Source: Persicaria tinctoria | Lineage: Eukaryota; Streptophyta; Magnoliopsida; Caryophyllales; Polygonaceae | Assembly: GCA_037127255.1 (NCBI GenBank) | Contig: JBANSL010000004.1 | Coordinates: 13,957,967 to 14,021,966, forward strand | Length of the DNA stretch: 64,000 bases | Direction: 5' to 3' | Part shown: positions 1 to 64,000 of the stretch, one piece after another | Layout: the number at the start of each line of letters is the position of its first letter | Position numbering within the stretch: position 1 is the first letter of the stretch | Translations under genes and position numbers: made by a program | The notes under the pieces: model-generated | The model's database searches: none | Told to the model about the DNA's origin: nothing | The model's input: only the letters and a program-made list of their open reading frames with translations

Positions 1-997
1 GATCAAGATTCCAACAAGAGCTCAAGAAACGCAGCAAGAATAAACAAGAAGACGCAAGAACTTAATCAAGATGATCAAGATCTTTCAAGAACGCAGCAAG
101 ATCACCAAGAACAGGACTGATCTTGATGTCAACAATAACAAGAACAACAAAGACTCGATAAAGATAGATAAAGACTCGAAATTGAATACAAGAATTGAAA
201 GACACGACCTGATATGGACTGAGTCGATCTATGTAGCACAAGATAAAGACCCCAGGCCTCCTCAGAGGGTAGGAACCAATACCAATGCCTACACAACCCG
301 CCTCTACAATCCGACACAATCAAGCGGACAACTTGAAGCACCAGAAGGGGGCTTGTGGATACTAGATTCACCAAGTCTTGCGAAGTTGATGAACGGCAAA
401 GCAAACCAAGCTAGATCAAACCAATTCGATGATCAACGAGCACAGCTCTAGTTGGATCAACAAGACACTCCATGTGTTTCACACAATTTGAGAGATCTAA
501 ATTCTATTCATAATGTTCTAGTTGAATTACAATAGAAGAACTCGGAATATATAGGCCACGCAGGGCTGTTGGGCCGAGTTAGATGATAGAATAAGATAAA
601 ACTAACATCTAATGGAAATATTAAAAATAACCTTAAAGTTTCCTAAAATAACTTAAGTATAAGAAATACTAAATAGGAAATAAATATAATGTTCCAAAAC
701 TTAACAAAATCCCGTCAAAACCAGCAGCAGCTTGCAAAGAATGTGGATTTCGGCCAATTTCGAGGTCGAATCTGGAAAAACCTTCAACAGCAAAGTTGTA
801 GATCTCTTCGTCCTCGTTCCAACAAGGTATGGCACGCCTCAATCCGATCAATATTGAATCCGTAGGACCCATTTTACAGAGACGTCGAAAAGCTGTCAAA
901 TGACTATGAACGAACCAAAACGTCATTTAATCCAAGCTTGCACCTTTGGATTTTCTCCCATGGTGGAGCCTTCTTCTTCCTCTTGAGGATGACTTCA
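1..997 (-). repeat. Probable Ty3-type LTR, minus strand, cut by window start
   Basis: Read on the minus strand, this begins TGAAGTCATCC at 997, the same kind of start as the palindromic element at 9938-11207 (TGATGTCATCC). It shares with it a purine-rich stretch of about 30 bases. A TATA-like box (TATATATT, minus) lies at 546-553, followed by a leader-like region running off the window. It also holds the phrase about measuring leaf-independent 'aaagttgtagatctcttc' type sequence (about 793-810) that I know from many plant LTR repeats. The open frames here (62-451 on both strands) show no domain I know. The 5' end, TSD and internal region are not visible, so the LTR call is an inference. Confidence 0.4.
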
Positions 998-1538
998 TTC
1001 TCACGACCTCGAATCATAGGTCCATCCCCAAGTATAGATGTGTCCGGAGGTGTCTTTGATGATGGCTTGGATGGTCCCGCATCAGAGTAGTAGGCTCCAC
1101 GGGCAGAATTGATTATGCAATCGAAAGGGTTCGGTACCCAATGCTCCCGGAGGAGTCCAAATGTGCTTGCAGCAGTCCATAATACAGAGGCATGCATCCA
1201 TGCGCACTGTTTGAGGTCGTTTGTGAAAAAGAGAATCACATTTCTGCACCCTTGCGGGTCGGGTGTCTAGAGTGCAATGATTTTCATCCGGGCATTCGTG
1301 GAGCCTACGAGTGGAAGGTTGATGATCTTCTACTTCAACATATTCGGTCATTCTTCGCCGATGTAAACAGATGTGACCACGTTGACGTGGCTCAAACGGC
1401 AGGAATAATAGTGAGGGGAGCAAATAAAGAGGTCGCCACCTTTCCATTCAATGAGTTAAAGATTAAAATAGTTCCGAAGACGAACTAAGAATAGTATGGT
1501 CGATATGAAGAAAAAATTATGTTGTTATCGATGTTGTA
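998..1538. other. Unassigned stretch with weak open frames
   Basis: Frames are open on both strands (minus 904-1239 and 1082-1447, plus 1192-1488), but none shows a motif I recognise. The plus frame ends in a hydrophilic tail at 1488. On the minus strand the frame just before the LTR start reads GDGPMIRGREN, which faintly resembles the C-terminal tails of Ty3 polyproteins, so this may be the end of an internal region belonging to the LTR at 1-997. That is a guess. Confidence 0.25.
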
Positions 1539-1640
1539 TTTGTTAGTTGTGGTAATGCGTCGAAGTATGGAATTTGTTAGTTTCAGTAATGCCTCGATGT
1601 ATGTAATTTGTTAGTTGTAGTAATGCCTCGATGTGAAATC
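1539..1640. repeat. 34-bp tandem repeat, three units
   Basis: Three consecutive units start TTTGTTAG at 1539, 1573 and 1607. Each continues with AGTAATGC/GGTAATGC and TCGA, and the unit is exactly 34 bp. Units differ at a few positions. It lies between the unassigned frames and the plant-mobile-domain fragment. Confidence 0.75.
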
Positions 1641-1800
1641 TGATCGTTATCTATGAAGTGAAGCGTTTGCATGTGATTGTTTGTTGTTGTGATCGGGTAG
1701 AAACCATCGAAAATAATAACGCAAACAATACGAAATACACAAATATAGCATACCCACAAAATACGAAATGTATGTCATAAACAAAGGGACGATAATGTAT

Positions 1801-2610
1801 CTACTGCAGAGATCGAATGTAGCCCATGAAATGCTCGTACATCTGGTCTAGCTGGGGATGCCCGACCAATGCCTGAATGGCATGGGTCATCTCGTCGACC
1901 CAGGCCTGGCGAGCAGCAGTCTCAGCATCAACCTCATCCCCATCCCCATCTGGTCCAATGTCGTCGTCTGGGTGGGTAGGCGCAGCCGGAGGAGCACTAG
2001 GTAGTACCACTGTCGTGGGCAACACATGACCTCGACTCTGTGACTGGAACCAAGCGAGGTAGTCAGCTGTGACGCCTCCCTGACAGCTCTCGATCGTCCT
2101 CCTGTGACCAGTGACAGGGTAGAATCTCTCATCGTCCTGAGCTGCCCAACGGTGGTGCTGCATGTCGAACGTCAAGATGTAACGCCTCTGCAGGCGAAAC
2201 GGGCGCTGCATGAAGGACGGAAGGATGACGGCCAATGGCTGCTCCTGCACGCGGCCAAACTGTTGGAGCACCCTGTCTGGCATGTACGGCTCAAAGATGC
2301 CACAGAATCTGAGGGTGCCTCGATAGGTGGAGGAGCGAAACTGACCAGCGAAATCCAAGTCTCTGTCGAAAGGCATCCACTCGACCTATGTTCAGAAAAT
2401 GATATAAGGGAAACAATCTTACTCGACATATGTAGTTAAAATCAAAGAAAGTTATAAACAGGTTACCTTATCGATGGTCATGCGCTCAAGCTGTGCTCGA
2501 AGCTTCTTCTCCCTCTTGCGCCTCGTCTTGTCGTTCCCCCTGATCTCGGCCGTCGACGGGTCGAACCGTGCCATGTATCGGGGATCATGATCAAATGCAT
2601 CCCTGTCCGA
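1801..2610 (-). pseudogene. Plant mobile domain (PMD) protein, C-terminal fragment
   Basis: On the minus strand, an exon from about 2610 to 2467 ends ERMTIDK before a GTAACC donor. An 81-base intron (2466-2386) follows. The next exon starts GTCGAGTGG at 2385 and runs to a TAG stop at 1803-1801. The core reads YRGTLRFCGIFEPYMPDRVLQQ followed by FGRVQ, which matches the end of the plant mobile domain (aminotransferase-like, MAIN/MAIL family). That domain occurs in host silencing factors and in many plant transposons. The tail is acidic and proline-rich (residues around PTHPDDDIGPDGDGDEVD). The first two-thirds of the domain is not readable upstream, where stops appear near 2660, so I call it a fragment. 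Its C-terminal 190 codons are open. It is tail-to-tail with nothing and head-to-head with the OTU-like fragment. Confidence 0.6.
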
Positions 2611-3010
2611 GCGAAGACGGCCCACAAAACAAGGTACCCCTTGTCGTCTTATCTTGGCACATGCCCTTCACATGCCTCCCTATGTACACCGAACAACCAA
2701 ATGGCGCACCTCAAGAGGCCATACTGGGCATGACATGCATCGGCAACCAAGATCATTTCGCAGCGGTGAGTGTGATCTCACTCCAACCATAAATTAACTA
2801 TCATTAATTACCCCACTTAACATTATACTATACTTTTTGCCCTTTTTGCAGATATGGTTACATCCCAACGCCCCTTTACCTCCTCCAGCGCATGAATGGA
2901 CGGCACACCATCACCCGAGTGTCAACGGATGGGATACTCCCTTCCAAGACCAATTTGATAGATTTAGAGCATTGCAGATTCAGGAAGGTCGCTCTCTACA
3001 CCATGTTTAG
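2568..3010 (+). pseudogene. OTU-like cysteine protease, C-terminal fragment
   Basis: Two exons are readable. The first ends AAGATCATTTCGCAGCG at 2765 before a GTGAGT donor. An 86-base intron ends TTTTTGCAG at 2851. The second exon (2852-3010) closes at TAG 3008-3010, and the phase is kept. The product reads PLVVLSWHMPF, then GNQDHF, then WLHPNAPLPPPAHEW and GWDTPFQDQFDRF. This order is what I remember of the C-terminal third of OTU-type cysteine proteases found in or near plant Mutator-like and other elements, where the H of the DHF/NHF segment is the catalytic histidine. The cysteine half is absent, or lies upstream where the minus-strand PMD fragment overlaps. No start codon can be trusted (ATG 2568 is only the first in frame). 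I treat it as a broken transposon passenger. Confidence 0.6.
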
Positions 3011-3215
3011 GAGTCATGAAAGTTGGAATTATCTGTGTCGTATTTGTTTGTTTTCTTTTCTATGAAGTTCAGAGTTGAAAGTTGAATGTTTGTTGTTATG
3101 AAGACGTAGAAACAATATAAAAAAAGCAATCGTTCGACCAAAACAAACATCAGTTGGCCCCATATCTAAATTTACAAACGGGTTTTAATGTTACATTTCA
3201 ACAAGAGTTGTTGTA
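3011..3215. other. Spacer, nothing recognised
   Basis: About 200 bases between the OTU-like stop and the stop of the minus-strand small gene. It contains only short A/T-rich text. The two genes converge here, so this is a shared 3' region. Confidence 0.4.
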
Positions 3216-3665
3216 TTAAATGGAACAACTACCGACCGACTCTTCAGGAATGTTTGGGTATATACTAATCTGCACCTGCTGGAACGCATATGTCGTCATC
3301 AGATCTTGGGCAGGGCACACTACTGTATCAACTGCATACTCTGCTACCCTGCGACAGCGCGACGGAGACATGTCGTCGTACAAAACGACCAGGATATCCG
3401 TTATCTGCTCAATCATCCGTGTATAGTACGATGCAGGGTCGTCGTCGCAGTCTTGACACCCGAACTGCAACTGTGTTGACCTCTCCAGGATACGATAAAC
3501 CTGCACAGAAAGTAGATTGCATCGAAAATAATGTGTATAGTTCATATGCTTGCAGTTGCAAGCATCCTCCTTAGGCGGACGAGGGTGTCTCCCCACTTCA
3601 ACAACGAAATAGGTTCCATCATTGAACTTGGCATATTTGACAAAGGAATTTGGGCTTGATGCCAT
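3216..3665 (-). CDS. Unrecognised small protein, divergent partner of the B3-like gene
   Basis: An uninterrupted minus-strand frame runs from ATG 3665-3663 (MASSPNSFVKYAKF) to a stop at 3216, 149 codons. I chose this ATG rather than the upstream one at 3761 because a minus TATA-like box (CTATAAATA, 3715-3707) lies between them, though the implied leader is very short. The product has a Cys-rich patch (DACNCKH) near residue 32 and FGCQDCDDDPASYYTRMIEQ near residue 75. The rest is mixed alpha/beta-like sequence with no family I know. A CTGTGCAG at 3505-3498 on the minus strand could be a splice acceptor, but I see no matching donor that improves the product. It faces away from the B3-like gene across a dyad array. 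Function unknown. Confidence 0.45.
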   Translation of the reverse strand: MASSPNSFVKYAKFNDGTYFVVEVGRHPRPPKEDACNCKHMNYTHYFRCNLLSVQVYRILERSTQLQFGCQDCDDDPASYYTRMIEQITDILVVLYDDMSPSRCRRVAEYAVDTVVCPAQDLMTTYAFQQVQISIYPNIPEESVGSCSI

Positions 3666-3706
3666 TACGTGTGTTTCGTGTATGCCAATAACGCAAAATG
3701 TTGGTG

Positions 3707-3827
3707 TATTTATAGATGGCGTAATTAGCAACGTCCAATTAAACGATGTAACAACGTCCAATTAAACGTTGCTGCAACGTTTAATGTAACGTTTGTTAGC
3801 AACGTCATATTTGGCGTTGTATAAAGG
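3707..3827. promoter_or_regulatory. Bidirectional promoter filled by four phased dyads
   Basis: A minus-facing TATA box (TATAAATA, 3714-3707) and a plus-facing one (TATAAAGG, 3820-3827) bound a 92-base gap. The gap holds four inverted repeats at 3729-3748, 3752-3771, 3775-3795 and 3800-3819, starting 23, 23 and 25 bases apart. The consensus is CAACGTC-N6-GACGTTG; the fourth is adjacent to the plus TATA box. The plus box serves the B3-like gene (ATG at 3918) and the minus box the unrecognised small gene (ATG at 3665). The layout is what an operator for a dimeric DNA-binding protein would look like; that role is inference. Confidence 0.7.
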
Positions 3828-3917
3828 AGGCCTCACAAAAAACGAGAAAGGATTTCTCACTATAAATTACCCCATGCTAGGGTCGAAATTACAACATCTC
3901 GTTTGACAGAAGAAGAG

Positions 3918-4381
3918 ATGGCGGCCGGTAGCACACCAAGACCTTTCTTCTCAGTCACAGGGAGTGGCCCTAGGGATTTTTTCTGGTGGGTAGAAGACGT
4001 CTCGCTCACAGAAATACTGGTAAGCCCCCTTCTGTCTCACATCCGATTTACAACGGACCCAACTCATTAAGTAGATCTTGACATCTGCAGCCTCTGCCTT
4101 CCAACTTCGAGGAAGAATACGGGCTGGGGGGCGTCGAAAGAATAACGCTGACTAATGGGCCAGGGAGGAGAGGCACCAGCATCCGGGTAGAGCGCAACAG
4201 CTCCGGGGCACTCTGGCTCGCACAAGGATGGAATACGTTCGCGAGATCGCGTGGCATGCGGGTAGGCGCGGGTTTGATGTTTAGCTACTTAGGCAACGCT
4301 CGCTTCCGGGTCGTCGTAGTGCCGCCGAAAATGTTTCACCATCAGAGGAAGAGAACAACAATGATTTCCGCTGAGGTGTGA
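3918..4381 (+). CDS. B3-domain-like DNA-binding protein, two exons
   Basis: Exon 1 (3918-4019) starts MAAGSTPRPFFSV and ends TEIL before GTAAGC. A 71-base intron ends CTGCAG at 4090. Exon 2 (4091-4381) keeps phase 0, starts PLPSNFEEEYGL and stops at TGA 4379-4381. The spliced product has 130 residues. It shows the B3 order: a PRPFF start, then LPSNF (usual IP..F), then ITLTNGPG...TSIRVER as the central strands, then ALWLAQGWNTFARSRGM with the conserved W...GW..F, then VGAGLMFSYLGNARFRVVVV, where the family usually has GD.LVF.Y.G...F.V.VF. The usual D after VG is A here, and the tail MFHHQRKRTT is basic. It is about one B3 domain long, like short REM-type proteins. The gene follows a TATA box and a four-dyad array and has no in-frame break. 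The intron is at the short end for plants. Splicing is predicted from GT-AG signals only. Confidence 0.65.
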
Positions 4382-4647
4382 CATGGCAGCGACCCGGAAA
4401 AACTTATTTACTAAGTTATTTATGCTGTAATCGTCTATCATCAATATGAAAAATGAGGCAGTCTATAAGTTTTCATGTAACGTGTTTTTCCCTGAAATAA
4501 CCACAAATCATATTTGAAAACCCTCCGCGAGGGGCAAAACGCTCCAACAAAATAAAAGATGCAGCATCGCACTAAGTTTTTGCCAACATCCTACCCAACA
4601 AAAATAAAGATAATAGAACTTCAAAGTTGATCCAAGTGTTGCTGGTA
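4382..4647. other. 3' flank of the B3-like gene, nothing recognised
   Basis: It holds the likely 3' end of the B3-like transcript; ATGAAAAATG near 4445 could act in poly(A) choice. No other gene, repeat or motif is seen. The minus-strand frame at 4508-4783 is not gene-like. Confidence 0.4.
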
Positions 4648-4817
4648 CAAACGTCAGACTTAACGTTGTCTTTATTGTAAGTTCTAAGTGTTGCAACGTT
4701 GTATTGAACGTTGCTTTCTGGCCCGACGAGGCCCACTTTAGCAACGTCGGATTAGACGTTGCTAAAGTGTCCGACCCGTCCAACTTCCTTCAATTCACAA
4801 CGTTGTGTAGGATAAAT
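4648..4817. repeat. Second array of the CAACGTC dyads (left half)
   Basis: Dyads of the same consensus lie at 4648-4668, 4694-4713 and 4742-4761, spaced 46 and 48 bases apart (twice 23-24). A partial copy starts at 4798. The array is interrupted by the LTR insertion (TSD AAATG 4814-4818) and resumes at 11656. Confidence 0.75.
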
Positions 4818-7295
4818 GTGTAACGGCCCGGGATTATGATTCCCGGGTTACGTTTCGAGGGATGAAACCCCTCGTTAGGATCTTGCGCCCCGAGTACAGG
4901 TTGAAGGTTTGAAATTCTATCATAACATTTTAAAGTGGGATTTCATACCCAAAATTCGAAGGGATCGTTGGAATCCCCGGGGAAATCCCCTGTACCTGTC
5001 ATAAGTCTAAGCGTGGAAAACCAAAGGTTACACAAATAGCGGAAGTAAAGCATAATACAAAGGGGTGCCACGGCAGGGCCGGGTCAAACTATGATCAACC
5101 ATTCAAATTTGAGACATAATTAAATTGGTGAAGTTGGAATCTCAACTCTCTTTCCGCCATGTTAGACCCAACGGTCATGGACTCAAATCAGCATCAACAG
5201 TAGTAAGCATAACGGATACCTAAAAAAATTTGATATGGGGCGGGATCAGATCGATGCCCACTTTAGCTCTGCATCCCAACCCTAAGCACACATATATGCT
5301 ATACCTAATAAAGATGCTTCTAGATGCAAGACGGAATATTAACACACTAACATGCCCCTAAGATCAAGTGCATAATAATAATAATAAGGCCTTAGCACAA
5401 AATACCAAATGGTATATCCCTCTCCTACCTCCACCCCCTTCCGATAGGGCGGAGACTGGCCAGCTCGTGAATGCATTCATTCATAATCGGGGGGCACGCA
5501 TGCCTAACCCGTTCCACAATAAAGCCCACAGGCATAATATAAGGAAGTCCATGACTCGATTGACTCAGGGTACCCGATGAGGCTGGGCTACCCTATGACC
5601 CTAGCAAAGACTCTAGGACTATCACAGATAACGGCCGTTCTGTTTACATACACATAAAGAAATAGAATGCTCAACGATCGATGCAACCTAGAATGGTACT
5701 ACATGGCATGCTGATCATGAATGCAAGCACCTAGTATATCATGCACCTAAAGCAGGGAATAGCTCTATTCAATCTGAGTAAGCTCCGAAGAGACTTACCT
5801 GGCGGTGCAGAACAGCAAGGCAAGCATTATAATAGATTAAAGATCACCTAGATACATATCAGAACACATATATAAGTCTACGTCTCATCATCCAAGCACT
5901 CAAGCATATCATTCAACGAGAATAGCAACCATATCACAATCATCGTTCCATCAAGTTCAACCATTCATCATATTGCCACATTCCACAAGACCATATCATT
6001 CTCATCATTCCATTCAGTCACATTCATGTATTTGCCATAATATATCCGCAAAATAATCCGCATATCACATATATCAAGTTCATCATATTCATCATATCTC
6101 GAAAGTATAAATTAACGCTACACAAGTCTAACACTTCACCATGCCATTAGTCAATCAATCATGCCATTAGTACACACCAATCATGATATTAGTCAACCAT
6201 CTACATCAATCATGCTAGTTAGTCACCGATCACATAATTCCCGAGTTAGTCCCGAAACCCGTTTTGAAAACCGAGTTGACTAGTTAGAAATTCCGTCATT
6301 GGGAGATGTTCATCAAATTCCTTTTTCTAAAATCCAAGTCTCATAAGATTATTTCTGTTTTAATCACCATAGTATCATACCTTTAAATCTCAATAATAAT
6401 ATTTTATATTCTAAATCTCCATTTATATTAGATAATATTTTAAATACCACTTATTAACACTTTCGTAAAATATTTTCAAATCCCTTAGAATTCCCAATCA
6501 TTTCTATTTAATAAAGTTAGCCCTTAATGGAATTTACGAACTTCCCTCATTTTATAAAAATTACAACCTGGCCCCTTTATTTCGTTATTTACCAAAACCG
6601 ACCTCCCTTTTTAAAACAAGCCCAATTCCGTTGCTTTTGTTTTCTGAGAATGAAAAGGTCCAACAAAATACTCTTTGCTTTGAAAAGGGAAAGGCCCAAA
6701 AATCAGATGAAACTAGTACTTTTCCCGAACCATGTTCGGGTTTTTTTCGATATATTTTCGATCGAACGTCAATTTTCAACCAATATACTTCTCACCTTGT
6801 TGTTCTTCGAAATCTTTGGTTGTCATGGTGAATTATATCAAACTCCCAAACTATATTTCATACCATGAAAAATAACAACTCGACCCAAACTATATCAAAC
6901 TCCCAAACTATATGAAACTATGTTAATTAAGATGCAAGCTACATTGAATCCAAATACACATGATCCGTAACAATTCCGTCCTTCACAACAAACTAAAGAC
7001 TTTTACTCAGCACATTTCACAACACGGGCATGAAAAAAAATATGGCCATAACAACAGCAATGACATGAGTTAAACAGATCTAACAGCTACGCCATGAAAT
7101 AAGTATGGTTATAAGAACATCAATCAACCAACACAACTCAACATTAATAAGCATTAATCCCGAATTCCAATCCCAATTCCTCTCTCAATTTCTCCTCTTT
7201 TTTTTGTTCAATCTCAATCTTCGGGTTCGCAGCCAGGGGAGATGATGACGGGCGGCAGAGTGCCAAGCTCTGCCGGCGGGAGCCCCAGGTTTCTG

Positions 7296-7441
7296 ACGGC
7301 GTTGCAAACAGGATTAAGGAGCTGGTTCATTTTTTGGCTGCATAGTCGGTCGCGTTGCAAACAGGATTAAGGAGGGGAAGTTCACTCTTGATGGTGCTGA
7401 CTACTCCTTGCCCATCAACAACCATCTGAATAGTCTCCATG
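7296..7441 (+). pseudogene. Captured exon of aldose 1-epimerase (galactose mutarotase)
   Basis: 7348-7441 reads GRVANRIKEGKFTLDG then ADYSLPINN and NSLHG, directly before a GTATAT donor-like site. This is the well-known N-terminal stretch of plant aldose 1-epimerases, GRVANRI...GKF.L.G..Y.LP.N...NSLHGG. The catalytic histidines would lie further on and are not present. A second partial copy of the GVANRIKE coding bases lies just upstream (7296-7319), so the fragment is partly duplicated. No other exon of the enzyme is seen nearby. It probably came in as a transposon passenger, but I could not define the ends of the carrier. Confidence 0.75.
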
Positions 7442-8574
7442 GTATATATCATTCTAATTCATTTCAGGTTTCAACCTATATAAATTCGCTCTATGAATAT
7501 AGTGTTTACAATATCCACAGCTTGTTTTTAGTCATATACAATTAACATGTTAGTAACATTAGAGTTTTCACCGTTCATAATCACCAAAAATACACTATAC
7601 TGTGAGCATCAATCGTTTTGTAGCATGCGTCTGTCTCGAGTCAAGAAGCCTTAACTCAATCTTGTCTGTAAGTTTGATTCCTCAAAATTGCATTTCAAAA
7701 TGTTATTTCAAAACCATAAATTCAGACAAATTGATTTCGGGAACCACTAATCTTTTTTTCTCGTGATTCTTTCTATGGCATTTCATCAAACAGGTAGAGT
7801 GCATGACTAAATGGTACTTCAAAACCATAAATGTCAGGAGCTTTTATTCGTCTAAACTTTATATGTAATCAAATACATGTAACTTCCTGAAATTGAAACC
7901 CCTAAGGCCCTAACCCCTAATTGAGTTTGAGTTGAGCCAAAATTATCAACCTCGGATTGAACTCAAATACCACATTCAATCTAACCAACAAATTGAGTCA
8001 GAATTCATGAAATTGAAAGAAGTAAATTTTGACAAAACTGAAAACTGAAAATGGAATAAGGTGAATACCTCTTTTGATGAATTTTCTAGTTATTTCTAAA
8101 ATCTAGATCAATGACAAAAAAAAAAGAGGGCGTTAAGGGTGCATACCAATTGCCCTCCTCCTGGCGCTGACTGATTCCGCTCGTCCAAGATTCCAACGGC
8201 GAAGCGAGAATAGGCGAGTGGAGTTCTAGTAGAGCGAAGGCCATGCGGCAAATCCGAGCAAAGAATTCATATTGGATCCACGCGAGGGAGGCCGTGGATC
8301 TGGTAGAGCGACGGTCCGACGGTTACGGTTGATAGTAGAGCAACCGTCCGGCGAGAGGAGATGCGAGGGAGGTCGTGGATCTGGTAGAGCGGCGGTTCGG
8401 CGGAGAGGAGATGCGAGGGAAGCCGTGGGGGTGCGGCGCGGCGAGGGACCTCCACCTTCTCCGGATCTGGGTGCCCCGACCTCGAATCCGAGCGAGGGAG
8501 ATGAACGGATGTGAGCGAGACTGTGATATCGATTGTGGAGCGGCAATGAAGCTGATGTGAGGGATAGGGATGTG

Positions 8575-8750
8575 CAGAAAAACCCGACACGACTGACCCG
8601 ACACGAAACCGGGGCGATATGACACGAAAAAACACGACACGAAAAGGACACGACACGATAATGACACGAACCGTGAAAACACGAAAATTAATGGTTCGTG
8701 TATGGTTCGGGAAAATCTCGTTACCGGATACCCGGCACGAACCATCGAAC
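8575..8750. repeat. Cluster of GACACGA-type short motifs
   Basis: About a dozen degenerate copies of GACACGA/ACACGAC and a few inverted TTCGTGT copies follow TAGGGATGTGCAG at 8565-8577. Such clusters are typical of the subterminal parts of hAT-like elements. I did not find the matching opposite end, so this may be one end of a truncated element. Confidence 0.4.
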
Positions 8751-8829
8751 CGTTTATTTTTATTTTTTAAAAAAAAATATAGCGAGCTGTGTATTTAATA
8801 TATATTAGATGTAGTTAATTAGGATCACT

Positions 8830-8935
8830 AAGTCATGATAGCTCAATTGGTTGGCTGTGTGGGGAGAGTTTCAAAAGAGACTTGGAGTGGTGGGTTCGAA
8901 TCCCATTACTTCCTAATTTTTTGTGTAGGGTAAAA
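8830..8935 (+). repeat. SINE-like tRNA-derived sequence
   Basis: TGATAGCTCAATTGG (8836-8850) fits the RNA polymerase III A box. GGGTTCGAATCCC (8892-8904) fits the B box, 50 bases on. The T stem pairs, but the seven bases on each side do not form an acceptor stem, so this is not a working tRNA. A tRNA-derived SINE head is the simplest reading; its 3' end is not clear. Confidence 0.55.
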
Positions 8936-9937
8936 GGCTGAAAATTTGGCTTCATAGAAGGACACGTGGCACAATATTTTGTGAAGACATTGCTTCTAAA
9001 ATAATAAGTATAAGGGGTGGATATTAACAAAAATAGGCCCAATTTAATTGCCTTTGATTTTAAAACAAAAACCAGCCCAAGAAAACAGGCCCAATTTTGG
9101 ATCCCCACCAAGTGAAATCTGAATGTTGTTTTAATGAGCTAAGCCGGCTTTTTTTTAAATAATTTCATGAACCGGGTCAGTTTTTAAAAGAAAAGGACTA
9201 AACCGAACCCATGGAGTACTGTTCATCGCCCCTCACCTCCGCTCCTGTGCGAGAACAGAAGGAAAGGAAGGAGGGTCGCGCCTCGCCTGAGTCCCCTCGC
9301 CTCACCCCGCTCTCGAGTCACGCTCCCCGACAACTAACCCCACAATAACAAGGAGAACAGAATCGAACGAGGAAAGGGAGGAGAGAATTCGGAGCTCACC
9401 GGGGTTCGAGGTTTCACCGGGCTTCGATTGGCTTCGACGGAGGCTCGGGGCTGCGCTTCTCGGCCTGGGGTGAAAAGAAAGAGATTAAAGGTGGAGCCTT
9501 GAGACATTTTAGAGTGAGAGGAGGAGGAAGTAAGCTCACCGCCTGGAATCGAAGAAATCGAGAAAGCGGGGGAGAAGAAGGCCTCGGCAGCGGCGCGAGG
9601 AGCTCCTGGGCTGGTCGGCTTCGCTTCGGCCAGGAACAAGGTGCTCGGGGTACCCAGTTGCCGGCCAGAATCAAGAGGATTGTGGCGGATGCTGCTGCTG
9701 CGTTCTCGGGGAAGGAGGAGGTGCTCTGGTGGTGGTGTCGGCGGGAACAGGGAGAAAGGAGGCGGGGCTTGACTCATTAGGGGAAATAGCCAAAGATGGG
9801 TGTTTGTTTGCAACCAAGAGTGTGAAGAGGGAGTGGAGTGTGGGTAAGGTTCTGTGGGTTGTGGGTTTTGGACTCAATTTAAAAAGGAAGTGATCTCCCC
9901 CTGTTGTTGTTTGCTGTTGCGATGGGGCAGGGGAGGT

Positions 9938-11207
9938 TGATGTCATCCTCAAGCGGAAGAAGAAGGCTCCACCTTGGGAGTCGTTAAAGAAACGACGTTA
10001 ATTATTTTATTAATTATTATTTTATGCAATTAGATTAATAATGTACAAGATTATATCTCCTCTAGATATATCTTGTTCCCTAAGCTTTAGAATTATATCT
10101 TCTTAGGATTTATTTATCTTTAAGTTATTTCATTTATCTTAGATAGAATTAAATCTATCCAAACCTCTTTCCTTTGCAAGGAAGGATTGGTTAGATCTCT
10201 TAGAACTTTATTATAAATTCATGTTACACCCTTTGAATTTAATCAGATTGAAAATTAGAATTGAAGAAACCCTTAACGGAATTAGGGTTCTTCGATTATC
10301 AATCCCAAAGGCTATTTGGCTCATATGTTATTCGGCACTCATCCAATTACAATCATCACCATCACCGTTCTGCACAATCATCATCGTCTTCAACCTCCTT
10401 CGCCGATCACCAAAACCAGCGCATAGGAGAGGAACGCAGCCTTGGTGCCGCCGGTGTCCGAGCTCGCTCTAGCGAGTGCGGCTCCATCGCCGCGTGCGCA
10501 CAAGCCCCCTGTACTCGCGAACCCCGGCTCCCGCTCGCGCGCGCCTGCACCAGCCTCGAGTAGACTCCGTATGGATACCGAGAGCGCGAGGCTGGTGCAG
10601 GCGCGCGCGAGCGGGAGCCGGGGTTCGCGAGTACAGGGGGCTTGTGCGCACGCGGCGATGGAGCCGCACTCGCTAGAGCGAGCTCGGACACCGGCGGCAC
10701 CAAGGCTGCATTCCTCTCCTATGCGCTGGTTTTGGTGATCGACGAAGGAGGTTGAAGACGATGGTGATTGTGCAGAACGGTGATGGTGATGATTGTAATT
10801 GGATGAGTGCCGAATAACATATGAGCCAAATAGCCTTTGGGATTGATAATCGAAGAACCCTAATTCCGTTAAGGGTTTCTTCAATTCTAATTTTCAATCT
10901 GATTAAATTCAAAGGGTGTAACATGAATTTATAATAAAGTTCTAAGAGATCTAACCAATCCTTCCTTGCAAAGGAAAGGGGTTTGGATAGATTTAATTCT
11001 ATCTAAGATAAATGAAATAACTTAAAGATAAATAAATCCTAAGAAGATATAATTCTAAAGCTTAGGGAACAAGATATATCTAGAGGAGATATAATCTTGT
11101 ACATTATTAATCTAATTGCATAAAATAATAATTAATAAAATAATTAACGTCGTTTCTTTAACGACTCCCAAGATGGAGCCTTCTTCTTCCGCTTGAGGAT
11201 GACATCA
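9938..11207. mobile_element. 1.27-kb near-perfect palindrome with LTR-type ends
   Basis: The left arm (9938-10558) and right arm (10587-11207) are reverse complements of each other with only scattered single-base differences. The loop is about 28 bases (10559-10586). The outer ends read TGATGTCATCC and GGATGACATCA, that is TG...CA, and the flanks carry a 5-bp duplication GAGGT (9933-9937 and 11208-11212). Because of the symmetry, both arms give the same frames (starting MKKPLTELGFFDYQ). These are not convincing genes. The 5' sequence of each arm resembles the LTR at 1-997. It was inserted into the LTR at 4819-11649. See findings. Confidence 0.85.
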
Positions 11208-11655
11208 GAGGTGGTTTGGCATTTTTCCAAAAACGTGAAGCAAGAAAGGTAGGGAAGGAGATGGGGGAGGGGTTGGTGTTGAGCTCAATTGGGAAACAAG
11301 CAAGCTGGCTGGGTTGCAGCTCTGCAAGTCAAACGGAAGAGAGGGTGTTTGCTTTGACCGAAAAGAAAAATAATACAAGGGGATAAGACAAGGTTGTGAG
11401 TGGTCCCAATAAATTATGTATACCCGGAACAAATACCGAAACCAACTCTCTCGATCAGTTAGAATTTCAAAATTCCGAGGAAGGGTGTCGCCATGTCAAG
11501 TTAGTTTTTAAAATTTTATTTCAGGTCGGAATTCCGCTCCATGAATTTTAATATCCAAGTTAGCAAGCTTTCCGTTAAATTCCACTTTTAAATTCATTTT
11601 TACTTTCTCTTGTCGAAAAATTAGGATTAAGAAAATCCGAGCCTTTACAAAATGA

Positions 11656-11758
11656 CAACGTCGAAATGAAAGTTGTTGCAACGTGAAATCGAACGTTTCT
11701 ACAACGTCATATTCGACGTTTCATTAACAGCGCTAATCGTGGATTTGTGGTGTATATA
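11656..11758. promoter_or_regulatory. Continuation of the CAACGTC dyad array, then a TATA box
   Basis: Dyads at 11656-11675, 11679-11698 and 11702-11721 start exactly 23 bases apart. A TATA-like GTATATAGG lies about 30 bases beyond (11751-11759), the same order as at 3729-3827. If transcribed to the right it would enter 11.76 kb, but only a tiny frame follows. It is the right half of the array interrupted by the LTR at 4819-11649. Confidence 0.65.
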
Positions 11759-11759
11759 G

Positions 11760-13025
11760 GGTGACCCTTTATTTCCCCTTCAATACATGCTTTGGGGGCT
11801 TTCCATTTTCATGGATTTTCAACGAGAATAGGTTATGCAATTAAGCATTTGTGTTCCTTAATGTTATCACTTTTTTGCAAATAGATGAGAAAAATAATAC
11901 ATATTACGTATAGTCAATATGCTATCCACAATATAAACAACACCAACATGTATAAATTAGACCAAAGTAAACAATCGAGTAATTACCTATATTGGCAAAA
12001 AATAATAGCTCTTTGTAACAATCGAATCCTTTTGCTAGGTTGAATGTGATAATCTATTGTGATACTTTAATTATAAAAGTATATATAACAATGTGATATC
12101 TATCTAAATCAATCTTTAGATATAGATCTATCTATCTATCTATACATACGTACATACATATAACATATCTATAGATAGATCTATCTATATCTATTTATAA
12201 GTAATATCAATTTATCTTAAAAAACAAATTACCCAATTCTAATAATCGGTGCATAAGGCACACTTTATTAATTTATATAATTTTATTAACTAATATACAA
12301 AGTATATTTATATTTTCTTTAATTAGATAGAATAGATATACTTCTAATTAATAATTCATGGCATGATTTAGCAACATGACAATTAGGAAAGTATAAAACT
12401 GTAGTTACCCATTTATATGAAATATCTATACATACATACTAAACTAACCAACATAAATTATTAACAATAATATTTTATCATAATTTATGGAAAGTCTTCC
12501 TAATTAAGCTATAATCTATCTTAACATATTTTAGTAAATTAATAAAAATACAAATAAAAAAATTTCATAACAAAACTTACCAAAAATATTGATAGATAAA
12601 TATTTGATTGATTTTATTTTATTTATATCTAGATTATTTTGATGGAAAGAATTATTTATATCTTCATTAATATTTATTTAAATATATCTCCTCACATATT
12701 TATTTAATTATGTTGTAAATTGTAATTGATATTAATTTATAACTCTATTAGAATATTTTTTTACGTACTGTTATATATTTTTTAAGACGAGGAGTATTTG
12801 TTAATGTATTTAAAAAATATTATGGTTCAATTTTTATAAAAATTCAAAATTTTGAAAATAATATTTGTTTTGAAAAGATAATTTAGACGAAAATTTTCTT
12901 TTTTAATTTGTTAAAACCAATTAATTTTTTTAAATAAAATTATAATTAAAATGGATCGTTACTCTCTCTATTTGATATGTTTTGTGACGATTTTATTCAT
13001 CGAGAAATAAACAATTTTAGTAAGA
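11760..13025. other. AT-rich spacer without genes
   Basis: Very AT-rich text with no coding frame of note. It contains a (TCTA)n-like microsatellite at about 12119-12200. No element ends were found. Confidence 0.5.
12119..12200. repeat. Degenerate (TCTA)n microsatellite
   Basis: TCTATCTATCTATC tracts with ATACATAC interruptions and a mirror-like AGATAGATC block. Confidence 0.75.
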
Positions 13026-13839
13026 AATTTTAATATTTGTTGCAAATAAAAATTGAAATTTGCCATAATTTTCCTAGTAAAAGTAACGACCAAGTGATTC
13101 CCTCGCTAAATAGTTGTTTTAATGACAAAAAAGATTCATCATAAAAGATGATCATATAGCACGGAATTGAATCTTTTCTCGTTAATGAACCTGAGTCATT
13201 TTCTCTATTTTTACTCAAGCCCACAACGACCAAATGATATTTCCTCGTTGATTAATATATTTAGTAACAAACTTTTTCCTCGGTAAAAACTTTTAGCGAT
13301 GAATTAGGATCTCATTCACTACTAAATTTGGCGAGGAATTTAAATTTTGTCGTTAGTAAATTTGCGTACTTTTATCTATTTTCATCCAACCCAATAGCGA
13401 TGAAAATGGAATTTCCTCGCTCATCAATATGTTTAGCGAGAAATTCATTCCTTGAGAAATACATATTTTTAGCGAAAAATTACAATATTTATCACCCATA
13501 AATTTGGCGGGTTTTAATAATATACACCAAACATATAGCGACAAAATATGAAATTCCTCGATAATTTAAATTTTTAGCAATGAAAATATACCTCAATAAA
13601 AGTTCCAAATTCGTCACTAATTTTGTCATGCTTTAGGCGACCACATTCTAATAACAATTAGTGATGAATCAAAAAAATTGTCGCTAAATGTCACATTTAG
13701 CGAGGAATATAGATTACTCACTAAAGTTCACATGTCCTTGTGCGACGACCGGTTATGTTCGTCGCCAAAGGCCACATTTATCGAGGAAAATAATTTGTCG
13801 CTAATGTTTTGGTCACTAATAGGGATTTTTGTTGTAGTG
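13026..13839 (-). mobile_element. Terminal region of a CACTA-like element (one end)
   Basis: The right edge GGGATTTTTGTTGTAGTG (13822-13839) is the reverse complement of a CACTACAAC... CACTA terminus. For about 800 bases inward there are many short motifs of the kind TAGCGAGGAAT and TTGTCGCTAA in both directions, as in CACTA subterminal regions. The partner end is not seen in the window, so the element is truncated, or its other end lies left of base 1. Confidence 0.6.
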
Positions 13840-15030
13840 AGGTAAGTTGAACTTCCACCCTTTTGTGTACAGAATTACCACTTCCACCATTTGAATTTTC
13901 TATCATTTAAAATCTAACCAAACATCTTCTTCTTTTTCCATTAATCGGAAGTACAATTGATGTGAATTTAATTCAAGTGAATTGAATGCTTGAGAATTGC
14001 ACTTCCGACGTTCAACCAAACGAGACCTTAATGGTCTTCTCCCTTCCGGGAGTGGTATTTTGTCGACCGATTTCGCCAGTCGTATGCGTTCTTGGGCTCG
14101 CATCCACGGTGGCTCGCCCTCCTTCCAAGCATCTCCCAAGCAACCTCTCTCTCCCCTTTAATCTCTTTGAATTGCATTCGGGTCAAGAGATTTGAGATCG
14201 TTCTTTGTCGCCTATAGTTTCGATCTCACTTTTTCGGACCATATAATGATTCTACTCCAAAACGATGTTGGTTGAGGAACTGTTTTCTCTAGAGCGTAAT
14301 GGGACCAATGTAGAGGTACACTTGGTGAGCGGGCATTTACAGGCCCTCAAAAGTTCAATTTTTCACTTTTTATATACTATTAAAATTAGAGAAGGGGTTT
14401 TAATCATCCAATTATCTTTGAAATATAATAAAGAGGAGCGAGTTGAGAGCGGATGCTCATCTAGCTGGATGATTTATTTGTAGCTCTTTTGGATAATATT
14501 TACGGCCCTAAACTCTTTTTTTTTGTATGCAATGAGGAGGTGGACATGATCCGTTTTTATTTTATGTAAGATTTAAATATAACTAGAGTCACGCATCTTA
14601 TATATAAAGTCGATTAATAGATTTCTTTGTCCATATAGTCTAGGTTTAATAAAGATTAAATATTCGGATAAAAAAAAGATTAAATATTATATTATAAAAA
14701 TATTAAATGTTATCATTTGAAAATCCTGGATTTGTGAAGGACACTATAGATGCTATTTTTTTATAAAAAAAAATTTTTATGGCTTTGTTTGCTGTAATGA
14801 CTTTGTGTGTCGTAAAATTTCACTAAAAGTAAGTGAGATATGAGAATCTAATTTCTTTTCTGTTTGTAAGCAAATAACATTCTTGAATGTCTTTTAAGCT
14901 AAATTTGAAGTCATTTTGAGTCACTCATTGTTTATATATACTCTTAAAATTTATGAGAACAAGGTTTCTTTAATTATTATATGCAAAAAGGAGGTTAAAG
15001 TGATCGTTGTTTTTTTTTTTTTTGCTTTAA
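13840..15030. other. Spacer, with an about 110-bp sequence present twice
   Basis: 14527-14640 and 14981-15095 share GAGGAGGT/AAGGAGGT starts and the block TCTTATATATAAAGTCGAT. They are about 455 bases apart in direct orientation. GTTTGGTTGAACGTCGG-type text near 13990-14035 (minus) resembles MITE ends, but I could not pair it. No gene is seen. Confidence 0.4.
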
Positions 15031-15685
15031 TTAAGTTATGAAAATAATTGTAGTCACAAGTCTTATATATAAAGTCGATAAATAGATTTCTATTTGAGGG
15101 AATTGCACAAAATAACTCCGACGGCGTGAAAGGATTAGTAGGTTCATCATTGATGAGTAATGAGTAAGAAACTGTCTCAACACATTCTTTAAACCGGGAG
15201 GTAAATTTAGAGTAAAAATCGAATTTATCCATAGTTGCAAAAAGGAAAGGCAATTCTATCATGTCATATGCTTTTTCCATACCGAGTTTGATAGTCAGCA
15301 AACCACATTTAGCTTTTAAGGATCTGAAAGTATGGAAAATTTCGTGTGCAATTAGGATGTTGTCCTAAATAGATTATCATTTGGTGAACGCACCCTAAAG
15401 CGGATGCATCAGTTTGTCTAAGACTTTGGATAACCTAGCTGTAAGGATTTTGGCAATGATTTTATAGATGGTAAAGCATAAGCTGGTAGGCCTATAATGG
15501 TTCACAATAGATGGGTTATCCTTCCTTGGTAAAAGTGTGATAAATGTACGTGTGATTGATTTGGCGTAACAATCTACCCGGTGAGAAAAAAGCCTTAACT
15601 GTTTAATTTAACTATGGAAGAGCCCACCTGGTCCAATAAGTCTGATACCAGGCCCTGGAGTTTTGTCAGCTTTGATGGAGAAAAC

Positions 15686-16430
15686 TAGGGTTGGCATGGT
15701 ACGGTAACCACAAAAAAATGATGATTACCACGTACCAACCACAAACTGGTAGTACGCAAATTTTCATACCACGTACCAACCACAAGTCGTGGTTACCGCA
15801 TATGTGGTAACCACGACTTGTGGTTACCATCGGTATATTACCATGGTTACCAAGCTGTAATTTTATTTGTATTTTTTTGAAACCCCTTGGCTACCTTTCG
15901 GTAGTCATTAAAATTATCGAACGAAAAAATATGGTTATAAAAAATAATATGGTTACCAGCTATTAAAAGTTTAAATAAATCAAGTTTACAACCTAAATTA
16001 CAAACCAATTCAAACCAACCAAGTTCAAAGTCTTGAAACAAACCAAGTTTAATTGTTCAAACATTCAAAATGTTCCTGCAAGTTCAAACACAACAAGTTC
16101 AAAATTTTCAAACATTCAAAATGTTCCTACTGTTCTAGTAGAAAACGTAGAAAGGACCAATTTAGGTCAAAATCAAAACACAAAATATAAATTAAAAACT
16201 TAAAACTTCAAGGTAATAACAATAAAATATTAAATAAATAAATATATATATATATATATACTTGGTAACCATGGTATTCAGATTTCATTACCATTACCGT
16301 ACCACCTTCACGTGGTTACCGCCAAGATGGTTACCACCATGTTGGTTACCACAAGTGTGGTTATCAACATAGTCGGTTTGTGGTTGGTACGTGGTTGGTA
16401 TGGTAATTTTCGTACCATTTGCCAACCCTA
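15686..16430. mobile_element. hAT-type MITE, copy 1 (GGTAACCAC family)
   Basis: The ends are TAGGGTTGGCA and TGCCAACCCTA, with a perfect 8-bp duplication GAGAAAAC (15678-15685 and 16431-16438). Both subterminal regions are packed with GGTAACCAC/GTGGTTACC and GGTACGTGG motifs. The middle is AT-rich and non-coding, with a (TA)n tract at 16243-16260. It sits inside the LINE remnant. A second copy in opposite orientation is at 45691-46401. Confidence 0.9.
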
Positions 16431-16589
16431 GAGAAAACACCGTCTTTAGTTTCTTTTGGAAACTGGTGCAATAAACATTTGGTTGTCATCATGGTTAATT
16501 TCATTCGTGATGGCAACAAGTTTAGGATCGCAAGAAAGGTTGTGATTATAATAGGAATTGAAACGAGTGATGAAGTTGGTCATGAATTT

Positions 16590-17421
16590 TGTTATGTCTA
16601 AACTTGTATATTGTAAAGTTAGGCTTATAGGTGGCATGAGCACTTAGACATATGTTAACTGTAGGACCACTTGAGTGATGAAACAATATGCACCTAAGTA
16701 ACTTGTGATATATGTGACATTGCTCTAAGGTTGCAAGAACCCCTAAATACTTTGGTGTTTAGGTTTGCATCACTTGGCCTATAAGAGTGATGACTATATA
16801 TTATATGTGTTATGTGTGTGTACTGTTTCATCATAGAGTGGCTCAAATCCGGTTATACATAATTGGGCCTATCTGTGTTGGGCCGGATCTTCTTGCTTGG
16901 TTACTTTTGTATTGGGCCCTTCTTGCCGTTGGAGAAGCTCTTGTAACCCTAGCTCAGCTGAGGGCTATATAAGCTTCCTCCAATTACTGTAGCGCCTGAG
17001 CCTCATTCTGTAAAACCCTAGCAGAAAGAAAGAGAGAGGAAGAGAGAGCGGCGACGATGACTCTGATGTGAGCTTCTCCAAGGAAGACGGTGGTTCAAGG
17101 GGTGTCTCTGGTGTTTGACGACCCTATCTCCGTGAGGAACTTCTCCAAGTTCCTCGGTTGCCTTTTCAGGGGGCCTTCCTTTATCTCTTCTCCTCCTTTT
17201 CTGTATTCCAGGTTTGAGGTTCCTAGTTGCTAGTTTTTGTGATCTGCCGCCATAGCCTAACTTGTAACTTGCTTCTGATGCTTAGTGGATACTGGGATCG
17301 GATCTCCCCTCTTGAGATCCCGTAGAGTAGGGTTTAACCCGAACTGTGTTAACAAATCTCGTGTTGTTTTTCTTTTCGTTTTCGTTGTTTACTTGTGTGT
17401 GATGGCGATAAACGAACTTCA
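16590..17421 (+). repeat. 5' LTR of the 16.6-22.9 kb Copia
   Basis: TG...CA, 832 bases. A TATA-like GGCTATATAAGC is at about 16962-16973 and the likely transcript start is some 30 bases on. Ends ACTTCA at 17421, followed by the primer-binding site. Confidence 0.9.
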
Positions 17422-17740
17422 AATTGGTATCAGAGCTTGAGTTGGCTAGATCTGAGATTTGTGGTCTTCGACCTAGGGTTTCGGATCTAGAAATCGCTTT
17501 GAATACTGTTTGTTGCTTCGCTTCCGCTTGTTCTTTTGTTCTTCGTTTTTCACAAAAAAAAACATTATTCAACACAGATTTGTGGGTTTTGCGAAACCCT
17601 AGATCTCCCTTCGATCCACATCTGTAGTTACTGTGTGTTCTGTCCTAGTTACTTGTGTGTTCTAGGGTTTCTTGTGTGTCTTCTTCTCGAACTTTTCCAC
17701 ACTCCGATTACTGACTGTGTGTTGTTCTACAGGTACAAAA

Positions 17741-18519
17741 ATGTCGGATAATGGCATGAGAATCAAACCATTTGATGGTACCACTGATTTCTCTATATGG
17801 CAGCTCAAGCTTAAGGCCATACTCATTAAGGAAAAGTGCTGGAAGACTGTTCTGGGACAGTACCCAGAGGGAGCCACTGATGCAGTTAAGAAAGATTTGG
17901 ATGACACTGCTCATTCAGAGATCTTTATACGTCTTTCTGATGACGTGGCTCGTTAGGTTGTAAGTATTTCTAATCCTAAAGATCTATGGGATACTCTGGA
18001 AACTCTTTACCTGACAAAGTCCTTGCCTAGTCGTATTGCCATCTTGTGTCGTCTGTTTAACTTTAAAATGGACACAAATCAGTCTCTACAGTCAAATTTG
18101 GATAAATTTTTGAGGAGACTCAGGATTTAGAGAGATGTGATAAAAAGGACACAATTAAAGATGAATATTTGGCTATTCTGTTGTTGAATTCTTTGCCACC
18201 TCAGTTTGATGAGTTGAAAGATGTCATCCAGTACAGTCAGGAGTCTATAACTAAAGATAAGATTCTTGAGTCTATTGTGCAAAAGAATGAAAGTCTGAAA
18301 GTGTTTAAGACTAAATCTGACAATAAGGGTGAAACTAAAACTGAGGTTCTTATGGTCAAAGGTAAAAAGAAAAAGAACAACAAACAGAAAAACAAGGATA
18401 AGAAATCTGAGAATGAGGATAAATCTGCTGCTTCATCTTCTAATTCTGATAAAAAGAACAGAAAGTGTCATTATTGTGGTATCTATGGTCATTATATTAA
18501 GGAATGTCATAAGAAATAA
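17741..18519 (+). pseudogene. Copia gag remnant
   Basis: ATG at 17741 opens MSDNGMRIKPFDGTTDFSIW, the start of a Copia gag (capsid) protein. A TAG at 17954-17956 breaks it at about residue 72. Other stops and a frame change follow near 18128-18170. Another frame then continues with LLNSLPPQFDELKDVI, a Lys-rich stretch and a CX2CX4HX4C zinc knuckle (CHYCGIYGHYIKEC) near 18466-18507. TAA at 18517-18519 then separates gag from protease in the same frame. Non-functional as it stands. Confidence 0.85.
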
Positions 18520-21500
18520 AGGGATGAAGCTGAGAAAAGTCAAACTCAATCTGCTGCTGTGCTTGAGTCTCATTATCCCTGTGAATTGCTTGTTGCTAGT
18601 GACTGCCATGCCTTTGATGATTCCTGGATCCGAGATTCAGGATGTATTGTGCACTCTACTCCTAACAAATCTGATTTCAGCTCATTGCAGGTGTTCAATG
18701 GGGGTGAGGTCATGTTAGGTGATCACACCTCCCTTGAAATCAAAGGGGTTGGTAATGTGCCTCTATGTATGTTTGATGGTAAGGGCAGGCTCCTCCAAAA
18801 TGTTAAGGGGGTGCCACAACTGAGGAGGAGATTGCTTTCTGAATCTGTTTTTGATGATATGAGTTTTGATATAAAAATTAAAAATGGTGTTAGGGAGGTC
18901 ATCAAAGATGGAATCACAATTATTAAAAGCATTAAAAAGGGAGGGTTGCACTTTGTCCAGTCCTCACCTGAAGTTAATGTTGCTAGTAATAGTGGCTCCA
19001 TGGATTTGCATCAAACTAAGTTGCTGCATAGTAGGCTAGGTCACATAGGAAATCATGGTATGCGATATCTGTTTAAACATGGCTTAATTGATCATAAACC
19101 TATGCATCTTGACTTCTGTGAAACATGTGTGTTTGGTAAAAAGGTTAAGCATGTTTTTGGTATTTCATCTTATGTTGCTGAAAGGCCTTTAGAATATATA
19201 CATTCTGATTTGTGGGGGCCTGCACAAGTTGAAACCATTAGAGGTAAGAGATATTTTATTACCTTTGTTGATCATTATTCTAGGAAAGTTTGGCTTTATC
19301 TTTTGAGAACCAAAAATGAAGCATGTTCAGACTTTTATAACCTGGAAAAATTTAGTTGAAAATCAAAATGGTAAGAAGATAAAATGTCTCAAAACTGACA
19401 ATGGGGTTGAGTATTGCAATGGTGAATTTGATGATTTCTGTAAGCAACATGGCATTAAAAGACATCTTACTGTTCCTGGTACTCCACAACAAAATGGGAC
19501 AGCTGAGAGAATGAATAGAACATTGTTAGAAAAAGCTAGATGCATGCTTGTTAGTTCTGGTTTGAAACACTCTTTGTGGGGAGAGGTTGTTACAACAACA
19601 GCCTATCTTATCAACAGATCCCCATCTTCTGTGGTGAAATTCAAAACACCATAGGAGATGTGAACTGGGAAGGTACCTAACATGACCTATCTTAGGCCAT
19701 TTGGTTGTGCAGCTTACCCTCATGTTTCACAGGGTAAGTTGCACCCAAGGGCTCAAAAAGGGGTCATGTTAGGCTACCCAGATGGTGTAAAAGGATATAA
19801 GATCCTCCTTATTCAATCTCATGGCTATAAGGTTATCATCTCTAGGAGTGTAACATTCAATGAGTCTGAATTTCCTTTCAAAACAGTACTGAACAAGATG
19901 TCACACAACCTAGACACTTCTACAATTAGAATGACCTTCCACCAGTGGATGGTGAAGAAGAATTTGATATTGGACAATACAGTCCTGCAACAGCTAGTCC
20001 AGATTCCTCTACTCAACCCCTCCAAGAGGGGACTGAACCCAATGAGAATGTTGAGCCTGTTGTGGCTCCTACAAATTCTCAAGATAAATCAAGTGAGGCA
20101 GAAAGCTCACATACTCAACAATTAAGGGAGGGAATTCAACAAAGGGAGTTACATTCTAACCCTAGCTCTTCTTCTTCTACTCATGAATTTATTGCTGATG
20201 ATGCATCTGATTCTGGTGTGATTTCTATTCCTCAGCATGATAATTCTGACTATCAATTAACAAGAGATAGATCTCCTAGGGTGAGAATCCCAAACAAAAA
20301 ATTTCTGAACAATATTGTTGAGTACGGCTTCCTTGCTTCTGAGATTGTTTTGCATCCTTTTGTGCCTGAGACTTATGAGCTTGCTGTTAAATGTGCTGAG
20401 TCTAAACACTGGTTTAAAGCTATGTGTGAAGAAATTTCATCTATGACAGCTAATGAAACTTGGATTCTTGTTAAGAAAACTGAAAAAGCTAGAGTCATTC
20501 AGTGCAGATGGATCTATAAGTTGAAAGAGGGTGTTAATTCTAGTGAACCTCCTAGGTATAAAGCTAGACTTGTGGCTAAAGGGTTTACTCAAAAAGAGGG
20601 CATAGACTATAATGACATATTTGCTCCAGTGGTTAAGTACAAAACTCTGAGATTGTTGCTTGCCATGTCTGCTGTGTATGATTGGGAATTGGAACAAATG
20701 GATGTTAAGACTGCCTTTTTACATGGTGGACTGGATGAAACTATCTATATGTCTCAACAAAAAGGATTTGTAGATAAGTTTAAGCATGAACATGTGTGTT
20801 TGCTGAAAAAATCTATTTATGGGTTAAAACAGTCACCTAGGCAGTGGAACCTGAAATTTGATTCCTGCATGTGTAAGCTTGGTTTCCACAGAAGTGAGTT
20901 TGATAAATGTCTTTATTTCAAAGGTGTTGGTTCTAAGACTCCATTATATGTACTCCTGTATGTTGATGATATACTTATTATTTCAAATTCTAAGATTCTC
21001 ATTGTTGGAGTTAAAAGGGATCTAAAGATGCACTTTGATATGAAAGATCTAGGACAAGCTCAGAAAATTCTTGGTATTAAGATCAACAGAGACAGAAAAA
21101 GAAAACTTATGTGGTTGTCCCAATCTGAATCTGTTCATAAAGTCTTGGATAGGTTTCAAATGACTAATTCTAAATCTGTTGTGGTTCCTCTAGGAGGGCA
21201 TTTAGAGTTGTCTAAGAAACAGTGCCCTACATCCCAATCTGAAATTTTAAAAATGAGCAAAGTGTCTTATGATGTTGTTGTTGGATCTGTCATGTATGCT
21301 ATGCTTTGCACTAGGCTAGATTTTGCTTTTGCTATCAGTGTTTTGAGCAGATATATGTCTAATCCTGGTGAACCTCACTAGAATGCTATGAAATACTTGA
21401 TGAGATATCTTTGTGGCACTGAAAAGAAATGCTTGATGTATACTGAACACAGCTCTAGAAATGATTTGGTTGGATATGTAGATTCTGATTATGCTGGCAA

Positions 21501-21828
21501 CAAAGATAATAGGAAATCTACTTCTGCTTATTATTTCACTTGGGCTGGCAATTGTGTGTCATGGAAATCTCAACAGCAGTCAACTGTAGCTCTCTCTTCC
21601 ACTGAAGCTGAATACATGGATGCTACAGAAGCAACCAAAGAAGCTATTTGGCTCAGAGGTCTCCTTGAGGAGATTGAGAGAAAGACTTATCTGCTTACTG
21701 TGTTTCTTGATAATCAAAGTGCTATCTATTTGTGCAAAGTTCCTCTTTATCATGAAAGAACTAAGCATATAGATGTGAGATTCCATTACATTAGGAAGAA
21801 GGTCAAGCATAAAGCTCTTAATTAATGT
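18520..21828 (+). pseudogene. Copia pol remnant (protease, integrase, RT, RNase H)
   Basis: Protease: DSWIRDSGCIVHSTP, with the DSG active site near 18622-18640. Integrase: the HHCC finger (LLHSRLGH ... CETCVFGK), then catalytic D in HSDLWGP, D in KTDNGVEY and E in GTAERMN. A +1 shift at about 19320-19360 splits the core, and stops follow at 19652 and 19661. A further shift near 19900-19945 precedes the RT frame (19945-21381), which keeps MDVKTAFLHG and LLYVDDILII. A TAG at 21379-21381 separates it from RNase H (21388-21828), which keeps DSDYAG, STEAEY and LDNQSAIY. Four stops and at least two shifts make it dead, though the RT core frame alone is long and open. Confidence 0.9.
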
Positions 21829-22041
21829 GTGCAAGATTAAGAGTGAATTGAATCCTTCTGATTTTGGCACCAAGTTGGTTGTCACAACTGACAAATTTGC
21901 TTACTGTAGGGATGCCCTGCACATTTGGGATGCCCCTTAGCACATGGCACACACCATGGATTGAGGACGGACGGGAGATTCACACCAGAACCCTAAGGTG
22001 GCAGAAGCTGAAGTTCCAATTACAAGTTTAAGAGGGCAATT

Positions 22042-22877
22042 TGTTATGTCTAAACTTGTATATTGTAAAGTTAGGCTTATAGGTGGCATGAGCACTTAGA
22101 CTTATGTTAACTTTAGGACCACTTGAGTGATGAAACAATATGCACCTAAGTAACTTGTGATATATGTGACATTAATTTCTCTAAGGTTGCAAGAACCCCT
22201 AAATACTTTGGTGTTTAGGTTTGGATCACTTGGCCTATAAGAGTGATGACTATATATTATATGTGTTATGTGTGTGTATTGTTTCATCATAGAGTGGCTC
22301 AAATCCGGTTATACAGAATTGGGTCTATCTGTGTTAGGCCAGATCTGCTTGCTTGGTTACTTTTGTATTGGGCCCTTCTTACCGTTAGAGAAGCTCTTGT
22401 AACCCTAGCTCAGCTGAGGGCTATATAAGCTTCCTCTAATTACTGTAGCGCCTGAGCCTCATTTTGTAAAACCCTAGCAGAAAGAAAGAGAGAAGAAGAG
22501 AGAGCGGCGACGATGACTCTGATGTGAGCTTCTCCAAGGAAGACGGTGGATCAAGGGGTGTCTCTCGTGTTTGACGACCCTATCTTCATGAGGAACTTCT
22601 CCAAGTTCCTCGGTTGCCTTTTCAGGGGGCATTCCTTTATATCTTCTTCTCATTTTCTGTATTCCAGGTTTGAGGTTCCTAGTTGCTAGTTTTTGTGCTC
22701 TGCCGCCATAGCCTAACTTGTAACTTGCTTCTGATGCTTAGTGGACACTGGGATCGGATCTCCTCTCTTGAGATCCCGCAGAGTAGGGTTTAACCCGAAC
22801 TGCGTCAACAAATCTCGTGTTGTTTTTCTTTTTGTTTTCGTTGTTTACTTGTGTGTGATGGCGATAAACGAACTTCA
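22042..22877 (+). repeat. 3' LTR of the 16.6-22.9 kb Copia
   Basis: 836 bases. It follows a purine run (AAGAGGGCAAT) that fits the polypurine tract. It ends AACGAACTTCA at 22877. It carries a 4-base ATTT insertion relative to the 5' LTR near 22174, so some age is implied. Confidence 0.9.
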
Positions 22878-24289
22878 AATTCTGTTTGAATGGAGTTGTG
22901 GTCCGAGAGACAGGTCCCTGACTCAGTTGTAATTAATTTAATTTGTTTTCTGCCACGCTTGGTCGAGGCTATGCGGTGGAAGTTAGCAGAGTGTGTGTAG
23001 TTGAGTTTTATGTGTTTTACTTTAGCACGTTGTCTGTAAAGGCCCGGATTTTAAATCCTAAATTTCGGAAAAAAACGAAATTAAAAATGAATTTAAATCG
23101 GGTTATTTGAAATCTCTTAAAATGAATTCCGGCATGATTTTAACGGATTTTTCTGACAGGATTTCAATTTCGCTACTTTGACTTGAGGTTTTGGAATACG
23201 AGTCGGGATAAGATCGAGAGAGAGAGCGGGTTTTGAATTTAAATGTCGGGTATATTCTTTTAGCATTTAATTATTGGGAACCACATCACATAAATTGTCA
23301 TTTTCATCTCCCTTGAAAACGAAATTTCTAGCCCCAATGTTCCCTTGTGTTGATCTAAAAACATGTGACTTTCCTCCCTCCCATTTGTGGTTAGACATCA
23401 AACACTCCCACTCAATTCCTCACCATTTTAGCTTCACCAAATTGGGAAAAAGTCAAGACCAATAGTCTGTATTGCCGCAGGTTCTAACCCACGCCATTTC
23501 AGGCCTTACTACAGCCTTCCTCCTCTTATTTTGATTCCAAGCTACAAGTTCACCCACACACACAATCCCACGCCAAAGCTCCAAACTTTTCTCTTATCTC
23601 ACCTCCCTTTCTTTCCCTCCTTGTGGATTCAAGTCCCACCACCACCACCTCACTGCCTCCTTGCTCGGCCGCCATCGTCGCTATCACAGAGGCCAGCAGC
23701 TCCGGCGAAGTAGCGCCTCTCCGAGGGGTCCGAGGTCCAAAGAAGCAAGCCAAGTGAGAGCCCAAGCGCCGAGCGCTGTCCCGAGCACTCCCTGAGAACA
23801 GCTGAGCATTCTCGAGCCACTCCGGATCCGCCGAGTAGCAACCGCCGCTGTCCCTGTTTCTCTCCCAAATTGATCGGTAACGGCTTCTCTTCCATTTCCG
23901 ACCTAAATCTCTGTAAAAGAGCCCCTTTAACTGCCTTCTTTCTTCCTGGACCAAGCTCGTTTGATTTCGACTCCGATGAAGCCCAATCGCGCCTCCGATG
24001 ACCATATTTCCGGCGAGTCGACGCCTCCGGTGAGCCTCCTTCCTTTCTCCTCCTTCTTTCCCTTCCTCCATGTGGGTGTGGGTCGGCGCCGTGGAGGCTG
24101 GGTGGCCGGATTCTGGGAGCACCGCCGCCGGCCTCCCCTCTCTTCTTTCTCCTTCGGTTTTCCGAGCATAGGAAGCCCCTGTTGCTTCCCTTCTTTCCTT
24201 CAATTAGAAGGGTAGAAGAAAGAGTTGTGGGGTCCACTTTTTCCATCTCACATGCCAACACACATCTGGGCCCCCTTTCTTTTTTTGAA

Positions 24290-25413
24290 GGCCAAATTGC
24301 AGAAAACCACCCTTTAAATACTCCCTCCGTTCCATAATAGATGGGCTTTTGCTTTTTGGCACGCTTTTTAAAGAGCGAAAAACTCTATAAAATATTATTT
24401 TTTTAATTAAAATTTTTATACTATTTGATACTTATTACTAATAAGTATCTAATTATATAAAAAAAATTAATTACAAAATAATATTTCATAGAGTTTTTCG
24501 CTAATTAAAAAGCGTGCTGAAAAGTAAAAGACCATGTATTTTGGAACGGAGGGAGTATGTTGTTTTGCGTGAAACCACCCCTTAAAACGAAAATTCCAGA
24601 AAACCACCCTTTAAAACCGTTTTGTTTGCAAAGTCACACCCATCACCCAATTTTCGTTAATTAAATGTTAAAGTGTGTGGAAATTTAATTATACCCCTTA
24701 TTATTATTATTATTTTACTCATTTTAATTGATATTAGTTGATATTTAACTTTTAACATGTTTTTCAAAAGCAAAAAACACTATAAATATAAAAAAAAATG
24801 TTTTTTAAAATAATTTCATACTTACAAAAAAACTTTATAAAAAATCGATGTGTAATTTATGTTTTATACATATAAAAAAATGTGTAATACTAGGGCTACT
24901 TGAAGAAAATAATTTTTTTAAAAAAATAATGTTTCATATAGTTTTTATTATTCTAAAAATGTATGTGGAATAGTGAACCTATTTTAGAATAATAAAAACT
25001 ATATAACATATCATTTTTTAAAAATTTATTTTCTTTGAGTAGCCCTTTAGTAATATACACTTTTTAAAATATACTCCGTATAAAACATTAATCATATCTA
25101 TTTTTTATAGAGTGTTTTTACTGATAATTATGAAATTATATTTAAAAAATGATATTTTATTTAAAAAAATTACTTTTGAAAAACATGTTAAAAGTTAAAT
25201 ATCAACTAATATCAATTGAAATGAGTAAAATAATAATAATAAGGGGTATAATTAAATTTTCACACACTTTAATATTTAATTAACGAAAAATGGGTGATGG
25301 GTGTGACTTTGCAAACAAAAAGGTTTTAAAGGGTGGTTTTCTGGAATTTTCATTTTAAGGGGTGGTTTCACGCAAAACAGCATATTTAAAGGGTGGTTTT
25401 CTGCAATTTGGCC
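24290..25413. mobile_element. Mutator-like non-autonomous element with long inverted repeats
   Basis: The ends GGCCAAATTGCAG and CTGCAATTTGGCC lie inside a 9-bp duplication TTTTTTGAA (24281-24289 and 25414-25422), the size used by Mutator-like transposases. Inverted similarity extends several hundred bases inward from each end: the GGTGTGACTTTGCAAAC block at about 25299-25315 mirrors 24630-24650. The interior is AT-rich and non-coding. The left arm, but not the right, carries a Stowaway MITE. Confidence 0.85.
24321..24555. mobile_element. Stowaway MITE inside the Mutator-like element
   Basis: CTCCCTCCGTTCC ... GGAACGGAGGGAG, flanked by TA on both sides (24319-24320, 24556-24557). 235 bases, with arms containing GCGAAAAACTCTATAAAATATT and its inverse. 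Same family as 48869-49103. Confidence 0.92.
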
Positions 25414-25660
25414 TTTTTTGAATCTCCAGCTCGGTTTAAATGAAAGAAGGAAATGAGATGGGTTTGGGCCTATTTTTGTTGGGCCTAATTTTTGGATCCG
25501 ATTTTGGTAGAATCATGGGCCTTTCCTTTTGTTTTTGGGTTATTTGGCTATTACTTTCATTACTTATATACTTATATATTTTATGAAAGAAAATATTAAA
25601 TAAATGGGAGATAATATATATTATTATTGTTAGCATTAATTTCTGATTTATGAAAATAAA

Positions 25661-25714
25661 TTATAATTTCCGTAAAAGTATTATATATATATAATACTTT
25701 TACGGAAATTATAA
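25661..25714. repeat. 54-bp perfect palindrome
   Basis: TTATAATTTCCGTAAAAGTA is mirrored exactly about 25687/25688 through a TA core. No loop. Inside the LTR at 23035-27175. Confidence 0.9.
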
Positions 25715-27881
25715 AGGGAATAGTATTCGGAAATTGTTGTATTAATGGATGTTGTTTTAAAATGTGACTTTAAAAATGGATTTACTTGGTGTTATTTTAG
25801 ATAGATACTGTTTGAACTAATCAAGATGAGGTTTTCAAGTCTTTGGAATTATCCCCTTAAGGATTTGTGTAGAAAACCAAATGCCGGAATTAATTATATA
25901 ATATGATTTTCAGGTATTGATTTTAAGGTTTAAGTGTTTAATGTGGGGATTCTTTGTCTTGGTTTGATGATGTTGGTTTTGAAAAGGAAATTGAGAGAAT
26001 GATTTTGGTTGATGTGGATAGTATCAGAAAGGTTTTGGAAAATGGTTTTACTATCGATTGGTTTTGAGTATGTAGAGAACTTGGGTCTCGCGTGTATGAA
26101 TGTTGGTCCGGTAGCTTATGAAAATGGCTTGATGATAGGTATGTATTGCTTTTGGATCGCTTTGGACATGCATTTGGACCCTTGCTTGTGTTATATTGTT
26201 GTTCTGCATCTTTAGGTAAGTTCACTAGGGGGCTTACTCAGGTTGGACATTCATGTCTGTTGTTGCATCTTATGTTAGGTGTTGCATATACATAAAAGCA
26301 TGTCATGTAGTATCCTGTTAGGTTGCACTAATTGAATGAGCATTTGTTTACTTGATGCGCTTGAAACAGAACGGTCGTTATCTGTGATAGTCCTAGAGTC
26401 TTTGCTAGGGTCATAGGGTAGCCCAGCCTCATCGGGTACCCTGAGTCAATCGAGTCATGAACTTCCTTATATTATGAGATGCATGCGGGCTTTATTGTGG
26501 AGCGGGTTAGGCATGCGTGCCTCCCGATTATGATGGAATGCATTCACGAGCTGGCCAGTCTCCGGCCTATCGGAAGGGGGTGGAGGTAGGAGAGGGATAT
26601 GCCATTTGGCATTGTCTTGGGCCCTTTATAGTATTTCGGCACATTATTATACCTAGGAGCATGCTAGTGTGTTTGACTTTCGTACTGCATTAGAGCATCT
26701 TTATTAGGTATAGCACATACTATGTGGCCCCAGCGAGGACTGCCGGTCCCGCATGAGTGGCTCGATCTGACTCCTTTCCCCGTTCTCTTTTTAAGGTATT
26801 TTCTGCAGATTCTGAGTGCTCGATGTCTATATGACGGGGTTTCCTTTTGGCGAATTGAAGAACCTGGCTAATTCTCTAAATTGGTATAAATGGTAATCAT
26901 TCGCTTACGTTTTGGTTTTGACCCGGCTCTGCCGTGACATTTTGTATCTTAAATTTGCTTCCGCTTTACTTTCGTTTGAATTGGATGTCGCGACATAGTC
27001 TTAGGACAAGTTAAGGGTACTCAACAACCCTTCGAGGTTTTTAGGGTTGAAATCCCTCTTCCTACAAATCTTAAAATGAGTTTGAAACCTCGACCCGTAC
27101 CTGGATTGCAAGATCCGAACAAAGGGTTTTATCCCTTGAAACGTAACCCATAAATCATAATTCTGGGCCGTTACATTGTCTCCAGTAACGTTGTTGAAAA
27201 TCTAATAGATGCTCACGTTTATTTAGAAGCCTTTTTATGCAAGCCGAAATCATTGGTAGTGATGTTATTGATGAGCAGGTCAGGTCATATGAGCAGATCG
27301 AGATAGCAAAAAGCCAGCTACGTCAATGTACACTACAAAAAAAAATGAAATTGGCCACGCCACCTAGCTTCGGTAGGGGCTTACCGTGGCAATTGGCACT
27401 CTTTTACCACGGTATTAGCCACGGGTAGCCACGGCTAGTCTGTCCTCGCTGAAATTTGCCACGCCAGTGGGGTTGCCGAAGCTAATTTTCTAAACCCTAG
27501 CTCGCTTCTTCTCTCTCTTAATCTCGCTCTGGCCCTCCTTTTCACTTTTAGATCTAAATCACGCTCGTTTCTCTCTGCTCTCATCCATTTCAAATCTCGC
27601 TCGCTTCGGCGACTTTGTTCTCTCTCTCTCTGTGACTCCGGTGTCGTGCCATCCCCTCTTTGCGTTGTTTGCAACTCCAGATTTCCCGAAAGGTATCTTC
27701 TTCTCTTTCAAACCCTTTTTCCTAAAAGGTATCTCCTCTCCTCTCCTCCTCCATCCTCCTTCGACCACCGCCCCTTCGCCCTTGAAATCGCCAGGCACTT
27801 TTCTGATCTTCTATATTCTTATTGCATATAGGATTCTCCCTAAATCAGAAGCCAGGACGAAGAGAGATCGCACGAACAAAC

Positions 27882-28004
27882 AATGGCGAGATACGAAGAA
27901 AGAGAAGGTGTCAATGGAAAACACTCTGGTTCATCTCCGAGGCAACACAGTGGTAGCAGCCATGGCGACGCTGACAATCAGAACGATATATTCCAAATCT
28001 AGGG
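27882..28004 (+). pseudogene. Small open exon-like piece in the CACTA element, origin unknown
   Basis: ATG at 27882 opens MARYEEREGVNGKHSGSS and continues through a Ser/His/Asp-rich stretch (HSGSSHGDADNQNDIF) to TAG at 28002-28004, just before a GGTAAAA that could be a donor site. It follows a CT-rich leader. It could be the first exon of a captured gene; I do not recognise it. It might belong to the same donor gene as the VPS32 exon downstream, but the VPS32 N-terminus I know does not look like this. Confidence 0.35.
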
Positions 28005-28641
28005 TAAAATTCCTTGATCTAGGGTTTTCGCTTCAATTATGTTGCAGCAATGGTTTTTGTTTTCGTGCGCCTCTTCCTGATTAGTTTGAGTTTTTTTTAA
28101 TTGATCTTATGTATCACTTTAGGGTTTCAGTTTCAAGCGCCTCTTCTATTGATTCTTTTGCTGATATTTATTCCTTTATACACTTCTTTGGCTGTTTACA
28201 TGGAATCTTATTCCTTTCGTACTTGTCTCCGGGAAAGATATATTGCATTTCTTGAATGATTATTCAAAATTTTAAGTGGAATAGATAATTCTATTTGTGA
28301 TCGCAGTGGTGCTTATGTCTCTTGTTTGGGACTCTATAGATTTGTATCAATATTGCAATTTGGTTTTATGTGGAGTGTGGAGATTTCATGAGAAACCTGG
28401 AAGAATGGAGATGTTGTTGCATCTCTTGTTTGGGCAACTTTTAGCTTTCTATCGTTATTATATTGCAATTTCGTGTTCTAGTGTTTGATAATTCCGCTAT
28501 TGCACCTCTGTTTCGAGAGTATTCTACATTTCCTCAAAGAAATTACATTACATATTAGCATAATTTTTAGTCACAATCTTTTTTTCATTTACTGCAGAGG
28601 CTCCCTCAGATTAAGCATACTATTTCTTCCTTCCTTTGCAG

Positions 28642-28848
28642 GATGAGTTGGAAGCAGAACTTGAAGAGCTTGAAGGTGTTGAACTGGAGGAACAACTTCT
28701 TCAACCTCTCACCCCCTCACCTATACCAACTCGCCCACAACCAGCTCGTCCAATTTCTCAAAAGCCAACAGCCGAGGAGGATGAACTTGCAGCATTACAA
28801 GCAGAAATGAAAATTATGTATATAAATTTTGTAGTTTTTTACATATAA
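28642..28848 (+). pseudogene. Captured C-terminal exon of ESCRT-III subunit VPS32/SNF7
   Basis: Right after a TTTGCAG acceptor (28635-28641) the frame reads DELEAELEELEGVELEEQLL, then a Pro-rich linker (TPSPIPTRPQPARPISQKP), then TAEEDELAALQAEM. This is the acidic C-terminal helix and tail of plant VPS32 (SNF7/CHMP4), which polymerises in ESCRT-III at endosomes. The native end is close to AEM plus one or two residues. Here the frame runs on through KIMYINFVVFYI to a stop at 28846-28848, so the last codons are lost or replaced by element sequence. The N-terminal core helices are absent. It is a transposon passenger; if transcribed it could only give a tail peptide. Confidence 0.85.
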
Positions 28849-29209
28849 ATTTTGTATAGTTAATGAAAAAATTATTATATATATATTGTGTATTATTTTT
28901 TTTTTATTAAAAATATTGGACTTTTTAGCCTGGGTATGAAGAAACTGGGCTAAAAAGTATTAGCTACGGCAAGCTGCCGTAGCAAATATGTAGTGTCTTT
29001 CATAGGGTCGCTTAGCCGTAGCTTAGCCGTTGCTAATTTTTTTTGCTACGGCTATTTGCCGAAGCTATCAAATTTTGCCACCCAAAATTCGCCACCCCCC
29101 TATTTGCTGTAGCTAAGCCGAAGCTAAACCCCTTTTGCCACCCCTAGAACCCCTTTTGCCACGGCTTTTTGCAGAAGCGAATTTTTTTTTTTTTTTTTTT
29201 GTAGTGGTA

Positions 29210-30425
29210 GGAAGTGACCCATAGCATCCGGCCACCACGAGCCCCTCCCATCACCCATTAATGGTTGTTGCAGGACCATCATCACCCCCCAAGTGGGCTG
29301 ACTTTTCCCTACAAAGAACCAACCAACCTCCTTATTGCAGGCCGAGTAAGGGCCGAAGCCGTTTGGTGGATGGAAGGTGGAGTGAGACCTCGAATTGAAC
29401 ACAGGAAGGGTATGAATCGGACCAGGAGAGCAGAGGGAGGAGCTTGTGGCTGGTGTTAGTGGGCGCCGAGCGAATACGAGGAGAACAATCCCGTCATGGC
29501 GGAAGCATTGCCATTCAGAGGGAAAATAGGGGCGCGTAGATGGGGAGAAAAATTAGGTTTTTTCGGTTTCATAATTTTTATTTTTACAGCTCAATGTTTT
29601 GATTTGTTTTCAACCTTTTTCGAGCCGAACATTTTTTATTTTTTTCGTTAAAAGATAACGGGAGGACACGAGCCAATTTTTTTATAAACTTTAGGATACA
29701 TGGCAAAATATACTAAACTTTCTTATCTCACAAAATACCCTTAATTTCCTGGGAAAAAAAAACGATATCATTATCACGTGGGGGAAACTAATGAGTCGAC
29801 TCAATGAATGTTGGCATAAATACGTCCAGGTTCACCCATCTTATATCATTTTATTATTTTGGCATAATGTTCCCAGGAAGGTTCCTACAAATAATCCAAA
29901 ATCCCACTTTTACTTAACTTATAATTCCGATTAAAATGATTTAGTAAATCGAATTTCCCAATTCTTGAGGATTATTTTGAAATATACTATATTATTTAAC
30001 TTTCTTTAACAATAAAATTTTAGAGTTAATTTTTTTTAACTGGTACCAATCTAATATATGTAGTTAAGAAATAAAATATTTCCAGATTTTATAGATTTTA
30101 ATTTATAAACTTTAACATAATCGTTTTAAAAAATTACAACAACAATTAAATTCAAAATTCTTTTTTCTGACTTATTTTCTTAACCTATGTAGTATTAGTA
30201 CAATAGTACATATTTAGAGAATGGTTTGGGAAAAAAATAATTTTTTAATTAAGAAAAACAGTTTTTAAAGTCAAGTTTTTAGCATATGCTTTCAAAAATT
30301 TGTTGAAAATTTTACTTTTATAACCACTATTTTATCATCTGTTGTCAAAATTACCAAACTATTCCAATGATGTAAAATTGTAACAATATCTATAAATATA
30401 GGACAAAACCGATTTTAGGTGGAAA
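29210..30425. other. Flank without recognised genes
   Basis: 29210-29500 is moderately GC-rich, with weak frames on both strands and no domain. From 29560 to 30425 it is AT-rich and empty. It may include upstream parts of the LINE interrupted by the CACTA element, but I could not show this. Confidence 0.4.
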
Positions 30426-30500
30426 ATTTGAGAAATGAGATCAACAGAGGTTTTGGTTCGAGTCTAATAGTAGAGTGGATAAAGTTTTCATGATTGAAAA

Positions 30501-32110
30501 TTATATTGGCATTTTACAGAGATCCTTACAGGTAGGAAGGTTCGATAGCGTACAAATATTCCTAGACTTAGCTATATAATCAGCGGCCTTATTTGCTTTC
30601 CTGTAGCAATACCTGAATTCGATGTTGTCGAAGCTAGAGCTAAGTTTTCTTATGAGTTCCACTTCTCTTATAATTTCCCATCTCACATAGTTGCAATCAT
30701 TGATCGCCTTGGTAACCTCCAGGCAGTCCCCTTCCATTATGACTCTTCTTAGTCCTTTAGCTATTGCTAAGTTTACACCTGCACATAAAGCAGCTGCTTC
30801 TGTTTGGATAGCGGAAGTCGTATCCACTTCAGATTGAAAGATATCTATCACAGAACCCTTGTGGTCCCTAATAATCCCCTCACCCGGCAAAAGCCAGTGG
30901 GTATAAAAGAACCATCTACGTTTATCTTGTAGATAGTCCTAGGTAGTCTCATTCATTTAATGTGGTTCTTTCTTCTTTTTTTACTTAGGGGTGAGTTTTC
31001 AATGTTAGTTTTGGTGGCATCAAGCCAATCCCTTAGATCTATGATTACTCTCACGGCCATCTGATGAGGCGTGTCAAGTGTTTTTTTCCTGAAAATCAAT
31101 TCATTTCTAGATTCCCATATTCTTTTCCATATAAAACAGAGTTCTTCTATCATCTTTTTATCCGCATTTGTTGTAATGATACTATCTATATCAGTGCAGT
31201 GGTTGGGAATAAGTGTTGTGGTTTTGTTTACACTTTGTTCATAGGCCGCAACAGTAGCTCTGGTGAATGGGCAATGAACAAAAAGGTGATTGCTATCTTC
31301 ATTATTGTGATTACAGAAGCAGCATTGAGAAGGGACTCTGTTTATATACCTATTTAGTCTATCTTTCGTAGCCAGACTGTTAGTAGATATTTTCCAAAGG
31401 AGGTTTTTAATTCTAGGAGGGAGATTCAACTTCCAGATCCATTTATAATCCTTGGTGGACGTGTTGTAAGTGTTGATTATGTGTCTAGTTGATCTAGTAG
31501 AGAACTGACCATTCAAGTTAAATTTCCAGATTATTTTATCTGGAGTGTCCCATTTTGGGATATGTATTTTTATGATATGTTGAGCAATATTATTTGGGAA
31601 GATTTCATTGAGCAGGGGGACATTCCAATCTTTAGATAGAGTAAAAAGTTGATGAACTTTAAGTTCAGAGTCAAAGTGATATTGATAGCTAATCAGATTA
31701 TGGTCTTGGACCCATGGGTCTGTCCAAACATTTATGGTTTTTCCGTTTCCAATAATCCATAGTAATCCTTAGAAGAATTTTTGTTTTAACTGAAGGAGCC
31801 TACCAAATTGTCATGAAGTGTTCTGAGATGTCCTTTCTAGTTGATTCTGCTGTTATAGATACTTCTCTTTGATTAATTTAACCCAAATGTTGTTAGGCTC
31901 AGCATAGATTTTCCAAAGGAGTTTCGTTTGTAAACTGATGTTCATGTCTTCTGCAAGTTTCAAGCCTAGGCCACCTTGTTCTTTAGGTTTGCAAATTTTA
32001 TCCCAGCTAATTACCGGGGTATATCTCTCTGATTGTAGTTTGTTCCAAAAGAATTTTTTTTGAATTTGATCAATTTGGTTAAGAACACCTTAAGATCAAT
32101 TTGGTTAAGA
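30501..32110 (-). pseudogene. LINE 3' part: zinc-binding and RNase H-like domains
   Basis: On the minus strand from about 32110 the text gives WNKLQSERYTPVISWDKICK and GGLGLKLAEDMN, with stops and shifts. It then opens into 31516-30953 with FSTRSTRHIIN, WKLNLPPRIKNLLWKI, RYINRVPSQCCFCNH and NHLFVHCPF (the RT zinc-binding domain). It then runs into 30890-30501 with GIIRDHKGSVID, TEAAALCAGVNLAI, IMEGDCLEV and KANKAADYIA (RNase H-like domain, with the E of TEA and the D of EGD). This is a 5'-truncated copy, separate from the LINE at 15-27 kb because it holds the opposite end of ORF2. A 22-base sequence (GATCAATTTGGTTAAGAACA...) is present twice at 32068-32115. Confidence 0.85.
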
Positions 32111-32329
32111 ACACCGGGGACTCTTGTGAGATGCTTTGGACAAAACTTATTTTTCTTCACTTATTTCTTCGTTTACACGTTGGTTTTGCTGTAAAATTCT
32201 AGAGAGATGGGCTCTGCCCTCTCTATAAAAAAATTTGTCAAAAAACCCCAATTTTAACCTTGTTTTTATCCCAAATATTCCAACGAAAATCCGATTGACT
32301 ATCTTCCCATATCTATTGTAAAGTCTGTA

Positions 32330-33215
32330 ATTGCCATTCTTCTTCCTCATCCTCGCTGGTGTCCGTCGTGGCCTCCGTCTGTCGTTGTCGTCCATCGTCG
32401 TCAGGGTGGCGCCGCCACTCATCATTCTCCTATACTGGGCCCTCGTCGGCATTGGTGGTGCTCCTCTCCACCTTCGACCGGCTGGTGTATCTCTTTTATC
32501 CCCTCTTGATGTCCAATTCGCCTCCTTGTTGCTTCATCTGGGTGTGGCGATTCCTCGTCTCCGCTTGGGCTCTTGTGTTCTCCTTCGACGCTAGTGGCTT
32601 CAACTTGTTGATGGTTGTTGGTGGTTGGCCGTCTGCGGTTTCGGCATTGGCTATTAGTGATCGCTGGTTGCTGGCCTAGGTTTGGCTTCCTAGTCTTGGC
32701 TCGATTGCCTTCCTTTGGGCCCAAGGCAAAGCAACCCGTTTTGGCTTGTCAGACTTCCTTCGGGCCCAAGGCTTTTGACTTAGGCCCAAAGCGGCCCGTC
32801 GGGGAAAAATTGTGGATTGGCTAGGTTTGCCGAGTTGCTTGGTTGTGTGGTTATTTGGCTTTGAGGCTAGTAGTTTAAGAGTAGTGTTTTTTCAATTGTC
32901 GACGTGCGATAGGTCGTAGACGTGATGGAAAGCTCGTCGGTAGAGTTCCAATATGAGGTTTCCACTTAGTTCTTCAGGGACTCTCTGCATCGTCTCTACT
33001 AAATGACAGACGAGATGCCACACTTTGCTTCTATTCTTTCTTGGATAATACTAGCATGTGTCTGTACACTCTTGTAATTTGGTTTTATCTGGTTTGGTGC
33101 TGCTTTGCAATTTTCTTGTATTGACGGTTTGTCCGTCGCCGATTTATTCGGCCTATCGATCCACTGGATTGTCCAATGCGCCCAATTTTTACCTAATAAA
33201 AAAACATTGGTTTTT
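32330..33215 (+). repeat. Non-LTR-like repeat, related to 49.5-50.8 kb
   Basis: A moderately GC-rich block without a convincing frame. It ends TACCTAATAAAAAAAC near 33208, like an A-rich 3' tail. Text such as GGGCCCAAGGC with CTTTTGACTTAGGCCCAAAG (32755-32785) recurs in altered form at 50195-50290. The nature of the element is not certain. Confidence 0.35.
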
Positions 33216-33633
33216 CCTTGAGGGGATTTTATCAAATCTAAGCCGAAAAATCAAACACAGGTTAAAATAAATGTATACCGGCATTTTATATTTAGGAATG
33301 CCTCAGTACGTATTTTAATGTGTACTGCTACAAAAATGTATACCATCTTTTACTTAAGTTTTCAAAAGCAAATGAAATTGAACATAAGTTGATATTCTCA
33401 ATACTCCAAATCATTTATGAGTGACACTTTCGATTATCGTCTATCTCCACCATTTCATTTGGTAAAAATGAAGGTTTACACCCTTCTTACTATTGGATCT
33501 AACCGGTCAACACAAGTTGATTTACATAGTCATATATTCGAATTTTACCACTAAAGATGGATTACCCTGGTTAAAAAAAATTATGAGCCACACTTGCTTC
33601 TTAACCAAAGTATAGAGTGATAGATTACATAGG
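33216..33633. other. Spacer, nothing recognised
   Basis: AT-rich text between the repeat and the next Copia LTR. No frame, motif or element end is seen. Confidence 0.5.
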
Positions 33634-36600
33634 TGTTAATATTGTATAGTGGGCTAAAAGCCCATTAAGGCTCAATACCTTTATAACCTATATATATATG
33701 TTATATCAATGAATGGAAACCCTCAAGGAGGACTTTACATCAATTCTATCATTCTACATGGTATCACAGTCTTTTCTTCCTCACGGAACCCTAATTTGAT
33801 CCTCCAACCCCACCCCTCTTCTTTCGCCGCCGGCGTCGTCCCCTCGCCTCACCGGCCTCGCCGCCCTCCTCCTCCCTGTCCTGTCTTGCCGCCGCTCCAA
33901 TTGGAATTCCACGCCACCATCCCCCACAACCTCTCTCTCACCTTTTTTTTTCCAAAAAAAAAAAAAACTTACCATGGCCTTCTCCGATCGCCAACGACCT
34001 CTCGTCGGGATCATCGCCCCTCCAAAGTCTCTACACCAACATCACGCTTTCTTCTCTATGCAACCGACATCTTCAGACTCTTCTTGGTACATGGACACTG
34101 GTGCCACCTCCCACATGACAAACTCCTCAGGTAACGTCTCATCTATTTTTTTTAAGGGCCCTGCCCACTCTATTATCGTCGGAAATGGTGGTCGTCTTGC
34201 CACTTCGGGGATTGGCCACGCCACATTACAGACCCCCAACCCACCCACTACACCTCAAAAATGTCCTTATTGCCCCAAAGATTGTCAAAAACCTTATCTC
34301 TGTCCGTTGGTTCACTACTGACAACAACGTTTCCCTTACGTTTGATCCATATGGTTTATCTGTGAATGATCTTACTACGGGGGTTACTCGCATGAGATGT
34401 AACAGCGCCGGGGAGCTCTACCCTGTCACACCACCACCCGCGTCTAGTCAGTCGTGCCCGGTCGCCCTCTCGGCATCGTCGTCCAGCATGTGGCATGCAC
34501 GCCTGGGCCATCCCAGTGTTGCCGTTCTAGATGTCCTCCGTTCTCAGAGCCTTGTCACCTGTCATAAAGACCCACGCTCTGGTTTATGCTCTTCCTGCCA
34601 ACTAGGCAAACATGCCAGACTGCCGTTCCAACGGTCTTTGACCTCTACCCTTGCTCCGTTTGATATCATTCACAACGACATTTGGACCTCTCCCGTGCCT
34701 AACAAGGAGGGTCACAAGTACTACCTCTTGTTTCTTGATGATTACACTCATTACTTATGGGTCTTCCCATTGCATTTCAAGTCTCAAGTGTTTCCTGTCT
34801 TTGCCAGATTCCATACCTACATCAAAACACAGTTTCACATGTCCATCAAATGTTTCCAATGTGACAATGGTTGTGAATTTGACAACAAAGATTTTCACTC
34901 CTTCTTTGCCGCAAATGGGATCTTCTATTGCTTATCTTGCCCCTATACTTCTCAGCAGAATGGCAAGGCAGAAAGAATCATCAGAACCATTACCAACATG
35001 ATGCCCTCTCTCCTCTTCCACGCATCTATTCCCCTTCCCTATTGGCCTCACGCCTTATCCATCACATGTTATCTCCTAAACATTCTCCCTTCCACTACCC
35101 TACACCATCGCTCGCCAACTCAGACACTTTATTACGCCGAGCCTAGGTATAATCACCTTCGCACCTTCGGGTGCTTGTGTTTCCCAAACCAGTCCTCCAC
35201 AGCCCCGCACAAGCTTCACCCGCGCTCCACTCCATGTGTCTTCCTAGGCTATCCGTCTGATCATCGCGGTTACATTTGCCTCGATATCAAGACCCACAAG
35301 ATCATTCTCTCACGTCATGTCACCTTTGATGAGTCGCGATTTCCCTTTGCGTCTCCCACACCCCCTGTGTCTCCGTCACAGTCCGAGTCACCATTCCCTC
35401 ACTTCCTTTTTCCACAGAGCTCTCCCGGTGCTCCTGCTTCTCCCCCAACACCACCACCACCACCAGATCACACACCGGCAGCGTCTCCGGTGTCTTCCGA
35501 CCCCGTCAGATCGTCTCCATGACCACCGCCCATCACCCTGCTATCCACCTCCCATCACCCCGCCAAACAGCCTCCCGTCACCTACGTGCGGCGCCCGCCG
35601 CATGTACAAATGCTGCGCCCGCAGCTTTACACCCCTCCCTGGAGGCGGCCGCCGCAACCCTCGCCGTCTTTGACCCGCCTGCCGCCTCTTCCCCTTGCTT
35701 AGCCCCTCTTGCTCCCGTCCTTCCCGACTCTCATTCACCCTCTGCCCCCACCCAGACCTCCCTCTCCCCCGTTCCCACCTCCCACAAAACAGCCCTCCTC
35801 GACCCGAATTGGCAGGCGGCTATGCTCGACGAATACAGGGCCCTTACGAAGAATGGTACTTGGGTTCTTGTTCCTCGCCCTCCTGAGGCGAACGTCATTC
35901 GTTGTATGTGGCTTTTTTGTCACAAGTTCCGCTCTGATGGGATGTTGGAGCGCTACAAGGCCCGTCTTGTGGTGAACGGTAGATCTCAGCAGGCCGGTAT
36001 TGATTGTGATGAGACCTTCAGCCATGTGGTCAAGCCTGCCACTATCCGAGTGGTCCTGAGTCTGGCTCTGTCGCGCAACTGGGCCATCCATCAGTTAGAT
36101 ATCAAGAACGCCTTTCTACATGGTCATCTGAACGAGACAGTTTACATGTTTCAGCCGCCGGGGTTTACTGATGCTGAGCGCCCAAAGCATGTCTGTCTCC
36201 TCAAGCGCTCTCTATATGGTCTGAAACAGGCTCTGCGAGCGTGGTTCCAGCGTTTTGCCTCTCATCTTCTCCGTTTGGGTTTCACTGGCAGCCGTTCAGA
36301 TACATCTCTATTTATCTATCGCAGAGGCTCAGATTTGGCATTCCTGCTGCTTTATGTCGACGACATCATTCTCACCGCCTCTTCTGATGCTCTTCGGACG
36401 TCGATAATCTCGCAGTTGAGTGCGGAATTCGCCATGTCTGATCTGGATCATCTGTCTTACTTCTTGGGAGTTGCTGTTCAGCGGCATGCGTCTGGTATGT
36501 TTCTCTCACAAAGTAAGTATGCTGCAGAGATTGTTGCTCGGACTAAGATGGTCAACTGTAATCCCGTCGCGACCCCAGTCGATACATCCAACAAGCTCAG

Positions 36601-36990
36601 TGCTCATTCTGGTCCTTTGGTTGACGATCCCACACTGTATAGTAGCCTCGTTGGTGCTCTTCAGTATCTCACTTTCACCAGGCCTGATATCAGTTACGTC
36701 GTTCAACAGATCTGCTTGTTCATGCATGCCCCTAGGGAACCTCACTTTCAGGCTTTGAAGCGGATCATTCGGTACATCAACGGCACCCTCGAGCTCGGCA
36801 CCACCATCACTCATTCCTCTAAGCTTGATCTTGTGGCTTACACTGATGCGGATTGGGGTGGTTGTCCAGACACACGTCGCTCCACGTCTGGTTACTGTGT
36901 CTTCCTCAATGACACTCTTGTATCTTGGTCAGCCAAGCGTCAGTCCGTCGTGTCTCGTCGATCTACTTCTTGCAAAAAAAAAAAAACCAT
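33634..36990 (+). mobile_element. Copia element with short LTR; gag and 3' end missing
   Basis: The 5' LTR (33634-33758, 125 bases) starts TGTTAATATTG, carries CCTATATATATATG and ends CATTCTACA, followed by the primer site TGGTATCACAG. Only about 320 bases separate it from protease, so gag is deleted. Pol ends inside RNase H near 36975, where the text turns into an A run. No 3' LTR is found. Short LTRs of this form are typical of the Retrofit/Hopscotch type. Confidence 0.85.
33974..36990 (+). pseudogene. Copia pol with frameshifts, truncated in RNase H
   Basis: Protease: WYMDTGATSHMT (DTG) near 34089. A shift at about 34230-34320 leads into the long frame 34185-35522, with the integrase finger (MWHARLGHPS ... 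CSSCQLGKHARLPF), catalytic D in IIHNDIWTS, D in FQCDNGCEF and E in NGKAERIIRT. A second shift and stop near 35520 precede the RT frame (35519-37057), with LDIKNAFLHGHL, KRSLYGLKQALRAW and LLYVDDIILT. RNase H keeps AYTDADWGGCPD and SWSAKRQSVVSR, then stops matching. The Pro/Ser-rich linker between integrase and RT is normal for the family. RT and integrase cores are otherwise open, so the element is fairly young. Confidence 0.88.
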
Positions 36991-37381
36991 TTCATTAAAA
37001 AATGTCATATTTATGTTTAAATTATATATTAAACCCTTTCTTTCAATATTGGTTTAAAAATAATTCTTCATCATTTTTATCTATATTTTTTGTTTCTCTT
37101 CTATTTTTTTTTACCCTCAACTATTTAAATAAAAAAAAATCATTAACAATAAAAATTTTAGTGTTTTTTCAATATTTTTTTTATAAAATCTTCTTATCAA
37201 GTATACAAAAAAAAAATCACAATTTTTTTAGCACATTTTTTTCAGCACCTCCCTACCTACCTGAAATCCTGACTCCGCCACCGAGCAAAATCGATTAAAA
37301 AAAAAAGTATACATTATTTATTGATCATCCCACATGGCTTCAATTGAATTCACAGCAGGACCAAATAAACGTTGTGTATTA
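36991..37381. other. AT-rich spacer after the truncated Copia
   Basis: T/A-rich text. A short GC-richer piece at 37244-37290 resembles a scrap of another repeat. No gene is seen. Confidence 0.45.
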
Positions 37382-37612
37382 CTCCCTCCAATCGAAAATA
37401 TTTGATGTTTTGACTTTTTGCACGTATTGTAAGGAGCTAAAAACTATATAAAATATTAATCTTTTAATTAAAGTTTTTTCACAATTTAATACTTAATACT
37501 AATAAATATTAAACTATGAAAAAAAAAAAAAAAAATAAGATTTTATATAATTTTTAGCTCCTAAAACTACGTGCACAAAAGTCAAACATCAAATATTTCC
37601 GATAGGAGGGAG
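37382..37612. mobile_element. Stowaway-type MITE upstream of the sulfate transporter
   Basis: CTCCCTCCAATCG ... CGATAGGAGGGAG inside TA duplications (37380-37381, 37613-37614). 231 bases; the arms carry TTTGATGTTTTGACTTTT and its inverse. It ends about 300 bases before the transporter start codon, so it lies in the promoter. Confidence 0.88.
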
Positions 37613-37918
37613 TAGTATTATTTTTTATTTTTGGTCATGAATAAACGTTGCGTAATTGATCAGCTCTTTTGACTTCTCATAATGAATGAAATCGAAATGA
37701 TGGATTGAGGAATGATGATCAGCCAATTACACTCTCAGCTATCTGAATCTGGTCGCACTGAAACGCCCCCAAAGAGCCTCTTTTTTAACCAGCTTAAAAC
37801 GGACCACACATTACACATAGAGGCGAGGGAGAGAGCAAGAGCAAACGGGGCCCCACCGACGTAACAGAAAACGTGGCAGATCTGATTCTGAAGCGGGGGC
37901 CATTAAAATACGCCCGCT
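37613..37918 (+). promoter_or_regulatory. Upstream region of the sulfate transporter gene
   Basis: A CCAAT box is at 37723-37727. The 120 bases before the ATG are GC-richer with GAGGGAGAGAGCAAGAGC, like a 5' leader. I see no clear TATA box, and no UPE/SURE sulfur-response element that I can assert. Confidence 0.4.
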
Positions 37919-40900
37919 ATGCGCCCCGAAATTACCTACGCTTCGCCGAGCTCCGGTAATCTTGCCACCTTGGCCGACGTCAGCACCTCCGCCGCAGCCA
38001 TGCCGGGGACGCAGCGCACGGTCAAGGTCATCCCTCTCCAGCACCCGGAGTCCTCCACGTCGTCGTCGGGGTCGCTGCTGGCCACCTCCAACACTCTGCT
38101 TGTTAGATGGAGGGCGAAGCTCAAGGCGATGAATGTGACGGATTGGATTTGCGTCTTCCTCCCTTGCTACCGTTGGATTCGATCTTACCGCTTCAAGGAG
38201 TACTTCCAGAACGATATTGTCGCCGGTGTCACTGTCGGTGTGATGCTTGTCCCTCAGGTGAATCTCTCTGCTGTGTGGCGTTTGAGTTTGATGGAATTTC
38301 AATCTTCGATTGGAAAACGGCGGAGTGAGAATCTGTGGCTGCCAATTCCTTGCTTTCTTTTCACGCCAGTTCAATGATTCGATCAGCGGATTTTTCTCTC
38401 TCTCTCTCTTTTTTTTTTCCTATTTTTGAGTTTGTTCAATTTCTCCTTATTTTTCACTGCTGAAAAAATTAGAGTTGTTCGAGTTCAGAGCTGCGGTGGA
38501 TGAGAAACACCTGCTTTTTGGATGACTTTGATTTAGCTATAGTGTTTTTGACAAGTAGACAATGGCTAGCTTGAGCTTCTTTCTGGATCAAATAAATCAC
38601 TTCCACAAATCATTTTTAACTAGTGCTTTGTATGCTGGTTATGAGTATGAGGAAATCTTGGTGATTGATTGTATGACTTCTGGTGGACTGGATTTTATTT
38701 GCATTTTTCTGATTTGGTCTTTTAATGGAGATGAAGAGTCTTGACTTGGCATTTTCTTTGTTACTTATTGATTATGATTTTTTAGATTGCATACTGGCCA
38801 GGAGTCTATTGTTTTATCACAATGTAGCTTCACGTGCTTTCTACTATGATCAAATATATTGCCTCCCAGTAACTAAGTTTTCTTGTCCATTTTTCCCCTG
38901 GTGAGTTTATCTGCAAGTTTCAAGAGCTCAGATTTTTGCTTAACTGATTTACTTTGTTGCTCTCCAGGCAATGTCTTACGCAAAGTTAGCTGGGCTGGAG
39001 CCAATATATGGACTCTGTAAGTTATTTGCCATTTATCCGATAAAGTAGATCGCGTGTTAATCGATAAATCTGTAAACTCCCATTGACTGATTTCTATTTA
39101 TATGTACTAAAAACACAGTTTGTGATAATATGACATTGCCAAAATTGACACGGTTTTCGTAAAGCATGCCATGCATTTTTATTAGGGTGACATCCGCAGT
39201 TGGACTACATTTGAAAATCAGATTTTAAATTGCCCTATTTTTGCAAATAGTCCTGTAGGGAGAATAAATTATTAAGCTTGGTCATTTATTGAAGGACTTA
39301 CTATGCATTGGTAACTCGTGAACTTTTTCCTTGTGCAAACAGACTCTGGTGTGATGCCTGTATTTGTGTATGCCATTTTTGGCTCATCACGACAGCTTGC
39401 AGTTGGTCCTGTGGCTTTGGTGTCCCTCCTGGTGTCTAATGTATTAAGTGAAATTGTTGATTCATCTGATGCGTTATACACAGAGCTTGCAATCTTACTA
39501 GCATTCATGGTTGGAGTGTTAGAATGTATATTGGGACTCCTAAGGTACTCAATTTGAACTTTATGGCTCATCTAGCTTTTCTTGTCGTGTTTAGACAATG
39601 GACACTCATTCCCTTCCTTTCTTTTCATTGTCACTGTAGGTTGGGATGGATTATTCGCTTCATTAGCCATTCTGTGATTTCTGGTTTTACAACTGCCTCT
39701 GCCATAGTGATTGCCTTGTCTCAAGCAAAGTACTTTCTTGGATATGACATAGATAGGTCCACTAAAATCATAACCCTAATGAAAAGTATCATTTCTGGAA
39801 TAAGTGGGGTAAGCTTTTAATGCCGAATCATCTGTTTATGCACTCTCCATACGAATCTGTGATTACTGTAGTCATTGCAACTTCTGTCTGTTCAGCTCAC
39901 ATTCTTTTCATAATTGTCTATGCATTTTTGTGTAACCCATATTTCTGTTCTGCCCTGCCAGTATATTTTCAGATATGAGAATATATATGTATGCCTGGTT
40001 CTCTTCATTACTTTCTGTATCACCTTGAAAGATTTCTGTTTTCTGCAAAATGGCAGTTAGCTCCTCATTAGAGGATGTTCTTATCTCAGAAAACTTAGTT
40101 TTGGTATCCTATTTGCTTTCTGGTTCCCATTCTTCAAAAGATACATTTGACTCTAAATATGCTTCTAATGCATTCTTTCACTCTGTGGAACTTACTTTTC
40201 TGTTAGGTTGAGTATACTGCTGTTAGTTTCTCCCCAGTGTTTTATGTTTCCCTTTTCATATTTTGTAAATCACACACCCATTTTGTCCTCTTTTTTACTA
40301 TTTTTCTCTTCATAGAACCTGGTTCTGTAACTCAAATGTCCTTTATCTGCTCTTTATTGTCTGCTATTAGTGTTTCTTCTGATTTCATCACATATATGCT
40401 CTTATTTGTGTTTTAAATTAAGATGATTTAAAATCAATCCATTCAATATTTCTCTTTTACAAGACAATTTTTTACTTTTAATGGCCACTTATTCTGTTTC
40501 TCTTTTGTAGTTCACTTGGCAGCCGTTTGTCTTGGGATCATGTATCCTAGCTATCCTTCTTATCATGAAGCATTTGGTAAGACCCAAGTACATGGTCTTT
40601 TAGTCCTGTGAATTGTATTATGTTGACCTGATTATTAACATTAGTTTCTGTCATGACCTTTATCAATGTTTAGGGAAAAACGAGGAAGTATTTGCGGTTC
40701 CTCCGAGCAGCAGGACCTCTTACAGGAGTTGTCTTGGGTACAGCTTTTGTGAAAATATTTAATCCGTCTTCCATTAGTGTGGTGAGGATACTTGAATTCG
40801 ACTTTTAAGATATAAGAAAATAAATGTATTATGTTTTCATCTCGATCTTTCATGATGCTGATAGAATACGGCAAATTTGATGCACTAGCTGAATACATAA

Positions 40901-43900
40901 AGAAATACCTGTTCAGTCATTTCCATTGCGTTATGAACTAAATAATTATTTATGGTTCTTGTTCCTTTTAAATCTCATTCAACAATCTATATTGTTGTAA
41001 ACTTGTAATTAATTGTCAAATTTGGTCAGTGTTTTAGGGCATGAAGGATAGAAGGCTCTTCTATTATGATTTCAATTCCTTTAGTTCCACTGCCATTCTA
41101 CCAGTGAATCACAAATTATTCATTTAGGTTGGAGAAATTCCTCAAGGCCTCCCAAAATTTTCAGTTCCTCGTGGTTTTTCTTACTTCAAGTCCTTGATTC
41201 CAACTGCATGCCTTATAACTGGTGTAGCTATACTGGTAAATGTTTTGAATACATGTCTTCTTCTTCTTTTTTAATCTTCTTCATTGACATCATATGCAAA
41301 TAATTTACTTGCATTAAATATGAACTTTCAGGAATCTGTTGGAATAGCCAAAGCATTGGCAGCAAAGAATGGCTATGAACTGGATTCAAATCAAGAGGTA
41401 TGGCTTATTGAAGAATTACTCTACTTTCCACAGCTAAAAACAACTTTTGTGCTATATGCCTATATCCACATGTCTGTTGGTTGGCCTTTTGTACACTTGT
41501 AAGTTTTAAGAATTCAGTCAGTTGCTAGATTGATGCTGTTCATTTTGCTAGGAGCAAGTAGAAGTAATTCAAACTTAACTTTCTTTCCCCACAACTTGTC
41601 CTATTTTATTTCGAAACTAGCCGCATGAACTCACAAGAGTAGTTGGAAGATTTTTTTTTATCCCCCAACACTTGACTGGCTTCATGAACAAAAGAGTAAA
41701 TAGTTCACATCATAAGATGGGGGGGATGCATTTCTTTCCTGAATTGAGAGAGGCCATATTGTTACAATAATGGATTCTTGTAACAGGTTATTTCCATCTT
41801 CTTCCATCTTTTTCCAGTCCTCGCCTGGAACAAACTTGACTGGGAAAATGTGTACTACCATTCATTTTAATAATTGCTAGCCTACTCAAAATCTTATAAT
41901 TATTGCGCATTGGAAGTAATAGTCAAGTATCTTATGATTTCTTATCAGTATTTTCATTCAGTAAGAAAGGACCTATTCTAAACTTCATTGCTTATCCTTT
42001 CCATGAGCTGTCCATTTATTTTTTAACAGTCTTGATTGATAACTGAAGGCATATATTTTGTAATATGGAGTATTAAAGCAATGTTAGCTTGATATTAAAA
42101 CTTGCAGTTGTTTGGTCTTGGAGTCTCAAACATTGCGGGCTCATTCTTCTCTTCATACCCATCTACAGGTCAGATTTGGACTTTCAAACTTATGTCAACT
42201 GATTTCTTTCTTGGTTCATGCTGAAAAAAACAAAAAATATATTTTCTGATTTGAGTCCTAAATGTGCTCTTTTATGAATAATGATTTTTTTTTTTAAAAA
42301 AAAAATAAAAAATTTCAGGTTCCTTCTCTAGATCAGCTGTGAACCATGAGAGTGGAGCAAAAACTGGCTTTTCTGGAATTCTCACGGGAATGATAATGGG
42401 ATGTGCTCTTCTGTTCCTCACTACATTATTTGAAGATATACCCCAGGTTTGATTTACATATTAACCCTTTTTTTCCCAAGGAATCGTGAGACACAGACAT
42501 TAGGCTAGATTTATTACCCTCTTTTTTTTATACTCCGTATCTTAAATCAAACCACGGTTACAGGACTCTACTGCTTTTGATTTGCTAACCTCCTGTGTAG
42601 TTTCAAAATAAATTAGTAGTGAAGCTTTTCCTCAATTAATCTGTTCACTTCAGGTTCCTTTCCCTTCTCTGTATATTCTATTGGTCTCTTCAGTTGCTTA
42701 CAAGAATATTGGTACTCTATGCTTACTCGACAGTGTGCTCTGGCTGCCATTGTGATTTCTGCTGTTATGGGCCTGGTGAGTCGGTGCTCCAAATCCATAC
42801 ATTCATTCCAATGGCTCTAGTTTCTTATTCTATCATTATCATTGCAGATAGACTATGAAGAGGCTATACTTTTATGGCGTGTAGACAAGAAAGATTTTGT
42901 TCTTTGGACCGTTACTTTTTTAACTACTTTATTCCTCAGTATAGAGATTGGTGTCCTTGTGGGGGTAAGTATATGTTCTGAAAGAGTATGACTAGTTTAT
43001 AGGCAGATGATGTCTTTAAAGTTATGAAAAATCCCCCCTCACATGCACATGATATTCAGTTACATTTAGCTGATTTTCATAATGTCTGAATTTGTAGGTT
43101 GGCGTTTCACTTGCATTTGTGATCCATGAGTCAGCAAACCCACATATTGGTAAGTGTACTCAAAATTCAATCCTCCCAGTTGTGCAACTAGTGTTTGGCC
43201 GTTTGTGCAACTGTTTAAAATTTTTGGATTTTCATTGCCTTGCAGCTATCTTGGGTCGTCTTCCTGGCACTACAATTTATAGAAACATAGAACAATATCC
43301 AGAATCTTACACGTACCATGGAATCGTGATTGTTCGTGTCGATGCTCCTATTTATTTTGCAAATATAAGCTATATCAAAGAGAGGTGTGGTATTTGACCC
43401 TTCCAAGCGTATGAGTTACCTGCCTGCATTCCATTTCATAGAGTTTTCCCATATTTATAAGACTAATAAACTTGCTTTATGTATCTTTCTCAGGCTTCGA
43501 GAATATGAAATCACTGAAGATGGACCTACAAGACGTGGGCCAGAAGTAGAAAGAGTGTACTTTGTGATCATAGAAATGTCACGTATGTTCTCATCATCAT
43601 CCACTATTTCTCTTAGTTATAGACTTAAAGATCGATAATTTGTGCTTAGGATGTAAAATAAAAGTCCAGCGCGCCTACATTCCCCATATCATGTGCATCT
43701 TCACAAATATACTTTGATGCCCTCGGAAGTCCTTGTGTTTCACCCATCCATCTCTCCTTTCAATCCCTAAACATTAAAGAACGTCCTTAAAACATGTCTC
43801 TCTGATACTTTCCTTGAACCCCTTTATGGATATGCATTGACATTTTAGTTGAAGCTTGAAATGTACCCTAGTGGCTTTGCTCTTTGAATTTGACACATTG

Positions 43901-44458
43901 AACTCCTGAACTCCCCTCTTTGCAACAGCTGTTACGTACATTGATGCAAGTGCAGTACAAGCTTTGAAGGATCTGTACTACGAGTACAGATCCCGTGACA
44001 TCCAGGTTAAATTCATTTGTCCTAAACACATCTAAATTTCACAACTGATGGGTCTTTTTTTTTTTTTTTTGCTCTTACAACTGATGGGTCTATGTCCAGT
44101 CTCCATTGTCCACTATCTAGAAGTTGAACGCATTATCTGTTGCATTGCATCTTCCCAGGTCGTGATCACCAATCCAAACCGCGTTGTTTTGATGACCCTA
44201 ACAAAAGCAGGGCTAGTCGATCTTATAGGGAGAGAGTGGTACTTTGTGAGAGTACACGATGCGGTCCAAGTCTGCCTGCAGCAGGTGCAGAGCCTCAACG
44301 AGGAGTCACCCGAAACATTCCCTGAAAATAAGCCCAGTCTCCTGCAGAGGCTGCTAATGCATAGAAGGGAAGATTTGTCGAGTTCTGAGTTGGAGTCTGG
44401 TGATCGGAATCCTTCAAGCTCCCAAGCAGAAGAGCCACTTCTGCCCAAAAAATCCTAG
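37919..44458 (+). CDS. SULTR4: Group 4 sulfate transporter (SULTR4-like, tonoplast)
   Basis: SLC26/SulP sulfate transporter; in plants, group 4 members release sulfate from the vacuole. Exons: 37919-38257, 38968-39016, 39343-39544, 39640-39808, 40511-40576, 40674-40781, 41128-41235, 41332-41397, 42108-42168, 42319-42446, 42734-42775, 42848-42964, 43098-43149, 43246-43384, 43494-43582, 43929-44005, 44159-44458. All introns are GT-AG, phases agree, and the sum is 2112 bases, 703 residues, close to the family length. Cytosolic start: [12 protein letters not shown] (near 36), [17 protein letters not shown]. Transport core: [97 protein letters not shown] domain from about residue 510: [50 protein letters not shown]. 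Group 4 rather than 1-3 is chosen from the KVIPLQHP start and the [13 protein letters not shown] junction. The start at 37919 gives the expected N-terminal length. No breaks seen; 4;1 versus 4;2 cannot be told. Confidence 0.95.
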
Positions 44459-45002
44459 TATCGCTTGGGAAACACCTCGAGAATCAGGAATCGGTTTCAG
44501 AATCGCCGAAACTCATTTCGATTTTTGGTTGAGAAAAACAATGCAGGGGTTGCTTCCAAGATTTTGCGGTTCAGTCATTCAACATTGTGTATAAAAGGAA
44601 AAGTCAGTCGGTGATGTCCTGGCATTTCAGGTGTAATTAGTTTGGCTTGTGATTTGGGCTCTTCTCTTTTGTGTTTAGTGGAAGATTGGAAGGGTTTTGC
44701 TTTGTTGTAATGGTAACATTGACACATTGTATGTATTGTATTGTATTGTATTAAATTCATTAGATGTACACTATGGAATTTCGTGTGCACCTGGAAGCCA
44801 ATGTGCAAAGGACCTTCAAAAGTGTTGCAAATCCGACTATCCGAGGGAAGACAAAAATGATCCAAGTGAAGCGTTGATTTCGGGGTGTGTTTGAAATGGT
44901 TACTTGGTTGCATTGGAAGTACTCTGAAGTCTGAACCATTAGAAGGACAAGGGTGGTGGCTGCTAATTGGTGGCGCGAACAGACTAACTTAGTCTGTTCG
45001 AA
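44459..45002 (+). other. 3' UTR and downstream flank of the sulfate transporter
   Basis: The TAG ends at 44458. GTATTGTATTGTATTAAATTC near 44734-44755 is a T/A-rich stretch where polyadenylation could occur, though no exact AATAAA is near. An inverted repeat CGAACAGACTA-ACT-TAGTCTGTTCG (44977-45001) directly precedes the palindrome at 45003. Confidence 0.5.
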
Positions 45003-45054
45003 TTGCACCAAACCACTAGTAATCTAAATTTAGATTACTAGTGGTTTGGTGCAA
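45003..45054. repeat. 52-bp perfect palindrome next to a second hairpin
   Basis: TTGCACCAAACCACTAGTAA is mirrored exactly about 45028/45029, without a loop. It directly follows the 25-base hairpin at 44977-45001. Confidence 0.92.
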
Positions 45055-45682
45055 ATCGACGATGAACACAACTGGGTTGGATCGATGAAGCTGGTGGTCT
45101 GTGCCACTGGCGGCCAAGGAGGAGGTTGTAGTCTTTTGTAGGTGTTTAGACTTACCTGATACAGTGATACCAATATATCCAGGGAAGTTGTGTATATTGT
45201 GGTTAAGTTTTACAATCTAACTAAGGCCGTGTGCACCCGTGAACACTTGTATCGGTCGGCCATTCACCCACTTTTATCCTGTCACATCTGCATAAGAACA
45301 CCTCTTAATTTTTTTTTATCAATTCTACCCACATCCGTGCATCCTACTTCCGAGCCCTTTGCTCATTTTTAATCATTTTTTTTCCAATCTAAACATATAT
45401 AAAATGGGTGTCTATAAATAGATAAAATTAAATCTTAATTAAATATATGATCATTTTTTTAAAATAATTAATTTAGACAGTAAAAATGTGTTTAAATTTT
45501 AATAAACAACTCCCTAGGTCCCCTCCTATGTAAACTATGTGCTAGAACTCAATTATTCAGCCCTTCACACTGCTGCTTCTGCCAGAGAAATTTAGAACTG
45601 CCGCTAAGCCATTTAAGCCATTTTGTATTTTTTATTTTTTTAATTGCCTAGGTGGACTTGAAGAACACCTAATAGATGCACG
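45055..45682. other. Spacer, nothing recognised
   Basis: Mixed text without frames. CACGGGTGTGCA before 45691 provides the hAT target. Confidence 0.45.
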
Positions 45683-45690
45683 GGTGTGCA

Positions 45691-46401
45691 TAGGGTTGGC
45701 AAATGGTACGAAAATTACCATACCAACCACGTACCAATCACAAACCGACTATGTTGGTAACCAACATGGTGGTAACCATCTTGGTGGTAACCACGTGAAG
45801 GTGGTACGGTAATGGTAATGAAATCTGAATACCATGGTTACCAAGTATATATATTTTTTTTATTTAATATTTTATTGTTATTACCTTGAAGTTTTAAGTT
45901 TTTAATTTATATTTTTGTGTTTTGATTTTGACCTAAATTGGTCCTTTCTACGTTTTCTACTAGAACAGTAGGAACATTTTGAATGTTTGAAAATTTTGAA
46001 CTTGTTTTGTTTGAACTTGCAGGAACATTTTGAATGTTTGAACAATTAAACTTGGTTTGTTTCAAGACTTTGAACTTGGTTGGTTTGTAATTTAGGTTGT
46101 AAACTTGATTTATTTAAACTTTTAATAGCTGGTAACCATATTATTTTTTATAATCATATTTTTTCGTTCGATAATTTTAATGACTACCGGAAGGTAGCCA
46201 AGGGGTTTTAAAAAATACAAATAAAATTACAGATTGGTAACCATGGTAATGTACCGATGGTAACCATAAGTCGTGGTTACCACATATTCGGTAACCACGA
46301 CTTGTGGTTGGTACGTGGTATGAAAATTTGCGTACTACCAGTTTGTGGTTGGTACGTGATAATCATCATTTTTTTGTGATTACCGTACCATGCCAACCCT
46401 A
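45691..46401. mobile_element. hAT-type MITE, copy 2 (GGTAACCAC family)
   Basis: TAGGGTTGGCA ... TGCCAACCCTA with the 8-bp duplication GGTGTGCA (45683-45690 and 46402-46409). 711 bases, in the opposite orientation to 15686-16430. Similarity runs along the whole length, with a few small gaps, including a shorter (TA)n tract. Confidence 0.92.
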
Positions 46402-46409
46402 GGTGTGCA

Positions 46410-47423
46410 TGCCCTAACGATTGCTAAAGGAAAGCTTCATCGCCACTATCACTAACATTACAACTCCAATTTATGTATCGAGAGGGTCCTCGGTGCGGGG
46501 GGGAGGGGAATTTGAAGGCCATTTTATATAGAAAATAAACTACTTAATATTTTATCTAGGTTTTTTCACTAAGATATCTTACATCAATTCAAAGTATCAC
46601 GTACAATATTACTTACAAAAATCCATTTTGATAACTTAAAAATAATAGCGTATCTTGTCAAATAATTTAAAAAAATTATAAGCCACTAACACAAATGTAT
46701 AACATTATTAGGGGTTTATAAAACTTAGCGGGATAAATTAGGTAGAGATTGCATTGTATTGTATGTGTAATTTTTTTTACAAAAAATAGGATTCTTTTCC
46801 AAATTTTAATTATCTATATGGAAGACAGCATCTAGAAACACTCATTTAATAAATAAATAAAATAAACATGGCCCATTTACAAATTATATTTTAATTCACT
46901 TGTTAGGCATGTTAAAATTGAACATTATATTTGGATAGCCTTTTAAATGAGTGAGTGATTTAATTGGGTATTTGTAAACTTTTAAAAAATAAGATAACAT
47001 TATAAACAAGTATAATACGTCCTACATACATATTTGGGATTGGCCCTCTCACGGGCTGGGCCTTGGGTTGTAGCTCAGATTGCCTAGTGCTTGGACTGGC
47101 ACTGCCTATGAGAGGGCTACCAAGTGTCTAGTCCAAACATAAAACAACATTGGTTGAATATTGAACAGTGCCTTGACAGTTTGCTCCTTCCACTTAAAAC
47201 ACCAAATACAAATAAAATACAGTAATGTTAAGTTTGTAAAAGGTTATAAATAAATCAATACACAATGGAAAATGTGCATCCAATTTTATGTTAGTTTTAT
47301 ATTAGTTATGTTCTCAATTTTATTTTATGTGTGTTTACATTATTCGATTTCTGAGCATCGTGAGAACAATGAATCAAGGATGCCTGATAAAGTTGTATAT
47401 ACTGTATTTCGATCGACTCTATG
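46410..47423. other. AT-rich spacer, nothing recognised
   Basis: No gene. A GC-richer block at 47040-47130 (GGCCCTCTCA ... TGAGAGGGCT) forms a loose inverted repeat of unknown kind. Confidence 0.4.
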
Positions 47424-47428
47424 TCGAG

Positions 47429-48844
47429 TGATAGCATACATTTAGATAGCCATATTAGGTTGCATTTAGCATGATTTAGATTTATATAATGCATAGATTA
47501 TGCTAGATTTCCAATTTATACTCGTTTTGTTGGTGGAGTCGGAATCTACACACTTTTATGGATTATTTCAGATATATGAAGATCCGATGAGGAATGAGGA
47601 AGCTCATGGATGAAGGAAGAGTGAAGAGGAGAAGGAAAAGTGAAGAGCCCGGGAGCAGAATCGAAGTTAGAGAGTCTAAGTGAAAAACAAGTCAGCAGAA
47701 GTTGTCGCCAGACAAGCTGAACTTGTAACACACTTTCTAGAGGCCTCGGTGGTCCGATTGACTATTATAAGCATGCGTTGGAAAGCTCTTTCCGATATCT
47801 ACAACTTTCATGTTGACATCGAGACCATACGCGAAACGGAAAAATCGCTGTGAACAGTAAAAGCCGCCCCGCGGCTTGAAGCTCTGACGAAGGATTTTGC
47901 AATCGCCTGGCCGCCCCGCGACATGGGTTTGCTGTCCCGCGGCCTCTGGAGAAATGTCGAATCTGTTAATGGACTTTTTATCTCTTTAATTAGGCTTTTA
48001 GAATTATTATTTGACCGACTCTTTTGATGCTTTTTAAGGACGTTTTAGGGTTTGTTTTAAGGATCTAATTCATTAGTTTATGCACTTGGAGATTATCAAT
48101 TGAGAGAATCTAGAGGGGAGCCTCCATGACCATGGAGTGCTAAACTCTTTCGTTTCGTCTATGGATTGAAGCTTTTGTTTGATAAAGTTGCGAGATTTCT
48201 ATTATTGTTTTATTCCTATTGATTCGTATTTATTATTTTGCGAATATTGTTGATTTCTTCTAGTCCGTACAACTAGTTGATATTATTGCTAGGATTTTGT
48301 AGATTCCTCGTAGCGAACCTTAATCCATAGTAGCAATCATGCCTTTTTAGGACTCGTAGGACTAAATTGGTGTGTAGAGAATCAATTACATGTTAAATGC
48401 TGACTCGTAGCTTGGTGTTGCATGTATCCTGTGTAATCCTTAATCTTAATGCTACTATTAGGTTGAATCTTGACCGTGTTAGGGTTATCTAATTAGTAAG
48501 GGTTACTGGGACTCGTAGGACTAGTAAATTACATAAGATCAGGACAGGAACAATAATAGGATGAAAAGAGAACTTGAAGAAGAATCGATGATCAATCAAC
48601 CAAACTAAAGTGGATGTTTATAGATGGAACTGTTTTCTCAATTATTATCTCTATTAACTTGTTTATAGCTTATCTTATTTTCTTTACTTCAATCACCAAA
48701 ACCATCAATTTTCTACTAATTGGTAAATATACATTACTTAGGAATACTTGATTCTCTGTGAGATCGACCTCTTACTTGCTTACTATACTAGTTTGTAGGT
48801 TTGAGTTATACTTTGGTAGGAACAACGACAGTTTCCTCCTATCA
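47429..48844 (+). mobile_element. Solo LTR (Ty3-type), 1.4 kb
   Basis: Starts TGATAGCATAC at 47429 and ends CTCCTATCA at 48844, so the ends form TGATA/TATCA. The 5-bp duplication TCGAG is perfect (47424-47428 and 48845-48849). The 3' part (CTCTGTGAGATCGACCTC, 48755-48772) is the kind of text seen near the end of many plant Ty3 LTRs, and the block at 47780-47830 (TTTCCGATATCTACAACTTT) is another. No internal region, so it is solo. Orientation is judged from that 3' text. Confidence 0.82.
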
Positions 48845-48868
48845 TCGAGTTAGGGTTCTAAATTAGTA

Positions 48869-49103
48869 CTACCTCCGTTGCAAAATACAGGGGCTTTTAC
48901 TTTATGGCACGTTTTTTAATGAGCGAAAAACTCCCTGAAATATTAATTTTTTATTAAATTTTTTTACATAGTATTATACATATTAACAATATTTATAATA
49001 CTATGTAAAAAAATTTCATAAAAATTTAATATTTCATGGAGTTTTTCGCTCATTAAAAAACGTGCCATAAAGTAAAAGCCCCTATATTTTGCAACGGAGG
49101 TAG
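48869..49103. mobile_element. Stowaway MITE, same family as 24321-24555
   Basis: CTACCTCCGTTGC ... GCAACGGAGGTAG with TA on both sides (48867-48868, 49104-49105). 235 bases; the arms contain GAGCGAAAAACTCCCTGAAATATT and its inverse. Confidence 0.92.
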
Positions 49104-49299
49104 TAATTTTCAATGTGCCTCCCTTAAATTTTTTTTTTATCTCCACATAGATCCAAAATTGATATTATTAGCATAACATCTTGTCCGATTTTTCTAAGAT
49201 TAACCATTTATTTGTGACAACTATTAAAACATGATAGGCTATAAACCTACTCCCACAAGTGTATGGGATCGGTTATAGTATATCAAGGTGTCGAACTAT

Positions 49300-50814
49300 G
49301 AACTAATCTACAACTAGTTCAAGAAAACCCCGTATAGGTCTTCCTCTAGCGGCCCAAATCATCACCTTCATGGTGGCCGGAAACCTCGGCATAGAATGAA
49401 AAAACCTCCTCTGGGAGTCTCAACCCTCTTTTAGAACCCCAACTCACCCTCTTCGAGTGTCTTGGGAGCTTTTGGCGATCCTACTCACCTTGGGCTCCCC
49501 ACCAACCACTACTAGTCTCCGCCGGTGCCAAAACCCCCCTCTTTCTTCCTAGTTCTCTCTCTTGTTCTTGGGTGTTTGAGGCTGCTCATCTCACCCCGGG
49601 GTGTTATCGAAATGGGCTTCACTATCTGTCCATTCATAGTCGGCGTCTTAGGCTCGTTTCGCCTCCGATCCAGGTTCGCCTTGGCTCAATTGGTGGTTCT
49701 CGCCCTGTTTTGCGTCTGCTCTCTTCTTCTATCCCCTACTTCGTTCATCGATCTGGGTTTTTCAGCCTCTGGGTTGCGGCCCTCTTGCCTTAGCCCCAAA
49801 TCATTTATCCTCCTCTGCTAAAAATAGTTTCGGGGATTAACTCCCTCCTCCCAACCGAATCAAGGGGTTTACCCCCCAACCCATCACTCCCTTCCTCCCT
49901 CTCCGATCGTCCTCTCGGTGGCGGTCGGCCAGCGACACGAACTCGAGGTCCAGTTATATCATTATATGTTGTGGCCAGAAAACCCCCTTAGTGGAAACCT
50001 CATTTCGATCCCGTCTTCTTAGGAGTCTCGCATCATGCTTAGGCTCTCCCCTCCCTCTCCGATTGTCCTCTCGATGGCAGCATGGGTCGATCCGATGGCG
50101 TTTCATCCGAGGGTCTCGTTGGTTCCGACGTCGGTTGTCGCCTTGTCCTACGCTTGTTTTGATCGCCTCTTGTTGCTCGCTTCCTTAGGTCTCCTTGGGC
50201 CCAATGGAGGTCCACGGGTTATGAAATGAGCTCACTTTTGTGCTTTGGGCCAAAGCCTTTTGACCTGGGCCCAAAGCTGGCCCAACACTTAAAAATAATG
50301 AATAAATAAAACATAATAAAACTATATATATTTGTATTTTGATATATAAATAACCTCCTGCTTGCAAGGTTCAATATCCCTCTTTTACGAGTGTTGAAAT
50401 CCGTATCTTTATTGGTTGGTTTTCAGATGTTTTCTTCGGGTAGTGTGTGGCTTTGTCTTTGGTGTTCCTGAGTTGTCTACAACTTGTTGGGTCTGCGGCA
50501 TCCGGAGTCGGAACAGGTCGGGGTTGGGGTAGTGTGCAAAAGGCGACTTCGTATCCTAGAGATTGGTCATTGGGGTTTCGTCTTCACTGCTCACATGAGT
50601 TAGTGTTCTGCTGTACCACTGACTTGCGGTGCTTCCCTTTAGTGGTGTTTGACTTCATTTATTTCAGAGCGCATGTTACGTGGTGATTGCGCCTTTTTTT
50701 CTTCTCATGTATTTTCGGTTTTATTGTATGTTCAATGGTTCATCTGTCCGCTGACTTGTCGGCCCCTCGAGTTTCAGGTATGTCTGAGCTCGAATTATTA
50801 CTTAACTCAAAGAA
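49300..50814. mobile_element. 1.5-kb insertion between 18-bp direct repeats, class unknown
   Basis: ATATCAAGGTGTCGAACT occurs at 49282-49299 and again at 50815-50832. The sequence after the second copy looks like the natural continuation of the sequence before the first. Long, variable target duplications suggest a non-LTR retroelement. The inserted block is GC-richer at 49480-50280, has no good frame and shares text with 32330-33215. No clean poly(A) tail is present. Confidence 0.45.
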
Positions 50815-50832
50815 ATATCAAGGTGTCGAACT

Positions 50833-51000
50833 CAAGGACTAAAGGAGTACTAATTGAATCTTTGCAACTTGCTTGACTAAGCCAAAATAGTAGGTGAATT
50901 AATTGAGTTTTATGCTATAACTAATGAAACAAATTAAAACAAACAAACGAAAGTTGTAGAGGCAACTCTAATAAAATTCTAATAGGCAACTTTAATAAAA
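50833..51000. other. Host repeat flank
   Basis: AT-rich. A short direct repeat AGGCAACTYTAATAAAATTC is present twice (50961-51002). This segment and 53360-53579 appear to be one older sequence split by the LINE. Confidence 0.4.
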
Positions 51001-53357
51001 TTCGGATTCCATCCTCGATGGATTCAATGGATTATGAAATGCCTGACCACCTCTACACTCTCGGTCCTGGTCAACAACGCTCTGGGTAAACCTTTTAAAC
51101 TAGAGAGGGGTATTAGACAAGGAGATCATTTAGCACCTTACATCTTTGTTATAGTCATTGAAAGCCTAGCCAGAGAACTCCAACAGGAATCTCAATCAGT
51201 GGATGCCCTAGTAGGCATAAAAACTCACTCATGTTGGTCAACATATACCTTTTCTAACATTTGCATATGATACCTTAATCTTTACAGAAGCATCTCACAA
51301 AAGTCTAGATACAATAAAAAAATATGATTAACTATTAATTATCAGAAAAGTTCAATCCAATTTTCCAAAAATGTGGATCAAAATAAAGCTAGAAGTCTGG
51401 CTCAACAGATGAACATTCCTATGGCTAGAGGGATGGAAAAATATTTAGGCATTCCAATCATAAGTGGTAGGGTAAAAAATTGTGTATTCGATGAAGCTCT
51501 TCAAAACCTCAAGAAACAATTACCAAAATTGAAAGCGTCTTCTTTATCTTAAGCATGAAGAACAACTCTCATTAAAGCAAATTTAAGTTAAAAAACCAAT
51601 TACCTCATTTAGCTTCCTTCTTCCAAAAGACATCCATAATAAAATTGATCAGATAAATAAAAATTTCTTTTGGAACAAAACTCAAATAGAAAGGTATAAC
51701 CCTTTGATCAGCTGGGAGAAAATTTGTGCCCTTAAGGCTATTGGTGGCATGAGGATTAAAAGAGCTAAAGAGTGAAACATCTCTCTCCAAATGAAACTAT
51801 TCTGGAAAACTTACACTAAACCGGACAATATTTAGGTGAGAGTAATCAATGAAAAGTACCTCTAAAACAAAAATATTACTGATCTAAATATTCACAAGAC
51901 ATCTTGACAATTTGGCCGTCTTCTCAATCTTAGAGATTGTTTCCAAGAAGGGGCATACTCTTATGGATCATTGGTAATGGTGAGAACATAAATGTATGGA
52001 TAGACCCTTGGCTCAATGAGGGTAAGCTTGATAGATACAGAAATAGCCAGGACCCGGATATGAAAGTATCTCAATTGCTAACTCAAGAAAATAAATGGAA
52101 CATGGACATATTATGCCAAATGTTTCCACCTTAAATAGTTCAGCAGATTTCTCAAATCCCAATTCCGGATTGGAGTACCCCAAATAAACTCATATGGAAA
52201 TATAATAAGGAGGGGGTATTCTCTACGAAATCCTCTACAAATCCATACACACCCCCCATTAATCTCGAACAACATGAATAGCTCTTGGATATGGAATCTC
52301 CATCTTCCACTAAGAACTCAAAATTTCTTATGGAAAATTGTAGCAGATGGGCTTGCTTGCAACAAAAGAAAGATTAAATAGATTTTTCAATAGAGTTCAG
52401 TCACATTGCTGCTTATGTGATACCAGGGATGAAGTTGATGATCATCTCCTTCTTCAATGCTCAATCACTAAGTCTATTATCCACAAATTTTAAAGTTTGA
52501 CAGCAAATGTGATATCAAGGATGAATATGCTGATCATCGATCTCCTTCTTCAATGCTTATGGAAAATGTTGCTTATGTGATACCATAAAAGTACTTCCTA
52601 GGCTTAGGGGCTCCTTTGGCGTCCACTAGGAATATGGATTGTATTTGAAGAAACAATACCCATTTTGAACACCTATGTATAATTTGGCAAACAATATGGG
52701 AATCACGAAACATTGTCATATTCAAAAATAAGAAATTAGAAAGCATAGATACTATTGTCAGCAAAGCAATAAAATGTATTAAAGAATGGGAGGATGCTCA
52801 AGCAAAGGAGAAAGTCATTCATCATAAGCAGAGGAATAGATACACAAAATGGGTGAAACCCCCAATGGACACCTATAAAATAAATGTAGATGGATTGGTC
52901 AAACAATCTGGGGAATGCCGAATTGGGGGTATTGTCAGGAATCGGCATGGTCAGGTTATTGATAGTTTTCATGAAAAAGTTTCCAAAGGATCTGTTATCT
53001 ACACGGAATCCCTTACTATCTGCAATGGATTAGAGCTAGCCCGTAGAAAAGGTTGGCGGAATATTATAGTTGAAGGCGATAATTCGGAAGTGATCAGAGC
53101 AATTCAAGGTCCACAGGCTCCACCATGGGAAATCCTTAGAATGATTGAGAATATCAAGAGGATAAAGAGGGATTTTGCATCCGTTTAGATTCAACACTGC
53201 TTTCGAGAAGCTAACTATGCAGTTTGATTATATAGCTAGATGTAGCAACGACTGTAACATCTTTACTCTCCCTTTGAACATGGATCTTTGTAGCATCATC
53301 CGGAAGGATGATCAAGAATGGTCTTTTTAAGACATTCTAATGTTTGCCTAATGTAAA
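51001..53357 (+). pseudogene. LINE ORF2 remnant, 5'-truncated
   Basis: Starts within the RT domain (KFGFHPRWIQWIMKC, then LVNNALGKPFKLERGIRQGD, with the usual P of RQGDP changed). It continues through QKSSIQFSKN and WNKTQIERYNPLISWEKIC, then GNGENINVWIDPWL (51960-52010), a degraded zinc-binding region (about 52180-52470, AAYVIP for the CC motif) and an open RNase H-like piece at 52853-53188 (YKINVDGLVK, IYTESLTICNGLELA, IVEGDNSEV). It ends near an A run at 53350-53357. Many stops and shifts occur between the pieces. It is a relative of the minus-strand LINE at 30.5-32.1 kb. The target duplication is not clear. Confidence 0.82.
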
Positions 53358-53579
53358 AAAAACTCAAATGGATAGACTAAAGAGTTTTTCTCGCTTGAAC
53401 GAATTTGATTCTGTATGAAGGCAAGTTATCTAAGTTCATTACTAATCTCCTTTCATTCTCAAAGTAATTAAATTGTACTCAACCGGTTAACAGTCACTCT
53501 CGTGCAAGGTTAAACTAAACTTAGATCCATTACGCTCCTAGAATCTAAGCAAGTTCATTCAAATATATCCTCTCGGTTA

Positions 53580-54863
53580 GGGCTGTTATTTGAGCCGAAC
53601 AGCTCGAGATCAGTTCGGGCTCGAGCTCGGCTCGTTTGAATAGATAAAACAAGCCGAGCTTGAACAAGGTTTTGAGCTTGAACAAGGTTTTGGGCTCAAA
53701 CTGAGCCCGAGCCGAGCTCGAAAGCTCGAGGGTGTGGTAATTTACGAAATTACCCTTAGGGTAAAATGAGGTAGGAGGACTGAAAGGACGCCGCTTCTCC
53801 CTCTTTCAATCTTTCCCCAACTCTCCTTCGTTCAATCACCGCCCTTCTCGATCCCCCCATCCCTCCTTTCTCCCTCAATTCCTCACTTCATCCTTTCTAC
53901 TAGGCGGTGCCGGTAAACTTCTCTTCTTCCGGCGAACGGCTGCACCAGCACCACGCCACCATGACCTGTGCGACATCGCATTCTTTCTCCCTCAGTTCCT
54001 CGGCAAACTTCTCTTCTTCTCGTTCAATTGTCGCCCTTCCTCAATCCCGCAATCCCTCATTTCTCCCTCAATTCCTCCTGTCTCCTAGGTGGTGCCGATA
54101 ATCTTCTCTTCTTCTGGCGAGCGGCTGCAGCAGCACACCACGCCACCATGACTTGTGCGGCGTCGCTTCCTGTTCGAGTGTTCGACCCTCCGACCTTACT
54201 TCCTCCTCTAGTCCTCTGCGATCGTACTCCATCGTTGTGCGTCTTTCGCGTTGTTCGTGTTTCCTCCAGCAGTAGTGCAGTACCATGCTCGTCTTACTCT
54301 CTCTTTATTCATACTCCTCTTATTTGCTCGAGATAATGGATTAATTTGTGTATTCTCTGTGTTGATTAATTTGTGCATTCTCTGCAATTCATGAACAATA
54401 AGATGATATTTGTGTATTCTCTTGGTTGATTGTCAAAGCAGAAGATAATGGTTTAATTTGTTCCATTGATATGTCATATTTGTGTTGATTTACTATCAAA
54501 GCAGAAGATTGTGTATCTGTCTTTGTTTGTCTATTTTCTGTGTATGTGTTGATTGACTATCAAAGCGGGATGTTGAAAAATTGATATTTGTTCTCGATTT
54601 GTTGATTGAAATTTAGGCTTGCAGTGATTTAACAAGCTCGAATGAGCCCAACTAACGAGCTCGAACAAGCTTAGGCTTCTTCGCTCGGCTTGTTCGAGCC
54701 TAACAAGCCCAAGCTCGAGTTTAAGGCTGGGCTCGCCAGCCGAACTTTAGCGCCAAAAAAAGCTCGAACAAAATTTGGGCTCGAGCTCGGCTCAACTTGT
54801 TTCCCGTTCGAGCCAAGCTTGAACAAGTCAAGCTCAGCTCGTTTGGCTCGAATATCACCCTTA
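53580..54863. mobile_element. hAT-type element with GCTCGAGCC subterminal motifs
   Basis: TAGGGCTGTTATTTGAGCC at the left and GGCTCGAATATCACCCTTA at the right, inside a perfect 8-bp duplication CTCTCGGT (53572-53579 and 54864-54871). Both ends are dense in GAGCTCG, GCTCGAGC and CTCGGCTCG motifs (53600-53730 and 54620-54850). The interior (53760-54350) holds two copies of a C/T-rich block with CTTCTCTTCTTC and CACCACGCCACCATGAC, a local duplication at about 53900-53970 and 54090-54160. No transposase. Frames inside (for example 53968-54336) are low-complexity. Confidence 0.9.
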
Positions 54864-54871
54864 CTCTCGGT

Positions 54872-56107
54872 CTCAATTAGAACAAACAAAACATATAATT
54901 TCTATGAAGACCTATAAATCCTCAAGAGATCTTGAATCATACTATTATGTCACTCATAAGCAAACATTAATATCTCAGGTTCAATCCTATAACTTCAATG
55001 ACAACAATCACCCCTCAGTCTCATGCAATCATCTATCATCCAATTAGGGTTATCTCCTCTCGGTCTCAACCCCTAATAGGATCTAATCAAATATTGATTA
55101 GTCTATGCTCAATAGGATTAAATCAAACAAGAGTCAAGCCACATTCAAGTGATATTATGTAACGGTCTATCTCAATCTAGTCAGGATCACCCCAACCCTA
55201 TAACGATCGAATTAGGCATAGTGAAGGAAAACAAATCAAAAGCAAAATAAGATGACATAGCTAAGAAGAGTAAGAGAAATATACTTGATCTTCTATAGCG
55301 AAAATCGTCTCAAGCATCCAATTTGCAACTTTTTATCATCCAACTAATCTAGGGTTTTCCTAAGTTTTCCTAAAACCCAAAATCTAAGTTTTTGAGTGAT
55401 CCCTCTTTCTCCAAAACGTTACACACTGGATAAACTCAATTCTAAGTATTTATATCCACTTAAAATAACCCAAAACAAATTAAAGAAAAACCGAAAATCT
55501 GTAAATTTGGTAGAAACTAGCCTTGTCACGAGTCGTGATGGGTCTCCCACGAGTTGTGGCATCTGACAGAAGCTCACAGAACACATGGATTCACTTGCCA
55601 TGACTCGTGAAGGACACCCCACCAGTCGTGAAAACTTGATGTAGCTGAAAATTGCACAAATTCCCTTGTCGTGACTTTTGAAGGCCATTCCGCGAGTTGT
55701 GGTACATCACCTTGAACTCCTATATATGACCAATTCACTTGATATGCTTGCTTCATGACCTATCTCTTTTGCTTGTCTTTTAATCCCCTTCCATTATATG
55801 CATAAAATTAAGCTCGAATCATCGACCCATGCCTACAAAACACAAACAAAACTTGTGTAAACATCTGAATCATAAATAATATAGAAACCACACTAAAAGA
55901 TAATTAACCTACTCTAAAATGATGCATGAAGCTAGACTAAGAGCGTGTTTGGTTGCAGCTTCCAAGGGGTTTCGGAGGTGGAAAAAAAATAAGTTCTTCA
56001 CCTTCTTGTTTGGCTGCAACTTTTGCAAGAGTTGTGGGAGTTAAAGGTGGAGCTTTGGGAAGTTTATTTTCCCTGAAAATGGAAGCTAGGGGAGGGTAGC
56101 TTCCAGA
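54872..56107. other. Old repeat flank without genes
   Basis: Resembles LTR-retrotransposon-associated text. Degenerate copies of CACGAGTCGTGA/CACGAGTTGTGG recur at 55527-55560, 55599-55630 and 55668-55702. GAGCGTGTTTGGTTGCAGC at 55940 looks like the end of a MITE; no partner is found. Confidence 0.4.
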
Positions 56108-56112
56108 GTTTA

Positions 56113-57156
56113 TGAAGACTCCACCTTGATTGTAAGATCTTGACGTACTAACTTGCAGGGATGATGAAAGACAAAACATTGTCTTGATTTCAAGGTCTTG
56201 AAACCAGGACTATATTGGGCATTTCCTTACGAATACCTTTTTTCTATATAAGTTATGGTTTGGGTTTTATATGTACATCTATCCAAGCTAACCTGCGGGA
56301 CTTTATTCAAAGAGATGGACCTTCCTCAAATGGGCTCGAATATCGAAAGGAATTGGGTTCACATTCATTGTGAGAGATCTCACAATTGCCTTTTCGGATC
56401 AACCCAAATAAGGAAAGAAAGATCCTTAAAGATCAAGGCTTGAGACTGGCTTGAGGCTCGTCGATTTGCACCAGATTGTGGAGCGTCCTCTGGAATTGGA
56501 AAGAATCATTTTTGATAGAATATTCAAAACTTCAAACGGCTCCTTTGGTGATCTATTTAAACGGTGCAAATGGAAGATGAAGAAAATCGAAGCAAGCATT
56601 GATTTCGAGAGCATCAAGCAATAGAAAATATTCTCTTTACACGTTGAGCTTAGTGTGATCAGTTTTAAGTGTTGAGAGAAACACCAGTCTTTATTGTACA
56701 AGTCATTTGACTATTTGAGTCACTCTTTGAGTTTTATACTCGTGATAGCACACTTTGGTTTGTAGTTGGTTCCTCTATTTCACTTGTAAGGTTGAGGGCT
56801 AGAATAGAAGCGGTGATGCTTTGTATAGGGGAATGGAAGTTCTCCTAGGTAGTTCTAGTCTCAAGGAAGTGAAATAAAGAGGTTTGAATCCTATGTTTTG
56901 GAGAACCCTAGGCAGGGACGTAGGTCAAGTTCGTGCCGAACCTCGTTAACAATTCGTGTGTTCATCTATTTATTTATTCCGCATTTACTTTACTGTATTC
57001 GACTTTGCCTTGTCAAGATTCGATTGCATATCGAGGTCTTGACAAGATGGTTTGCAAACTGCCTTGAAGTTTCTTATCTTGCGAAAATCGTACATGCTCT
57101 ATTCACCCCCCCCCCCCCTCTTCTAGAGTATTGTTTATCACCTTATAGACTCTTCA
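56113..57156 (+). repeat. 5' LTR of the 56-64 kb Copia
   Basis: TTTCTATATAAG (56239-56250) is a TATA-like box, shared with the 3' copy. The left edge is set by the GTTTA duplication, but LTR homology begins only at about 56138. Confidence 0.75.
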
Positions 57157-57228
57157 ATTGGTATCAGAGCTTGGCTCATTGTTTTTTATCTAACAATCTT
57201 GTGAGTTTTTCAGCATGTATAACATAGG

Positions 57229-58361
57229 TGATGGAGGATTCACTCAAGGAACATCAACCAACCGACCTTCTCTGTTTTGTGGCAACAACTTTATTCACTG
57301 AAGATCACGGTCAAGACCTTGAGCTATGGGACCTTGTCAAGAAAGGGCCACACATTCCAATGAAGACCGTCGACGGAAAAGAAGTCGAGAAGACCAAGGC
57401 TGAATTCGCTCAAACCGATCTGGAGAACATCGCTAAGAATTTCAAACCTATGAATTTACTATATTGTGCTCTTGATGCTAATGAATTTAACCGTGTTTCA
57501 TCCTGCAAGAGTGCTAAGGAAATTTGGGACAAGCTTGTGGTCACATATGAAGGCACAAGTCAAGTCAAAGAGAGCAAGATCAACATCTTTCTCAGACAAT
57601 ACGAGTTGTTCCGGATGAATCCTGATGAATCAGTGAAGGAGATGTTCACGAGATTTACTCAAATTGTAAACAACCTCGGCTCACTTGGGAAAACTTTCTC
57701 CAACCCAGAGAAAATTAGGAAGGTTCTCAGGAGCCTCCCAAAAGACAAGTGGGGACCCAAGGTTACTACAATTGAGGAAGCTTAAGACCTTACTACACTG
57801 CCATTAGATGATCTTCTTGGAAAGCTCATCACCCATGAAATGATATTAAATGAGGAAGATGGAGAAGTACTGCCAACAACAAAGAATCTTGCCCTCAAAG
57901 CAAAGAAAGATCAATCACAATCTAATGGTGACGAAAGTGACAACGAAGATGATCCATTTTCTCTTATCACACGAGGATTAGCACGAATTCTGAAAATGAA
58001 GAAGCAATTCTCAAATAGGGAAAATGCTGGATCATCTAGATTCAGAGGTAAGTCGCCAAACTCTTCGAAAAAGCCAAAAGTACTAACGTGCTTTGAATGT
58101 GGTGAAACATATCATCTCGTAAAAGAATGTCCTGTGAAGAAAAGAAACAAGTTCAGAAAGTATGATCAAAAGAAGAAGGTTATGCTAGCAACTTGGAGCG
58201 ACTCGGATTCCTCAGAAGATTCAGATTCAGAAGGAGACCAAGCAAATCTCTGTCTAATGGCTGAACATGAGAAATCCAGGAGTCAAGACCTTGATGAAGT
58301 GGTAAGAAACTTAATTTCAGGGCCTCCAGATGTTCTTTCTGAAGTACTAATTAAGAAATAG
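57229..58361 (+). pseudogene. Copia gag
   Basis: The frame 57228-57785 opens MMEDSLKEHQPTDLLCF and contains the Copia gag core (NLLYCALDANEFNRVS, CKSAKEIWDKLVVTYEGT, VKESKINIF, VKEMFTRFTQIVNNL). A TAA at 57783-57785 breaks it at IEEA. A second open piece (57840-58361) has the zinc knuckle CFECGETYHLVKEC, then an acidic Ser-rich stretch. A single-stop version of an otherwise normal gag. Confidence 0.85.
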
Positions 58362-58401
58362 GATTTCTAATGAAGCAGCCTACAACAGTGAAATCAACAT
58401 C

Positions 58402-58983
58402 TTGAAAGAAAAGCTGAAAGACCAACAGAAATGTATCAGTGACATGTCGCTGGAAATAAAAAATCTTGAAGCTTCTCGGACAGCTCTTGACATTAAAGTC
58501 AAGACCTTGAGTTCAGAGAGTTCTGATCTCAAGCAAAGCCTCTCCTCTCTAAAGATTCGAAATGGTGATTTAGAAAAGGAAAAGGCCAAGCTATCCGACA
58601 AGTGCCAAGATCAGCAAACATCACTTATACAATTCATAAGGTCCAAAGCCAATCTCGATAAGATGTTATGTGAACAGCAACTCTCATTCAATAAGAGTGG
58701 TATTGGCTACAACAAAAAATTTCCAAAGAAACCCAGTACCACTTTTGTTAAAGCTAAAGGCAATTGGCGTTCACCTACATGCTTTTACTGCTGTAAGAAA
58801 GGACATGTGAAGGAAACCTGTCCATATAGACAAAAGGACCCTCACATCATTAGAAACACATTTCATGTACGTCTTAATGAGAAGATAAAACTAGTTTGGG
58901 TTCCAAAAGGGACAAGACCACCTAACATGGTCTATCCACATTATGAATCTAAAATTATGTATTGGTCTAGCCGGAAAGGATGA
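58402..58983 (+). pseudogene. Gag C-terminal part: coiled coil plus second zinc knuckle
   Basis: A Lys/Glu/Ser-rich helical stretch (MKEKLKDQQKCISDMSLEIK onward, heptad-like, residues 1-95) is followed by CFYCCKKGHVKETC, a second CX2CX4HX4C knuckle near 58779-58820. Gag with two knuckles separated by a coiled coil is usual in SIRE-type elements. It is separated from the first gag piece by a stop at 58359 and a short gap. Confidence 0.75.
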
Positions 58984-59672
58984 TGTTTGTTTTGCAAGAT
59001 ATCACCAAGCATAAGGAATCAAAATGGATTATGGATAGTGGATGCTCTCGACACATGAGTGGAAAGAAATCTTTATTTCAAGATCTTAAAGAGCAAACCA
59101 CTGGACCAATTACTCTTGGAGATAAAGGGAAGTGCAACATCATTGGAACTCGTTGGGTGTTCAGAAACAAACTAGATGAAGCAGAAAAGATCATTCGAAA
59201 CAAAGCAAGGCTTGTTGCTCAAGGCTACAATCAAGAAGAAGGTATAGACTACGAGGAGACTTTTGCTCCCGTAGCAAGGTTAGAGGCCATACATATATTA
59301 CTTGCCTTTGCATCTATTATGGGGATTAAGTTATTTCAAATGGATGTCAAATGTGCATTTCTAAACGGCGTCTTGGAAGAAGAAGTTTATGTTGCTCAAC
59401 CTTCTGGCTTTGAAAATGATGCTTTTCTCAATCATGTCTATAAACTGGACAAGGCTCTCTATGGTCTCAAACAAGCCCCTAGAGCTTGGTACGAGAGATT
59501 GTCCAGGTATCTTCTAGAAAATGGTTTTCAAAGAGGTTTGATTGACAAAACTCTCTTCATCAAGACCCGTGGAAATGAGTTCAAATCTATGTTGATGATA
59601 TATTATTCGGTGCTACTAACAACTCCCTTTGCAAGGAGTTCTCTGAGATATTGTGCATGGAATTTGAAATGA
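58980..59672 (+). pseudogene. Protease joined directly to RT; integrase missing
   Basis: Starts MMFVLQDITKHKESKW, then the protease site WIMDSGCSRHMSGKKS and ITLGDKGKCNIIG. At about 59149 it jumps straight into RT (TRWVFRNKLDEAEKIIRNKA, LVAQGYNQEEGIDYEETFAP, MDVKCAFLNGVLEEE, ALYGLKQAPRAWYERL). The whole pre-integrase finger and integrase core, normally some 450 codons, is absent and the reading frame is kept across the join. A frameshift at about 59578 then puts the YVDD box (59588-59600) out of frame. Confidence 0.88.
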
Positions 59673-60551
59673 GCCTCATGGGAGAATTGAATTTCTTCCT
59701 CGGTCTACAAGTACATCAGACAAAGAAGGGGATCTTTATAAACCAAGGGAAGTATACGAGGGACTTGCTTAAGAAATACAAGATGGATCAATCTAAGGTA
59801 GCAAAAATTCCCATGAGCTCAATACTCTCCCTTGATCAATACAAAAATGGTAAGAATGTGAACCAAAAGGAGTACACAGAGGTATAATTGATTCACTACT
59901 CTATCTTACTGCCAGTAGACCTGATATTATGTTCAGTGTATGTATGTGCGCTCGGTTCCAAGTTGATCCTAAAAGAATCACATCTCATTACTGTAAAGAG
60001 GATCTTCAGATACTTGAATGGATCTCAAGACCTTGGTCTCTGGTATCCCAAGCAGAGCAATTTTCATTTAACTGGCTATTCAGACGTAGACTTTGCAGGA
60101 TACAAAGTGGATAGGAAGAGCACATCGGGATGATGTCAACTTCTTGGCTCATCCCTGATTAGCTAGCATTCAAAGAAACAAAACTCGGTTGCTTTATCCA
60201 CTTCTGAAGCCGAATATATAGCTACAGCCTACAGGAGCATGATGTTCACATATCCTATGGATAGCACAACAACTCCGTGACCTTGGCATTGATCTAAAAG
60301 GTATTCCTATTAAATGTGATAATACAAGTGCTATTTCTATCACTAAGAACCATGTGCAGCATTCCAGAACAAAGCACATTGATGTGAGACATCACTTCAT
60401 TAGAGACCATATGGAGAAATGTGATGTGTCTATTTCTTTCATTTCTACTGAGTTTCAGCTGGCAGATATCTTCACCAACCCACTCCCTAAAGATCGTTTC
60501 AATTTCATTAGATTGGAACTAGGCATGCTCAACGGGGAAGCACTTTCTTAG
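59651..60551 (+). pseudogene. RT end and RNase H remnant
   Basis: 59651-59887 gives MGELNFFLGLQVHQTKKGIF, QGKYTRDLLKKY up to a stop. The RNase H frame is broken at 59888-60133 (GYSDVDFAGYKVDRKSTSG) and a TGA at 60131-60133. The piece at 60354-60551 (RTKHIDVRHHFIRDH, FQLADIFTNPLPKDRF) ends ELGMLNGEALS. The catalytic D and E boxes are in different frames. Confidence 0.85.
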
Positions 60552-61029
60552 GGGGAGCAGCACTCCCTCTTGAAAGGCATATTCGAAATGGACATCTCAA
60601 GACCTTGATACCTTATGGTCTTGAGAAATCCAAAACTAAAATTATATAAATTTAGACCTAAGATTTTTTGTTAATATCTTTATAGATATTAACAGAATTC
60701 CTTTGTTTTTAATTGTTGCTTTGTTTTGAAAATATCTTCGATTTAATATTTGTTTCAAAAACTGTGTATATGTTATGATACACTTTCCCTCTTTTAAAAG
60801 ATTTATTATCTTTAAAAAATATCTCATTTCCATTTAATTTTGATCCGGTTTTCTCTTAAATGAAGTGTACTTAATTAACAGTGAAGAAGTGTGGCTTTTC
60901 AATTTCTTATACGGCTATTTAAACACCCCTCCCTCACTCTGTCACTTCATCACTCTCTCTCCACTCCATTTTCTGAAAACGCTCTCCATTTTTCAAGACA
61001 CTCTCTCTTCTTCCCAACCTTGTGCATCA
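60552..61029. other. Spacer between pol and the extra ORF
   Basis: AT-rich to about 60850, then TTATACGGCTATTTAAACACC (60909-60929, TATTTAAA as a possible TATA box) some 100 bases before the extra ORF. This could be a separate promoter for it. Confidence 0.4.
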
Positions 61030-62549
61030 ATGGCTCCCAAGAGGACTGCAACACCGCTGGCTGCTCCGTCTTCCAAGCGTTACAAGATGATCGGCGACAA
61101 AGGAAAACGGGCATGCTCTCCACCACCTGAAAGCTCATAGGACTCAAGCTCCTCTTCGCCAACGCCGTTGATCAGGAAGTCTAAGAAGACTCCAGTCGCA
61201 CACCCGACACCCAATCGCTCTCAGGAAACCTCTGAGATCTCTGCTAACTGGTTTGTCTCCTCCGACGTGGCCAAGTCCTGGGAACAGGGCTATGGGCACC
61301 GTCGATTGTGCTTTTGTGATGCTATTGACATAAAATTGCGTCTCTCCATGCCTTTACCTTGCATCTCCCTCCTAAAATCGACCTGCTTATGGTCCATCCT
61401 CAACCCTGGAGACTTCGCCTACCCACGCCTTACCCGACTCTTTTATGCGAACATATCTGCACTCCATGTCAAGGGAACCCTAACCCTTGTCACGAAAGTC
61501 AAAAACCCATGTCAAGGGAACCCTAACCATCGAATTCGACTTTCTGCTGAGAGCCTTGCCTTAATCCTTGACCTTCCCACTGAAATTCCTACCGAAGGCT
61601 TTCCGGACAGGATTGATTCCATCAATCTTGCCCGAAAAGAATTCTTCCTTCATGCACCTCCTGAGTCGTCTTCCACATACAAGCCCACAACCATTCTTCA
61701 AATGCAGCCAAAACCGATCTTTGCAATTCTTGCTCGTTGCATCTTTCCACGTGTTAATTCTCGAGAGCTTGTTACTGAAAACCTCCTCGAAATCCTTTAC
61801 CTAGTCATGAATGGCTATGAGCCCAATCTTCCCGATATGATGATCAGTTACATGCTTCATGACGCCTCCTCCTCCAGACCCATGCCCCTACCCTATGCCA
61901 ATATCTTACCCAAAATCTTTGAAGCTTTTGGTGTCGATACTTCTACCGAGGAAAGACAAACTTAAGTGGTTTAATCGATGAGGTTTGTCTTGAGAGGCTT
62001 GGGATTGCTTGGAACTTGAGGGGCCAGTGGATGCTGAAGAAAGAGGGCAAATGATCTCATGTTCCTACTCCTGGGGTTTCAGATGACAGGATTACTGATC
62101 TGGATACCGACATTCAAGACCTTAGAATGGACATGGGAAGGACGTGGACTGACATTGTGTCTAGACAAGACAACACACATGAGCTCCTCTCTATTGTCAA
62201 CAGCAAGTTGGATCAAATGATGTTGTTGAATGCTCTCACAATCACAGCTACGGGCTCTATCATGCCCTTAGACGAAGAGACTGCATCACATGTAAGAGAG
62301 AAGGCTAGAAATGTCATCCTCAATTGTGAACGACTTGTGAAGAAGAAACCTATTCTGCGACCAACTCATTCTGAATCAACGATTATCACAGTGGAAGAAT
62401 ATGGTGTTGTTAAAAAGTACATGGATGTGAAAAGGCAGAAGGTCCAAGCTCAGATGGAGAAAGACAAGATCACGAAGGATGCCATGGACAGAAGGAGAAA
62501 GAAATGCAGAGACAAGGTTAGGAGGAAGTACATAGGGCCGAACAAGTAG
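61030..62549 (+). pseudogene. Extra ORF of the Copia element (plant transposon protein-like)
   Basis: ATG at 61030 opens MAPKRTATPLAAPSSKRYKM, a basic Ser/Pro-rich head. A TAG at 61138-61140 interrupts it in frame. The same frame goes on to 61965 with SANWFVSSDVAKSWEQGYGH, RLTRLFYANISALHVKGTL, RIRLSAESLALILDLPTE and LVTENLLEILYLVMNGYEPN. I believe this is the putative plant transposon protein domain (Transposase_32-like; from memory, not searched). After a frame change, 62127-62549 adds a helical tail (DIVSRQDNTHELLSIVNSKL, then KKYMDVKRQKVQAQMEKDK). Extra ORFs here are known in SIRE-type elements, sometimes called env-like; I see no signal peptide or membrane segment to support that name. 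Confidence 0.65.
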
Positions 62550-62868
62550 TATCCTACTTTTGGAGATTGGCAAGAAGAAGGGTCAGCTAAAGCTAAGGAA
62601 GGTGAACCCTCAACATCTGTTGTTGGACTCTCAACATCTGCTGCTCCATCCATTGCCGAGCCACTGCATCACCTAATCCTGTCAAGTCCTACTCAAGGAA
62701 GAAGAAGAAGTCCACTGGTGGTGCATCATCCTCAAGGCCTTGACACATCTCCATCTCTCTTTCTCTATCTCTTTGAAAAACTCCTATCTGTTTTTGCTAA
62801 AACCTTGGTTTATGGTTTAAAAACTCCTGCTCTCTACCTGATTTGTTGGAAGATAAAAAGGGGGAGAA

Positions 62869-63921
62869 TGATTTAGCTTGCTGGTTTTTGCGGTTTTGGA
62901 TAGATGGGAACTTTGGTCTAAACATTTTCATATCGATGTTTTATGCTATATGTACATTATTCCTTAAATCATGTTTTGTCTTGACGTACTAACTTGTAGG
63001 GATGATATTAAGGGATAATGAAAGACAAAACATTGTCTGGGTTTCAAGGTCTTGAACCCAGGACTATATTGTGCATTTCTTTACGAATACCTTTTTTCTA
63101 TATAAGTTATGGTTTGGGTTTTATATGTACATCTATCCAAGCTAACCTGCAGGACTTTATTCAAAGAGATGGGCCTTTCTCAAATGGGCTTGAATATCGA
63201 AAGATCCTTAAGGATCAAGGCTTGAGGCTCGCCGATTTGCGCCAGATTGTGGAGCGTCCTCTGGAATTGGAAAGAATCATTTTTGATTGAATATTCAAAA
63301 CCTCAAACGGCTCCTTTGGTGATCTATTTAAACGGTACAAATGGAAGATGAAGAAAATAGAAGCAAACATTGATTTCGAGAGCATCAAGCAATATCAAAT
63401 ATTCTCTTTACACGTTGAGCTTAGTGTGATCAGTTTTAAGTGTTGAGAGAAACACCAATCTTTATTGTACAAGTCATTTGAGTCACTCTTTGAGTTTTAT
63501 ACTCGTGATAGCTCACTTTGGTGTGTAGTTGGTTTCTCTATTTCACTTGTAAGGTTGAGGGCTAGAATAGAAGCGGTGAGGCTTTGTATAGGGGAAGGTA
63601 AGTTCTCCTAAGTAGTTCTAGTCTCAAGGAAGTGAAATAAAGAGGTTTGAATCCTACGGGTTGGAGAACCCTAGCTAGGCGGGGAAGTAGGACAAGTTCG
63701 TGCCGAACCTCGTTAACAATTCGTGTGTTCATCTATTTATTTATTCCACATTTACTTTACTGTATTCGACTTTGCCTTGTCAAGATTCGACAGCATATCA
63801 AGGTCTTGATAAGCTGGTTTGCAAGCTGCCTTGAAGTTTCTTATCTTGCGAAAATGGTACATACTCTATTCACCCCCCCCCCCCCTTCTAGAGTATTGTT
63901 TATCACCTTATAGGCTCTTCA
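62869..63921 (+). repeat. 3' LTR of the 56-64 kb Copia
   Basis: Follows AAAAAGGGGGAGAA (polypurine tract, 62855-62868). TGATTTAGCTTGC at the start, CTCTTCA at the end, then GTTTA. TATA-like TTTCTATATAAG at 63098-63109. Confidence 0.85.
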
Positions 63922-63926
63922 GTTTA

Positions 63927-64000
63927 TTTTCAGGGGTGCCAAAAAGTTGTTCATTTTTTCCCTCATCTTCAATCCCCCTCATCGCAGCTCAGGTACGCCT
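63927..64000. other. Right flank, too short to assign
   Basis: 74 bases beyond the target duplication, without a recognisable feature. Confidence 0.4.

Follow-up and report, generated by a model that had tools for sequence, protein, structure and literature searches.

Phased palindrome arrays in a B3-bearing Mutator-like transposon family of Persicaria tinctoria, read as a VANC-like regulatory or anti-silencing system

In a 64,000-nucleotide stretch of Persicaria tinctoria DNA (the window), arrays of regularly spaced palindromes surround a small gene with a B3 domain, which raises the question of what these arrays belong to and which protein reads them. The unit, CAACGTC-N6-GACGTTG, has 12 matches in the window at up to 3 mismatches versus 1.29 expected, and none of 100 dinucleotide shuffles of the window reached 12. 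Ten of these are dyads already noticed in a sequence-only reading (3729, 3752, 3775, 3800, 4649, 4694, 4742, 11656, 11679 and 11702), one of them with its start now corrected from 4648 to 4649, and the other two, at 21258 and 27174, have 3 mismatches each and are probably random matches. The start-to-start spacings given there also stand (23, 23 and 25; 45 and 48; 23 and 23), with 45 in place of 46, whereas the sequence claimed as a partial dyad near 4798 (CACAACGTTGTG, at ~4797-4808, beyond the second array) proved to be a fused half-site and gives no dyad even at 5 mismatches. The complementarity of the dyad arms is what base frequencies predict, so there is no covariation signal between them, and an extra symmetry within the dyads was rejected for the same reason.

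The arrays belong to a MULE (Mutator-like) DNA transposon that is present in high copy number. The copy in the window is decayed, extends over 1085..11767 on the plus strand and lacks its left end. By blastn, the two-ended copy L061 matches the window at 1085-2634 (98.2%), 2629-3749 (97.9%), 3729-4818 (96.2%) and 11650-11768 (97.5%), with an internal deletion of the window element at ~2629-2634. Array 1 (3729..3819, four dyads, from dyad search and copy comparison) occupies the divergent promoter between the B3 gene and its partner, a small gene, and is flanked by two outward TATA boxes that can be seen by eye in the sequence, as had been claimed; its equivalent in L061 and many other copies has five dyads. 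Arrays 2 (4649..4761) and 3 (11656..11721), with three dyads each, were found by dyad search and, for array 3, blastn to L061, and had been taken as separate arrays. They are the inner and outer halves of what was originally a single right-end array, divided by a 6,831-bp insertion with the ends TG...CA (4819..11649), and the counterpart of array 2 in copy L033 extends uninterrupted to the terminal inverted repeat (TIR). On either side of the insertion (4814-4818 and 11650-11654) lies AAATG, a target duplication of 5 bp, and the insertion contains a palindrome of ~1.27 kb; a direct repeat of its ends was looked for and not found. What had been read as a third TATA-like box near 11750 is the right TIR of the element (GGGTCACCCTATATACACC... 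read inward; 11743..11767, minus strand), as defined by copy comparison and blastn to L061.

The remaining genes of the window copy are remnants. Gene1 (1085..1488, plus strand), a paralogue of the partner, has lost its 5' end and is homologous to L061 1843-2262, a region with 25% identity to the partner (E=8e-10). It is followed by an antisense remnant of a plant mobile domain (PMD) gene (1804..2634, minus strand), which matches PF10536 with E=2.6e-6 and 27.3 bits, below the cut-off of 34.9, while a different piece of the PMD gene in L061 reaches 50.3 bits with the same profile. Of the transposase gene, a 3' remnant is left (2635..3007, plus strand) that maps to L061 from 6847 onward; the catalytic part with the MULE transposase domain, which in L061 lies within 5246-5857 (PF10551, E=3.5e-17, 63.1 bits, cut-off 27.6), is deleted from the window copy. 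By eye, the transposase tail has OTU-like motifs.

In the whole genome (1.68 Gb), 7,340 tandem dyads (3,680 + 3,660) were counted, versus 31 (16 + 15) for a reversed control. The family encodes a MULE transposase, an antisense PMD gene, four small orphan paralogues and the B3 gene, and the longest two-ended copy seen has 12.2 kb with 37 dyads in six arrays, as compared to a mean of 0.38 and a maximum of 3 dyads in 200 mononucleotide shuffles of that copy. The arrays lie in non-coding parts of the element, as judged from ORFs and gene matches. Two of them are terminal, the left one lying ahead of gene1, and four are internal: one on the side of the PMD gene, one preceding gene3, and one in each of the gaps gene4/transposase and partner/B3. 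The element ends, which it had been suggested to look for, are TIRs, mostly CGCGTTCCCTATATACACCGCAAAT on the left and GGGTNNCCCTATATACACCGCAAAT on the right. In ten two-ended copies, an exact 8-bp target-site duplication was found in six, poly-T in one, and no exact duplication in three, among them the 12.2-kb copy, with about 9 bp being the criterion for MULEs. Eight of 30 fetched array loci, several of which overlap, are elements of 430-500 bp that consist of TIRs and dyads only. Arrays without the B3 gene had been named as an observation against a role of the B3 protein, and these eight loci literally are such arrays, but they are non-autonomous derivatives, so that a B3 protein acting in trans is still compatible with them. 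The same derivatives, and the beginning of arrays near both TIRs, would also agree with the dyads being subterminal repeats bound by the transposase or transposition complex, mainly for mobilisation. Subterminal repeats are found also in Spm, a CACTA element. For a purely terminal role, the four internal arrays between the genes of the longest copy would not be needed, and we regard this explanation as quite unlikely.

The arrays probably serve as docking sites for a protein, by which the element would regulate its genes. We give about even chances to the dyads being cis-sites bound by a dimeric, element-made protein, most likely the B3 protein, that serves autoregulation and sequence-specific anti-silencing. 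The B3 gene of the window, as had been recognised, is real (Pfam B3, PF02362, E=7.9e-8, 32.6 bits versus a cut-off of 30.1) and has two exons on the plus strand (3918..4381; exon 1 3918-4019, GT-AG intron 4020-4090, exon 2 4091-4381), with its last ~20 residues frame-shifted relative to other copies. A search of the genome gave 169 B3 matches, relatives included, and the expected accompaniment by arrays was found, with at least three dyads of either of two types (A and B, see below) within 1.3 kb at all of the 30 best-scoring loci and at 15 of 16 further loci that were chosen for divergence. Five intronless, host-like B3 relatives (L065-L069) have no arrays, only isolated weak matches (on rechecking, at most one dyad match each in L065-L068), and arrays are likewise absent from L070, a relative that shares the intron position. 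The B3 gene being an ordinary gene with its own host promoter was rejected, because the 30 top copies all lie among arrays and the arrays lie within a TIR-bearing repeat. The pN/pS ratio of exon 2 is 0.27 over 435 pairs, a value biased down since the copies were ranked by protein score, and a purifying constraint on the B3 protein is suggested. The protein has ~130 amino acids and is a single B3 domain with nothing else in Pfam, unlike the host-like L065 with its second B3 match upstream, which is weak (21.8 bits) and below cut-off. Among 22 candidates in the protein database, there was no homologue at E <= 0.001, and the single match to solved structures at E up to 10 was At1g16640 (PDB 1yel, E=0.053), a weakly similar plant B3 protein of the REM group.

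In a second element family, a B3 cassette closely resembling the first is enclosed by arrays with a different half-site. At eleven B3 loci, the dyads are YACCGCA-N6-TGCGGTR (B-type), with the same geometry of two 7-bp half-sites and 6 bp in between (7-6-7) as the A-type, and the half-sites grade from CAACGTC over CACCGYA (L056, L081 and L085) to TACCGCA at the remaining eight loci. That two half-sites share this geometry suggests a single type of reader. If the dyads were sites of a hijacked host transcription factor, the ACGT core in the A-type half-sites would match the core that plant bZIP proteins recognise, but the B-type has no ACGT and yet the same geometry with similar positions and period, so that one host factor does not easily fit both; we consider a host factor very unlikely. 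As to the B3 protein, ten of the eleven copies from B-type loci form one clade in the B3 tree (support 99/97), and residues 58-59, 71, 83, 89 and 104 (numbered as in L068) split most A and B copies. A strict co-evolution of B3 and dyad, which locus L072 at first favoured, is weakened by three other loci. L056 has a B3 gene that is open in both exons, differs from A-type B3 in few residues and is split off by residue 58 only, and it is surrounded by 12 B-type and no A-type dyads. At L085, an A-like B3 is flanked on either side by B-type arrays, and two remnants of the A-type are also present. At L084, the arrays are A-type although the B3 has the "B" residue R71.

The combination of an A-like B3 with B-type dyads at L056 weakens the B3 protein as the reader and keeps the small paralogues, or the transposase, in play as rivals. 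The divergent partner, which had been predicted as a small gene, is a real ORF of 149 amino acids (3219..3665, minus strand) with four database homologues at 71-90% identity; these, and the seven homologues found with the profile of its family, are all on ENA contigs below 1.4 kb. In the longest copy, each of the four paralogues (gene1, gene3, gene4 and partner) has an array upstream, and most members of the family have a C-x-C...C pattern, as would suit a fast-diverging, self-regulating set of DNA-binding proteins that read the dyads, with B3 as a passenger or second regulator. The 701-bp B3 cassette, 91.6% identical in L056, is common to families whose small genes have only 22-34% identity (B-type versus gene1, 22-29%; versus partner, 23-34%), and a divergence of the small genes with a much more conserved B3 would fit the change of half-sites. 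This is weak evidence, because the paralogues within family A differ as much (21-48% identity to the partner) and the small gene of B-type loci may correspond to any of the A genes. DNA binding of these proteins is purely putative: the partner has no Pfam match, and its AF2 model is confident (pLDDT 84.9) but has no significant match in a fold search. All in all, readout by the orphan proteins is unlikely, and the B3 protein is still our first candidate reader.

Among known systems, the VANDAL/VANC elements of Arabidopsis are, in excerpts of PMC5735166 and PMC10398659, multi-gene MULEs with short motifs arrayed in intergenic and terminal non-coding regions, motifs that differ between related families and arrays that turn over, and the term "B3 domain" has no occurrence in these two papers. 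The family described here is likewise a multi-gene MULE with motif arrays in its non-coding parts, different motifs in related families and array turnover. Unlike the VANC21 motif YAGTATTAY, which in the excerpted text is arrayed in one orientation, the unit is here a 20-bp palindrome. Anti-silencing by the present family is putative. To our knowledge, TnpA of maize Spm and MURA of MuDR are not B3 proteins, in contrast to the candidate here. According to an excerpt of PMC10398659, these two element-encoded proteins are tied to lower methylation of their own elements, and by analogy the protein proposed here may act on its own element. Also a MULE transposase with an antisense PMD gene, as present here, is listed for several plant clades in parts of PMC6446971; "B3 domain" and "OTU" are absent from its text, and dyad arrays are not described in those parts. 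Among the matches listed in a literature search for MULEs with B3, no such element was described; one of the listed papers, PMC12111241, contains "b3 domain" and "mutator-like" once each. ARF B3 domains, as excerpted from PMC10690724, bind inverted repeats as dimers (IR7/IR8), a spacing of 7-8 bp that resembles the 6 bp between the 7-bp half-sites to which binding is here putative; unlike in ARFs, the half-sites are CAACGTC or YACCGCA, not TGTCNN, and the ARF dimerisation domain is absent.

In our reading, the arrays are part of a palindrome-based system, encoded by the element and similar to VANC, that would serve regulation or anti-silencing. A dimeric element-made protein, most likely the captured B3, would sit on every palindrome of 7-6-7 geometry, and through the regular period neighbouring dimers would be stacked side by side. 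Arrays occupied in this way may keep promoters and ends of the element open and identify them as self, much like VANC in VANDAL elements. Those adjoining the PMD and transposase genes, as candidate promoters, may serve these genes. The protein would act in trans on the short derivatives, and the outcome would be activation or anti-silencing rather than repression or transposition. More tentatively, and with less than even confidence, the captured host B3 may be the core of a self-recognition in which its dimers read phased palindromic arrays at promoters and both ends and protect the element from silencing. The cassette would then have moved between two families, with the geometry kept and the code word changed, and the VANC strategy would have been invented independently with a known DNA-binding fold. 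Escape of transposons from silencing through sequence-specific self-recognition is well studied for VANC, and if the proposal is true, there would be a second such system, based on B3. Its thousands of natural sites, its two code words and the graded intermediates between them would allow direct tests of a protein-DNA code and its switching. It would also be a case of a transposon that captured a transcription factor and uses it for its own benefit.

The dyads of the window are borne out: the 20-bp inverted repeat CAACGTC-N6-GACGTTG (type A) has 12 matches there, ten of them copies already named in the sequence-only reading, against 1.29 expected, and none of 100 shuffles reaches 12. The B3-like gene proposed beside them (3918-4381, + strand) also stands, with two exons and a Pfam B3 domain over its cut-off, and a Pfam search with its divergent 149-aa partner ORF (3219-3665, - strand) gave no match. 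In the 1.68-Gb genome, where the window lies at C4:13957967-14021966, the tandem-dyad pattern has 7,340 matches versus 31 for the reversed pattern (at most 3 mismatches), and the dyad-bearing repeat is a transposon. Conserved ends adjoin the arrays (shared sequence CCCTATATACACCGCAAAT), and an exact 8-bp target duplication lies between CGCG... on the left and GGG... on the right in six of ten two-ended copies, one of the rest having poly-T and three no exact target duplication. The two-ended comparison copy L061 (C1:34027001-34037000) encodes both a domain of MULE transposases (PF10551, E=3.5e-17) and an antisense plant mobile domain (PMD) gene (PF10536, 50.3 bits in the best piece). OTU-protease-like motifs, GDGHCGYRA and NQDHFA, were spotted by eye in the transposase tail (L061:6540-7225), for which a Pfam search returned nothing.

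The longest element, a two-ended copy of 12.2 kb in L063 and L064 joined, has 37 dyads in six arrays, while 200 mononucleotide shuffles of it have 0.38 on average and 3 at most. Read across L063 and L064 as one, it begins with the left-end array, gene1 (+) and the PMD gene (-), followed by an array at 5867-6028, gene3 (-) with an array upstream at 7018-7241, gene4 (-) and the transposase (+) with an array in between at 8255-8426, the partner (-) and B3 (+) with another at 12243-12354, and finally the right-end array at 13204-13419 and the terminal inverted repeat (TIR); the arrays beside PMD and the transposase are their putative promoters. About 4.5 kb of the middle of this copy is missing from L061. 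Gene1, gene3, gene4 and the partner are paralogues, the partner being 25% identical to gene1 (E=8e-10), 34% to gene3 and 47% to gene4. This orphan family of about 150 aa, with four members in the longest element (copies at L064:1991-3545 and L061:1843-2262), has the pattern CxC...C and in most members the ending ESVGSC; its AF2 model is confident (pLDDT 84.9) and has no significant match in PDB and viral libraries.

The copy in the window is damaged and aligns to L061 in four blocks. It breaks off at 1085, so that the left end and the first codons of gene1 are gone, an internal deletion at ~2629-2634 has removed the catalytic transposase, the promoter array (3729-3819) is one dyad short, and the C-terminal tail of B3 is out of frame compared with other copies. 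The two further arrays that had been described (4649-4761 and 11656-11721) do consist of dyads but are not separate, being a single right-end array split by a 6,831-bp insertion (4819-11649) with TG...CA ends and a 5-bp duplication, AAATG; the supposed TATA-like box after the second of them is instead the TIR of the element. A repeat of the ends of the insertion was looked for and not found. The insertion contains a near-perfect palindrome of about 1.27 kb (~9938-11207), and sequence 83% similar to its first 1.7 kb is also found near the 12.2-kb element. Elsewhere in the window, ORF translations indicate Copia-like retrotransposon coding fragments (18413-21825 and 34185-37057) and, by eye, a likely host sulfate-transporter-like gene (37919-44458).

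Arrays accompany the B3 gene, as had been proposed: searched against the genome, the protein gave 169 matches (150 scored out of 6,656 candidates), and all of the best 30, the window included, have three or more dyads no further than 1.3 kb away. In 29 of them these are of type A and in one, L056, of a second type B, YACCGCA-N6-TGCGGTR; L040, one of the 29, has type A arrays plus three matches to the B pattern. Sixteen further copies chosen for divergence comprise five with A arrays, ten with B arrays and one, L070, without any. The gene does not always accompany the arrays, as 8 of 30 fetched array loci, several overlapping, are TIRs and dyads alone, of 430-500 bp; these MITE-like elements are L001-L004, L013, L025, L027 and L028. 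Five B3 relatives (L065-L069) of 57-61% identity, each matching in one uninterrupted stretch, have no arrays but just isolated weak dyad matches, which for L065-L068 was the same on recheck; they are taken as host genes, one of which may be the source of the B3 of the element. Just upstream of L065 lies a second, weak B3 match (21.8 bits, under the cut-off).

The 533 dyads collected from 50 non-duplicate loci give the consensus CAACGTY-NNATNN-RACGTTG, the conservation of the arms being partly due to selection of matches at up to 4 mismatches. Neighbours are most often 23 bp apart (199 pairs; next commonest 48 bp, 24 pairs). The arms are complementary to the level predicted by base frequencies alone, and there is thus no sign of selected within-strand pairing. 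Type B dyads, which flank eleven B3 copies, keep the 7-6-7 geometry of half-site, spacer and half-site, with spacings mostly of 22-28 bp and some of 31-48; TACCGCA dyads in 23-bp tandem have 1,108 matches across the genome versus 172 in the control, an enrichment less marked than that of type A. Half-sites read CAACGTC in group A, CACCGYA in L056, L081 and L085, and TACCGCA in the other eight B loci. In a B3 DNA tree of 50 rows, ten of the eleven B copies group together in a single clade (99/97, bootstrap not settled) nested inside the A copies, with L056 and L081 basal in it, and L085 stands apart among A copies. Measured against L061, the B3 cassette, which spans some 700 bp and runs from just past the promoter array to ahead of the 3' array, is 91.6% identical in L056 and 82.8-88.7% in L080 and L081, and in this comparison the arrays had no match except in L085, whose match continues into A-type remnants. 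L085 (C2:26787301-26789900) is an apparent recombinant, combining an A-like B3 with arrays of type B and, in its 3' region, two remnants of A-type dyads. The small genes of B-type loci are only 22-29% identical to gene1 and 23-34% to the partner; as the cassettes are alike but arrays and small genes unlike, the cassette is common to two otherwise different element families, and the B family is presumably also a MULE.

Because there is one geometry with two code words, and the sites lie between the genes of the element, the dyads would be recognised by a symmetric reader that the element itself encodes. B3 is the first-placed candidate, with about even chances. It is a known DNA-binding fold, and it seems to be under constraint, judging from a pN/pS of 0.27 over 435 pairs, a value biased down as the copies were ranked by protein score. 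In the ARFs, according to passages of PMC10690724, B3 domains bind inverted repeats as dimers. L056, L085 and L084 count against B3 as the reader. That the small orphan paralogues read the dyads is unlikely: they diverge more than B3 between families A and B, which supports them slightly, but they are equally divergent inside family A. Recognition by the transposase is a little less likely still.

None of the literature matches listed describes a MULE that carries a B3 gene or has palindromic arrays in phase, and in a MULE survey (PMC6446971) PMD is mentioned and "B3 domain" and "OTU" have 0 occurrences. MULEs that carry accessory genes and arrays of motifs are already known; new here is the B3 gene together with a palindromic code in such an element. 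For the use of the arrays, the best model is that of the VANC anti-silencing proteins of VANDAL elements, which, as described in passages of PMC5735166 and PMC10398659, act through short motifs arrayed in non-coding regions and differing among related families, and lift silencing in trans; likewise, a protein of the Persicaria tinctoria element would lift its silencing in trans.
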